Source: Campylobacterota bacterium (GTDB lineage Bacteria > Campylobacterota > Campylobacteria > Campylobacterales > Sulfurimonadaceae). From it: a stretch of DNA of 41,986 nucleotides. The notes beneath the pieces are model-generated. The model was not told the DNA's origin and searched no databases. It saw only the letters and a list, made by a program, of their open reading frames with translations. The DNA is taken from assembly GCA_023379705.1 (NCBI GenBank), contig JAMCPS010000095.1, positions 1-41,986 on the forward strand, read 5' to 3'. The translations under genes were made by a program, and so were the position numbers. Positions 1 to 41,986 of this stretch are shown here, one piece after another (position 1 is the first letter of the stretch; every line of letters starts with the position of its first letter).

Positions 1-127
1 AATCAACGTTCTTGAAAATGGAGGGAATCAAGTAATTCCATTTTCATCGGTGTTTTTTACCAATGGGTATTTTGTAACAAACGAGTTATCGACACCAAAA
101 GCAGATGATATCAAAGAGGACTTATAT
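1..127 (+). repeat. exact 127-nt copy of an internal part of the next gene
   Basis: Bases 1-127 are identical to bases 336-462, which lie inside the DsbC-like gene that follows. Read in the same frame, the copy ends with Leu-Tyr-Val and a TGA that overlaps the ATG at 130. This is either the end of a tandem duplication of a 335-bp unit or an assembly effect. A match of exactly 127 nt starting at base 1 is what a de Bruijn assembler run at k=127 leaves at a contig end. Confidence 0.9.
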
Positions 128-129
128 GT

Positions 130-927
130 ATGAAATTTAAAGGGTTGTTCTTATCCATTATTGCATCAGTTTCGTTGTATGCCGGTCCCCACCAAGATGC
201 CATTAAAACTTATCTTGAACAGTCGATCAGCAAAGAGTCTGTCAAATCTGGGAAAAAAGCAACGATTAGCGGATTTAGCTTTTCCCAAGGGAAACAGGTT
301 GATAAGGAATGGGCCGGCTATTTTGTTCGGGCTAAAATCAACGTTCTTGAAAATGGAGGGAATCAAGTAATTCCATTTTCATCGGTGTTTTTTACCAATG
401 GGTATTTTGTAACAAACGAGTTATCGACACCAAAAGCAGATGATATCAAAGAGGACTTATATCCAAAGATCACCCCATCGATGTATGACGATGAGCGGTT
501 GATTGCAGGTAACAAGAACGCTAAACACAAACTTGTCCTTTTCTCGGATCCTATTTGCCCCGCTTGCCGGCAAGCGGTCCCAAGAATCTTGCAGAAGGTC
601 AGAAACAATCCAGCCGAGTATGCGCTCTATTATTACCACTTTCCACTGCAGCAGATACATCCTACTGCGTATGCAGTATCTCAAGGGATGATTGCTCTTC
701 ATCGCATGGGGAAAAAAGATGTCCTTGACCGAGTTTACGGCGATGGTGTTGAAACAATGAAAGAGCTTGAAATTATGTATGGGGGTATCAAAATCACAAA
801 AAAGGATAAAGAACATCTTGAAGAGGATCTAAACGTAACCGAGTATTTGGCAGTTCGTGGAACGCCAACATTGTATTTTGACGGCGAGATGGATCTCGGC
901 GGTAAAAAGTTTTTCAGTAAAAAATAA
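130..927 (+). CDS. periplasmic DsbC/DsbG-like thiol-disulfide isomerase
   Basis: The 265-residue protein begins with a Sec signal peptide (about residues 1-18, ending Leu-Tyr-Ala-Gly). A DsbC-like N-terminal region follows, then a thioredoxin fold with a CPAC active site at residues 143-146 and the cis-proline motif Gly-Thr-Pro-Thr near the C-terminus. DsbC/DsbG proteins isomerise disulfides in the periplasm. Plasmid copies commonly assist cysteine-rich secretion or pilus proteins, and this plasmid has many, including the shufflon products. The start at 130 has a weak GAGG 10 nt upstream, but that motif lies in the duplicated 127-nt stretch, so the true upstream context is uncertain. The fold is confident; the exact subfamily is less so. 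Confidence 0.8.
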   Translation: MKFKGLFLSIIASVSLYAGPHQDAIKTYLEQSISKESVKSGKKATISGFSFSQGKQVDKEWAGYFVRAKINVLENGGNQVIPFSSVFFTNGYFVTNELSTPKADDIKEDLYPKITPSMYDDERLIAGNKNAKHKLVLFSDPICPACRQAVPRILQKVRNNPAEYALYYYHFPLQQIHPTAYAVSQGMIALHRMGKKDVLDRVYGDGVETMKELEIMYGGIKITKKDKEHLEEDLNVTEYLAVRGTPTLYFDGEMDLGGKKFFSKK

Positions 928-936
928 AAAGGAATA

Positions 937-1152
937 ATGATGAAAGTTTTGTTAATTGGTGCATTGGTTAAAGGTGCGAAAGCGGCAAATAATGCTTTGG
1001 AGGGTGCTACTATCGCGGTAGAGCGCAATGTTGGTAATGAAGTAAAAGTCTCATATGTCAATCTTCGAGCATACGGTAAAAGCGTCGAAACGATTGTCTC
1101 TCATTCAAATGAAGCTGGTGATGGCATAGTTATGCCATGCAAGTTCCGGTAG
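937..1152 (+). CDS. OB-fold/SSB-like domain, possibly the 5' half of a split gene
   Basis: This 71-residue product reads like the N-terminal strands of a single-stranded-DNA-binding protein: Lys-Val-Leu-Leu-Ile-Gly near the start, then Ala-Thr-Ile-Ala-Val-Glu-Arg-Asn and Val-Ser-Tyr-Val-Asn-Leu-Arg-Ala-Tyr-Gly-Lys. The stop at 1150-1152 falls just where a final strand is expected. That strand (Val-Thr-Val-Glu-Ser-Val-Lys-Val-Met-Pro-Ser-Gly) is present in the -1 frame, at the start of the next reading frame. The gene may therefore be a frameshifted two-OB SSB, an assembly indel, or a genuinely separate small gene. A GGA lies a few bases before the start. Confidence 0.5.
   Translation: MMKVLLIGALVKGAKAANNALEGATIAVERNVGNEVKVSYVNLRAYGKSVETIVSHSNEAGDGIVMPCKFR
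1121..1138. repeat. short palindrome at the SSB gene junction
   Basis: ATGGCATAGTTATGCCAT can form a 7-bp stem with a 4-nt loop. It lies at the point where the reading frame would have to shift between the two SSB-like reading frames and covers the ATG at 1137. It could affect translation of the downstream frame or promote a sequencing error; the sequence cannot tell which. Confidence 0.5.
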
Positions 1153-1664
1153 TAACGGTTGAAAGTGTGAAAGTTATGCCATCCGGCACTCCACATGTTT
1201 CGGTTGTTTATGGAATCGGTAATTTAACGCGGGACGCGGAGATTCGAAAACTTTCTGATCAGTGGCGGGTTGTTTCTGTCGGTATTGCATCGAACCGTAA
1301 AATTCGCGGCGTTCAAAAAACATCGTTTTTTACAATGTCTCTTTTTGGAAAAGTCGGCGAAGACGGGAGCTGTCGTGCGGATAACACTGCTCCACATTGG
1401 ACATTGGGTAAAGGTCTGTCTATTTCAGGTCAACTTGATGTTCAAATTTGGAACGATCAAACAGATCCGAACAAACAACGTTCTTCTGTTAATATCATCA
1501 TTGACAGTTTTGAATTTTTGCCTTCCGGTAAGCGTGATGATAGTCAAAAAGACGTTCCGCCACCATACGCGAACACTCCTAAAACAAATTCGCTTCCTTC
1601 GTATGTTAATCAAGTAGAGAATCTTCCGGAGATCGACATCAATGAGGATGAGATCCCGTTTTGA
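1137..1664 (+). CDS. ssb: single-stranded DNA-binding protein
   Basis: The protein contains an OB fold of the SSB type (Gly-Asn-Leu-Thr-Arg-Asp-Ala-Glu-Ile, then Phe-Thr-Met-Ser-Leu-Phe-Gly-Lys, then Asp-Ser-Phe-Glu-Phe-Leu). A Pro/Asn-rich linker leads to the acidic C-terminal tip Asp-Glu-Ile-Pro-Phe, the usual protein-interaction tail of SSB. Plasmid SSBs coat ssDNA during conjugative transfer and replication. The start is uncertain. ATG 1137 overlaps the upstream frame by 16 nt and would keep a strand that belongs to a first OB domain. ATG 1176 would give a standard-length SSB. If the upstream frame is joined, the product would be a two-OB protein. Confidence 0.82.
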   Translation: MQVPVVTVESVKVMPSGTPHVSVVYGIGNLTRDAEIRKLSDQWRVVSVGIASNRKIRGVQKTSFFTMSLFGKVGEDGSCRADNTAPHWTLGKGLSISGQLDVQIWNDQTDPNKQRSSVNIIIDSFEFLPSGKRDDSQKDVPPPYANTPKTNSLPSYVNQVENLPEIDINEDEIPF

Positions 1665-1667
1665 GGT

Positions 1668-1685
1668 ATGCCCCTTCGGGGGTAT
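1668..1685 (+). terminator. small UUCG-loop hairpin after ssb
   Basis: ATGCCCC-TTCG-GGGGTAT forms a 7-bp stem (one G-U pair) with a stable TTCG tetraloop just after the ssb stop. There is no T-run immediately after it, so it may be an mRNA-stabilising or attenuating hairpin rather than a full terminator. Confidence 0.3.
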
Positions 1686-1743
1686 TCCCAAAGGTTTCGA
1701 TGAAGCTTTTTGGAATACTAGAAACTACAAAAGGATACATAGA

Positions 1744-2226
1744 ATGAGAATAATTGGAGTGTTGTTATTTGGGATGGTTGTAGGATCGCTATATGCCGAT
1801 CCCATGATAGGAAGGGTGGTTAAGGTTGCTGATGGGGATACCTTGACGATCTTGGACCCGGCAAATCAGCAGCACAGAGTGAGATTGGCGCAGATTGATG
1901 CTCCTGAGAAAGCTCAGCCTTTCGGCATGGTTTCCAAAAAATCGCTTTCCGATATTTGTTATGGTGTTAAAGCACAGGTGATTCCAGTTGATATAGACCG
2001 CTATGATCGCATTGTTGGAACTGTTTACTGTAACGGGACAAATGCAAATCTTGAACAGATAAAGAGAGGGATGGCTTGGGTATATGATAAATATGCAAAA
2101 GATGGGAACCTTTATTCCACACAAAGCGCAGCTAGAAGCAATAAAGTAGGGCTGTGGAACGACAAATCACCAGTTGAACCTTGGGTGTTTAGATCAAGTA
2201 AAAAACAATATATAAACAATAATTAA
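1744..2226 (+). CDS. secreted thermonuclease (staphylococcal nuclease family)
   Basis: The 160-residue protein has a signal peptide (about residues 1-18) and an SNase domain. The family's catalytic and calcium residues are visible: Asp32 (GDTL), Arg45/Arg47, Asp52 and Glu55 (IDAPE), and Arg86/Arg89 (DRYDR). SNase-type enzymes cleave DNA and RNA in a calcium-dependent way outside the cytoplasm. Such genes are frequent next to ssb and transfer genes on conjugative plasmids, where entry or surface roles have been suggested. ATG 1744 was chosen because it directly precedes the signal peptide and follows an AAGGA; an in-frame ATG at 1642 would overlap ssb. Confidence 0.88.
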   Translation: MRIIGVLLFGMVVGSLYADPMIGRVVKVADGDTLTILDPANQQHRVRLAQIDAPEKAQPFGMVSKKSLSDICYGVKAQVIPVDIDRYDRIVGTVYCNGTNANLEQIKRGMAWVYDKYAKDGNLYSTQSAARSNKVGLWNDKSPVEPWVFRSSKKQYINNN

Positions 2227-2238
2227 ACCATATCATAT

Positions 2239-2244
2239 TATAAT
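2239..2244 (+). promoter_or_regulatory. -10 box (TATAAT) for the Fic toxin-antitoxin operon
   Basis: A perfect TATAAT lies 26 nt before the antitoxin start in an AT-rich intergenic gap of 43 nt. No good -35 is seen, as is common for epsilonproteobacterial promoters. Confidence 0.5.
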
Positions 2245-2269
2245 TTCACAAATCAAAAAAGGTTAGTTT

Positions 2270-2512
2270 ATGGCCAAAAGCAAAGAAGAAAGTCTTGGTT
2301 TTTTAAAAAAATACAAAGATCAGCTAACAGATCAGCAATATAAAAATGTCGCAATGACCATCGGACATCAAGCAATTGAAGGAATCTATTGCACTGAAGA
2401 AAGTGTTGATCGGATGGTAAGAATTGAAAAAGGCGAGTTAACTTTTGATCAAGCGTTAGATGAGCTATTTTTTGGAAAAGAGGCTTTGCATGGACACGCC
2501 AGCAGTCGATGA
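2270..2512 (+). CDS. VbhA-like antitoxin of the Fic toxin
   Basis: This 80-residue protein precedes and overlaps a Fic-domain gene. It matches the pattern of VbhA-type (class I) Fic antitoxins: Ala-Ile-Glu-Gly around residues 38-41, then Val-Asp-Arg-Met and a Lys-Gly-Glu-Leu-Thr-Phe-Asp-Gln segment. Class I antitoxins insert a Ser/Thr-x-x-x-Glu-Gly/Asn helix into the Fic active site, with the Glu blocking productive ATP binding. Here the Glu-Gly pair is present, but the residue four places before the Glu reads as His. An AAAGG ribosome site precedes ATG 2270. Assignment rests mainly on gene context and the Glu-Gly motif. Confidence 0.72.
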   Translation: MAKSKEESLGFLKKYKDQLTDQQYKNVAMTIGHQAIEGIYCTEESVDRMVRIEKGELTFDQALDELFFGKEALHGHASSR

Positions 2513-3194
2513 TTTCGATCAAACTTTGCTCCAATCGAGCAAGCTCAAGGCTTCGACGGTAGAAGAACTATTTGAACTAGAGAAAGAGTTTACAACGCTC
2601 GCGCTGCACGATGTAATTAGAAACCCGGTAAAAGGTAAGTTCGACTTCGATCATCTTAAAGAGATTCATAGAAGAATATTCGACTCTGTATATACAACTG
2701 CCGGTAAAGATCGATTTGAAGCAGGTCTTCGAACGATGTTTGTAAAACATAATATTTCCAACACGGGCGAAACGATGTTTGTCCACGGCAGCAATATCCC
2801 GGAAGTGGCGAATGCAATATTCGGTGAATTAAAGAGCAAGAAATATTTTAAGGGATTGAGTAAGCAGAATTTTATTGAAGAGTCTGCCAGATTCTTTGGC
2901 AAATTAAATATGCTTCATCCTTTTCGTGAGGGCAATGGTAGAACGCAGAGAATCTTTATGGTTCAGCTCGCCATGAATGCAGGGTATTCGCTTCGCCTTG
3001 ACCGTATTGATGATTTTATGATGATCACTGCATGCCAAGAAGCATCCAAAGGTTATTACACAAGGCTTGAAAAACTTTTTGATAAGCAAATAGAAATCGT
3101 TCCCATGCAGCCGATCAAGGAATTCAAACCATTGAAAGAAGTGGTTCAAGAGCTTATGAACAGTGTAAAGAAAGGGTTTGGGTTGAAACAATGA
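2490..3194 (+). CDS. Fic-domain AMP-transferase toxin (VbhT-like)
   Basis: The 234-residue protein carries the complete Fic motif HPFREGNGRTQR at residues 143-154, with the catalytic His143, the metal-binding Glu147 and both arginines. It also has a plausible flap segment around Thr-Met-Phe-Val-His-Gly. Intact motifs indicate an active nucleotidyl transferase, usually an AMPylator of DNA gyrase/topoisomerase IV or another target. Start 2490 follows an AGAGG at good spacing and overlaps the antitoxin gene by 23 nt, an arrangement that couples their translation. The likely role is plasmid maintenance; an effector role through the nearby secretion system is possible but not shown. Confidence 0.88.
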   Translation: MDTPAVDDFDQTLLQSSKLKASTVEELFELEKEFTTLALHDVIRNPVKGKFDFDHLKEIHRRIFDSVYTTAGKDRFEAGLRTMFVKHNISNTGETMFVHGSNIPEVANAIFGELKSKKYFKGLSKQNFIEESARFFGKLNMLHPFREGNGRTQRIFMVQLAMNAGYSLRLDRIDDFMMITACQEASKGYYTRLEKLFDKQIEIVPMQPIKEFKPLKEVVQELMNSVKKGFGLKQ

Positions 3195-3892
3195 TGCGGA
3201 TCCCGGCGGTTATCTTTGCTTTATTGTGCTCGTTATCCTATGGTGATGTATTCCAAAAAGGGTTTGAAGCTGCAGATCTGAAGAGAGATATCAATCAAAA
3301 GCTATTGAGAGCTATTGCATCGCATGAAAGCGGTCTTAACCCTTTCGTGGTAGGTTTTGTTATTAAAGACCCTTCTATCGCTTTGGCAGCGGAAAACGAT
3401 TTGAAAAATTCACCGGTAAAATTTAAGAGAAGCGCATATAAGCGATGGTCACATTTTGCTCTTTACTTTCAAGATGCGGACCAGGCAAAAAAAGCTATTC
3501 CTTGGCTTGAGAAAGTCACTGCAACTTCAACCGGTTATGATGTTGGGTTGATGCAGATAAACAGTCGTAACTCAAAGCGAAACGGCTGGAGTGTTGATCG
3601 TCTGATCTCTGATCCGGACTACAACATTGACAAAGGGGCAATGATTCTTAGTGATTGCAGAAAGCTTTTTAATTCAGATCCCGCGAAAACACTTGAGTGT
3701 TACAATAAAGGGACAAAATCTTCAAACTTTGATTATGCCTACTATTCATCGGTATTTAAAAAATATTACGGAACGCCTCAAATTGCGAAGGTTGTACAAG
3801 CTCAGCTTCATAAAAAAGACCAAAAAGTGACCCAAGCTGAAAAAGGTATGACCCTCCCAAGAAATTATGGGGAAGGAAGAACGCTATTTTAA
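3191..3892 (+). CDS. lytic transglycosylase (VirB1-like), first copy
   Basis: The 233-residue protein has a signal peptide and an SLT/lysozyme-like fold. The catalytic glutamate is Glu46 in Ser-His-Glu-Ser-Gly-Leu-Asn-Pro, followed by Gly-Leu-Met-Gln-Ile-Asn-Ser and Cys-Tyr-Asn-Lys-Gly. Such enzymes open the peptidoglycan so that a secretion apparatus or pilus can assemble. The start ATG overlaps the fic stop (ATGA). A paralogue sits at 26220-26792 in the pilus region; both share the insertion between the Glu and Gly-Leu-x-Gln motifs and the Tyr-Asn-Ile-Asp-Lys-Gly-Ala segment. This copy has a Lys/Gln-rich C-terminal extension of about 40 residues. Confidence 0.87.
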   Translation: MMRIPAVIFALLCSLSYGDVFQKGFEAADLKRDINQKLLRAIASHESGLNPFVVGFVIKDPSIALAAENDLKNSPVKFKRSAYKRWSHFALYFQDADQAKKAIPWLEKVTATSTGYDVGLMQINSRNSKRNGWSVDRLISDPDYNIDKGAMILSDCRKLFNSDPAKTLECYNKGTKSSNFDYAYYSSVFKKYYGTPQIAKVVQAQLHKKDQKVTQAEKGMTLPRNYGEGRTLF

Positions 3893-3905
3893 ATTATTTT
3901 TGCGC

Positions 3906-3911
3906 TATAAT
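3906..3911 (+). promoter_or_regulatory. -10 box (TATAAT) upstream of the VirB4-type gene
   Basis: TATAAT preceded by TGCGC lies 47 nt before ATG 3959, with a T-rich stretch upstream instead of a clear -35. It is the only obvious promoter in the 66-nt gap. Confidence 0.45.
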
Positions 3912-3958
3912 TTGCAATATTCTATGAACTAACCATTGAGTTATTTAAGAGGTAAATT

Positions 3959-6295
3959 ATGGGTGTTAAACAAAATATAGCTTCTATGTTTGGGAGTATT
4001 CTTGACCAGCTGAGGGTCTATGATTCTAACGATACTATCTTGGTTGATGGGTTTGATAAAAACGATGAGTATTGTTTAAAGATCAACTCTTATTTTCAAA
4101 CTTTGTATTGTGTCGAATTGTCCGGGACCGGCAATATACCGACGCGGTTGTCAACCGACTATATCCACAATCTTTTTTCGGATCACAGAAACGACGATAA
4201 AGGGTATTTGATTTGGGTTCTCCTCAAAAAAGATCAATATCAAAAGAACTTGATTTTCACCTATAGTAAATCTTTGGCCGAGCGCTTCAGTACATCTATC
4301 GGCGGCCGGAAACTTCATGCTTTTGAAATTATCAATGCCGTGTATGATATCTTTATGGATAATGAATATTCGGTAGAGAAGAAAAATCTTAAATCGATGC
4401 TGGACATGGCCAGCCAGGTTAAGTATGAAAACCCTTTCTCTACATTTAACAGTGTAATCAAAGAGGCTGTTTACGGGAATATGAACAATATTGATTTGTA
4501 CCAGGCGTATGAGTTCTCCGGGAACGAAGCTGCCGCAGATCTCTATGAATTTTATAAAATGAACTTTACCGGCGCACTTTTTACTTATATCAATTTCTCC
4601 AAAAATGCAGTTTTACCGTCCCTGAGTCGTCGAATATGGCAATCCACCTTTGTGGGTGCTCAAAAGCAGTTTAAAGAGCTAAGAGAGTCTTATCAGAACG
4701 GTGAAGTTAAGTTAGCATTGATCAATTCAGTTTTAATGCTGCGCAAAGGCTATTCGGATACGGTACCAACTGATATCGGTAATAAGATGAAAACCAAATT
4801 TATCCACAAAAATCTCCACAAAAAGGACATTATTCGCTACACCCCTCTAATCAAAAGGGATGTTAAATTCGATCGATTGGTGGACTGGCGATTTTTTCAA
4901 AACTATTTCACAATGGTTCATAAAGCAAATACCGATGTCCCGGATTTTTATGGTAAAGATCTCATGGGCGGGTTTATTAACTATGGGCTCAAGCATCCGA
5001 CGAAGTATGTTACCAATACAAGACCTCATACGTTGATCTTTGGTCCTACCGGATCCGGAAAGACGACGACTGTAGGTAAAGTGATGGCATCGATACTGAA
5101 CGTTGATTACACCACATGGGAAGCGAAAACGTTGTATGCAAAAAACTTTCGACCATTTGATATTAAACGAAGTATGCGGCCGCTTACCGATAAGCTCGCC
5201 TCCAATCCAAAAAATGATATTAAGTACCTCAGTGCTGACCTCAATTATTTTAGCTATAACCTCGTTAATATTGCGGAATTTAAACGGGATGGGAAAATCT
5301 CTATTGATTTAACCGAACTTGCTTTTGCAAGCGATCTGCTGTCAGTTATTATTGAAACGGCAAGCAAAGGCAGAGGAGGGGGGCTGAGCGCTGAAGAAGA
5401 CGGTTTGTTTAAAGAGTTGGTGAGATCTCTTTATGAGCGAAAAAATTATACCGGTGTCGCAATTAGTCAGTTAAAAGAATCGGATCTGCAAGCATATCAT
5501 CGTATGATATCGTTTGGCTATAAGGATTATCAGAACACTACAGAAACGAAAGAGGCTGAATTTGATTATTTGCGTAAGCCGGTTCTACCTGATCTGATTA
5601 ATGAGCTTAAACATTACATGCACGATCGAGGACTCTCTGAAGTAAAAAGAAAAGCGGCTCAAAATCTTGAGGGTAAACTTGAGGCGGTGAATGCTTTGGG
5701 CTATTTCAGCAGTTATGATCGCATTGATCTTAAAAGCGGGGCATATTTGTATTTTGATATGGATGCGATTAAAGATATCCCTGAATACGTACCTATCTTC
5801 CTCGCTATTTTTAACCGGGTTTATACCGCAGATAAAAAACGTCAAGATGAGTTAAAAATATCAGGGAAGCCTCGCCCGGAAATCAATTATATTTTTGAAG
5901 AGGCCAAAAATCTATTTGTGGTTCCGGCATTTGAATCGATCCTGGCGAAACTTGCAAATGAAGCCCGATCATATGATATTGTTTTGATCTTCGTTCTCCA
6001 AAGACTTGAAGATGTCCCTTCGTATATCTTCTCACAAATTGAATCTAAGATGATCCTCTTTCCGGCAGACAATGAAAAGAATGCCATTATCGATGAGATT
6101 GTACGTCTCGCAAGACCAAGTGAACAAATCATCGATTTATTCAAAAAGACACCACAGTACGGCATGACGATTTGGTATGAGCATGGTGGGTTTGTTATGA
6201 AATTTGATTTAGATGAAGTTGAACGTAAGATCTTTGAGTCTGAAGGGGAAAAATTCTCTGTTGTTGAAGCAAGAGGGAGACGAGATGCACATTGA
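3959..6295 (+). CDS. VirB4/TraU/DotO-family T4SS ATPase
   Basis: The 778-residue cytoplasmic ATPase has a Walker A motif GPTGSGKTT at about residues 362-370. A Walker B-like Ile-Phe-Glu-Glu-Ala lies near 644-648, followed by the VirB4-type region Arg-Ser-Tyr-Asp-Ile...Leu-Gln-Arg-Leu-Glu-Asp. VirB4-family ATPases power assembly of the secretion channel and pilus. The length is typical of VirB4 (about 800) and shorter than IncI TraU (about 1000). The Walker B carries Glu-Glu where most relatives have Asp-Glu. RBS AAGAGG precedes the ATG. It is unlikely to be the coupling protein, since no VirD4-type membrane anchor is seen. Confidence 0.78.
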   Translation: MGVKQNIASMFGSILDQLRVYDSNDTILVDGFDKNDEYCLKINSYFQTLYCVELSGTGNIPTRLSTDYIHNLFSDHRNDDKGYLIWVLLKKDQYQKNLIFTYSKSLAERFSTSIGGRKLHAFEIINAVYDIFMDNEYSVEKKNLKSMLDMASQVKYENPFSTFNSVIKEAVYGNMNNIDLYQAYEFSGNEAAADLYEFYKMNFTGALFTYINFSKNAVLPSLSRRIWQSTFVGAQKQFKELRESYQNGEVKLALINSVLMLRKGYSDTVPTDIGNKMKTKFIHKNLHKKDIIRYTPLIKRDVKFDRLVDWRFFQNYFTMVHKANTDVPDFYGKDLMGGFINYGLKHPTKYVTNTRPHTLIFGPTGSGKTTTVGKVMASILNVDYTTWEAKTLYAKNFRPFDIKRSMRPLTDKLASNPKNDIKYLSADLNYFSYNLVNIAEFKRDGKISIDLTELAFASDLLSVIIETASKGRGGGLSAEEDGLFKELVRSLYERKNYTGVAISQLKESDLQAYHRMISFGYKDYQNTTETKEAEFDYLRKPVLPDLINELKHYMHDRGLSEVKRKAAQNLEGKLEAVNALGYFSSYDRIDLKSGAYLYFDMDAIKDIPEYVPIFLAIFNRVYTADKKRQDELKISGKPRPEINYIFEEAKNLFVVPAFESILAKLANEARSYDIVLIFVLQRLEDVPSYIFSQIESKMILFPADNEKNAIIDEIVRLARPSEQIIDLFKKTPQYGMTIWYEHGGFVMKFDLDEVERKIFESEGEKFSVVEARGRRDAH

Positions 6296-6545
6296 AGAGA
6301 TCATCTTTACCGTTGAGAAATTGAGTGCAGATCATTTTTGTAGACTCTCAGGCTGTTCTGCTAACGTAGACGGGGAAATGGAGAAATTAAACTTTTTACA
6401 TTATCTCGAATCATTTAAAAATTTCCCCCAAAGGTTTGTGGACTGGTTTGAAGCATGGCTGGTGTACGCTGAAGAGGTTGGGGTAAAAGCTTCCCCCGGA
6501 GTGAATAAATTCAGGGGATATGAGAATGGTAAGCTTGTCAGTTGA
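6285..6545 (+). CDS. 86-residue protein of unknown function
   Basis: Not recognised. The ATG at 6285 follows GAGGGAGA and overlaps the ATPase gene by 11 nt, so it is probably translated with it. The protein is soluble and Trp/Phe-rich in its second half (Phe-Val-Asp-Trp-Phe-Glu-Ala-Trp). Its 3' end overlaps the 3' end of the convergent gene by 8 nt, leaving no room for a terminator. Confidence 0.55.
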   Translation: MHIEEIIFTVEKLSADHFCRLSGCSANVDGEMEKLNFLHYLESFKNFPQRFVDWFEAWLVYAEEVGVKASPGVNKFRGYENGKLVS

Positions 6546-6954
6546 ACTTTTCAGCGGCGATCGATCCGCTCTCTTTTTCCCCAAGCATTAATGCAGTATC
6601 AGTTCCGCTACCTTCGATCAAATTAGTATTAGAACGAAGCTCCGCAGTCTTTCCTGATTCCGATTCTATTTTTTTTAGCAAAAGAAGGTTTTGTGCCTGC
6701 AGGGCTTTAATGTTGGCCAGCGTTTTTTCTTTTAAATCATACTGGGGTTCGAATTTCTGCGATGCCAGTTCTTTTGTAGCATTTATTTTTGAGGTTACTT
6801 TTCCCATTCCCGTAGTAACTTGAGAATTGATAGCCATTTGGGCTTCTTGAATGTAAGGCGAAACGGTACTGTATGCCGCAGCATGAGCCACGCCCCTCAT
6901 TACACATAAAGCAAAAAGACTAATTTGAAGCTTTGTCGGTATTGGCGATAACAT
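6538..6954 (-). CDS. exported coiled-coil-like protein, possibly VirB5-type
   Basis: This is a 138-residue protein with a signal peptide (ending Val-Ala-His-Ala). A helical region with heptad-like Leu/Ile spacing follows (Ala-Asn-Ile-Lys-Ala-Leu-Gln-Ala-Gln-Asn-Leu-Leu). ATG 6954 was chosen because GGAGG lies just upstream; longer in-frame starts would put the signal peptide internally. It is the last of four overlapping genes read on the minus strand. The upstream paralogue-like gene (7282-7698) shares the plan of signal peptide plus helices, which recalls VirB5-type minor pilus subunits. That is inference only. Confidence 0.55.
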   Translation of the reverse strand: MLSPIPTKLQISLFALCVMRGVAHAAAYSTVSPYIQEAQMAINSQVTTGMGKVTSKINATKELASQKFEPQYDLKEKTLANIKALQAQNLLLLKKIESESGKTAELRSNTNLIEGSGTDTALMLGEKESGSIAAEKFN

Positions 6955-7285
6955 GTGTATCCTCCACAAGTTTAAAATTGGTTTCACCGTTTTTTCCGAT
7001 GATTGCGCCACTGCTCGCATATTGCGAATGGGATTTATTGGTGTAGAACGTAGTTTCTGCTATGTTCTGGCCGTAGAGTTTATTGATTGATCGAATAAGC
7101 TTCAGATCACTTGTTTCGTATGGTCTCAATCCTGCCGATTTCTTTTCATTTGAAATCAGTTTTAAGAGCACTTCTTTGGCAGTCGTACCGTTTGTATTCA
7201 CGTATTGAGGGGATTTTGTGTCATTGAACTTATCCGCGTTAACAATTGAAATACAGCCAATCAAAAGAAGAATCTTTAAAATCAT
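6920..7285 (-). CDS. exported protein of unknown function
   Basis: The 121-residue protein has an N-terminal signal peptide (Leu-Leu-Leu-Ile-Gly-Cys...Val-Asn-Ala). A Cys at residue 11 sits within the hydrophobic stretch but not in a clear lipobox context. No domain was recognised. The ATG overlaps the preceding stop (ATGA) and the 3' end overlaps the next gene by 35 nt, so the four minus genes form one tightly coupled operon. Confidence 0.55.
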   Translation of the reverse strand: MILKILLLIGCISIVNADKFNDTKSPQYVNTNGTTAKEVLLKLISNEKKSAGLRPYETSDLKLIRSINKLYGQNIAETTFYTNKSHSQYASSGAIIGKNGETNFKLVEDTHVIANTDKASN

Positions 7286-7698
7286 TGTATGTCCTCTGTT
7301 TTGAACTTTAAAGCGGCAGACGTTGTTTCGCTTGTTCTCTGAAGTGCTTCGTTTGTCTTAGCCGAGATCTTGCCCGAAGTAGCTGTCAATGCAGCTGCTT
7401 TTTCTTGTTCAATCGCAATCTCTCGGAGTATCATATTATTTTTAGCACTGAGTATTTCAAGATTTTTCAGAACTTTGTTCTGTTCTTCAAGGGCCTGCAG
7501 CTGTTCAGCGTATTTTTTGTGAACGTTATCGGACAGTTCGTTAGTTGTTACGATAGTAGTCGCAAGCTTTTGTTGAAAGATCATCCGATGAGTAAGAACG
7601 TATTGTCCGCAATCTTGATAAGCACATACGGCTAGAAGTTGGGTTGGGAGAATGACGGCCAGTGAGGCCGCCGTTATAATGAGATGTTTGGTCTTCAT
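7282..7698 (-). CDS. exported helical protein, possibly VirB5-type
   Basis: The 138-residue protein has a signal peptide and two early cysteines (Val-Cys-Ala-Tyr-Gln-Asp-Cys). A long helical segment follows (Glu-Gln-Leu-Gln-Ala-Leu-Glu-Glu-Gln-Asn-Lys-Val-Leu-Lys-Asn-Leu). It resembles the product of 6538-6954 in size and layout. ATG 7698 overlaps the upstream stop by 1 nt (TAATG). A VirB5-like pilus-tip role would fit the operon but is not proven. Confidence 0.55.
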   Translation of the reverse strand: MKTKHLIITAASLAVILPTQLLAVCAYQDCGQYVLTHRMIFQQKLATTIVTTNELSDNVHKKYAEQLQALEEQNKVLKNLEILSAKNNMILREIAIEQEKAAALTATSGKISAKTNEALQRTSETTSAALKFKTEDIQ

Positions 7699-8132
7699 TA
7701 GGTGCAGTTGTAACGAGCGGTTCCTTGTTGAATGATTCCGACCGACTCTTTCCAGTAATTTGTAAATACTTCGGTACCACATGATGCGTTACCGAGAAGT
7801 GTAGCCCCGATAAGTGAATCTACCGCATATCCCAAAACCCCACCGATAAATGCGAAAAGGAAAGTGTACCCGCCGATTTTGAGATAGTCATTTTCCTGAC
7901 TTGATTCACTTTTCTTCATATTATAAAAAAGTGTACCTAGTGCCATTGCAAAGAATAAGATAACAGGAATCCATCCGATTGCGAATTTCATCCACCCGCC
8001 AACACCGCTTTGTACGGTGTTTTGTACGTCATTATTAATACCGAGCAAAGCTTGATTTACATTGCTTTCAGCAAAAACTGCCGATGCCGCAAGAACCATC
8101 ACTGCTGCAACTGTTTGTTTTGATACCTTCAT
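7698..8132 (-). CDS. small two- to three-span membrane protein, VirB2/TraQ/TraR-like
   Basis: The 144-residue protein has a signal peptide (ending Val-Phe-Ala-Glu). Two hydrophobic helices follow (Trp-Ile-Pro-Val-Ile-Leu-Phe-Phe-Ala-Met and Tyr-Thr-Phe-Leu-Phe-Ala-Phe-Ile-Gly-Gly-Val-Leu-Gly), the architecture of T4SS pilin or IncI TraQ/TraR proteins. Its C-terminal Tyr-Trp-Lys-Glu-Ser-Val-Gly-Ile recalls Tyr-Trp-Arg-Gln-Ala-Val-Gly-Ile of the 14506-15186 product, so the two may be related. ATG 8132 follows AGGAGG 11 nt upstream. First gene of the minus operon. Confidence 0.62.
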   Translation of the reverse strand: MKVSKQTVAAVMVLAASAVFAESNVNQALLGINNDVQNTVQSGVGGWMKFAIGWIPVILFFAMALGTLFYNMKKSESSQENDYLKIGGYTFLFAFIGGVLGYAVDSLIGATLLGNASCGTEVFTNYWKESVGIIQQGTARYNCT

Positions 8133-8172
8133 AGAATGTGTTTCCTCCTGAAATATAATTTGAAACAAAAGA

Positions 8173-8178
8173 ATTATA
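8173..8178 (-). promoter_or_regulatory. -10 box (TATAAT) of the leftward operon
   Basis: TATAAT on the minus strand, 40 nt upstream of ATG 8132. The phased repeats at 8204-8237 cover the position of its -35. Confidence 0.5.
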
Positions 8179-8203
8179 CAAGAAAAAAGAGAATAATGCT
8201 ATA

Positions 8204-8237
8204 TAAAGAGATAAAAATAGAGATAATTTAAGAGTTA
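8204..8237. repeat. three 12-bp-phased repeats between divergent transfer promoters
   Basis: TAAAGAGATA (8204-8213), AATAGAGATA (8216-8225) and a weaker TTAAGAGTTA (8228-8237) start exactly 12 bp apart. They sit 25-26 bp from both the leftward and rightward TATAAT boxes, so one bound protein could control both operons. The same repeat with the same 12-bp step occurs at 39561-39594 near rep. Probable operator for a plasmid regulator that is not identified here. Confidence 0.6.
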
Positions 8238-8262
8238 AGCTATTGTTCAGCCTCTAAGATGT

Positions 8263-8268
8263 TATAAT
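8263..8268 (+). promoter_or_regulatory. -10 box (TATAAT) of the rightward transfer operon
   Basis: TATAAT lies 37 nt before ATG 8306, which has AAGGAAGGG as ribosome site. It likely drives the long run of + genes. Confidence 0.55.
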
Positions 8269-8305
8269 TGTTTCGAGCTTTTTTAAGAATAAGGAAGGGA
8301 TTAAT

Positions 8306-9061
8306 ATGGCCATTAAAAATGCCAAACTTGCTTTAATCATTCCAGCGATATTTTTCAGTATAGCAAGTGCTGAAGATATACCGCAGGATTTGCCGGCAGA
8401 ACCGTCTGGAAATGACGGAAAAGGCGACTTGAATCTGAATAAAGCGTACCTTGAACTTTTCTACAGCAAAGATGATATTCGAGCCGTAAGAAAAAAGAGC
8501 GATTCAATTGATCGTGAGTTAGAAGGTACAGCTGATTTTTCGGAATCATTCAAGCCGCTTGAGAAGGCCGTGCAAACAGTTGATAAGATTTACCTGCATC
8601 CAAAGCGCAGTGTAACAGTTATGCTTCCGGCCGGAGCACAGATTACGAGAGTTACACCTACATTTGATTCAAAATTTATTGAATATGATGAGCAAAAACC
8701 AACGAATGTATTTACGATACTTAGTATGCCAGCGTTTGTTTCAGGGGATCTAACCATCTATTACACAATGGGTGCAAAGAATTTCATAATGACGTACAAA
8801 ACACCGTACAAAGCTCAAACCAAAGATGTATCCCAAACATATCATGCCGTTATCTCTTACCATGCTGCCAAAGTAGTAGCACCTTTTGACATCATGGAAG
8901 CGTATAAAAAAGAGTACGGGGTCTACCCTGCGCGGCAATACAGCTTTATTACAGTGGACGGCGTTGCATATAAAATCATTGCTGATGATTTATATGGGAC
9001 CTTGACCGCACCGAATGGTAAAAAATACCGTATCGAATCTCAAGTAAACCAAAGAAACTAA
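8306..9061 (+). CDS. VirB9/TraN/DotH-like periplasmic core protein
   Basis: The 251-residue exported protein has a signal peptide ending Ser-Ala-Glu. Its central segment Ile-Tyr-Leu-His-Pro-Lys-Arg-Ser-Val-Thr-Val-Met-Leu-Pro-Ala-Gly has the beta-rich pattern that opens VirB9/DotH-type outer-membrane core proteins. These form the outer ring of the secretion channel. It heads the rightward operon, just before other envelope components. The match is by pattern rather than strong identity; DotH/TraN relatives are usually somewhat longer. Confidence 0.55.
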   Translation: MAIKNAKLALIIPAIFFSIASAEDIPQDLPAEPSGNDGKGDLNLNKAYLELFYSKDDIRAVRKKSDSIDRELEGTADFSESFKPLEKAVQTVDKIYLHPKRSVTVMLPAGAQITRVTPTFDSKFIEYDEQKPTNVFTILSMPAFVSGDLTIYYTMGAKNFIMTYKTPYKAQTKDVSQTYHAVISYHAAKVVAPFDIMEAYKKEYGVYPARQYSFITVDGVAYKIIADDLYGTLTAPNGKKYRIESQVNQRN

Positions 9062-9076
9062 ATAATGGAGGGGACC

Positions 9077-10708
9077 ATGGAAAATAAACAAACTAGCGCT
9101 CGAACACAACAGGCAGTAGAAACAATTACACAATTCTACAACACTAAAATCGATACAGATTATGAAAAAATTATCGATATGATCGAAAATGGGGGAGATA
9201 ATCTTACCCGTCGTGATTTTATTGTAACACTTGGTATCAACGACACGGTGCTTGACTCTTTCTTTAATCTGGTTGTACGCGGGTGTGATGGAGAAGAGCG
9301 TGATGCTATTTGTGATCGTTTGATCACAATTAACCGCGATGATCTGCACCGCATTGTTAAAAAACTTAAAAACGAGAATATCCATCTTGAAGATGAAATT
9401 CTTTCTCTACGCGAACAGCTTGAAGCGTCCAGCGGTAAAGATTGCAGTGAACTTGTTCAAAAAGTGTCGGAACTTGAATCGATCATTACTGAAAAAGATG
9501 AATATATTGCAAGCTTGATTGACAATGGGCCCAATGGATATGTCCATCCGTCCGATGGTTCTGTGTATTCGCATGAAGAGCATGATCATATGCTCCAAGA
9601 TCAGCAGGACTATTCTGCAGAGCTCTCAGAGCTTAAAATGCAGATTGAGCAATTGCAAACTGAAAATTACACTTTGCGTGAAAGTGTAGATGCCGCCGCT
9701 TCTCAAAAATGGGAGCTTGAAGAGCAGGTGCGCCAACTTACATCGGATGTAAACGAAAAAGATATCCGTATTTATGAACTTGAAAATACGCAGCATTCTG
9801 CTCAAATCCAAGAAGATCCATGGGGTGAGAATCAGCCTGTGTCTGATTCTCAGGAGATCGAAGAGTATAAAAACAAAGTTTTTGAACTCGAATCAGAGAA
9901 AGAATCATTGCTCTATCAGATCCAATCTCTTCAAAGCCAGGACCATGGTTCTGATAATCAAATGTACGAGACCGAAGAAAAAATTCGCTCCCTCGAAAGC
10001 GAGCTTCTTGCAAAAAATGAGTACATTCAGCGTTTGGAACATGAGGCATACGCTCTTACGGGAGAGATTGACAACCACAAGGCTCGAATTCGTGATCTTG
10101 AAGCAGCACTCGAATCGAATATCTTAGATACTGCTCCATCTGGCGGACAAGAAAATTGGTCGAATACTTCAATTGACTTTGGTGCCTCTATGAGTGATGA
10201 ACCGGTTAAAAAGGAAAAAAGCAAAGCAGGGTTATGGATTATTGTAGGATCGCTTTTTTTCATTCTGTTGATTCTTGTCGCAGTAACAATGATCAACTCA
10301 AACAACGGACCGGTTCCAGGTACTCCTACTGCAATTCCGGCAAATGAAAAAATTACGGGTAACGGCCTTTCTGCTAACGTTGCAAACGGTGCCGCAACTC
10401 AGCTGCCTCCACAAACAGCACAGCAGGTTGCAGGTGCACCTGTTATTGAAGCTGTACCAACAGCTATTGAACCGGTGCAAGCTCCTGTAGCTCAAAATGG
10501 TATTGTTAAGACTTTGCAGTCACCATATGATTTTCGAAAAAATGCAGCACACTTTGCTGTCTCTGATCAAGGGCTTATACTGGAAGGACAGCTTTATAAA
10601 GTTGGCGATTCAATTAACGGTTTCCGGATTTTAGCTATTCAAAAAACATTTGTGCGTATTCTTGATCCAAAGAATGATCTTGAATTCCGCCTAGATATTG
10701 GAGCTTAA
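9077..10708 (+). CDS. long coiled-coil inner-membrane protein of the transfer system
   Basis: This is a 543-residue protein in several parts. A helical N-terminal domain (about 1-90) is followed by a long coiled coil (about 90-330, rich in Glu/Leu/Gln heptads). One transmembrane helix (Gly-Leu-Trp-Ile-Ile-Val-Gly-Ser-Leu-Phe) lies near 385. After an Ala/Pro/Gln-rich linker comes a small periplasmic domain with Tyr-Lys-Val-Gly-Asp-Ser-Ile-Asn-Gly-Phe-Arg-Ile, which looks like PilP/GspC-type domains. The position suggests a DotF/TraP- or DotG-like bridge between cytoplasm and outer core. ATG 9077 is preferred over ATG 9065 because GGAGGGG lies between them. No family can be named with confidence. 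Confidence 0.6.
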   Translation: MENKQTSARTQQAVETITQFYNTKIDTDYEKIIDMIENGGDNLTRRDFIVTLGINDTVLDSFFNLVVRGCDGEERDAICDRLITINRDDLHRIVKKLKNENIHLEDEILSLREQLEASSGKDCSELVQKVSELESIITEKDEYIASLIDNGPNGYVHPSDGSVYSHEEHDHMLQDQQDYSAELSELKMQIEQLQTENYTLRESVDAAASQKWELEEQVRQLTSDVNEKDIRIYELENTQHSAQIQEDPWGENQPVSDSQEIEEYKNKVFELESEKESLLYQIQSLQSQDHGSDNQMYETEEKIRSLESELLAKNEYIQRLEHEAYALTGEIDNHKARIRDLEAALESNILDTAPSGGQENWSNTSIDFGASMSDEPVKKEKSKAGLWIIVGSLFFILLILVAVTMINSNNGPVPGTPTAIPANEKITGNGLSANVANGAATQLPPQTAQQVAGAPVIEAVPTAIEPVQAPVAQNGIVKTLQSPYDFRKNAAHFAVSDQGLILEGQLYKVGDSINGFRILAIQKTFVRILDPKNDLEFRLDIGA

Positions 10709-10709
10709 T

Positions 10710-11717
10710 ATGTATAACTTACGTTCATTGGTTTTAACTGCACTCTTAGTGCCGAGTTTCGCTTTAGCATCTGATGATATTTATGACGCCGCGATCGTGT
10801 TTGAACGAGGTTTAAGTGTCGGTGTCGATGCTGTAGAACGTGAATACCGGGTTCAGGGATGGAAAAAAGAAGAGGTGGAAACGTTAGGTTTTATGGTAAT
10901 CCTAGACTCCAAAAATATATCTACAAAGCGTCTTCTTTTGCTAAAAGATTTTGGATTCCGTCGCGGTCTCGCACCGGTAGAGCTGTCAAATGGTACATTG
11001 CTTTATAAGTCGTTTGATAACGCCCCGGATGCCTATGAATTGACAAAGTATTTGAATGATGCCGAGTTTAAAGATATCAAAGAAAAAGTTTATGTCTATA
11101 AAAAACGTTCAGGAGAGCGTTTTACTAAAGCCCCTTTTGCTTTTAAATACATTTTTGACCAAATGCAAAAAGAGATTAAAGATGATGTCCAGGTTGTTGT
11201 ATTGAACCCTGATCAAGCTAAAAAGATGGGCGTATACAAAGAAGAAAAAGTATACGTGACGCAGCCTCCAAAAGATCAAGAATCTTCAAAACCTGATGAA
11301 TCGTTGAAACTTAAAGATACAGCTCCGGTACAAAATGTTCCAGCGCTCAAGAAGGATGAGCCGGTTGTGGAAAAGCCAAAACCGGTGGAGCCACAGCCGA
11401 AGAAAGTTGTGACAAAGCCGGAAGCTAAAAAAACGCTGGTCAAAGCTCCTGCGATCTCGGTGAAGCCGACTAAAGCGTTTCGACTCAAAAGCGGCAATGC
11501 AGAGATGTTTGTTTGTTCATTATCCAATGGGTCTTCAGATGATTTAAGCGGTAAATCGTTCACTGATGGGATGTTCAAACCTTATGATGTGGTCAAGAAC
11601 AAAGGGCAGATATATAAATCATCCGGTGTAGTTGTAACGAACAGTGGTGTGCGCTACGTAAAAGTGGCCGGCAGAAATATGTATTTCGATGCTTTTAATA
11701 CAAGCTTGGGGAACTGA
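10710..11717 (+). CDS. exported Lys/Pro-rich transfer protein of unknown family
   Basis: The 335-residue protein has a signal peptide ending Ala-Leu-Ala-Ser. An N-terminal globular domain (about 20-150) is followed by a Lys/Pro/Glu-rich spacer (about 185-255) and a C-terminal domain that contains one Cys. Such spacers usually cross peptidoglycan. ATG 10710 follows GGAG by 8 nt; an in-frame TTG at 10698 was rejected as it would place extra residues before the signal peptide. Its place in the operon implies an envelope role in secretion. Confidence 0.5.
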   Translation: MYNLRSLVLTALLVPSFALASDDIYDAAIVFERGLSVGVDAVEREYRVQGWKKEEVETLGFMVILDSKNISTKRLLLLKDFGFRRGLAPVELSNGTLLYKSFDNAPDAYELTKYLNDAEFKDIKEKVYVYKKRSGERFTKAPFAFKYIFDQMQKEIKDDVQVVVLNPDQAKKMGVYKEEKVYVTQPPKDQESSKPDESLKLKDTAPVQNVPALKKDEPVVEKPKPVEPQPKKVVTKPEAKKTLVKAPAISVKPTKAFRLKSGNAEMFVCSLSNGSSDDLSGKSFTDGMFKPYDVVKNKGQIYKSSGVVVTNSGVRYVKVAGRNMYFDAFNTSLGN

Positions 11718-11719
11718 TT

Positions 11720-11941
11720 ATGAGGAATTTATTCTTAATTATCTCTGTCGCACTCTTTATTTTAGGGTGTACCGGTAAAGAGACAATTGTTTTAAAGGCA
11801 TCCCCTGAGAGTGCCGTTCAAATGAGTGATGAAGCGGAGCGCATGCGTGCCGAATTGAACCGTCATTTCAAAAAAGAAGACGTATCTACAAGTGCGGACA
11901 GCATCTATCTAAAGGCAATGAACAATGAAATTCGCGAATAA
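11720..11941 (+). CDS. small lipoprotein (VirB7/DotD-like position)
   Basis: The 73-residue protein has a clear lipobox, Ile-Leu-Gly-Cys-Thr, with Cys at residue 17. Small lipoproteins of this type anchor the outer core complex of T4SSs (VirB7, DotD). No sequence-level family match is claimed. It lies 2 nt after the previous gene and overlaps the next by 17 nt. Confidence 0.6.
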   Translation: MRNLFLIISVALFILGCTGKETIVLKASPESAVQMSDEAERMRAELNRHFKKEDVSTSADSIYLKAMNNEIRE

Positions 11942-12974
11942 AATTATTATCGCAAGTTTGTTTTCTGCTGTCGCGGCGTATTCCTTCGGTGAGCCTTTGC
12001 AAGCTCCTGAAGATCTTAGCAAAGCCAGAGAAAACATTCTTGCCGGAACCGTAGGTAAAAAAGAGAGCCCTATCGTCGGTGTACAGCAAGAAAATCTTGA
12101 TATGGATGCCGATAAGCAAAATTACTCGTCCGATGATCAGGAAGCTAAGCCAGCTAAAAAGAAAGGGAAAAAACAGGAACAAAAACCAAAAAAACCTGCT
12201 TACAGCTATAAAAATGAAAAGATTTTGAATTGGATCAATTTGACCAATGCCGACATTGCCAACGACAGTAATCCGCAGGCAAAAGTACGGCCAATATCAT
12301 TTAAAGGGGCTCTTGCTGATCTGAACCGCTCCATATCAGAAAACAGAACCGTTTTAGCCGATACACGAGCTCTTAATAAACAGAAAAACCGTATTGTAGG
12401 AGTTTGTACGATACCCGAAGAAGTTGATATCTCAGCAAAGTCAAAAGGTGTTTTGACGGCTTACTGTTCAACGCCAAAAGGGAAATATAAACTCTTTGGT
12501 GAGTTAACTCCTACAATACGGTTTTTCTGTTTATTCGCTAGAGCGATTTATGTAGAAAACACCTACGGTGAGCGTCTGTATATCGACAACAACAATAGCT
12601 ATGTGCTTAATTCCAAAAAGAACAGTCACAATGTCGCTACATTTATAAATACTTATGCCCTGGATAAAGTTGTTAGAGAATCATTAAAAAGCAGTACAAG
12701 AAGAGTAGCAGCTGCAGGTACCGATTATATGGAAGCCGTTAAAGCAGCAAGAACAACTCAGCAAACTGTTATGGTCCCCAATGCGGGAACAACAACGGCG
12801 ACAAATACAGCAAAGCCTGTGGCTTCAGATTATGTAACCATCCTCGGTATCCAGATGTCAGCGGAGCTGGTAGATAAATGGGCTGATTATGCCTTGCAGG
12901 ATCACCCATGGGGTTTCAAAATTCTTTCGAATACAAAAATTTATGTAGACCTCTCGGTCGAAGGAGCTAAGTAA
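11925..12974 (+). CDS. exported transfer protein carrying an internal 30-bp inverted repeat
   Basis: The 349-residue protein has a signal peptide (ending Tyr-Ser-Phe-Gly-Glu). A Lys-rich low-complexity spacer (about 66-90) is followed by a larger beta-rich C-terminal domain with Cys pairs and Ala-Arg-Ala-Ile-Tyr-Val-Glu-Asn. This plan resembles VirB10/DotG-type proteins only loosely. Two arms of a perfect 30-bp inverted repeat lie in the coding sequence (12375-12404, 12506-12535). The second arm encodes an unusually hydrophobic Arg-Phe-Phe-Cys-Leu-Phe for a periplasmic domain, so it may be a recent inverted copy of the first. Confidence 0.55.
   Translation: MKFANKIIIASLFSAVAAYSFGEPLQAPEDLSKARENILAGTVGKKESPIVGVQQENLDMDADKQNYSSDDQEAKPAKKKGKKQEQKPKKPAYSYKNEKILNWINLTNADIANDSNPQAKVRPISFKGALADLNRSISENRTVLADTRALNKQKNRIVGVCTIPEEVDISAKSKGVLTAYCSTPKGKYKLFGELTPTIRFFCLFARAIYVENTYGERLYIDNNNSYVLNSKKNSHNVATFINTYALDKVVRESLKSSTRRVAAAGTDYMEAVKAARTTQQTVMVPNAGTTTATNTAKPVASDYVTILGIQMSAELVDKWADYALQDHPWGFKILSNTKIYVDLSVEGAK
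12375..12535. repeat. perfect 30-bp inverted repeat flanking 101 bp inside a gene
   Basis: Arms 12375-12404 and 12506-12535 are exact reverse complements with 101 bp between them, all within one open reading frame. Inverting the 101 bp would bring a stop codon into frame after 14 codons and truncate the protein. Either a site for inversion (on/off switching) or a scar of template switching during replication. Confidence 0.9.
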
Positions 12975-13675
12975 TGAAAAAATACATTGGATCGGTACTT
13001 CTTGGTACGGTTTTATTTTCGGGATGTACAAGTGTTCATCAAGTTAATCCAACCCCGGAACAGCAAATTGGGACAAAAACATCTGTTGTAGAAGATGAAT
13101 TTAACAAAGAGCGTCAAATTCAAGAGGCATATAATAAAGGGATGCGTGAGGGGATTTTCAAGGGGCATGATCAGGCGGTATCCATCATTACAAAAGAATA
13201 CCTCCCTTATATTAAGCGACTTGAGGCAGGAAAATATGCCGTTCGCAAAGGGTATATCACCCCACCGGAGGTAATGGTCCTTCAAGGATCCGATGGCACA
13301 TTGAGTTATCGCACTACCGGATGCAAAATCGAGAAAGAATTGGATGTTAACGACATCTTTAAAAAATTCGGATCCTCGGAGTTAATTTCAAACTCATCAG
13401 CTATGTCGGTAAATGAAAAAACAGCCGATCAGAGTGCTGCGGACGAAAGTTACAGAATCTCTTATCGTGATTTCGTTTCGATTCCAACGATGAGACCAGG
13501 AAGCCAAAGTGAAATCATGACCAAAAATATTTCAAAAACAGCGGCCAATAAACTCGTACTTGATGAATACAACATCCGCTATTCGGAGATCGATGGTGGG
13601 TATGTTGCCTCTTTTGCTACGAAAGAAGAGATGGAAGGGTTTTGCGGTCAGTTCCGCATATGCTCTAAGGATTAA
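12974..13675 (+). CDS. DotC/TraI-like lipoprotein
   Basis: The 233-residue lipoprotein has a lipobox Leu-Phe-Ser-Gly-Cys-Thr (Cys18). The segment Ala-Tyr-Asn-Lys-Gly-Met-Arg-Glu-Gly-Ile...Gly-His-Asp-Gln-Ala, then an Arg-Leu...Lys-Gly-Tyr-Ile-Thr-Pro-Pro-Glu-Val stretch, matches the pattern I associate with DotC/IncI TraI outer-membrane lipoproteins. These build the core complex of type IVB systems. The start overlaps the previous stop by 1 nt (TAATG). The family call is moderate. Confidence 0.6.
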   Translation: MKKYIGSVLLGTVLFSGCTSVHQVNPTPEQQIGTKTSVVEDEFNKERQIQEAYNKGMREGIFKGHDQAVSIITKEYLPYIKRLEAGKYAVRKGYITPPEVMVLQGSDGTLSYRTTGCKIEKELDVNDIFKKFGSSELISNSSAMSVNEKTADQSAADESYRISYRDFVSIPTMRPGSQSEIMTKNISKTAANKLVLDEYNIRYSEIDGGYVASFATKEEMEGFCGQFRICSKD

Positions 13676-13677
13676 TT

Positions 13678-14496
13678 ATGCCAGTTAAACCAAATGATAG
13701 CGATAACCATACAAAGTTTCAGCTGGTACTAGCTTTTGTTCAACGAAATATGCTGAAAAACGTCCAGTTCTATTTTGGGGCGTTTCTTGTGTTGATGGTT
13801 TGGCAAAACATCAACCTCGGAGAACAAGCCAATGTCTTGGCTGAAATGCGAGAGGATAACCTAAAGAGCAATTCAAAAGTGATCGGGCTTACAGCGGATG
13901 GGCGGGTTATCGGTATTGAGAAAACTCAAGTCGATGCCGCAAATCTTCAAGTTGTTATTGCCAGAGCGATCCGCGACAGCTTAATCGTTGGCCGAAGAGA
14001 GTTGACAAAAAACTATACCGTTTCTACATTTCAATCGACTGAAGATCTATTAAACAACAGTGATCGTTTGAAAAGTGCTTTTGTAAATTACATTTATCTT
14101 GGTGCTCCAGAATCTTTAAATGACGAAGATCGAAAGTTTCAGGCAGAAGCGGCTCAGTATTTCACTGCGTATTTGAAATGGCTTCTTATGTCACTCAATG
14201 ACAATAATTTGCCGCACTTTATCAGTGTAACGCATATGAATGTTGTGCAATTTGTACCGGATAAAAATCGTTTTACAATCCGCATTCAATTTCCTTGTCA
14301 AACCGAATCAATCGGAAGCGACGGGAAAGCAGTTTCGCAATTCGGTGTTAACGAAGTATACGCAGAAGGGATCTTTGATGTTGCCAAAGGCACACCAGAA
14401 AATCCCTTTGGCTTGAAAATCATCCCTAAAGAGATGAAAGTTGTCGAGATTAACCCAAAAGGGCAGGGTGCGGGTTATAGCACTACTGCTCAATAA
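13678..14496 (+). CDS. VirB8/DotI/TraM-like inner-membrane protein
   Basis: The 272-residue protein has a cytoplasmic N-terminus of about 28 residues, one transmembrane helix (Tyr-Phe-Gly-Ala-Phe-Leu-Val-Leu-Met-Val-Trp) and a periplasmic domain with mixed alpha/beta character. This is the layout of VirB8 and of DotI/TraM in type IVB systems, which recruit other components to the inner-membrane platform. It lies 2 nt after the DotC-like gene. Assignment comes from architecture and neighbourhood. Confidence 0.6.
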   Translation: MPVKPNDSDNHTKFQLVLAFVQRNMLKNVQFYFGAFLVLMVWQNINLGEQANVLAEMREDNLKSNSKVIGLTADGRVIGIEKTQVDAANLQVVIARAIRDSLIVGRRELTKNYTVSTFQSTEDLLNNSDRLKSAFVNYIYLGAPESLNDEDRKFQAEAAQYFTAYLKWLLMSLNDNNLPHFISVTHMNVVQFVPDKNRFTIRIQFPCQTESIGSDGKAVSQFGVNEVYAEGIFDVAKGTPENPFGLKIIPKEMKVVEINPKGQGAGYSTTAQ

Positions 14497-14505
14497 GGAA
14501 TAAAC

Positions 14506-15186
14506 ATGACCGTAACCGATAATCAACTTATCCTAGCGGCTGTATGTGGTATAGGGGGTATTGCTGCTGCCTTTATGCCATTTATTGCGTCTTTGACGAG
14601 TCACTTGATGAATAATGAAAAAGGCGATGATTCTACTTCGTTGTGGATGTTTGTTTATACAAGTATTCAAATTCAATTTATTGTGTCTGTATTTTTTCAT
14701 GGTTTTATGAGAATACTTGATGCAACTATGAAATCTGGGATGAAAGTTATCGGTGATGGTGGAGCCTTTGATTTGTTCTGGAAGGTTGACATTATTTATG
14801 CGACCGTAACGTCAGAAATGATCACAACTACGATTAAAATCATTAGAGATTTTACCATGATGTTAAACGCATTTTTGCCTATTTTTGCAGTGATGGGCGG
14901 TGTGGTTGCTGGGTATCACATGGCCGCTAAGCAAATGCAATCAAGAGGAACTAGTGAACGCGAGCAAGACTTTTTTAGCTATGGATTGAAAATGTTTATG
15001 GGTGGTTTTGTAGCATCTGTTGTGTATTACGGATGGGCCGCTATGGCTTCATATACGATGCTATTGCCTTCCGCATACAATGGAGGTAATAGTCAGTCTC
15101 TAAGCAGTGCTTCTGCTCAATATTGGCGACAAGCTGTTGGTATTAAAACCGGCGGCAAAGAAGCATCAAAAATTACCATTCAATAA
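14506..15186 (+). CDS. polytopic inner-membrane protein of the secretion system
   Basis: The 226-residue protein has about five hydrophobic helices, including ones near residues 8-30, 47-70, 115-140 and 160-182. Its C-terminus (Tyr-Trp-Arg-Gln-Ala-Val-Gly-Ile) resembles that of the 7698-8132 product. In IncI/Dot systems the multi-span proteins TraQ, TraR and DotE occupy such positions. A precise name is not justified. AAGGA lies before the ATG. Confidence 0.55.
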   Translation: MTVTDNQLILAAVCGIGGIAAAFMPFIASLTSHLMNNEKGDDSTSLWMFVYTSIQIQFIVSVFFHGFMRILDATMKSGMKVIGDGGAFDLFWKVDIIYATVTSEMITTTIKIIRDFTMMLNAFLPIFAVMGGVVAGYHMAAKQMQSRGTSEREQDFFSYGLKMFMGGFVASVVYYGWAAMASYTMLLPSAYNGGNSQSLSSASAQYWRQAVGIKTGGKEASKITIQ

Positions 15187-15196
15187 AGGGGAACTA

Positions 15197-15751
15197 ATGA
15201 AAAATAAAATGGCTTATATTGCCTTATCCGCTCTTGCATTTACATCTGTCTATGCTTCGGAAAAGGTAACGTTGAATGAAGCGGAACGCATGGTTGACAG
15301 TGGACAAGCAATCCTTGTCAAACTCCCTAAAAATGTCAATATTGCTCAGGTTACTACAGATGATGTGAACCAGACAAAAGTGGTCGATGTAAATGTCACA
15401 GCATCAACCACAAGTGTTCCCGAAATCGTTAAGGTTGTTGAAATACCAAAAACGATTGACATTGTTGAAAAAGTCGAGTTTGAAAAAGAGATTGAAGGGA
15501 TTAGCATCGCTATGCCAACAACACTTTCTTCGCTTCTCAATAAGCTTTCTCAAGCAACAGGTGAAACCTATTTCTGTGATGATGAAATAAACATCCCAGC
15601 AGCTCGTATTAAGATTAAAAGTATTGATCATCTAAATAAATATCTAAAGCAAGTTACTGGGTTTTCAATCGAAATTGTAAGAGAAAGCAATGACCCTGCT
15701 ATTCCGAAGGTGTTAAGAGTTGTTAAAACTGATAAGGCTAATAAAAAATGA
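15197..15751 (+). CDS. exported STN/secretin-N-domain-like protein of the pilus cluster
   Basis: The 184-residue protein has a signal peptide (ending Val-Tyr-Ala-Ser), a Val/Thr-rich middle and a C-terminal part. That part (Ser-Leu-Leu-Asn-Lys-Leu-Ser-Gln-Ala-Thr-Gly, then Val-Leu-Arg-Val-Val) looks like the short STN/N0 domains found before secretins. It opens the type IV pilus genes and probably supports the secretin, like PilL/TcpQ-type proteins. ATG 15197 follows AAGGGG; an in-frame start at 15107 would overlap the upstream gene. It ends in an ATGA overlap with the next gene. Confidence 0.55.
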   Translation: MKNKMAYIALSALAFTSVYASEKVTLNEAERMVDSGQAILVKLPKNVNIAQVTTDDVNQTKVVDVNVTASTTSVPEIVKVVEIPKTIDIVEKVEFEKEIEGISIAMPTTLSSLLNKLSQATGETYFCDDEINIPAARIKIKSIDHLNKYLKQVTGFSIEIVRESNDPAIPKVLRVVKTDKANKK

Positions 15752-16722
15752 TTTTTGACCCTATCAGAGCAATTAACATGTTCCTTAACCGTGAAACGAT
15801 TGAGGAAGTATTGTTTGAATCAGAATTAATGGTTGCTACATCAAAAATTGATGTATCCATGGTTATTAACGCCTATGCGTCAAAATTAGCGAGTGTTAAG
15901 CCGTTTGCTTCTGAAGAATTAAGAAATATAACGAAGAGACTAAAGGGAAATCAAAATAAATATAATGTTTATGCTGATTATGTGGATCCTGCAATTATTT
16001 CATTATTAAGAATTGCAGATCAAAAAGGTCTTTCTGCTAGTACAGTTTTAAAAGAGTATGCGCCTATCCGTAAAATCTCAATGAGAAATTATAATCGTAT
16101 CAAGTCCGCACTAACTATGCCTATGATAATTTTTATAGCTATAACAATGATTCTGAGTTCAATAGCTTCAAAGCTTGGGGAGGCTCGTTCAGCCATTGAT
16201 TTTTCATTTTTTACACTATTTATTCTTGATCATTTTGTTGTGATCAACATGATCCTTTTTGTCTTATTAATTACAGCCTTTTTTGTATTCCCACGCAAGG
16301 TACCAATACTTTCAAAAATCTATCAAAAGCTAGATTCACTTTTAGCAGTTTCTTTGGCACAAACAATGTATACATCTGGTCTCTCAAGTAAAGATATTAT
16401 ACCGATGCTTCGGCGTCAATTCGGGATAATGGAAGAAAAGGGAAGAGGGGATATTGCAGAACTTGTTAAGCTGCTTTCAGATTGTAAGTTCTTGACTCCT
16501 AATGAGATGGCTGACCTTGAATTAGCAATGGATTATGGGCAATTTGACCCAATGTTGAATGAAAAAAAAGAAAAGAAGATTGAAGAGGCTCGTCAATTTA
16601 GCGAGCTTATTGGTGAAATTGTTAAAAACTTCTCAACGGTAGTGGTTGCTATCCCAATATTACAGTTTGTGATTATTGTAATGGATCTTGTTATGAAGTC
16701 AACATCTTTGGTAAGCCAATGA
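15748..16722 (+). CDS. type IV pilus inner-membrane platform protein (PilC/PilR/GspF family)
   Basis: The 324-residue protein has a GspF-like plan: cytoplasmic helical regions alternating with three hydrophobic segments (Met-Pro-Met-Ile-Ile-Phe-Ile-Ala-Ile-Thr, Met-Ile-Leu-Phe-Val-Leu-Leu-Ile-Thr, and Val-Val-Val-Ala-Ile-Pro-Ile-Leu near the C-terminus). The platform protein couples the assembly ATPase to the growing pilus. IncI PilR is of similar length. It lies two genes before the GspE-type ATPase. Confidence 0.75.
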   Translation: MIFDPIRAINMFLNRETIEEVLFESELMVATSKIDVSMVINAYASKLASVKPFASEELRNITKRLKGNQNKYNVYADYVDPAIISLLRIADQKGLSASTVLKEYAPIRKISMRNYNRIKSALTMPMIIFIAITMILSSIASKLGEARSAIDFSFFTLFILDHFVVINMILFVLLITAFFVFPRKVPILSKIYQKLDSLLAVSLAQTMYTSGLSSKDIIPMLRRQFGIMEEKGRGDIAELVKLLSDCKFLTPNEMADLELAMDYGQFDPMLNEKKEKKIEEARQFSELIGEIVKNFSTVVVAIPILQFVIIVMDLVMKSTSLVSQ

Positions 16723-16803
16723 TGATATACAAATATAAAGGAGGGGCTCCGCCAAATCAATGGTTATCTTGTCACAAAATCAAATAATTAAAAGGAAAAT
16801 GTT

Positions 16804-17280
16804 ATGTTAAATCATACACTAGATAGAAAAGGGTTTAGAAAAGGTTTTACGATGACTGAATTGGCATTCGTATTGGTTATTGGCGGCCTTGTTATTACTG
16901 TTGGTCTGATGGCTTTTAACAAAATGTACAGCCCGACAGTCGCTAACAATGAATACAGTAAGGCTATGCAAGTAATGGGTGCTGTTGAAAGAGCAGCTGG
17001 TGATTCAGGCGGAACTTATCCAGCATATAATGCTGGTACTATGATACCTGCTGCAACGGCTGTATCAAACCAAATGGGGGGGAACACTAGAGATGTTGCC
17101 GGTTGGCAATATGGCTGTCCTGCGGCAGCTACAACGGCAACTATTACAACAAATACATTGTCGTCAACGACGGTTGCAAGCCTATTGGCTACAAAAATCA
17201 ATGGTTCTTCTCCTAACTGGGCGGCAACACCAGCGGGAAGTGTAGTTACGATTACTAAAAACAATATTCTTTGTCAGTAA
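16804..17280 (+). CDS. major type IV prepilin (PilS-like)
   Basis: The 158-residue prepilin has a 14-residue basic leader ending Arg-Lys-Gly. Cleavage would precede Phe-Thr-Met-Thr-Glu, with the invariant Glu5, and a hydrophobic stalk follows. The C-terminal half is Ala/Thr-rich with two cysteines (Gly-Cys-Pro and the penultimate Cys) able to close the D-loop. No prepilin peptidase is in the window, so a host PilD or a gene outside must process it. The 81-nt gap upstream contains a small GGAG-GGG-CTCC hairpin (16740-16750), which may separate its expression from the platform gene. Confidence 0.85.
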   Translation: MLNHTLDRKGFRKGFTMTELAFVLVIGGLVITVGLMAFNKMYSPTVANNEYSKAMQVMGAVERAAGDSGGTYPAYNAGTMIPAATAVSNQMGGNTRDVAGWQYGCPAAATTATITTNTLSSTTVASLLATKINGSSPNWAATPAGSVVTITKNNILCQ

Positions 17281-17292
17281 GTAGTTAAAAAA

Positions 17293-17823
17293 ATGCCGCT
17301 GGTATTTGTATTTTTATCAATGATACTTGGTGTGGTTGCGTCTTTGCAGATGTCAACCATTACTAAAAATCGTTCAATTCATCTTTTATCGGGTGGCTAT
17401 ACATCGTCATCCAATACGCTTGTTAATGCGTATGAAATAAATTATAACGGGGCTGACAGTATTGACGATAAAAGAACAATGGCAAGAAATGCTGATACCG
17501 CAGTTGCAAAAGTTTGTCGCCAGCTAAGTTATGAAATGAAATTGGCCTATAACGCAGGCGATGCTGCTTGTATTAATTATAATCAATCGACCACTTTGTA
17601 TACATTCCTGGGAGCAGCTGGAACAACTGGAAGTATAGATAGTGTCTATGCCAACTCTACATCAACAACATTAAATTGTGCCGCACCAGCAGCTTATGGT
17701 CGCTATATCCTTTCTAGTGCCTTACCAGAAAAGTTTGTTACTGGCAAGGATATAACTTTTAATCTTATATCCATTGTTAATGGAAAATATGACCCGTGCG
17801 GGTTTAAAGAAATAACTTATTAG
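17293..17823 (+). CDS. membrane-anchored or exported pilus-cluster protein, unknown family
   Basis: The 176-residue protein begins with a hydrophobic stretch (Leu-Val-Phe-Val-Phe-Leu-Ser-Met-Ile-Leu) but lacks the Gly-Phe-Thr-x-x-Glu prepilin motif. The rest is Ser/Thr/Asn-rich and carries four cysteines, suggesting an exported domain. No convincing ribosome site precedes ATG 17293, 12 nt after pilS, so translation may be coupled. Its position suits an accessory pilus subunit. Confidence 0.5.
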   Translation: MPLVFVFLSMILGVVASLQMSTITKNRSIHLLSGGYTSSSNTLVNAYEINYNGADSIDDKRTMARNADTAVAKVCRQLSYEMKLAYNAGDAACINYNQSTTLYTFLGAAGTTGSIDSVYANSTSTTLNCAAPAAYGRYILSSALPEKFVTGKDITFNLISIVNGKYDPCGFKEITY

Positions 17824-17833
17824 GAATATTCAT

Positions 17834-19774
17834 ATGATTGACCATGCAGAACAAAATACAATTGTTGTCAATAAAGCACAGCCTAATGCTTCGGTTGTTA
17901 GAGAAAAATATAGAATTGGTGATCTGCTTTTGAGGGAACGGTTAATAACACAACCTCAAATCGATGCAGCGTTGGAAATACAGATGAAGCGAAAAACATC
18001 TGGGGAGCTTTATTTGTTAGGCGATATTTTATTAGAGAATAGAGTCGTTACTGAAGAAAACCTATTTAAAGCAATCCGTAGATTTCCTATGAGACCTACT
18101 TCTGGGCAAGAATTTGGCTATATCTCGATGGAGATAAAACGTAGTATTGGCGATAAAGATATTCAAGGTATTGCCCAGATCCAAAATAATAATCGTGATC
18201 AGCATCTACTTGATATTATGGCCAAAAGCCTTGATTATATGAATTACAAAAGACAAAAGCATATTATTGTTAGCTTGATGAAGCCATGGGTTAATAATAT
18301 TGTAGTCGGATATCCAGAAAAGATAACAACCAAGAAAGATCCATTAAATGGAAATTTGTACTATTACTATGATGGTGAAAAAATAAAATTAGATTTTTTC
18401 CCAAAATTAAATGTTACCGAACGACAGGTCATCGTTTCGAAATATGAGTACGATCTTCTAACAAAAAATATGACTGATAATGGGCGAGAGCATGAATCGA
18501 AAGGTACTTTCGGCGGGGATATGCCTTATTCAGTGCACGATTTGGTGTCAGACGCATGCGATCAAGGAGCTTCCGATATTCATCTTGTCCCTAAAGCTAC
18601 GGATTATTTTGTATTTTTCAGGATAAAAGGTGTTCTGCTTTTGCAGCGTAAATATACACTGGATATCGACAAGGGTAGAAATTTAATATATGCCTTTAAA
18701 AATCTTGCTGCGAATGTGACCTTTGGTGGATTTCTTGCAGATGATAAGAGAGCCATAAAAGATGGTCGTATTGAATTAGCTGAAACATGTGGTGGTATTG
18801 ATCTTAGGGTGGTTTTGCTTCCAACTGGTGGGTTGCATGATGAAGAGCTTGCCGGTCGTATTATACGTAAAACATCTCTTGAGAAAAAGCCACTTACTGA
18901 ACTAGGGTATTTTGCTGAAGACGCCATAATTATTGAAAAAGCATTTAGAAGAAGAGGTGGGCTGTTTCTTGTCTCAGGAAAAACCAATTCAGGAAAAACA
19001 ACTTTAAATGCGCAATTGCTAGTAACTGATACTATTAGAAAATGGGAAACGATAGAAGATCCAATAGAGTATGTTATTCCAAATCCAAATATTTGCCAAC
19101 ATCAAACATACATTACTAAAGATGGACCACAAGTTGGGTTTTCTGAACTTGTAAAAGGATTTAAACGGGCTGACCCTGATGGTATTTTGATTGGGGAAAT
19201 TCGGAATGATAAAGCTTTGGTTCATTCTGTAGTTGAAGCTGCCCACGCTGGGCAGCTTGTTGTTTCAACAGTTCATATTAGTAGTTGTTTTGAAATTTGG
19301 AAAGCATTACAAGAAGTATTTAATGTTGAATTTTATACATCCGCATCAATTATTCTTTATTCTCACAATCAAACATTAATTCCACATCTTTGCGATAAAT
19401 GTAGAATTGAAGATAGAGATAAAAAAAACGTTACTCATTTAAATAATATTAAAGATGAATTACCCTATATTGTTAAAGATGCTTTAGAAGATTTTCTAGA
19501 AAATCCTTCAAAGACTTATATCCATAATCCAAAAGGCTGCACTAATTGTGGTGGAACTGGGTATAAGGGGCAAACTCCGGTTTATGAGTATATTTATCCG
19601 GATGTCCATTTTATAAAATGGTTAATGGATAATGAGCCAGACAGATATGCCATTGAGGCAAAGGCATGTACTGGAAACAAAGCTGTTGGAGTAAACAAGC
19701 TTTCGGTTTTTATTCGTAAACTCAAGCTTGGGATTGTAGACGCAAGTCCTAAGACGTTGAAAGAAATTCTGTAA
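17834..19774 (+). CDS. type IV pilus assembly ATPase (PilB/PilQ/GspE family)
   Basis: The 646-residue ATPase has an N-terminal MshEN-like segment (Ile-Gly-Asp-Leu-Leu-Leu-Arg-Glu-Arg-Leu-Ile...Leu-Gly-Asp-Ile-Leu-Leu-Glu-Asn). This is followed by a Walker A Gly-Lys-Thr-Asn-Ser-Gly-Lys-Thr-Thr near 383-391 and a Walker B/Asp region Gly-Glu-Ile-Arg-Asn-Asp. A His box (Ser-Thr-Val-His) and a four-Cys zinc site (Cys-Asp-Lys-Cys near 520, Cys-Thr-Asn-Cys near 570) complete the family pattern. MshEN domains bind c-di-GMP in relatives. That is notable because an EAL phosphodiesterase is encoded on the same plasmid. Confidence 0.88.
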   Translation: MIDHAEQNTIVVNKAQPNASVVREKYRIGDLLLRERLITQPQIDAALEIQMKRKTSGELYLLGDILLENRVVTEENLFKAIRRFPMRPTSGQEFGYISMEIKRSIGDKDIQGIAQIQNNNRDQHLLDIMAKSLDYMNYKRQKHIIVSLMKPWVNNIVVGYPEKITTKKDPLNGNLYYYYDGEKIKLDFFPKLNVTERQVIVSKYEYDLLTKNMTDNGREHESKGTFGGDMPYSVHDLVSDACDQGASDIHLVPKATDYFVFFRIKGVLLLQRKYTLDIDKGRNLIYAFKNLAANVTFGGFLADDKRAIKDGRIELAETCGGIDLRVVLLPTGGLHDEELAGRIIRKTSLEKKPLTELGYFAEDAIIIEKAFRRRGGLFLVSGKTNSGKTTLNAQLLVTDTIRKWETIEDPIEYVIPNPNICQHQTYITKDGPQVGFSELVKGFKRADPDGILIGEIRNDKALVHSVVEAAHAGQLVVSTVHISSCFEIWKALQEVFNVEFYTSASIILYSHNQTLIPHLCDKCRIEDRDKKNVTHLNNIKDELPYIVKDALEDFLENPSKTYIHNPKGCTNCGGTGYKGQTPVYEYIYPDVHFIKWLMDNEPDRYAIEAKACTGNKAVGVNKLSVFIRKLKLGIVDASPKTLKEIL

Positions 19775-19784
19775 GGAGTGGAAT

Positions 19785-21632
19785 ATGGTCAATAAAGATA
19801 ATAAGATGCAGATTTTAATGTTGTCGGTAGTCGCATCAGTGATATTAAATGGGTGTTCATCAAAAGAACCAGTGGTTGAAACTAAAAATACAAAGGTAGT
19901 AGAGATAAATAATACTAAGCCTGGGCTATCATTATCGGTATCTGAGATGAGTATCCGAAAGCTGATTAAATCAGTGTGTGATGCCAACTCTTTATCGTGT
20001 GATTATTCTTTTCAACCCTCCGACAGCTATACAGCAACATTCTCATATAATGGAAATTTAGAAGGATTGCTTTCTGTTATTAAAAGACAGACAGGTATTG
20101 AATACAAATTGATTGACGGCATGGTTGTTGTTGAAAATAAAGATGATATTACGCGGTATGATGATCCATTAAAAAGATCTGTTTGCGAAAAGCCAATAAC
20201 GGTCTCCTTTAAAAATATAAAGCTTGGTGATGCTTTTAAATACTTTTATGATGAATTTGGTTATTCCTTTGTTTTTGATACTCGTTATACCGATGTGGCA
20301 TCAACCATGCCGACCCAGCCATCATCAGGTTTTTCTGCTCAGCAGCCATCCATTATGCCTATTTTAGCAAGCACGGATGGTAAGACAGGAGAGCAGAAAA
20401 GATCATCAAAAACAGATAATATAGCTTTTTTTTATAATGGGTGTGATCAAAAAGAAGCTCTAAAATCATTTTTAAATAGTATAGACATGACTATGGTTGA
20501 AACCAGAGATAAAGAATTTAGAATAAGGGATTATGAAGTTGCTATTTTTGATAAATCCGCATACTTTAATTATTCTATGACTTCGGGCGGCTCTTCCGCT
20601 GGTGGTGCTACAGGGGCTGCGCCTGCTGGTGGTGCAGGGCAAGCAAATACAGGTGGGGCTGCGCCTGCTGGTGGTGCAGGGCAAGCAAATACAGGTGGGG
20701 CAACAAGTGGAGCTTCTACTTCAAGTACTACAACTGTTTCTGTGACGGAGAATCATCGTGAAGCGCTTGAAAGAGTTTTACAAAAATATCTTTCAGAAAA
20801 AGGGAAGTTGAATTTTTCCATGAGAGGATATATTATGGTGGAAGACAAACCATCATATGTGAAACGTATTCAAACCATAGTGAAAAAAGAGATAGAGAAA
20901 GAAGCGCCATTGGCGATTTCTATTAATATCGTTCGCGTTGATTTGAATGATAACTATAAGGCGGGAGTGGATTGGAATGCAGTATTCCAAAACGGTTTAT
21001 TTGGGCTTCGAAACCTTCGAGTGACATCATCATTAAGCAATATTGCATCTGGCGGCTTCTCTTTCGCAGGTGAATTTAAAGGGGCTGATCAAGTTCTATC
21101 TGTTCTGCAAGATTATGGAAACACTAAAATTGAACGTTCAAGCACTATTAATGCCCGAAGTGGATTTTTAGCTAATTATGAAGCCATCAGACCGGTGCCG
21201 TATTTAACAACAGCATCAACAATGGCTGGAACAACTGGAGCAACACAACTAGCTGTTACTCCTCTTTATGAACAAGAAGGTTTTATTGTTAATGTACTGC
21301 CAAATGTTGATCTTGATAATAAAACAGTTGACCTTGGAATCGATGTAACTGTAGCAGAGTATGTTGGAGATAAGGTCTTTAGCCTTGGCGACAATGGTAC
21401 TTTTACTTTACCGATTGTCCCAAAGGACAAAGGAAAATTTGCGGTACAAGCTAAGATTGGCGAAACTATTGTCTTAACCGGGTTCAAGATCAAGAAAGAC
21501 AGAAATGGCAAAAGAGGACTGCCTGGCTTGAGCCAACTACCAGGTGCTGGAGCATTGTTTGGTGCACAGGAGCAAGTAGATGAATCAAGCGAGATTCTGA
21601 TTATATTAAAAGTCGATCAGCTTAAAAAGTAA
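19785..21632 (+). CDS. pilus secretin lipoprotein (PilN-like)
   Basis: The 615-residue lipoprotein has a lipobox Ile-Leu-Asn-Gly-Cys (Cys24). Secretin N-domains with STN-like folds follow (about 45-260). A Gly/Ala-rich linker with a duplicated 14-residue unit comes next, then a C-terminal secretin domain with the family's Gly-Leu-Pro-Gly-Leu-Ser...Pro-Gly-Ala-Gly-Ala-Leu-Phe-Gly ending. It forms the outer-membrane gate for the pilus, as PilN does in IncI plasmids. AAGGAG lies 8 nt before the ATG. Confidence 0.87.
   Translation: MVNKDNKMQILMLSVVASVILNGCSSKEPVVETKNTKVVEINNTKPGLSLSVSEMSIRKLIKSVCDANSLSCDYSFQPSDSYTATFSYNGNLEGLLSVIKRQTGIEYKLIDGMVVVENKDDITRYDDPLKRSVCEKPITVSFKNIKLGDAFKYFYDEFGYSFVFDTRYTDVASTMPTQPSSGFSAQQPSIMPILASTDGKTGEQKRSSKTDNIAFFYNGCDQKEALKSFLNSIDMTMVETRDKEFRIRDYEVAIFDKSAYFNYSMTSGGSSAGGATGAAPAGGAGQANTGGAAPAGGAGQANTGGATSGASTSSTTTVSVTENHREALERVLQKYLSEKGKLNFSMRGYIMVEDKPSYVKRIQTIVKKEIEKEAPLAISINIVRVDLNDNYKAGVDWNAVFQNGLFGLRNLRVTSSLSNIASGGFSFAGEFKGADQVLSVLQDYGNTKIERSSTINARSGFLANYEAIRPVPYLTTASTMAGTTGATQLAVTPLYEQEGFIVNVLPNVDLDNKTVDLGIDVTVAEYVGDKVFSLGDNGTFTLPIVPKDKGKFAVQAKIGETIVLTGFKIKKDRNGKRGLPGLSQLPGAGALFGAQEQVDESSEILIILKVDQLKK
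20613..20696 (+). repeat. two exact 42-bp tandem repeats in the secretin linker
   Basis: Units 20613-20654 and 20655-20696 are identical and encode Gly-Ala-Ala-Pro-Ala-Gly-Gly-Ala-Gly-Gln-Ala-Asn-Thr-Gly twice. Because 42 is a multiple of 3, gain or loss of units changes linker length without breaking the frame. Confidence 0.92.
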
Positions 21633-21641
21633 GGATTGTAA

Positions 21642-22319
21642 ATGAGCACAGAAAACAAAAAGTCGATATCAAAAAAACAATTAGTCATTCTTGTTTTATT
21701 GTTTGTTTTGCTTTTATCACTAATTGGTTATATGCTAATGGATGCTGGATCTGATACACCTATTCAACAGGCCGATCAACCTGTTGAAACTGAAACTTTG
21801 CGACAATCAAATAATGTTCTTGAGAATTCTAACCCATCGGTTTTGGAAGGAAATGCAACAGAATTAACCAATAGCCAATATCTCGATAGTGATATTGATA
21901 AATATTTTATTGCCAAAGGTGCAAAAGATCAAATTGCTCAAAAGGCCGAAGCACAAAATACAAAAGTTTTGCCAAGGCTCCCAGCTGCAAACAATGGAGC
22001 AGTGGTTTCACTTCCAAATCTAACACCACCATCACAATTGCCAAGAGGAGGTGTTAGTATTGCTGGAATTAATTTGTCAGGTCCTGCCAATGTAATATCT
22101 GGTATGCCAACACAAATCTCTTTACCGCCAGCCCCACAAAATTATCAATATCTTGTAATTAATGGGATAGCCTGCAAGGATAATGGTTGTAGAGCTTCTA
22201 CATCATTAGGGCTTTTAACAAAAGGCAGCTCGATAGGTGGTGGCAATTTTGTTTCTGAAAAAATAGAATCTGTTTCAATGAATGGGATTAAAACAGATAA
22301 ACGTTTTATAAGCTATTAG
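21642..22319 (+). CDS. PilP-like pilus alignment protein
   Basis: The 225-residue protein has a short cytoplasmic N-terminus, one transmembrane helix (Val-Ile-Leu-Val-Leu-Leu-Phe-Val-Leu-Leu-Leu), a Pro/Asn-rich linker and a small C-terminal domain. That domain (Tyr-Leu-Val-Ile-Asn-Gly-Ile-Ala-Cys...Cys-Arg) has the look of PilP/GspC. PilP links the inner-membrane platform to the secretin. It lies directly after the secretin and before the PilO-like gene. Confidence 0.6.
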   Translation: MSTENKKSISKKQLVILVLLFVLLLSLIGYMLMDAGSDTPIQQADQPVETETLRQSNNVLENSNPSVLEGNATELTNSQYLDSDIDKYFIAKGAKDQIAQKAEAQNTKVLPRLPAANNGAVVSLPNLTPPSQLPRGGVSIAGINLSGPANVISGMPTQISLPPAPQNYQYLVINGIACKDNGCRASTSLGLLTKGSSIGGGNFVSEKIESVSMNGIKTDKRFISY

Positions 22320-22331
22320 AAAGAGGCTAAA

Positions 22332-23423
22332 ATGTATGTTGGTAGAGTAACAATTGATGATCTTTCTGATACAAAGACAACCTTAAAAGTAAAAGTAAAC
22401 AAAAAAATAGTTCGTGTAGCTATTTCGGCAGAAGACTCTGAAAATCTTACTTTGCTTGAGCAGTATTATTTATACGTTGTAGATTTATATGATAAGGGAG
22501 AGGGAAGGGGATTTAAGGTTCTTCCCTCGCTTTATGAAGAAGAAAATACACAAAACAAAAGAATACTTTTTATATTGAAGGCTTCTGATACTGAGGATAG
22601 TTATGATCTTTCAATTGACGAATCAAGTAATGATGAGCATTTTGATTTTATATTGGATGGTTTCTTTCAGGGTGAATATCATTATGAAGTACAGGATTCT
22701 GCAGAATCCTTATTAAAAAGATACGATCCAAAAGGAAATGGGAAAATAATTGCAATTATCGCTGTAACAATCAGTGTATTGCTGATCTCTTTGTATATTT
22801 GGTCTGTTTTTGAGGATATGAAAAGAGCTGCCGCTGAAGCCGCCGCTGAAGCCGAAAAAGTAAAGAAAGAACAAGAACAGGTTGTTGTGCCATTGAAGCC
22901 GGAAGAAATAAATGTTTTAAAAAGTATTGTTTCAAGAGAGCTTCTTGATCAGTTTAAAAAGGACGTTTTAAGAATCAAAGAAAATGATCGTCTTGATAGT
23001 CATGTTTCGATCCGATCTGTTACCACAAATTACGAAGTACAAAGTGATATTCTAAAGTTGAAAGGGGTTATTGGGTATGAATATGATTACCCAGTTAATG
23101 GGACAACTTTGGCATCTGAATTGGTTTATACAAACACAAAAGATTATCAGATCCAAAAATCAAGAAGTGAACTTTACTTAGGGAATGATAGCTCTCTGAC
23201 AGTTAGTTGTGTTAAATCAGCAATAGAAATGCCTGCAGATGAAAAAGTAGTTCTTGAAAGAAAAGCGGGCGTAATTAAGATCAAATATACAAAAATAAGA
23301 CCAGCAGATTTATTTTATAAATTTAGACCTTATATGGATGCGTGTCCAGTATATATTGATAATGCTGCCATTTCTGAGGGAAAATTTGATATACAGCTAA
23401 CACTCTATAAGGGAGATGAGTAA
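22332..23423 (+). CDS. PilO-like inner-membrane protein
   Basis: The 363-residue protein has a cytoplasmic N-terminal domain (about 1-135), one transmembrane helix (Ile-Ile-Ala-Ile-Ile-Ala-Val-Thr-Ile-Ser), an Ala/Glu-rich coiled coil and a periplasmic domain with two cysteines. This is the plan of IncI PilO and related alignment-complex proteins. The family call depends on architecture and on its place between PilP-like and minor prepilin genes. Confidence 0.55.
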   Translation: MYVGRVTIDDLSDTKTTLKVKVNKKIVRVAISAEDSENLTLLEQYYLYVVDLYDKGEGRGFKVLPSLYEEENTQNKRILFILKASDTEDSYDLSIDESSNDEHFDFILDGFFQGEYHYEVQDSAESLLKRYDPKGNGKIIAIIAVTISVLLISLYIWSVFEDMKRAAAEAAAEAEKVKKEQEQVVVPLKPEEINVLKSIVSRELLDQFKKDVLRIKENDRLDSHVSIRSVTTNYEVQSDILKLKGVIGYEYDYPVNGTTLASELVYTNTKDYQIQKSRSELYLGNDSSLTVSCVKSAIEMPADEKVVLERKAGVIKIKYTKIRPADLFYKFRPYMDACPVYIDNAAISEGKFDIQLTLYKGDE

Positions 23424-24610
23424 TGACCTATAGTAAAAAAGCGTTTACTCTCTTAGAAATGGCATTTTCACTTGCTATTATGGCGCTGCTATCATTAGCC
23501 CTATATCGCTGGAGTGATCGAGTAGCAGACGATACCATGGTTAAACAGGAATATCTAAATGCATACCGCTTTGAAGCGGGTATGAAAGAGAGTATGATAG
23601 CGATATTGGAGACGTTTGAAGGTACATGCGGAGATATCCCATCCGATGTAACGTCATCAATGGCATGGGGATGGGGGTCAAGTAGCTGCGCTAATACGTC
23701 GCCATTGCCTAGACGATCTGGGAGTGAGCTTGTATATGATATTAACTTTGGCTCCTTGAGTGCTGGGATGCAAGCATCATTAAAAAATAAAATTATCTCA
23801 GCATATGCCCCTATGTGCCGCCATTCATCAGATAATGGCACATCATTAACATTATTTTGTGGCCCATCTTTTACAGGCTTTCAGTATGATACAACTTCTG
23901 GCATAGTTAACCAGTATCATACTCCAGGCGCCGCCTTTAATATGCTTGATACCCCAACTCCAATCTTGACTATAACTCGTAGCTACACGCAAGGACCAGC
24001 AACAGAAACAAAAACGTATCGTCTTAATTTGTCAGATGTTTGGCAACAGAGACTTGCATATAGTACAATGAAAATGGAAGCAGTAGCCAGGATGCTAAAG
24101 AACCAATATAATATGAAATTGGCTAAAGAGGTCTCAAATACATCTCCTAGCGGATTGAACTCAGTAGATGATGAATTAATTCCATGGCATTGGACTGCTT
24201 TTGGGGATAATTCTGCAACTGCAGCAACTACTGTTTGCTCAAAAAATATAGGGACAGGTGTATGCGATAATCTGAATACTAATAATATATGGCGATCCAC
24301 GACAGGTGACGCTTTATTGTGGAGACGTTTTATTACAGGACTTGCTTCAGGCGATTATAAATATACCGTTGATGGATTTGGCAATCCTTTAAGGCTGTAC
24401 CCTATTATCACACAGCGTAATGGAGCAACTGATCTTTCAACTTGTTCCGTTACTGCACCAACTACACCAAGAGAACCATACGTAATTTCTGCAACCATTA
24501 AACCACCATATGGTTCGGTTATTTATAATGCAGTATCTAGTGGCGGAGTGAATTGTGCAAACCTATCCACTCAGGCTCCATCGTCTTGTCGGTACACTGT
24601 AATATATTAA
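23423..24610 (+). CDS. large minor prepilin
   Basis: The 395-residue prepilin has a 7-residue leader ending Ser-Lys-Lys-Ala. Cleavage would precede Phe-Thr-Leu-Leu-Glu with Glu5, followed by a typical hydrophobic stalk. The long C-terminal region is Ser/Thr/Asn-rich with at least ten cysteines. In R64 the shufflon-bearing PilV is such a large minor pilin. Here this gene has a normal fixed C-terminus and no sfx-like site, so the variable function has moved to the separate gene at 32875-33429. It overlaps the previous stop by 1 nt. Confidence 0.78.
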   Translation: MTYSKKAFTLLEMAFSLAIMALLSLALYRWSDRVADDTMVKQEYLNAYRFEAGMKESMIAILETFEGTCGDIPSDVTSSMAWGWGSSSCANTSPLPRRSGSELVYDINFGSLSAGMQASLKNKIISAYAPMCRHSSDNGTSLTLFCGPSFTGFQYDTTSGIVNQYHTPGAAFNMLDTPTPILTITRSYTQGPATETKTYRLNLSDVWQQRLAYSTMKMEAVARMLKNQYNMKLAKEVSNTSPSGLNSVDDELIPWHWTAFGDNSATAATTVCSKNIGTGVCDNLNTNNIWRSTTGDALLWRRFITGLASGDYKYTVDGFGNPLRLYPIITQRNGATDLSTCSVTAPTTPREPYVISATIKPPYGSVIYNAVSSGGVNCANLSTQAPSSCRYTVIY

Positions 24611-24629
24611 ATTTAACAAAGGAATAAAC

Positions 24630-25946
24630 ATGAAAACAAAACTGTTTAAGGGTATAAATGCTGTTGACACTAAAAAGATTTTTATGGAATCTTTGACGCC
24701 TAATCAGCAATGGTATGGAAAATTATTATATGGAATTAGAGAAGGCTGGATAAAAAATGGGTGTAACATTACTGAGATACTTATTCAGGAAATGCAACCT
24801 ATTTCCATAGCTGTTTTGAAAGCTTATTTGCCATGTCCGGTTAGATTTGATGATGATGAATTTCTACCAACAAAAGGTCAAATTCTAGGGGTTGTAGAAC
24901 GTTTTACTGAGATTTCCCCTGGCAATAATGGTGAAGCGCTGATAGGAAATTCAATAGATTTTGCTTTTCAAGTATTTGGGCTTGGGATTTTCCGTAATAA
25001 CTTTTCCTTTTCTAATAATGGCTGTACATTGTCTATTCGATATCTACCACATGAAGTCCCAAAACTTGAAGATGTAGGGTATCCAGATATATATCGCAAT
25101 TATTTAAAAAATATAATTGAAAAGGTTGCAATTAAATCTCCTCCTCCTGTAGGTGAATATTACATACAATGTGGAGAGGGAGTTAACCCTATCGATGTTC
25201 AAAAACCGGTTATTACGACAATAAATACTCAAGTACCTCGATCTGGTGGGGGATTGATTCTACATATTGGGCCAACCGGGTCTGGAAAAACAACTGCAAT
25301 GGCTGCTGAAGTGGGGCATATTGCAGATCAGACAGCAGCATTGATATTAACATATGAAGATCCAATTGAATTTTCTTTCGTTGGGACGACTTCGCCTGTT
25401 TCTTCATTTGAGCTTGGGCGTGATATTAAAGAAAATGAGGATTTTACTCTTCCAGAAATGGTAAGACGGCACTCATTACGAAAAAATCCTGCAGTGATTA
25501 TGTTTGGAGAGATGAGAACATCCGAACAAATGCGGATGGTAGTTGATATGGCGAATTCTGGGCACTGGGTACTTGCATCAATGCATGGGCAGTCTGTATT
25601 GGAGGCAGTTGGTGTTTTAGCATCCATATATAAAGATGAACCATATGTCCTTGCTAATTCATTAAAAGCTGCAGTAGCACATAGGCTTGCCACGAATCAG
25701 CAAGGAAATGTTATCCCTCTTTTTGAGATATTTATACCAGATGATGTGAGAACTACAGCTCTTGCAAAAGGGAACCTGGATGAAATAAAAAGAACATTTA
25801 AAGAAGGATTAGGGGATCAGTCTGTTACATTTGAACAGTCGATTGAATTCCTAGTGCGTAATAATAAAATTACTATGATGGAAAAGGATCGTATACGAAA
25901 AATGGCATTAGGAAACATTAAAACAGTAGGAGAAAAAAATGTCTGA
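24630..25946 (+). CDS. PilT/DotB/TraJ-family secretion ATPase
   Basis: The 438-residue ATPase has a Walker A Gly-Pro-Thr-Gly-Ser-Gly-Lys-Thr-Thr near 214-222, Glu-Asp-Pro-Ile-Glu-Phe near 242-247, a Walker B region with Gly-Glu-Met-Arg and a His box Ala-Ser-Met-His. It could be the retraction ATPase of the pilus (PilT) or the DotB/TraJ ATPase of a type IVB secretion system, which belongs to the same family. Given that the other secretion genes look Dot/IncI-like, DotB/TraJ is at least as likely. AAGGA lies 8 nt before the ATG. Confidence 0.8.
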   Translation: MKTKLFKGINAVDTKKIFMESLTPNQQWYGKLLYGIREGWIKNGCNITEILIQEMQPISIAVLKAYLPCPVRFDDDEFLPTKGQILGVVERFTEISPGNNGEALIGNSIDFAFQVFGLGIFRNNFSFSNNGCTLSIRYLPHEVPKLEDVGYPDIYRNYLKNIIEKVAIKSPPPVGEYYIQCGEGVNPIDVQKPVITTINTQVPRSGGGLILHIGPTGSGKTTAMAAEVGHIADQTAALILTYEDPIEFSFVGTTSPVSSFELGRDIKENEDFTLPEMVRRHSLRKNPAVIMFGEMRTSEQMRMVVDMANSGHWVLASMHGQSVLEAVGVLASIYKDEPYVLANSLKAAVAHRLATNQQGNVIPLFEIFIPDDVRTTALAKGNLDEIKRTFKEGLGDQSVTFEQSIEFLVRNNKITMMEKDRIRKMALGNIKTVGEKNV

Positions 25947-26223
25947 AAATAACAATAGCTATTTAAATGAAAAAACAAAAAAAACTTTCGAATTACCACT
26001 AAAAATTTTATGCAGATGGCTGAAAATGTTAAAAGATAAAACAGGAAATAAGGACATAGAACATGCTCTTAGAACGATTCAGTTTGTTGCTATAACCGAT
26101 GAAGAAAGAGAAATTGTATCAACTATTCGTCAGCTATATATTGCAGAAATGAATGGTGATTTAAACCCACCGCCATCCATGAGAGAAATTTACGAGTTCA
26201 TTGACGATTATTTTAAAGAATGA
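25939..26223 (+). CDS. 94-residue soluble helical protein, unknown
   Basis: Not recognised. The protein is charged, predicted mostly helical and without signal peptide or membrane segment. It overlaps the ATPase gene by 8 nt and the following lytic transglycosylase gene by an ATGA, so all three are translated as one unit. A small adaptor for the secretion ATPase is possible but unsupported. Confidence 0.5.
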   Translation: MSENNNSYLNEKTKKTFELPLKILCRWLKMLKDKTGNKDIEHALRTIQFVAITDEEREIVSTIRQLYIAEMNGDLNPPPSMREIYEFIDDYFKE

Positions 26224-26792
26224 AACAGCTACTTCTGTTATTACTTCTTGGACTTTCCTTGTTCGGAAACCAATTATATGTTGAAAAACATTTTTTGGAT
26301 GGGACAAGAAACCATCCAAAAGTTAATCCTGGATTGATGAAAATCATTTCATTGGCTGAATCTAGTGGAAAAGCCAATACTATTGCTTTTTTAGCAGAGC
26401 CAGAAAAAGCAGAGCCGGCAAATAGATTGTTATCGCACTATGGTATATCATATAAAGTTAGTGCATATGATGCAAAGCGTTACAGCTTCAGTGTTTGGCC
26501 ATCTTATGATCAGGCAAGAGGTGTTTTTGCAATTTTACGTAATGCAAAAATAAAAAGTTATGACATTGGATTGGTTCAGGTAAATAGTCTAAATGCTCAG
26601 AGAAATGGGTGGGATGAGATAAAACTGTTGACCGATTTATCATACAATATTGACAAAGGTGCAATAATTTTGAGCGACTGCATATCTGCTAATTCAACAC
26701 CTGAACGCTATATTGAGTGTTACAATAAAGGAACTCATAAGGAATACAGCTATTCTTATTATCAGCGAATATTTGCGCTTTTAAAGCGATAA
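26220..26792 (+). CDS. lytic transglycosylase (IncI PilT-like), second copy
   Basis: The 190-residue protein has a signal peptide of nine leucines or related residues. Catalytic Glu47 lies in Leu-Ala-Glu-Ser-Ser-Gly-Lys, followed by Gly-Leu-Val-Gln-Val-Asn-Ser and Cys-Tyr-Asn-Lys-Gly. It is a paralogue of the 3191-3892 product without the C-terminal extension. In R64 the PilT lytic transglycosylase belongs to the pilus operon, which fits this position, while the first copy would serve the secretion channel. Confidence 0.85.
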   Translation: MKQLLLLLLLGLSLFGNQLYVEKHFLDGTRNHPKVNPGLMKIISLAESSGKANTIAFLAEPEKAEPANRLLSHYGISYKVSAYDAKRYSFSVWPSYDQARGVFAILRNAKIKSYDIGLVQVNSLNAQRNGWDEIKLLTDLSYNIDKGAIILSDCISANSTPERYIECYNKGTHKEYSYSYYQRIFALLKR

Positions 26793-26808
26793 AAAACAGA
26801 AAATAAAG

Positions 26809-26814
26809 TATAAT
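26809..26814 (+). promoter_or_regulatory. -10 box (TATAAT) upstream of the recombinase operon
   Basis: TATAAT in an AT-rich 54-nt gap, 32 nt before ATG 26847, which has AAAGGAAAGG as ribosome site. It could give the 26847 gene, the AAA+ ATPase and the recombinase their own transcription. Confidence 0.45.
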
Positions 26815-26846
26815 AAATTTATACGAAAAGGAAAGGTGCAAAAGAC

Positions 26847-27179
26847 ATGGCTAAAAAAGCCCCGCTAAGCGGCTCTAATCTTGAGCAAGACTTTAATAGT
26901 ATTGTTGATCAGGTGCTTGCTAAAAACCAAAATAAGAAGATGTTGAAATCTGCGCTTTGGCAGAAACTTGATTCATTAAAAGAGGGTATTAAGCGTCTCC
27001 GCCAAGAAAATGTCCCCTATAAAAATATTGTTCAGATTATTGGTGATGTCACAGAGCGTCACGGGGAACGTCTTAAAGTTAGTGAACAAACGCTACGGGC
27101 TTTCTGTCAAGAAGCGCTTGACCTTCCTAAAGTTTACCGAAAACAGGTTAGTAAAACCGATGAGAATACTGAGAAGTAA
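26847..27179 (+). CDS. small basic protein, putative HTH DNA-binding
   Basis: The 110-residue Lys-rich soluble protein has a helical core: Leu-Lys-Glu-Gly-Ile-Lys-Arg-Leu-Arg-Gln, then Tyr-Lys-Asn-Ile-Val-Gln-Ile-Ile and Val-Ser-Glu-Gln-Thr-Leu-Arg-Ala-Phe-Cys. The spacing resembles a helix-turn-helix of plasmid accessory proteins. No family was recognised. Its position ahead of the recombinase makes it a candidate regulator or accessory factor. Confidence 0.5.
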   Translation: MAKKAPLSGSNLEQDFNSIVDQVLAKNQNKKMLKSALWQKLDSLKEGIKRLRQENVPYKNIVQIIGDVTERHGERLKVSEQTLRAFCQEALDLPKVYRKQVSKTDENTEK

Positions 27180-27207
27180 TCTTTAAAAGTGTAGAAAAAG
27201 AGAGGGC

Positions 27208-28356
27208 TTGGATTTGTTATGGTTTATAGCAAGTTGCAATTCTCACTATTCAAGTATAGGCGATCTTAAAACAGTATATAAGCTAAAAGAAATATATATT
27301 CTCCCAACGGACGAACAAATTCGTGTCAGCGTTGGGAATGATGATATTGGTTTCATGGCACCTTATTATCCAGAAAAAAAAATCAAACCACTTTTTGTTA
27401 TTAAAGAGCTTGACAATGCAAACGGTATTTTAACTAGGCAAGAAAAGCTCTACGGCGTTAGCGAAGAAAAAGCTATTTATGATCGTCTATACTTGAATAG
27501 TGAAACGCCTAAAATATCATTTAGGGATATTGGCGGAGCTGAACGGTTAAAGAGTTGGGCCGGAGAAGTACGTACTTCGTTAGCCAAGGGTAAAACAGTA
27601 AAAGGGGCATTTCTTATTGGTCCTACCGGATCCGGTAAGACACGTTTCGTAGAGGCATTTGCAGGTCAGTTTCAAAGAACGCTTCTGATGCTTAATCTCC
27701 CTATGATTATGGAAATGGATAATCCCATCGAGCGTCTATGGACCACTTTTTCCTATCTTGAAAAAATGTCTACCGCAGGAAAAAAGTTTGTTCTGCTTGC
27801 CGATGAATTTGAAAAAATGGTTGACGTAAAAGAGGGAAGTCCTATTCAAAAACAATTCCTCGGTCAGATGTTAACTATTCTAAATGATATGAATGAACCT
27901 AATGGTTTTAAGATCGATGCGATTATTTTTGCAACAGCCAATAATCTATCGGTTATCCTAGACAACAACCCTGAATTATTGCGTCATGGTCGTTGGTCGG
28001 CTAAATTCTTTTTGAATTACCCTTTAAAAAAAGAAGCAATTGGAATCTATAGATTATACGCTCAAATTTACCAAGTTAGACAGTTTCAAAGCGATGATGC
28101 ACTGTTCGAACTTTATTCAAAAGTAGATACTATTTATAAAAATGACAATAAACAAGCGCACAGATCAGTATATTCACCAGCAGAGATTAATGCGCTAATG
28201 GAACGCTTCAGCACAAAAGCTGATGCTTCTGGCGGGGTATTGTCCCCATTACAAATAGACGAGATCATCAAGTTGGTGATACCTATTCAAAAAACTGCCT
28301 CAGTGGGAGTTGGGCAGCAATTGAAAGATGCGGAGCTTGGATTCGAAGAATGTTGA
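27208..28356 (+). CDS. AAA+ ATPase
   Basis: The 382-residue protein has an N-terminal domain of about 105 residues. The AAA module begins Phe-Arg-Asp-Ile-Gly-Gly-Ala, with Walker A Gly-Pro-Thr-Gly-Ser-Gly-Lys-Thr near 138-145, Walker B Phe-Val-Leu-Leu-Ala-Asp-Glu-Phe near 194-201 and a sensor-like Ala-Thr-Ala-Asn-Asn. This resembles classical AAA proteins (FtsH/Cdc48 type) that remodel or unfold proteins. The start is uncertain: TTG 27208 or TTG 27214, both after GAGAGGG; no ATG is well placed. Its end lies 25 nt before the preferred recombinase start. Confidence 0.72.
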   Translation: MDLLWFIASCNSHYSSIGDLKTVYKLKEIYILPTDEQIRVSVGNDDIGFMAPYYPEKKIKPLFVIKELDNANGILTRQEKLYGVSEEKAIYDRLYLNSETPKISFRDIGGAERLKSWAGEVRTSLAKGKTVKGAFLIGPTGSGKTRFVEAFAGQFQRTLLMLNLPMIMEMDNPIERLWTTFSYLEKMSTAGKKFVLLADEFEKMVDVKEGSPIQKQFLGQMLTILNDMNEPNGFKIDAIIFATANNLSVILDNNPELLRHGRWSAKFFLNYPLKKEAIGIYRLYAQIYQVRQFQSDDALFELYSKVDTIYKNDNKQAHRSVYSPAEINALMERFSTKADASGGVLSPLQIDEIIKLVIPIQKTASVGVGQQLKDAELGFEEC

Positions 28357-28381
28357 TTTTTGCGGAGAATCGATAACTGCA

Positions 28382-29533
28382 ATGATCAATAATGTTTGCG
28401 AGATATCTCCTTTATCAGAAGCATTGTCGCAGTACCTTCGGCTGGTTACACCGTTAAAGAAGGGTAAGAATCAGGAGTTTTATCGAGCAAAACCGCTGAT
28501 TGCATTTTTTCAAGATACACCCTTGAAAGAATTAAATTCTTTACAGGTTGCTGCGTATCGTGATAAACGATTAGCAGACCCTCACCCTAAAAATCAAAAA
28601 AAGACACTTTCGGGCAGTACTGTAAAACTAGAGATGATGTTATTGTCTCATCTTTTTACGGTTGCCGCTTCAGAGTGGGGAATAGAGATTGACAATCCTG
28701 TAACGAAAGTGAGAAAACCAAAGCCTCCTCCCGGAAGAAGTAGGAGACTCACCAAAAGGGAGAATACGCTCTTATTGCGAAAAGCGTATTCTCATCCAAA
28801 TGAGGAGCTTTATCCGGTTATTGTTATAGCTCTTGAAACGGCGATGAGACAAGGGGAGATTATTGGTCTAAGATGGGAACATATTAGTTGGAAAAAAAGA
28901 GTTGCACATCTTCCGTATACTAAGAATGGTACTATGCGGGATGTCCCTTTGTCTAATAATGCAATTTATGTTTTAAAACATATACTAAAACCAAAAAATG
29001 AGGGGAAGGTGTTTCAATATTCCCAGTCCGGAATTAAAAGTACATGGAGATGTTTGGTTAAATCTGCTGGTATTGAAGATTTCCATTTTCATGATCTGAG
29101 ACATGAAGCGATATCGAGACTTTTTGAAAAAGGGTTAGATATGCTGGAAGTCTCTACAATATCCGGGCATAAGAGTTTGTCGATGCTCAAGCGGTATACC
29201 CATTTACAAGCGTATAAGCTTGTATCAAAACTGGATCCTAAGAAAAAACGTAAAAAAGCGAATGCCCCTCAAGAAGTGAGAGACTTTATGATTGCCTATC
29301 CGGCAATCATGGAAAAAAGAACAAAAAAGTGTACTATCGATTTTTATGATTTTGTTGGGTTGAGGATCACTGCAAGAAATTGTGATGATGCTATGGCCGA
29401 GGCAAAAAATCAACTACTTAGAAAGATTGTAATGTTTTTACATAATAATGAAAAACCTCCAAAGCCAACCTTGAATTTTGAAGAGATTGAAATAGGCAAG
29501 CGTGATTCGATTAGTATGATATCCCCTCTGTAA
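28382..29533 (+). CDS. rci: shufflon-specific tyrosine recombinase (Rci-like)
   Basis: The 383-residue tyrosine recombinase has Arg156 (Met-Arg-Gln-Gly-Glu), His237-x-x-Arg240 (His-Asp-Leu-Arg-His), His263 (Ser-Gly-His-Lys) and nucleophile Tyr272. An N-terminal SAM-like core-binding domain is present (Ala-Leu-Ser-Gln-Tyr-Leu...Gln-Glu-Phe-Tyr-Arg). About 111 residues follow the tyrosine. In R64 Rci such a C-terminal extension controls sfx recognition and restricts recombination to inverted sites. The gene ends 32 bp before the first sfx-like repeat, as rci does in R64. ATG 28382 is preferred; an in-frame ATG at 28328 would overlap the ATPase gene. Confidence 0.88.
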   Translation: MINNVCEISPLSEALSQYLRLVTPLKKGKNQEFYRAKPLIAFFQDTPLKELNSLQVAAYRDKRLADPHPKNQKKTLSGSTVKLEMMLLSHLFTVAASEWGIEIDNPVTKVRKPKPPPGRSRRLTKRENTLLLRKAYSHPNEELYPVIVIALETAMRQGEIIGLRWEHISWKKRVAHLPYTKNGTMRDVPLSNNAIYVLKHILKPKNEGKVFQYSQSGIKSTWRCLVKSAGIEDFHFHDLRHEAISRLFEKGLDMLEVSTISGHKSLSMLKRYTHLQAYKLVSKLDPKKKRKKANAPQEVRDFMIAYPAIMEKRTKKCTIDFYDFVGLRITARNCDDAMAEAKNQLLRKIVMFLHNNEKPPKPTLNFEEIEIGKRDSISMISPL

Positions 29534-29565
29534 TGGAAGTTATTTAATACCGTATTATTATATAA

Positions 29566-29584
29566 TTGCCAATCCGGTATATGG
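29566..29584 (+). repeat. sfx-like site 1
   Basis: TTGCCAATCCGGTATATGG; leftmost site, 32 bp after the recombinase gene. The variable triplet encodes Ile. Confidence 0.93.
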
Positions 29585-29940
29585 GTGGCAAGTGGGGGAG
29601 GTGGTGCGGGAACCGTCATAGAACCAGCTTGCTCCTCTGAAGCAAGCTGGGGAGCGTGTACGCCACCGTCTTGTCCTGTAGGATGGACTGATGCGGGTAC
29701 AATCTCATTTCAAATGACTGCTGGCAATGTTGCGGGGGTGTGGGGAAAATATTCTCGGTATTGTTCAACAACTACAACCTATAAATTGATTGAACCTGCC
29801 TGTTCCAATGCGGGTGGTTTCGGCTGCGTTCCCCCAGTCTGTCCTATAGGATGGACTGATTTGAATATTATTTCAATATATGGATCGGCTGCAAGTAACG
29901 GAGGGGTATTTCGTAAAGATTATCGGCATTGCATTAAATA
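29566..29940 (+). CDS. silent shufflon cassette 1 (two CPxGW modules)
   Basis: The frame Cys-Gln-Ser-Gly-Ile-Trp continues through Gly-rich residues. Two similar modules follow, each with Pro-Ala-Cys-Ser, then Cys-Pro-Val/Ile-Gly-Trp-Thr-Asp and a closing Tyr-Cys or His-Cys; the cassette ends Cys-Ile-Lys. It has no start codon context or ribosome site of its own and can be expressed only after inversion joins it to the constant region. The internal duplication and paired cysteines suggest a disulfide-bonded adhesin tip. Confidence 0.82.
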
Positions 29941-29945
29941 GCCGA

Positions 29946-29964
29946 TTGCCAATCCGGTGTTTGG
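29946..29964 (+). repeat. sfx-like site 2
   Basis: TTGCCAATCCGGTGTTTGG; 5 nt after the stop of cassette 1. Confidence 0.93.
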
Positions 29965-30273
29965 GCAGCGGTTGGCGGGGGAAGAAATTTAGCAATACTC
30001 TATCTTAGAAGGAGTGTCCTGGCTGGCGATCCGGCTTTTTGCCCAGTTTCATGGAACCAAATCTATTATGCAAATGTTCAAAATGTAGCTCAGAATAATT
30101 ATGAAAGGACATGTGTCGCACCAAGCAGTTCATGTTCAACTCTGTATATGACAAGAACTGTTTATAGTGGTATTCCGGATCTTTGCCCAATTGGTTGGCT
30201 GGAAGCTGACATGGCGAATGTCCAAACAGGATCTTATAACAACTTTGTACGTAGCTGCATCAAATGTAATTAG
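29946..30273 (+). CDS. silent shufflon cassette 2 (two CPxGW modules)
   Basis: Reading from the site: Cys-Gln-Ser-Gly-Val-Trp, then modules with Phe-Cys-Pro-Val-Ser-Trp and Leu-Cys-Pro-Ile-Gly-Trp, ending Arg-Ser-Cys-Ile-Lys-Cys-Asn and TAG. It contains no plausible initiation site, so it is missed when only start-to-stop frames are listed. Same module type as cassettes 1, 9 and 12. Confidence 0.82.
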
Positions 30274-30277
30274 CCGA

Positions 30278-30296
30278 TTGCCAATCCGGTGTGTGG
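30278..30296 (+). repeat. sfx-like site 3
   Basis: TTGCCAATCCGGTGTGTGG. Confidence 0.93.
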
Positions 30297-30608
30297 AAGA
30301 AAGCTGGAGGTAGTGGGGCTATAACAACAGGGGTAATTGCCGATTATGCGGGGAGGCAAACGATTGGACTATTAAGTGGCTCTACACCATGTATTCAACC
30401 AGAGACAAATTGTAGGGACTATGGAGTGGATTCTGTAGGTAATTTGTCATATCGAAATGGAACTGGAGTCACTGTAGTATCTGGAACACTCGGCACTTGT
30501 TGGTGGCAAACGGGGACGGTAGCACGATGCAGTGATGGCTCCAATTTATATTATATTTCACATGTAGGTATTATGCTAAACAGCGTGATGTATTATTGGG
30601 CTAACTAG
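30278..30608 (+). CDS. silent shufflon cassette 3
   Basis: Opens Cys-Gln-Ser-Gly-Val-Trp-Lys-Lys-Ala-Gly-Gly-Ser-Gly and ends Tyr-Tyr-Trp-Ala-Asn. It has four cysteines after the site (Pro-Cys-Ile, Asn-Cys-Arg, Thr-Cys-Trp-Trp, Arg-Cys-Ser) but no CPxGW module, so it encodes a different fold from cassettes 1 and 2. Confidence 0.8.
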
Positions 30609-30612
30609 CCGA

Positions 30613-30631
30613 TTGCCAATCCGGTGTGTGG
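30613..30631 (+). repeat. sfx-like site 4
   Basis: TTGCCAATCCGGTGTGTGG; identical to site 3. Confidence 0.93.
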
Positions 30632-30970
30632 ACTTCGGTTGGTGGAGGCGGAGCGTTGGGGTTAAGTCTTGATGATGCAGTGAATAAAGAAACTTTTGGG
30701 GAGACCGCTGGGACTCCATACCCATGCGACACCAACTGTAATCTTAATTCTATAAAATTTAGAGTAATAAAATCTGGAAGTGATTTTATTTTACAGGGGG
30801 CAAGACTATTCGAAGTAGGTACATGGTCGAATTTTACTAACGCTTGTATTGCTCCAATTAACACTTCAAATCTTTGTACTGGTAACGGGTCTATTACGTG
30901 GAGTAATTTTATAATTAATATCGTAGGTGTTAGCTTTTCTACCTCCTACACTAGCCCTTGGCGCCCTTAA
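30613..30970 (+). CDS. silent shufflon cassette 4
   Basis: Opens Cys-Gln-Ser-Gly-Val-Trp-Thr-Ser-Val-Gly-Gly-Gly-Gly and ends Ser-Pro-Trp-Arg-Pro. It contains Pro-Cys-Asp-Thr-Asn-Cys, similar to a motif in cassette 3 (Pro-Cys-Ile...Asn-Cys), so cassettes 3 and 4 may share a fold. The stop abuts the next site. Confidence 0.8.
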
Positions 30971-30989
30971 TTGCCAATCCGGAGTGTGG
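30971..30989 (+). repeat. sfx-like site 5
   Basis: TTGCCAATCCGGAGTGTGG; position 13 is A instead of T, which keeps the Gly codon. Confidence 0.92.
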
Positions 30990-31265
30990 AGTATTCCATT
31001 AACAAGTGGATCGCCAATTGATACAAACTCAGGACTTTTAAACAATGCTTGTTACTATACGAATTCAATATATGTTGCTTTTAAAAGAATAGGAGGAATT
31101 GTATATGGGAGATATTACAGGCCAAATACTGGAATTGATTCCGGATGGCAATCTTTAGCTTTTATCCCGGAAACAGGGTTTGTTGTTAAACAAAATGCAG
31201 GATCTTTTTTTGGGTTACAAATAATATCAACTTCAGCATGGGGATGTATGGCTTACGTTCCATAG
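30971..31265 (+). CDS. silent shufflon cassette 5
   Basis: Opens Cys-Gln-Ser-Gly-Val-Trp-Ser-Ile-Pro-Leu and ends Gly-Cys-Met-Ala-Tyr-Val-Pro. It lacks the usual Gly-Gly stretch after the site. Aromatic-rich (Tyr-Gly-Arg-Tyr-Tyr) with two cysteines beyond the site; the stop touches the next site. Confidence 0.8.
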
Positions 31266-31284
31266 TTGCCAATCCGGTAGTTGG
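31266..31284 (+). repeat. sfx-like site 6
   Basis: TTGCCAATCCGGTAGTTGG. Confidence 0.93.
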
Positions 31285-31539
31285 AAGTCTGTATCCGGGG
31301 GAAATTCTTGCTGGCAAACATTATCTACTGGATTTGTTGATTTACCTTTAAATTGCTTCGGCTCAACAGCAGCGATTGTTGCTAATAATTCTATTTGTGT
31401 TGGGCAGAATTCAGCAACATTTAGAACAACAGGGAGAATAACCAACGGCTCACTTGTTTTAAGATATGATAACGGTGGAGCCACAGCAAGTTCTCTTGTT
31501 GGCGCAATGGCTCCAGCAAACTTCTATCCATGCCCATAG
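31266..31539 (+). CDS. silent shufflon cassette 6 (shortest complete)
   Basis: Opens Cys-Gln-Ser-Gly-Ser-Trp-Lys-Ser-Val-Ser-Gly-Gly and ends Phe-Tyr-Pro-Cys-Pro. About 91 codons. The first 11 residues are nearly the same as cassette 7, pointing to duplication or conversion at the site end. Confidence 0.8.
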
Positions 31540-31558
31540 TTGCCAATCCGGTACGTGG
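31540..31558 (+). repeat. sfx-like site 7
   Basis: TTGCCAATCCGGTACGTGG. Confidence 0.93.
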
Positions 31559-31888
31559 AAGTCTGTATCTGGCGGGGGCAGTTGCCCGACAGGAAGCACC
31601 TTAATAAGTTCCATACAACTTTGTGTTGATTCAATGGGAGTGAAATTTGATGTTACTTTTATAGCGGCTGGTGAATATTGTGCGAATAAGGGATTAAAAA
31701 TACCGAGCATGGGGCAACTCGATAGTATGAACTCGATACAAGCATCAATTCCAGGTTGGGTTGGAGGTCAGCTTTGGATTGATGCTCTGCCTGCACCTAC
31801 ACAAGGGATGGTGTCTTGCAATCTTCCAAATTATTGTGGTATGTCTATTTATACGAGTGCAGGCAATTCCGTATTTTGTGTAAAATAG
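31540..31888 (+). CDS. silent shufflon cassette 7
   Basis: Opens Cys-Gln-Ser-Gly-Thr-Trp-Lys-Ser-Val-Ser-Gly-Gly-Gly and ends Ser-Val-Phe-Cys-Val-Lys. The middle (Tyr-Cys-Ala-Asn-Lys-Gly-Leu-Lys-Ile-Pro-Ser-Met-Gly-Gln-Leu) and the end (Cys...Gly-Met...Phe-Cys) recall C-type-lectin-like folds seen at the tips of phage and pilus adhesins. That is a tentative reading. Confidence 0.78.
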
Positions 31889-31892
31889 CCAA

Positions 31893-31911
31893 TTGCCAAT
31901 CCGGAACTTGG
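31893..31911 (+). repeat. sfx-like site 8
   Basis: TTGCCAATCCGGAACTTGG; the last rightward site. Confidence 0.92.
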
Positions 31912-32253
31912 GGGAAGCCTACGTCAGGCGCAGGCGCGGTATCCAATGCACAGTGGTCTTCCACTTATGATGGTTTGTGTACTGTAAAAATTTATGCGGG
32001 TTCGAGTCAATGGAATCAGCTTTGCTATGACGGTGCGACTAACCATATCGGTGTGTATCTTTGGTATCCAACAATTACCACTCTTTATTGGTCAAAGCCC
32101 CTTGGCTTTAATTGTGCTTCTGCAAGTAGTAATGGACGGTGTGATGATGTTGGTGGATCAGGAGGGGTAGGAAATGCATATTTAATTCCTACCCCTACAG
32201 GGATTAAAGACAATTGGCCAAATAGCTCTACACCAATCTATCCATGGCAGTAA
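31893..32253 (+). CDS. silent shufflon cassette 8
   Basis: Opens Cys-Gln-Ser-Gly-Thr-Trp-Gly-Lys-Pro and ends Pro-Ile-Tyr-Pro-Trp-Gln. Clearly related to cassette 10 on the opposite strand (Trp-Ser-Ser-x-Tyr-x-Gly, Ile-Lys/Val-Tyr, Phe-Asn-Cys-Ala). After the stop the sequence reads GCCGGTGTAATC, which may be a collapsed site, and then meets the tail of cassette 9. Confidence 0.8.
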
Positions 32254-32264
32254 GCCGGTGTAAT

Positions 32265-32388
32265 CTAGTTACATTTATAACAACTTGTCCATGTATTCGA
32301 CCATGCTCCGTAGCTTCCCACGTAATGCTTTAAAAAACCTACCGGACAAGTTGGACCGGATTCATAATTCCTTCTAACAAAGGTAACT
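32265..32388 (-). pseudogene. remnant of a shufflon cassette (cassette 9 tail)
   Basis: On the minus strand a frame without a site or start reads Arg-Arg-Asn-Tyr-Glu-Ser-Gly-Pro-Thr-Cys-Pro-Val-Gly-Phe and ends Ser-Cys-Tyr-Lys-Cys-Asn and TAG. It is the last CPxGW module of a cassette like 2 and 12 whose first part and sfx have been lost. It directly follows the stop of cassette 10. Confidence 0.7.
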
Positions 32389-32771
32389 AATTTCCCCAAG
32401 GGTATTGTAAATATAATTTTGACACACCATTATATACCGTTACCCCTGCGGGGGTAACTTGTGCCGAAACATCATTTCCCCATATACTTACTCCAGCTTG
32501 TTCACAATACCCTTTTATTAAAGCTCCAGTAGATGTAGCTTCAAGATTTGCACAATTAAACTGAGGAGCAGAAGTACCAATTAGAGTTCCATTAGCTAAA
32601 TATTGATAGGAGTTAATTGTATTTGTTATTCCTTCATAGTAAAGTCTAATGTACGATGAAGGGTCTTTATAAACCTTAATACTCCATTTCCCACCATAGG
32701 CTGAAGACCAGTCTGAATATTTTATTGTGCCGCCGCTTCCCCCAACCGCTGTCCACAAACCGGATTGGCAA
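32387..32771 (-). CDS. silent shufflon cassette 10 (leftward)
   Basis: From the site at 32771 the minus strand reads Cys-Gln-Ser-Gly-Leu-Trp-Thr-Ala-Val-Gly-Gly-Ser-Gly and ends Leu-Gln-Tyr-Pro-Trp-Gly-Asn. It is homologous to cassette 8, with which it sits tail to tail, as in the two-sided segments of R64. It is in the same orientation as the constant gene but separated from it by cassette 12, so at least two inversions are needed to express it. Confidence 0.8.
32753..32771 (-). repeat. sfx-like site 9 (leftward)
   Basis: Minus strand TTGCCAATCCGGTTTGTGG. Confidence 0.93.
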
Positions 32772-32785
32772 TATGCTCCAAGGAA

Positions 32786-32868
32786 TTACCATTGCTGTGT
32801 GACACTATAGATGGGCATTCCTGCGCAAACTATTGTGTAACCGAATCCGGCTGCTGGGTTATTGTCAC
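32786..32868 (-). pseudogene. remnant of a shufflon cassette (cassette 11 tail)
   Basis: A short minus-strand frame (Ser-Asp-Asn-Asn-Pro-Ala-Ala-Gly-Phe-Gly-Tyr...Pro-Ile-Tyr-Ser-Val-Thr-Gln-Gln-Trp) ends in TAA 14 nt before site 9. It has no site of its own and lies just after the stop of cassette 12. The ending resembles that of cassette 8, so it looks like the tail of a lost cassette. Confidence 0.6.
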
Positions 32869-32874
32869 TTCAAT

Positions 32875-33429
32875 TCATTGGCACTTGTAACAACTCCTAG
32901 TATTATTCGCCCCATTACCTCCAAGCTCGCGTCGATAGTCTGCTTGACTCCAACCACTAGGGCACAACGCTGGCATAGGATCAACTTCATATGAGGAGAG
33001 ATAAATAACAGAGCAGGTTTTACTGACTGGTGGTAAACACATCCTAGTATTATCCGCTCCGGCACCACTGATTACACGTCGATAGTCTGTTTGACTCCAA
33101 CCACTAGGGCACAATGCTGGCATAGGATCAGGTTCATATGCTTGGAGGTATAACGCAGTTATGTTTGCTCCACCACCCAGTGCGTTCCAGCTACCGGATT
33201 GGCAAATTAGTTGCGAACTATGGTCAGAAGTGACCGCAACGATATCTGTTGTGCTATTACAAGCAGCACCGGAAACAGCAATCGGAATTACATATGGGTT
33301 AATAACGGTTGCACTATCTCTTTGTGTTCCAAGAACGGCCATAGATGGATTTTTACTGACCGAATTGATCGTGTCTGCAGATACGATTGAAAAAATGGCA
33401 AATAAAGCCGAAAGAATCAATTTTTTCAT
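32875..33429 (-). CDS. shufflon-encoded secreted protein, current isoform (constant part plus cassette 12)
   Basis: The 184-residue product has a constant region of about 80 residues ending at the sfx-encoded Cys76-Gln-Ser-Gly-Ser-Trp81. Cassette 12 follows, with two tandem CPxGW modules and an ending Ser-Cys-Tyr-Lys-Cys-Gln. The N-terminus is a Sec signal peptide (Phe-Ser-Ile-Val-Ser-Ala then Asp) and carries no Gly-Phe-Thr-x-x-Glu prepilin site. The two modules come from a 64-bp direct repeat at 147-bp spacing (32930-32993, 33077-33140). GGAGC precedes the ATG. It is likely a surface or pilus-tip adhesin whose recipient or surface specificity is switched by inversion, as PilV does in R64; that role is inferred. 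Confidence 0.85.
   Translation of the reverse strand: MKKLILSALFAIFSIVSADTINSVSKNPSMAVLGTQRDSATVINPYVIPIAVSGAACNSTTDIVAVTSDHSSQLICQSGSWNALGGGANITALYLQAYEPDPMPALCPSGWSQTDYRRVISGAGADNTRMCLPPVSKTCSVIYLSSYEVDPMPALCPSGWSQADYRRELGGNGANNTRSCYKCQ
33187..33205 (-). repeat. sfx-like site 10, at the constant/variable junction
   Basis: Minus strand TTGCCAATCCGGTAGCTGG. This is the fixed exchange point: whatever follows it becomes the expressed C-terminus. Confidence 0.93.
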
Positions 33430-33445
33430 TTTGAGCTCCTTTGGG

Positions 33446-33979
33446 TTATTGACAAACTTGATTGTATGTCAAAGTCATGTAGGCCGTTGAGTTTGTAATG
33501 GCAACGTTAGTGAAGTATGTGTAAGTATTTGAGTATTGGTTAGGAGTGTATGTGATCTGACCACCTGAGTAGGCAACGTTATCATACATCTCACCACCGA
33601 TCGCTGCACCGCATAGCCGCCAGTTTGTTCCAGCATCCTCATATCGGATATCATAGATAAAAGGAAACATAGCCTTTTGATTGGAAACAGTACCGTCTGG
33701 TTTTGTCAAAACCAGTTCACTTACGTTCGCATACAAAACAGTAGTTGCGGCACTGCAGCTGATCTTTGGAATTGTGAGACATCGATAGTTTCGGTTGGTC
33801 CCGCCGATATTCCATTGTGTAGTGCTTAATGTTGAAGTCTGAGAAATCACCCCATAACCTTGCGACTTAACGGATTGAACCATGTTGTCGTAATCATATG
33901 GGATGAGGTATTCAGCACCAAACGCCATTGGTGAAATTGCCAAAATAGCAATCAATAACTTTTTGAGTCGTGCCGGCAT
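33446..33979 (-). CDS. secreted protein in operon with the shufflon gene
   Basis: The 177-residue exported protein has a signal peptide ending Met-Ala-Phe-Gly-Ala. The mature part is Thr/Asn/Tyr-rich and beta-like with four cysteines, ending Asn-Gln-Val-Cys-Gln. AAAGGGGG lies 5 nt before the ATG. It precedes the shufflon gene by 16 nt, so both share a promoter. It could be the partner or carrier that attaches the variable protein to the pilus or outer membrane, since the variable protein lacks its own anchor. Family not recognised. Confidence 0.6.
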   Translation of the reverse strand: MPARLKKLLIAILAISPMAFGAEYLIPYDYDNMVQSVKSQGYGVISQTSTLSTTQWNIGGTNRNYRCLTIPKISCSAATTVLYANVSELVLTKPDGTVSNQKAMFPFIYDIRYEDAGTNWRLCGAAIGGEMYDNVAYSGGQITYTPNQYSNTYTYFTNVAITNSTAYMTLTYNQVCQ

Positions 33980-34064
33980 GAAGCCCCCTTTAAAATTTTT
34001 GCACCGATAATTTTGGAGATACTTTTACCAATAATTAAAGAACGGTGATGTAATATACCTTTAA

Positions 34065-34070
34065 ATTATA
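34065..34070 (-). promoter_or_regulatory. -10 box (TATAAT) of the shufflon operon
   Basis: Minus-strand TATAAT after TGTTGC, about 85 nt upstream of ATG 33979, in the divergent 157-nt region. Confidence 0.45.
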
Positions 34071-34091
34071 GCAACATAAATTAAAATATGG

Positions 34092-34097
34092 TATAAA
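34092..34097 (+). promoter_or_regulatory. -10-like box (TATAAA) for the rightward operon
   Basis: TATAAA lies 39 nt before ATG 34137. A single CATAGAGATA at 34102-34111 resembles one unit of the phased repeats at 8204 and 39561, but neighbouring 12-bp units are absent. Confidence 0.35.
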
Positions 34098-34136
34098 ATA
34101 TCATAGAGATAAAATTTCGGATGATGGAGCAAAGGA

Positions 34137-34778
34137 ATGTTACTCAATTTGACACTGAATCCACAAGATTTCTTTGGAGATGAAGCAATTGTTGTTGAAT
34201 ACAAAAGAGAAGACGCATGGGATATGCTCGCAATGTTTTGGAGCGATACCGTATGCGACTATATCGCGCTCTCGAAAAAGATTGCTGATCTTGCCCATGA
34301 ATCCGGTATTAAAAAAGCGGTGATCGATGTCCCGGCATATTCTGTCTCAATACTTGAAACGGAATTACTGCTTCGAGACATTATCCCTGTGCACTATTAT
34401 TCCGGACAATTTGTTGAAACAAAATCAGAGGTATTGTTGGAAAATCTCTACAACATACTTGAACGGCAAACCGATGCGGATCATGATAAAGTAGATGAAT
34501 CGCCGGTGAAGATTGAAGATGAAGAGGCTGTTGAGGAAGCGGCAATAGATGAACCTGCTGTTGTTGAAGCAGCTGAAACAATTGAATCTATTGAAAAAGT
34601 TCCGGATCCCGTTTTCGAACCACTTCAAGAAGAAGAGGAAAAAGAGCCGGTAGAAACCAAAGTTGTAGAAAATGTTGTTCAAGAGCAGCCGAAAAAAACA
34701 TTAAAGATTCCAAGAGCTCACCCTTTTGGGCATAATGTAAATCTCCATTTTAACCCAACAATAAAGGAAAGAGCATGA
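34137..34778 (+). CDS. acidic protein of unknown function
   Basis: The 213-residue cytoplasmic protein has an N-terminal domain of about 105 residues with alternating strands and helices (Ala-Val-Ile-Asp-Val-Pro-Ala-Tyr, Ile-Pro-Val-His-Tyr-Tyr). A strongly acidic Glu/Val-rich low-complexity stretch (about 115-185) leads to a basic tail (Lys-Lys-Thr-Leu-Lys-Ile-Pro-Arg-Ala-His-Pro-Phe). No family was recognised. AAAGGA precedes the ATG and the gene ends in an ATGA overlap with the HU-like gene. Confidence 0.55.
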   Translation: MLLNLTLNPQDFFGDEAIVVEYKREDAWDMLAMFWSDTVCDYIALSKKIADLAHESGIKKAVIDVPAYSVSILETELLLRDIIPVHYYSGQFVETKSEVLLENLYNILERQTDADHDKVDESPVKIEDEEAVEEAAIDEPAVVEAAETIESIEKVPDPVFEPLQEEEEKEPVETKVVENVVQEQPKKTLKIPRAHPFGHNVNLHFNPTIKERA

Positions 34779-35056
34779 ATAGAAAAATTGGAAAGAAAGA
34801 TTTGATTGCCAGAGCGGCAAGTAAATCAGGGATGCCAAAAAATGTTATCGAGAGTGCATTGGATGTGCTTACCGAATCGGTTACTGAGATCGTTGCTGAA
34901 GGTGACGCTGTTCAATTGGTAGGTTTTGGCCGTTTTTATCCTGCCTTACAAAAAGGAAGAACAGGAACAGTTCCGGGAACCACCCGTACTTACAGTACGT
35001 CTGATAAAAAAGTACCTAAATTTGAGGCCGGCAAAGCGTTCAAGCAAGCTCTATAA
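34775..35056 (+). CDS. HU/IHF-family DNA-bending protein
   Basis: The 93-residue protein shows the HU fold: helix Lys-Lys-Asp-Leu-Ile-Ala-Arg-Ala-Ala, Val-Gln-Leu-Val-Gly-Phe-Gly-Arg-Phe and the C-terminal Pro-Lys-Phe-Glu-Ala-Gly-Lys-Ala-Phe-Lys. The DNA-binding arm region is present, with Arg-Thr-Gly...Pro-Gly-Thr. Such proteins bend DNA and aid replication initiation or site-specific recombination, so it could serve the rep region or the shufflon. Confidence 0.88.
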   Translation: MNRKIGKKDLIARAASKSGMPKNVIESALDVLTESVTEIVAEGDAVQLVGFGRFYPALQKGRTGTVPGTTRTYSTSDKKVPKFEAGKAFKQAL

Positions 35057-35097
35057 TATTAATGCCGCTCTGGGGGGAGGTGGCTTGAGGAAATATA

Positions 35098-35850
35098 ATG
35101 AAAAAATACTTCATCGCAGATATCATCCCTTATTACCAACCTATCGTTGACCTCAAAAGCGGCGAGGTTGCAATGCACGAGTGCCTTGCACGATTTGTTG
35201 GATTTGACGGGAAACGATTGTCACCGGCAGAACTCTCCTATCATTTTGATGATGCTGTTTTTCTATGGGAGCTTTTTGAAGCTATCTTCCCAAAACTAAC
35301 GCGACACGCCTGCAATTCAAACATTATATCTGTGAATGTTGATGTCTGTTCTATTACAGAAAGATTTTTTCACTATATTGAAGCTTTTTTCAAAAAATTC
35401 CCAAATCTGGTTAATCATATAAACTTCGAGGTTACTGAGCGTAATATAGGCAAAAATATTGCCCAGCTTTGTGAATACGTTACTGAAATACAAAAACTTG
35501 GAGCGAAGGTTGTCTTGGATGATTTCGGGACAGGTGGGGCAAATATTGAATGTCTTGAGAGCATTCGATTTGACCATGTAAAAATTGATGGCCAATTTTT
35601 GAAAGCGGCAGTGATCTCTCAAAGCGGTCATCGCCGTTTGCAGATCATTGTAGATCTTTTGAAAAGCTATAACGTACCGATTGTCGCTGAACATATCGAG
35701 AATGACAAAATCGAGTCAATCGCAAAATTAATGGGGATCGATTATGCTCAAGGGTATTTGTATGGTACCCCAACACCGTTGCTTTCAAAAGCAAAGTACC
35801 CAATGGCCAATACATTGGTCAAACAAGATGCTGTAGCCGCTTCAAAATAG
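35098..35850 (+). CDS. EAL-domain c-di-GMP phosphodiesterase
   Basis: The 250-residue stand-alone EAL domain keeps the catalytic set. Glu28 sits in a Glu-Cys-Leu variant of Glu-Ala-Leu, with Asn80, Glu111 (Glu-Val-Thr-Glu), Asp141-Asp142 (DDFGTG), Lys162, Glu198 and Gln218 (Ala-Gln-Gly-Tyr). It should hydrolyse c-di-GMP to pGpG in the cytoplasm. No sensory or membrane domain is attached. Lower c-di-GMP would affect surface attachment and possibly the MshEN-bearing pilus ATPase on this plasmid. A 41-nt gap with GAGG precedes it. Confidence 0.88.
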   Translation: MKKYFIADIIPYYQPIVDLKSGEVAMHECLARFVGFDGKRLSPAELSYHFDDAVFLWELFEAIFPKLTRHACNSNIISVNVDVCSITERFFHYIEAFFKKFPNLVNHINFEVTERNIGKNIAQLCEYVTEIQKLGAKVVLDDFGTGGANIECLESIRFDHVKIDGQFLKAAVISQSGHRRLQIIVDLLKSYNVPIVAEHIENDKIESIAKLMGIDYAQGYLYGTPTPLLSKAKYPMANTLVKQDAVAASK

Positions 35851-35865
35851 ATCAAAGGAGATAAC

Positions 35866-36141
35866 ATGCAAAGTAGTGCCACTCATATTAATCAGCAGGC
35901 TGATATTCTCGCATTTATGAAGACCAATTCAAAACATACTTTAAATATGTCGGCATACGAAGCTCTTCAATGCAAAGAGATAGCAGAGTTTAAAAAAATA
36001 CCTTATGAACATGTTTTTGATGAAATGAAGCGTCATAAAGACTCTATGGACTACAGATTGTATGGAAAATCTCTTTATACTAAATTTGGTCTCCCCCAAA
36101 AAGGGATAGTTGTTGATCACAGAGGTTTCATCAATGATTAA
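35866..36141 (+). CDS. 91-residue protein of unknown function
   Basis: Not recognised. Soluble, helical and charged, with Tyr-Glu-Ala-Leu-Gln-Cys-Lys-Glu-Ile-Ala-Glu-Phe suggesting a short HTH-like or adaptor helix pair. AAAGGAG lies before ATG 35866. It overlaps the Mrr-like gene by 8 nt. Confidence 0.5.
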   Translation: MQSSATHINQQADILAFMKTNSKHTLNMSAYEALQCKEIAEFKKIPYEHVFDEMKRHKDSMDYRLYGKSLYTKFGLPQKGIVVDHRGFIND

Positions 36142-37006
36142 CAACCCCCAAGCTTATATTGAATCAATAAAAGCCAATTCTAGGGTCTTAAAGCATAAAG
36201 GGATAAATGGATACGTTATCAATGAACGTGCTGCTATTGGATCCGAGATCAAACGTTTTATCGATGAAGAGCACGCCAAGAAGCTTGCAAAGAGTTTTGG
36301 TGATATTAAAACGACCTCTATCCCGGTTGAAACGTTGTTTCATATAGCAGAGCAGGGGAGATATGATCTGATATTCTTTTCTAAAGCTACAGGGCTTGAG
36401 AATAGCACTCATGTAAAGATCAAAGACCATTACTTTGCCGGCAATGTGGTAGTAGTGTGTTTTGATAAGGTGAAGGGTATTTATCTTGATGTACCACCGG
36501 TGATCAATACTCTGAATGTCATTATGGAATATCTCTCTCCTGATCGAGTTCCGGCTGATAAAAAGATGTCTGAGTCAGCCTTGAAAGGGTATAGACCTGC
36601 TACGGTAAGTAAGCCAAATGAAGATCATGAGGCATTTGATAAAGGTAAAGAATTTGAAATATTCAGCGCAGAATATTTTAGAGCTCTTGGATATGAAGTG
36701 GAGGAACGGTGGCATCTTGGCGTTGCGGATGGCGGAATCGATCTCATAGCTACCAAATACAATGAGTATGCGTTGATACAGTGTAAGTTTTACAAAGAGC
36801 GCGGCGAATTCAAAATAGACAAAGAGCTGATGCGTAAATTCTATGGTGATTGCCAGATGTATTTGGACTCAAACCCGATTCATGGGATGAAGATCCGCAG
36901 GATAATGGTTGGCAGCGGAGATGTACTTGATCCGGGTGCGAAACATTATTTGCGAGAGTATCCGGGTAAGCTTGAATTTATGCCGATTTATTATACGGGG
37001 CATTAA
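36134..37006 (+). CDS. Mrr-like restriction endonuclease-fold protein
   Basis: The 290-residue protein has a C-terminal Mrr-type nuclease domain: Glu-Phe-Glu-Ile-Phe-Ser-Ala-Glu-Tyr-Phe, Gly-Tyr-Glu-Val, Asp-Gly-Gly-Ile-Asp203 and Gln216-Cys-Lys218. These are the Asp and Gln-x-Lys residues of the PD-(D/E)XK fold. The N-terminal 170 residues are not recognised. Mrr-type enzymes cut DNA, often modified DNA, so a defence or plasmid-competition role is plausible. ATG 36134 with AGAGG upstream was chosen; a TTG at 36110 was rejected. Confidence 0.75.
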   Translation: MINNPQAYIESIKANSRVLKHKGINGYVINERAAIGSEIKRFIDEEHAKKLAKSFGDIKTTSIPVETLFHIAEQGRYDLIFFSKATGLENSTHVKIKDHYFAGNVVVVCFDKVKGIYLDVPPVINTLNVIMEYLSPDRVPADKKMSESALKGYRPATVSKPNEDHEAFDKGKEFEIFSAEYFRALGYEVEERWHLGVADGGIDLIATKYNEYALIQCKFYKERGEFKIDKELMRKFYGDCQMYLDSNPIHGMKIRRIMVGSGDVLDPGAKHYLREYPGKLEFMPIYYTGH

Positions 37007-37007
37007 T

Positions 37008-37181
37008 ATGTTAAAAAGGGGTTGGATCCATTTTTTATACTGGATTACGTTCTTATTAATACCCTTCATGGTATTAGTCATTGAAACAAAAAGAGCGATA
37101 TCGAATATGTCTATAACTTCAACGTGTGAGAGGGAACTATTGCGGCAATGGGAGAGATACCGTAGATTTAGGTTAGGGTAA
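37008..37181 (+). CDS. 57-residue membrane protein
   Basis: Starts one base after the Mrr-like gene. One hydrophobic helix (Phe-Leu-Tyr-Trp-Ile-Thr-Phe-Leu-Leu-Ile-Pro-Phe-Met-Val-Leu) is followed by a basic tail with Arg-Gln-Trp-Glu-Arg-Tyr-Arg-Arg. No family known. Its 3' end faces the convergent gene 4 nt away. Confidence 0.5.
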   Translation: MLKRGWIHFLYWITFLLIPFMVLVIETKRAISNMSITSTCERELLRQWERYRRFRLG

Positions 37182-37185
37182 GCGG

Positions 37186-37383
37186 TTAACTCTTTTTAGA
37201 GCGTTTTACGGCCTTATTTAACTCTTCCATCATAGAATTTGTTTCCTCTCTATTCTCAGCGATCTTTTTATTGATTCTCTTAGTGATTTCACCAGGGGGA
37301 AGAGAAATCATATCTTGATATGTCGGTTGGCCGAACGGATTCAGAAAGCCTGATAAAAAGGCTTTGAGATATTTATTTTTCAT
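37186..37383 (-). CDS. 65-residue basic protein, unknown
   Basis: Last gene of the minus operon. The ATG 37383 overlaps the previous stop by 11 nt; a longer in-frame start at 37437 lies within the upstream gene and is less likely. The Lys/Glu/Arg-rich helical C-terminal half could bind nucleic acid, but nothing specific is seen. Confidence 0.45.
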   Translation of the reverse strand: MKNKYLKAFLSGFLNPFGQPTYQDMISLPPGEITKRINKKIAENREETNSMMEELNKAVKRSKKS

Positions 37384-37951
37384 GACCTTCGGCCTCAAAC
37401 CCAAATTTATCCCTAATGTGAGCTGTAACTTCTTCATGTGTGGCTACACATGGGTAATCCATCTGTTCTAAAAGATGTTCCTCAATTTTTTGATGAAGAG
37501 AAACGTCCTCGCTATTAGGTAATTCTCTCGTCCCCTCTGCTTTAAACCAACATTGTGTATTGTAAGGTGCAATATCCATTTCAGCACAGGTATATTTTAT
37601 GATAGTCCACTCTTTAATATCGCCATCGATCACACGGTACCACTGATATTTGAATGGATCTTCACTGTTATTTTCCAACCCGCGAAAAAGATCATTATAT
37701 GTTCTGTAGATATCACGTATTGTTGCTTCTGTATTAGATGAAGTATTTATTGGCATGACTTTCCCATGCCAGTGCATAAGGCTTTTATAGTGTTCAAGTT
37801 CTCTCTGCAGGTGTATGTTTAGTTTTTCAACCTCTTGAACGACATCATAGAGTTTTGAAATTTCAGTATAGACAACAGATTCATGTATTAAGCCCTCTGA
37901 TGATTTTGACTGCAGGTAAACTTTTGAGTTATCAAATGTTTTATTTTCCAT
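37373..37951 (-). CDS. 192-residue protein of unknown function
   Basis: Soluble protein with a helical, coiled-coil-like N-terminal half (Val-Val-Gln-Glu-Val-Glu-Lys-Leu-Asn-Ile) and a Trp-rich C-terminal half (Tyr-Gln-Trp-Tyr-Arg-Val, Gln-Cys-Trp-Phe-Lys). Start 37951 overlaps the upstream gene by 11 nt; an in-frame ATG at 37966 is also possible. Confidence 0.5.
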   Translation of the reverse strand: MENKTFDNSKVYLQSKSSEGLIHESVVYTEISKLYDVVQEVEKLNIHLQRELEHYKSLMHWHGKVMPINTSSNTEATIRDIYRTYNDLFRGLENNSEDPFKYQWYRVIDGDIKEWTIIKYTCAEMDIAPYNTQCWFKAEGTRELPNSEDVSLHQKIEEHLLEQMDYPCVATHEEVTAHIRDKFGFEAEGHEK

Positions 37952-38351
37952 CGTAATAGTCCTCATCCTTTAATACAGGTAGTTTATCATAATTTCCGGA
38001 GAGCAACCAGTCTCTTAGTTTTTTAATAAATTTAAGCAAATCCTCTTTTGCAACCGATGACCCCAAATAGTGTTTGGTTAACATCCGAGCTTCTAAAAAG
38101 AGTTCTGATATTTCATCGTTAGAGAGCTTCACCTCGTGATTGTGCATCAGATCAGTAAGGAGAAAAAGTATCTCATCTTGAGCATTGGAATATTCTTCTA
38201 AATTATTGACAATATCGTTTTGTCGTTCAAACCACTGCATGTCTCTTATATAAAATGTTTCAAGTCTACGATTAGACTTTAGCTGGGTAACTACAGCAGC
38301 GATAACCGAGAATACTGTTATCACCATGAAAAAAAGCAAGACTAAATCCAT
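37941..38351 (-). CDS. 136-residue single-span membrane protein
   Basis: An N-terminal transmembrane helix (Leu-Val-Leu-Leu-Phe-Phe-Met-Val-Ile-Thr-Val-Phe) is followed by a charged helical cytoplasmic region. Start overlaps the previous stop by 1 nt (TAATG). Function unknown. Confidence 0.55.
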   Translation of the reverse strand: MDLVLLFFMVITVFSVIAAVVTQLKSNRRLETFYIRDMQWFERQNDIVNNLEEYSNAQDEILFLLTDLMHNHEVKLSNDEISELFLEARMLTKHYLGSSVAKEDLLKFIKKLRDWLLSGNYDKLPVLKDEDYYDGK

Positions 38352-38668
38352 TATGCACTCACCTTTGGTAGTTTCTTTTTAATAGACAGAGGCAATTCGG
38401 TCCAATACTTTACAAATCCGCCGTTTGTCTTCTCTTTGTTGTTCCATGTAAGGGTAGTTGGATTGCCGTTTTCATCCTTCGATGAAATAGAAAATGTGGA
38501 TGGTTCTCCAACCTGGTAAGAATGCAGAATGGAAAGATCCTTATTTTGATATTGACGTTCCATTAACAGACGTAAATATCTTTCGGCTTCATCGATTGAA
38601 TGGGCCAAGATATTTGTACATTCGATTTGGTTCCCATAAGGAACGTGTTTAATCGCGATGATCAACAT
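38351..38668 (-). CDS. 105-residue protein of unknown function
   Basis: Soluble; helix-rich N-terminal part and a strand-rich middle (Pro-Ser-Thr-Phe-Ser-Ile-Ser-Ser). GGGGA lies before the ATG. No family recognised. Confidence 0.48.
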   Translation of the reverse strand: MLIIAIKHVPYGNQIECTNILAHSIDEAERYLRLLMERQYQNKDLSILHSYQVGEPSTFSISSKDENGNPTTLTWNNKEKTNGGFVKYWTELPLSIKKKLPKVSA

Positions 38669-38689
38669 TTTAATATCCCCTTCTATGTA

Positions 38690-38950
38690 CTATGATCTAA
38701 TCAATTTTGCTGTGGCTACATCACGGTACGGCTCATCTATAAAGGTGAGCAGCGTTGTGATGAATGTCCGATATTCAATACTCAATGCACGAATAAACAA
38801 TTTGTTTTGTGAACGTAGAAACGTTTCAAATGAGTCGGTTGTGTTGAGTAGCATTGCGATACCGTGCTGCTCATCGATCTCAAACATCATATTGATGACC
38901 TCCGCTTCGATTTTGCATAATCCTTTTATGCGCTCAAGATCGTTTACCAT
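38690..38950 (-). CDS. 86-residue helical protein, unknown
   Basis: Small, mostly helical soluble protein. The ATG lies within the end of the upstream gene (7-nt overlap), which supports translational coupling. No family recognised. Confidence 0.48.
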   Translation of the reverse strand: MVNDLERIKGLCKIEAEVINMMFEIDEQHGIAMLLNTTDSFETFLRSQNKLFIRALSIEYRTFITTLLTFIDEPYRDVATAKLIRS

Positions 38951-39219
38951 CTTTTTTTCCCACTGGTTGATAAAGATGTGCGTGGTTTAGGTTCTATAGT
39001 GTCATGGGTAACAAGGTATTTGCGTGAACTGATCGTATTACCAAACTCTACAGCTTTAGTGGATCCACACGAGGAATAGCGAATTTTGTATTTCAGATCT
39101 TTGAAAATAGCTTTTGCTTTATTGTAAGAAATACTCTCGGAATCCATATCGTTGTATTGCACATACACGCTCTCTGCGTTGAATTCAACCAAAGTTATCT
39201 GTTTCTCAGCAGTGCTCAT
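38944..39219 (-). CDS. 91-residue protein of unknown function
   Basis: Soluble, with a Tyr/Ser-rich N-terminal half and a basic C-terminus (Ser-Gly-Lys-Lys-Arg-Trp). The start overlaps the upstream stop (ATGA) and GGAG precedes it. No family recognised. Confidence 0.48.
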   Translation of the reverse strand: MSTAEKQITLVEFNAESVYVQYNDMDSESISYNKAKAIFKDLKYKIRYSSCGSTKAVEFGNTISSRKYLVTHDTIEPKPRTSLSTSGKKRW

Positions 39220-39338
39220 TTTTTGTCTCCTTTTTGCTTTTTACTCTTCTTTTTATTTGTTCGATCGAGAAGCTTTTTAACCAAAGATGCTTCGTGATCC
39301 AATGCTGCCAATTCCGATGATTCGAGATTTGTTTTCAT
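39216..39338 (-). CDS. 40-residue Lys-rich peptide
   Basis: Begins at ATG 39338, 5 nt after the stop of the first gene of this operon. It ends in a run of basic residues (Lys-Lys-Lys-Ser-Lys-Lys-Gln-Lys). A longer reading from 39407 would overlap the upstream gene. Small size makes the call uncertain. Confidence 0.38.
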   Translation of the reverse strand: MKTNLESSELAALDHEASLVKKLLDRTNKKKSKKQKGDKK

Positions 39339-39343
39339 AAATG

Positions 39344-39547
39344 TTATGCCGATAGAGTTGGATCGTATTGTGGTTGCAATTCCACTACTTTCGCATAGAT
39401 TACCCAATCCGAAAGAAGTGCTTCGGAGACAAACAAAGTGCTATTGATAAGCCGCCAACGTTTACCTTTGGCATATTGAGTTCGTTTTGCCCCTTCATCG
39501 AAATCGTAACCGGTTTCGTCGATGAGCTCATTGATAGTCTTGAACAT
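39344..39547 (-). CDS. 67-residue protein, first gene of the minus operon
   Basis: Soluble protein with a helical N-terminus (Ile-Asn-Glu-Leu-Ile-Asp-Glu-Thr-Gly-Tyr) and a basic middle (Arg-Tyr/Trp-Arg-Leu-Ile). As the first gene next to the phased repeats it is a candidate for their regulator, though no DNA-binding family is recognised. Confidence 0.48.
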   Translation of the reverse strand: MFKTINELIDETGYDFDEGAKRTQYAKGKRWRLINSTLFVSEALLSDWVIYAKVVELQPQYDPTLSA

Positions 39548-39560
39548 TTTAACCCCAATT

Positions 39561-39616
39561 TAAAGAGATAATTAAAGAGATACTAATAGAGATATATTAC
39601 ATTATTACAAGAGATA
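39561..39616. repeat. phased AGAGATA repeats between the rep gene and the minus operon
   Basis: TAAAGAGATA (39561-39570), TAAAGAGATA (39573-39582) and AATAGAGATA (39585-39594) begin 12 bp apart; a fourth, ACAAGAGATA (39607-39616), is offset by 22. They resemble plasmid iterons and may be replication or regulator sites. The first three match the array at 8204-8237 in sequence and spacing. Confidence 0.65.
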
Positions 39617-39638
39617 TGTCAATAGATATTATGACAAT

Positions 39639-39667
39639 TTGACAAGCCGCGTCATAGTTGATACAAT
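39639..39667 (+). promoter_or_regulatory. rep promoter
   Basis: TTGACA (39639-39644), a 17-bp spacer and TACAAT (39662-39667) form a near-consensus promoter. ATGACA/GTCATA elements around it (39631, 39651, 39669) may be an operator for autoregulation by the Rep protein. Confidence 0.65.
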
Positions 39668-39694
39668 ATGACACATTTAATATCGGAGTCATAG

Positions 39695-40384
39695 ATGAAG
39701 AAAAACGATTTTGTTATAACTGAAGATTTTATAGTGTTTGATTCCGGGCTCACATCTGAAGAGATGAAGATGATCATGCTTCTTTTGAATCGATCAAATA
39801 AAAAAGGGGTTGTAGCTGTTAAAGAAATTGAGATTCTTTCATTGACCTCTTGTGTCAGCCGTCATGAGGTGATCGTGCTCATAGATACAATCATTGGTAA
39901 AACGATCAAAGAATCCGATAAAGCATATGTGTGGTTTACGGAGTACGCATTTGATCAAGACGGGGTAATAACTATTCAGATAAACCCGACTATTTTAAAA
40001 TTTATACAAGAAGGGCCTGCAAGTATTCAAATCAATAGTGTAGATGGTTTAAAAAATCCTCGATCACTTCAACTCTACAGATTACTTAGAAAACATAAAA
40101 CGATTACTTTTAAAGTTGATGATCTCAAGAAGCATTTAAAAGTTGAAGAGGGCTATGGGCTGTATGCAGATTTTAAACGTAAGATCTTGATTCCAACAGT
40201 AAATGAAGTAAGTGAGAAAACGGAGGTAAGTGTTTTGTATCATGAGGTTAAAGAAAAGAGGAAAGTAATCGAGATACTGTTTGAAATTAGACCTAAAGCG
40301 GGAAGACAACTGACATTAGAGGATATAAGTAGATCTGTCATAGATACAAGCGTTTCTTTCGAAAGAAAAAAGTACAATAACTAA
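39695..40384 (+). CDS. plasmid replication initiator, Rep_3 family
   Basis: The 229-residue protein matches the Rep_3/RepB winged-helix plan. An N-terminal wing (Leu-Thr-Ser-Glu-Glu-Met-Lys-Met-Ile-Met-Leu-Leu-Leu) is followed by Ser-Leu-Gln-Leu-Tyr-Arg-Leu-Leu-Arg, then Tyr-Ala-Asp-Phe-Lys-Arg-Lys-Ile-Leu-Ile-Pro and Val-Ser-Glu-Lys-Thr. Such initiators bind iterons and open the origin. GGAG lies 6 nt before the ATG. The iteron-like repeats and an AT-rich tract are close by. Confidence 0.82.
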   Translation: MKKNDFVITEDFIVFDSGLTSEEMKMIMLLLNRSNKKGVVAVKEIEILSLTSCVSRHEVIVLIDTIIGKTIKESDKAYVWFTEYAFDQDGVITIQINPTILKFIQEGPASIQINSVDGLKNPRSLQLYRLLRKHKTITFKVDDLKKHLKVEEGYGLYADFKRKILIPTVNEVSEKTEVSVLYHEVKEKRKVIEILFEIRPKAGRQLTLEDISRSVIDTSVSFERKKYNN

Positions 40385-40528
40385 GAAAGCCCAAAACTAA
40401 GCCACTTTAAACACTTATTTCCCAGCCCATAAGTACAATTAGAAAATCAACAAAAAAGTATGATTTATACAATCAATTTTATCTACAGAATAAAGTAAAT
40501 AAAATACAATTAAAACGGGAATATCGTG
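40385..40528. other. AT-rich intergenic stretch, possible origin region
   Basis: The 202-nt gap between rep and the next gene has no reading frame. It holds an AT-rich tract and a DnaA-box-like TTATCTACA (one mismatch to TTATCCACA), which would fit an origin opening region. No repeat array is seen here, so this is tentative. Confidence 0.3.
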
Positions 40529-40557
40529 TTGACTTCTGATTTTAAACTCTGTATAAT
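40529..40557 (+). promoter_or_regulatory. strong sigma-70-type promoter
   Basis: TTGACT (40529-40534), 17-bp spacer, TATAAT (40552-40557); 29 nt before the ATG of the zinc-ribbon gene. It is the best -35/-10 pair in the window. Confidence 0.75.
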
Positions 40558-40586
40558 ATTCTCATATATATTTGGTGGAGTATCCC

Positions 40587-40991
40587 ATGCGCGAAAAATG
40601 GTCAGAAACCGTAACTTACCCAAGTGATGACGACAAAGACAGCATTAATGATGACAAGCATGAACTGTATGCTTTTAATGCCGGCAACGGAGACCTTTAT
40701 TTTGGCGTCCGAAAGCAGGGTGCTCAAATTGGAATGATGGTGCGTATTTGCCGTGACGGTGGAGCATCATTTAAGAACCCTCGACTAATGGGCGCACTCA
40801 CAGAAGCATACGACGCAATGGCAGGGAATGAAGATGGACCAGATCGTGAAAAATGCGTATGGAAACAATCGATGATTGACGAAAATGTTTGGGAAACAAG
40901 TTGTTATGAGCATCATCAATTCATGGATGGCGGACCAAAGGATAATAATCACAAGTTTTGCCCGTATTGCGGAAAAGAAATCGCCGCATGA
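40587..40991 (+). CDS. zinc-ribbon protein of unknown function
   Basis: The 134-residue protein has an Asp-rich N-terminus and a C-terminal metal site formed by Cys-Val-Trp, Cys-Tyr-Glu-His-His and Phe-Cys-Pro-Tyr-Cys-Gly-Lys, as in small phage-type zinc-ribbon proteins. Its Gly/Ala/Met-rich composition and consensus sigma-70 promoter differ from its neighbours, so it may be a recent acquisition. ATG 40587 follows GGTGGAG by 6 nt; an in-frame GTG at 40572 is less likely. Confidence 0.7.
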   Translation: MREKWSETVTYPSDDDKDSINDDKHELYAFNAGNGDLYFGVRKQGAQIGMMVRICRDGGASFKNPRLMGALTEAYDAMAGNEDGPDREKCVWKQSMIDENVWETSCYEHHQFMDGGPKDNNHKFCPYCGKEIAA

Positions 40992-40999
40992 AAACCTCA

Positions 41000-41146
41000 C
41001 TAGCCACAAAAGTAAAAAGGGATAGGTTGATCTCCAACCATGCTTTTTTTGTTGGTTTTAACATGCAGTATGGAGTCAGCAGAGAGCGATGAGGTCGCCA
41101 CCATCATAAGGATGGCGGAAAGTATTATGTGAGATATGTTTTGCAT
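41000..41146 (-). CDS. 48-residue exported peptide
   Basis: Signal peptide-like N-terminus (Ile-Leu-Ser-Ala-Ile-Leu-Met-Met-Val-Ala...Leu-Ser-Ala-Asp) followed by about 25 residues ending Phe-Tyr-Phe-Cys-Gly. AAAGG lies before ATG 41146, 16 nt after the upstream gene. Function unknown. Confidence 0.42.
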   Translation of the reverse strand: MQNISHIILSAILMMVATSSLSADSILHVKTNKKSMVGDQPIPFYFCG

Positions 41147-41162
41147 AGTTAACCTTTGTATT

Positions 41163-41986
41163 TTAATTACGTGAAGTCCCAAATTTAGTATCGACTAAAA
41201 CGTTCACCCGGATCCAATTGTTGATCGGATAAACAATTGCCTCAGATCGTATGATCCATTCAGCAACCGATGGGATTATAAAGTGAGTACCTGTTTTCAT
41301 ATCCTCTGAAAGTATCTGATAGGGCTTGCTTTCAACGACAGTGTTGGTATGCAGATAAGGCATAAATGCCATTGCAATAATCATTACAGACCAAAAGATT
41401 GAAAACTGTTTATTTGAAAGTGCACGTTCACCACGGTAGAGCAAATAGACGATTTTCAGTGTATGCCCAAGTCCGCCAATAATTGAAAAGAGCAATGCTA
41501 TAGCAGGGACGACTACACGCTTCGCCGCTTCCTCTCCAAGCTCTTCACGCTTGCCTCCTGGTAAATATTCTTCGGCTTCATCGTTAAGTCTTTTAAGCTC
41601 TTTATTACTCAAATGCTTGATCATCGGATCGTACACTAAGTGCTCAACGTCTTTTGGGTCATAGACTAATGGAATTTTTCTTGAACTGCCCTCCATACCC
41701 AACTGAGCTTTTATTTCAGATTGTATTTTTGGAAGTGCAAAAAATCGTTTAAAAGTCATTTCTCCGGAAACTGATCTACCGAGTTTTTTGCGAACCGCTC
41801 TGTTTGCTTTGCTGACTACTGCGTCTTCAATAGCGGCATAGAATGATTCTTTATCTGATGGGTGCCAACCATGTGGTAGTGAAGTTCCAAAATTCGAGTT
41901 AACTCTTTTTCGGATAGCTTCATGGTACTCTTCCGGAACGTCATCGATCGAATAGCCCGTTTTATTTTGTGCAGCATTTACATGAG
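41163..41986 (-). CDS. multi-span membrane protein, 5' end beyond the window
   Basis: The frame stays open from 41163 to the right edge, so an apparent start at 41759 is probably internal. At least 273 residues are visible. They include a soluble charged part, two hydrophobic helices (Pro-Ala-Ile-Ala-Leu-Leu-Phe-Ser-Ile-Ile-Gly, then Phe-Trp-Ser-Val-Met-Ile-Ile-Ala-Met-Ala) and an extracytoplasmic C-terminal region. Family not recognised; possibly another transfer-system membrane component. Confidence 0.65.
   Translation of the reverse strand, partial: HVNAAQNKTGYSIDDVPEEYHEAIRKRVNSNFGTSLPHGWHPSDKESFYAAIEDAVVSKANRAVRKKLGRSVSGEMTFKRFFALPKIQSEIKAQLGMEGSSRKIPLVYDPKDVEHLVYDPMIKHLSNKELKRLNDEAEEYLPGGKREELGEEAAKRVVVPAIALLFSIIGGLGHTLKIVYLLYRGERALSNKQFSIFWSVMIIAMAFMPYLHTNTVVESKPYQILSEDMKTGTHFIIPSVAEWIIRSEAIVYPINNWIRVNVLVDTKFGTSRN

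Follow-up and report, generated by a model that had tools for sequence, protein, structure and literature searches.

The locus at positions 29,566 to 33,429 of a 41,986-nucleotide contig (the window, meaning the whole stretch of DNA that was analysed) raises the question of whether it is a shufflon and, if so, which protein it varies and for what purpose. Inversion switches of the Rci/sfx type are known from other bacteria, where they usually vary a pilus subunit. The reading favoured here, with a probability of about 0.68, is a switch of this type on a plasmid, which would vary a small secreted protein serving as a pilus-linked mating adhesin.

Based on a pattern search for TTGCCAATCCGGWNNNTGG allowing up to three mismatches, ten sites were identified in the window, all of them exact, against a chance level of 0.50 matches on average and three at most in 100 shuffles. 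Eight point rightward and two leftward, as a preliminary description had it, and the spacer TTGCCAA is identical in all ten. The statement in that description that the site differs from the R64 sfx core at the first base only was borne out, R64 carrying GTGCCAATCCGG in each of its seven sites. The pattern had no further match elsewhere in the window's own genome. The right-half pattern AATCCGGNNNNTGG was found 11 times (chance mean 0.09). The features of the array are given below, the ten sites from the pattern search and the cassettes by reading frame and shuffle test.

28328..29533, + strand: Rci-type tyrosine recombinase, 401 aa (PF00589, E 2.2e-30)
29566..29584, + strand: sfx site 1
29567..29941, + strand: cassette 1, 124 aa
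29946..29964, + strand: sfx site 2
29947..30273, + strand: cassette 2, 108 aa, 41% identical to cassette 10
30278..30296, + strand: sfx site 3
30279..30608, + strand: cassette 3, 109 aa
30613..30631, + strand: sfx site 4
30614..30970, + strand: cassette 4, 118 aa
30971..30989, + strand: sfx site 5
30972..31265, + strand: cassette 5, 97 aa
31266..31284, + strand: sfx site 6
31267..31539, + strand: cassette 6, 90 aa
31540..31558, + strand: sfx site 7
31541..31888, + strand: cassette 7, 115 aa
31893..31911, + strand: sfx site 8
31894..32253, + strand: cassette 8, 119 aa
32265..32390, - strand: site-less remnant resembling the C-terminus of cassettes 2 and 10 (E 4.6e-5 against cassette 2, ten-cassette database)
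32387..32770, - strand: cassette 9, 127 aa, 32% identical to cassette 8
32753..32771, - strand: sfx site 9
32839..32857, + strand: degenerate sfx-like site (11th), right half intact at 32844-32857, left part altered
32875..33204, - strand: cassette 10, 109 aa, currently fused to the constant segment
33187..33205, - strand: sfx site 10, joining the constant gene to the currently expressed cassette

The motif C-Q-S-G-x-W is read in frame at all ten sites, and the ten alternative C-termini that had been proposed are complete, each opening into 90-127 aa. When the bases of a cassette were shuffled, 0-7 of 2000 versions stayed open, and in the other two frames a stop comes 3-30 aa from the site. 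Cassettes 8 and 9 form the one double-headed segment of the array. The degenerate site and the site-less remnant were both absent from the preliminary description.

The tyrosine recombinase gene ends at 29533, 32 bases before site 1, the distance originally reported. Its product is 45-52% identical to seven other recombinases, R64 Rci among them, and in the alignment of eight the residues R174, H255..R258, H281 and Y290, which we take to be catalytic, are conserved in every sequence. The protein is Rci-like along its length, C-terminal extension included; the tetrad and the C-terminal domain are features that have been checked in recombinases elsewhere (PMC11852207). Translation could also begin later, at an internal ATG near residue 19. 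The marks of a shufflon were found together: several asymmetric 19-bp sites that occur in both orientations and have their spacer and right arm in common, alternative C-termini opening in one frame from them, and an adjoining tyrosine recombinase with the presumed catalytic residues and an Rci-type C-terminal extension. By its anatomy as read from sequence, the locus is a shufflon of the Rci/sfx type.

The recombinase would invert the segment between any two sites of opposite orientation, and each inversion would exchange the inner ends of two inward-facing cassette stacks, so that any of the ten C-termini could be joined to one constant start. In a labels-only simulation with inversions as the only moves, the array stayed inward-facing, took 725,760 arrangements and made all ten cassettes expressible. 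The cassette order given above comes from a single assembled contig, and another arrangement may be commoner in the population.

The start to which the cassettes are joined, and the gene upstream of it, lie at the right of the array.

33205..33429, - strand: constant segment, 75 codons, Sec-like signal peptide (by eye) followed by a linker of about 57 residues
33446..33979, - strand: 177-aa protein with a Sec-like signal (by eye), upstream gene, likely in the same operon as the constant gene

Because the constant start consists of a short Sec-type leader and a linker, the product is probably a small secreted protein, of about 165-200 aa. Homologues of the 177-aa protein were found inside the type IV pilus cluster of the related contigs G438 and G506, and no homologue of the shuffled gene was found in the pilus clusters of these two.

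The remaining features that bear on the reading belong to a plasmid and a pilus.

3959..6295, + strand: VirB4-like type IV secretion ATPase (TIGR00929, E 3.6e-11, score far under the cut-off)
15748..26223, + strand: type IV pilus cluster, from profile matches and comparison with related contigs
23423..24610, + strand: large minor prepilin, 395 aa (PF07963)
39695..40384, + strand: Rep3 replication initiator (PF21205, E 3.1e-13; PF01051, E 2.6e-9)

The pilus cluster encodes an F-type membrane protein, a pilin, a GspE/PilB-like ATPase, a secretin (MshL/PilN-like), the large minor prepilin, a PilT-like ATPase and a small conserved protein; the first gene is presumably that of the F-type membrane protein, from its position and its match in related contigs. 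The cluster is common to three related contigs, all without a shufflon, and here a type IV pilus operon shares the contig with the array, as in systems of the R64 type. A scan of 20 window proteins from outside the cassettes detected no relaxase. The host is probably a member of the Campylobacterota, because the relatives of VirB4 in the plasmid collection all come from that phylum (14 of 14: 12 Campylobacter, one Helicobacter and one Caminibacter); with the Rep3 initiator, this upholds the earlier proposal of a probable Campylobacterota plasmid. Among 396 other Campylobacterota genomes none had more than one site, and no paper combining Campylobacterota with a shufflon was found in the open-licence PMC literature.

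The sites with their reading frames, the recombinase, the leader-like start of the constant gene, the pilus cluster and the plasmid initiator were read directly from the sequence. From them we infer inversion at this locus, export, a link to the pilus, adhesion and a role in mating: the product may be exported or presented together with the type IV pilus that the plasmid itself encodes, and could recognise the surfaces of various mating partners, the part played by PilV in R64 and TP114.

A comparison can be made with TcpF and CofJ, for which we know of no shuffling. The likeness lies in the notion that a T4b pilus with a large minor pilin at its tip carries a Sec-exported protein that is not a pilin; TcpF with TcpB and CofJ with CofB are secreted proteins carried by T4b pilus tips, and an early aromatic residue in proteins of this type binds the minor pilin (PMC9565799). 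The shuffled protein differs in that its first aromatic residue stands at about position 28 counted from the presumed cleavage site, the 27 residues before it including none (by inspection). Its neighbour at 33446-33979 has a Tyr at its presumed mature start (by inspection). When a minor pilin like CofB or TcpB was sought, the five best structure matches had E values of 0.012-0.057 and covered N-terminal parts of the profile only; four were named pilins and one was an 'Uncharacterized protein'.

It is possible, if unlikely, that the variable secreted surface protein serves a purpose other than the choice of mating partner, such as attachment to surfaces, recognition of kin or for exclusion, or escape from pilus-targeting phages. 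Such a purpose would suit a product that is no pilin, ten cassettes with no Pfam match above a curated cut-off and weak PHROG matches only (best E 0.0095), and a plasmid whose conjugative ability is a supposition. Type IV secretion and type IV pilus genes nevertheless lie on the same contig, and the layout parallels that of plasmids in which a shufflon alters the recipient range (PMC9045228).

A frozen or decaying array, in which an inactive recombinase leaves the locus making one secreted protein, is improbable. It would account for the one degenerate site and the one site-less remnant, but the spacers of the ten sites are identical, the ten cassettes are open far beyond their shuffled versions, and the residues conserved in all eight aligned recombinases are kept. 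The recombinase tree also bears on this point. It was built from 39 of the 62 gathered recombinases, fragments and most distant integrases being excluded by hand, and the nearest relatives were those of loci L159, L166, L167, L168 and L174 (support 90/89), beside which no array of the window's site was found in the stretches examined, as decay would have it. The L168 sequence ends 139 bases past its match and is for that reason uninformative on arrays, and the plasmid of the L159 recombinase has a pair of sites about 9 kb away from it. The L166 and L167 recombinases were observed near tandem repeats resembling tRNA genes.

There is little to recommend an ordinary R64-type PilV shufflon, in which the short constant gene would only seem to be the start and a prepilin acting as PilV would be the real adhesin. 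The site, recombinase and pilus context are R64-like and the contig does encode the 395-aa minor prepilin; that gene, however, is about 9 kb off and on the other strand, with homologues in related contigs that have no sites. Moreover, the frame leading into site 10 begins at an ATG 75 codons upstream, preceded by AAAGGAG, and the next upstream gene ends at 33446. The open reading frame with the constant segment had no match in Pfam or NCBIfam, no prepilin included, and PilV was rejected as its identity, since PF04917 (Shufflon_N) scored 621 bits for R64 PilV and did not match the window's frame. The likeness to R64 originally drawn accordingly holds for the site and the Rci-type recombinase, but not for the constant gene, which is short, has a Sec-like leader and is not a prepilin PilV. 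An assembly or binning artefact, merging arrangements or cassette sets of a mixed population or placing a foreign contig with the host, is very improbable. In its favour, genome G000 consists of 183 contigs with 7.89% estimated contamination, no terminal overlap proves the contig circular, and cassette sets of several strains could be united in the array. Against it, contigs from the same phylum or family gave matches to the VirB4 and pilus proteins, and the ten cassettes are all different and each intact.

With the mating adhesin as the preferred reading, the locus was set beside known shufflons. The core TTGCCAATCCGG also occurs in Pseudomonas, Polynucleobacter and Pusillimonas, and the T-variant core is common outside the Enterobacterales. 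The emphasis first placed on a host outside that order is justified as to the host, probably one of the Campylobacterota, but the site is ordinary outside the Enterobacterales. Likewise, the repertoire is larger than those of R64 (7) and TP114 (8; PMC9045228) but not than those of P. koreensis p2 (17 sites) and P. aeruginosa pNY5530-NR1 (24 sites).

Constant regions were sought in 37 loci (32 plus 5 viral), 13 of which had at least two sites. Eleven of these 13 have a long constant region, and in L177 and L182 none was in reach. One of the eleven, L188, is labelled Chryseobacterium, and L179, a recombinase with no sites, is labelled Alistipes; both labels lie outside the Pseudomonadota, and we suspect that they reflect contamination. 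Short Sec-like starts precede these sites in nine Pseudomonas and Stutzerimonas plasmid records examined, where the constant gene is 'hypothetical' or unlisted in the PLSDB gene table, itself incomplete. In three of the nine (L164, L365, L369) the constant gene closes a type IV pilus operon and is preceded by the gene of a secreted-looking protein of 167-168 aa. Homology between the secreted partner proteins of the window and of the Pseudomonas plasmids is unsupported (hhalign probabilities of 9% and 1%), and homology of the linker with other linkers was not detectable, a profile of 22 necks ranking the window's frame third of 869 with E 0.58.

The locus suggests that the variable module is portable, standing behind a long prepilin in R64-like plasmids or behind a short export leader in the window and in Pseudomonas plasmids, and it opens to test the way in which a non-pilin adhesin might be presented by a conjugative pilus. 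Tentatively, and at somewhat under even odds, there may be a second kind of shufflon, a Sec-exported non-pilin mini-adhesin on a plasmid pilus, arisen more than once as sites and cassettes came as a module behind new export leaders, in plasmids of both Pseudomonadota and Campylobacterota. No description of a non-pilin shufflon was found in the open-licence PMC papers searched. If true, plasmids would carry detachable decks of adhesins with up to 24 cards. The locus itself widens the range of the inversion switch to a probable Campylobacterota plasmid, and the nine Pseudomonas and Stutzerimonas records, with their constant genes hypothetical or unlisted, point to variable proteins that have been overlooked.

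Among the known systems, pPALO553, pPAC1.3a and pPME5 resemble the window in having a short Sec-like constant gene; in them it is the last gene of a type IV pilus operon and stands immediately behind that of a secreted-looking protein of 167-168 aa. They differ in having 5, 2 and 1 sites in the stretches examined (that of pPME5 stops at the record end) and in that the constant gene lies on the strand of the pilus operon.

Plasmid p2 (CP027479) of the environmental isolate P. koreensis P19E3 has the TTGCCAATCCGG core in all 17 sites, all inward-pointing, an Rci 52% identical to the window's recombinase, a short Sec-like constant start and CQSGxW cassettes. It differs in the number of sites (17 versus 10), in its gammaproteobacterial host, in having no annotated pilus genes in the 19-kb stretch examined and in a constant start not detectably homologous to that of the window. 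Long and short reads together gave two major arrangements with no difference in abundance, and the words pilV, rci and invertase are absent from the main text of the paper on p2 (PMC6158609).

R64 shares the 19-bp site except for its first base and has an Rci 45% identical to the window's, its seven sites being in mixed orientation in the R64 record. Like the window, R64 and TP114 (IncI1 and IncI2) have their alternative C-termini next to a type IV pilus operon; unlike it, they have a prepilin of about 361 residues (PF04917) as the constant segment, and TP114 has 8 cassettes, whose alternative C-termini alter which recipients are reached (PMC9045228).

By its anatomy, the window locus is a shufflon as predicted from sequence. 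The ten 19-bp sites of the preliminary description, eight rightward and two leftward, were recovered, all exact and far over chance. Its in-frame Cys-Gln-Ser-Gly-x-Trp opens every cassette, each of which has its own stop (lengths 90 to 127 aa), and the recombinase gene does end 32 bases from site 1. Per cassette, 0 to 7 of 2000 shuffled versions remained open. The features are:

28328-29533, + strand, recombinase gene
32265-32390, - strand, orphan cassette tail inside the array
32839-32857, + strand, degenerate site inside the array
33205-33429, - strand, constant segment of the shuffled gene (75 codons)
33446-33979, - strand, gene for a 177-aa protein

Rightward cassettes follow one another head to tail, with 0 or 4 bases separating each stop codon from the next site; the sole tail-to-tail pair is cassettes 8 and 9. 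Both the recombinase gene and the constant gene, which starts at 33429 on the opposite strand, lie outside the array, and thus neither is moved by site-to-site inversion. Two cassette families can be recognized, one made up of 10 (currently fused), 2 and 1, the other of 8 and 9. With the first eight residues trimmed off, comparison of the cassettes with 134 others gave no strong relative (best E 0.003 in this small set). The degenerate site and the orphan tail suggest past cassette loss and replacement.

Recombination between facing sites inverts the DNA between them (PMC9045228). If only facing-site events are assumed, each would trade the inner end of the left stack for that of the right one. 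A label search limited to inversions kept the inward orientation of all sites, with 725,760 arrangements reachable and all ten cassettes able to reach the constant gene. Recombination between direct sites is reportedly inhibited, judging by the title of Gyohda et al. 2006. Every TTGCCAATCCGG array read with both site orientations faces inward (loci L158, L162-L165, L364-L368, L173, L176 and L187).

The recombinase carries a Phage_integrase domain and is 45-52% identical to seven others including R64 Rci, the alignments also covering the C-terminal extension, a feature checked as a mark of shufflon invertases (PMC11852207). In a tree of 39 recombinases it groups with that of pPAC1.3a and four other sequences (support 90/89), separate from the clades with R64 and most Pseudomonas arrays. 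No adjoining array was found beside these neighbours within the stretches read, so the pairing of the window enzyme with its sites rests on adjacency and homology; on pPAC1.3a a two-site pair lies about 9 kb from the recombinase, with other genes intervening. Among 228 family genomes, full-length Rci was found only in the window's own, three others passing the E 1e-20 threshold with partial matches (29-31% identity). Of 397 genomes in the phylum, three contained the site pattern: ten copies in the window's own and a single match, taken as chance, in each of the two others. No other such shufflon was met in the phylum within these 397 genomes, and no paper in the set of open-licence PMC papers searched combined the words Campylobacterota and shufflon.

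The proposal of a probable Campylobacterota plasmid is supported by a Rep3 initiator and by the plasmid VirB4 relatives, 14 of 14 from Campylobacterota; because of the latter we infer a host of this phylum. At E 0.001, 11 of 120 relatives' genomes contained a VirB4 match, which spanned most of the protein in five (the window's own among them; the copy in genome G210 has an internal stop) and a short ATPase stretch in six. The window's assembly is fragmented, with 7.89% contamination, so the host species is even less sure than the phylum. No overlap was found between the contig ends. The contig also encodes a Fic-domain protein (2460-3194) and a protein like Mrr-type restriction endonucleases (36110-37006).

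The product does not appear to be PilV: R64 PilV scores 621 bits to Pfam Shufflon_N whereas the window ORF matched neither this model nor any in NCBIfam. By eye, the first 18 residues of the constant segment look like a Sec signal peptide. Short starts of this kind, read beside the outermost site, were found in nine plasmid records, chosen from matches to two such starts and to Rci and so unevenly sampled: P. koreensis p2, P. syringae pMG4_1215, P. aeruginosa pPALO553, pNY5530-NR1, pPAC1.3a and pF023 (L368:7917-8543), Pseudomonas sp. GXZC, Stutzerimonas frequens XN05-1 and P. mendocina pPME5 (one site, at the record end). The site of the pF023 constant gene is disrupted, so that its array may be cut off from the gene. 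On pNY5530-NR1 the short Sec-like gene is annotated as hypothetical; its 24-site array (L364:7896-15200; 3 +, 21 -) is the largest seen here.

Long prepilin-like constant regions occur in P. putida pTTS12, in pSE5369-VIM and at 11 of the 13 genome loci that have several sites; that of a Chromobacterium plasmid is also long. Around the central sites of pTTS12 and pSE5369 there are sites that are missing the TGG end and lead into just 6 aa; these may serve as 'blank' cards. A locus labelled Chryseobacterium sp. 18061 (Bacteroidota), where two sites accompany a constant region that is long and prepilin-like, is suspected contamination. The two constant types interleave on the recombinase tree, pPALO553 (short) clustering with pTTS12 and pSE5369 (support 99/97); most simply, the shuffled gene would have had its start swapped more than once. 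Homology of the window linker to 22 others was not significant, so its constant start may represent an independent exchange. The non-pilin shufflon product is a recurrent yet unlabelled variant.

A type IV pilus cluster lies at 15748-26223. Its minor prepilin (23423-24610, + strand, 395 aa) matched 18 of the 228 family genomes at E 0.001, over most of its length in only four: the window's own, G438, G506 and G422. The related contigs sharing the cluster (G438:C265, 79.6 kb, taken whole; G506:C361; G422:C164) lack the shufflon site, a looser pattern giving one match, on the G422 contig. The G438 contig, from another genus of the family, also carries a distant VirB4. Homologues of the 177-aa protein follow a small gene 3' of a PilT-like ATPase in G438 and G506, while the G422 contig yielded none. 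The window copy is located past the array, on the opposite strand, where it immediately precedes the shuffled gene. On pPALO553, pPAC1.3a and pPME5 the shuffled gene likewise stands behind a secreted-looking 167-168-aa protein at the end of a T4P operon, a parallel of position only, sequence homology being unsupported. Alternative C-termini of TP114 determine the recipients reached in broth (PMC9045228), and a Sec-exported non-pilin, TcpF/CofJ, can ride at a T4b pilus tip (PMC9565799). Together, the cluster, the operon position and these precedents suggest that the shuffled product may be a secreted, pilus-linked mating adhesin. Against this counts the early aromatic residue of TcpF/CofJ, missing from the shuffled protein; it is present in the neighbouring 177-aa protein.

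The pilus assembly ATPase (17834-19774) matches the MshE-related c-di-GMP-binding domain NF053729 at 38 bits, exactly the model cut-off, and an EAL-domain protein is encoded at 35098-35850; c-di-GMP may therefore regulate the pilus. An EAL gene is likewise found close to Rci on the Chromobacterium plasmid.

R64 carries seven partial ORFs on four segments (PMC5430464), and its site orientations are mixed, unlike the inward-facing TTGCCAATCCGG arrays. TP114 has eight cassettes, to its authors' knowledge the first characterized shufflon with more than seven (PMC9045228). The claim of a larger repertoire holds against both with ten cassettes, but not in general, as sequence records reach 13, 17 and 24 sites. 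P. koreensis P19E3 p2 shares the site core of the window; its 19-bp repeats all point inward, and two major arrangements are backed by long and short reads, with rearrangement absent at two repeat positions (PMC6158609). These reads from a related array are the closest experimental support for inversion, which at the window locus is predicted.
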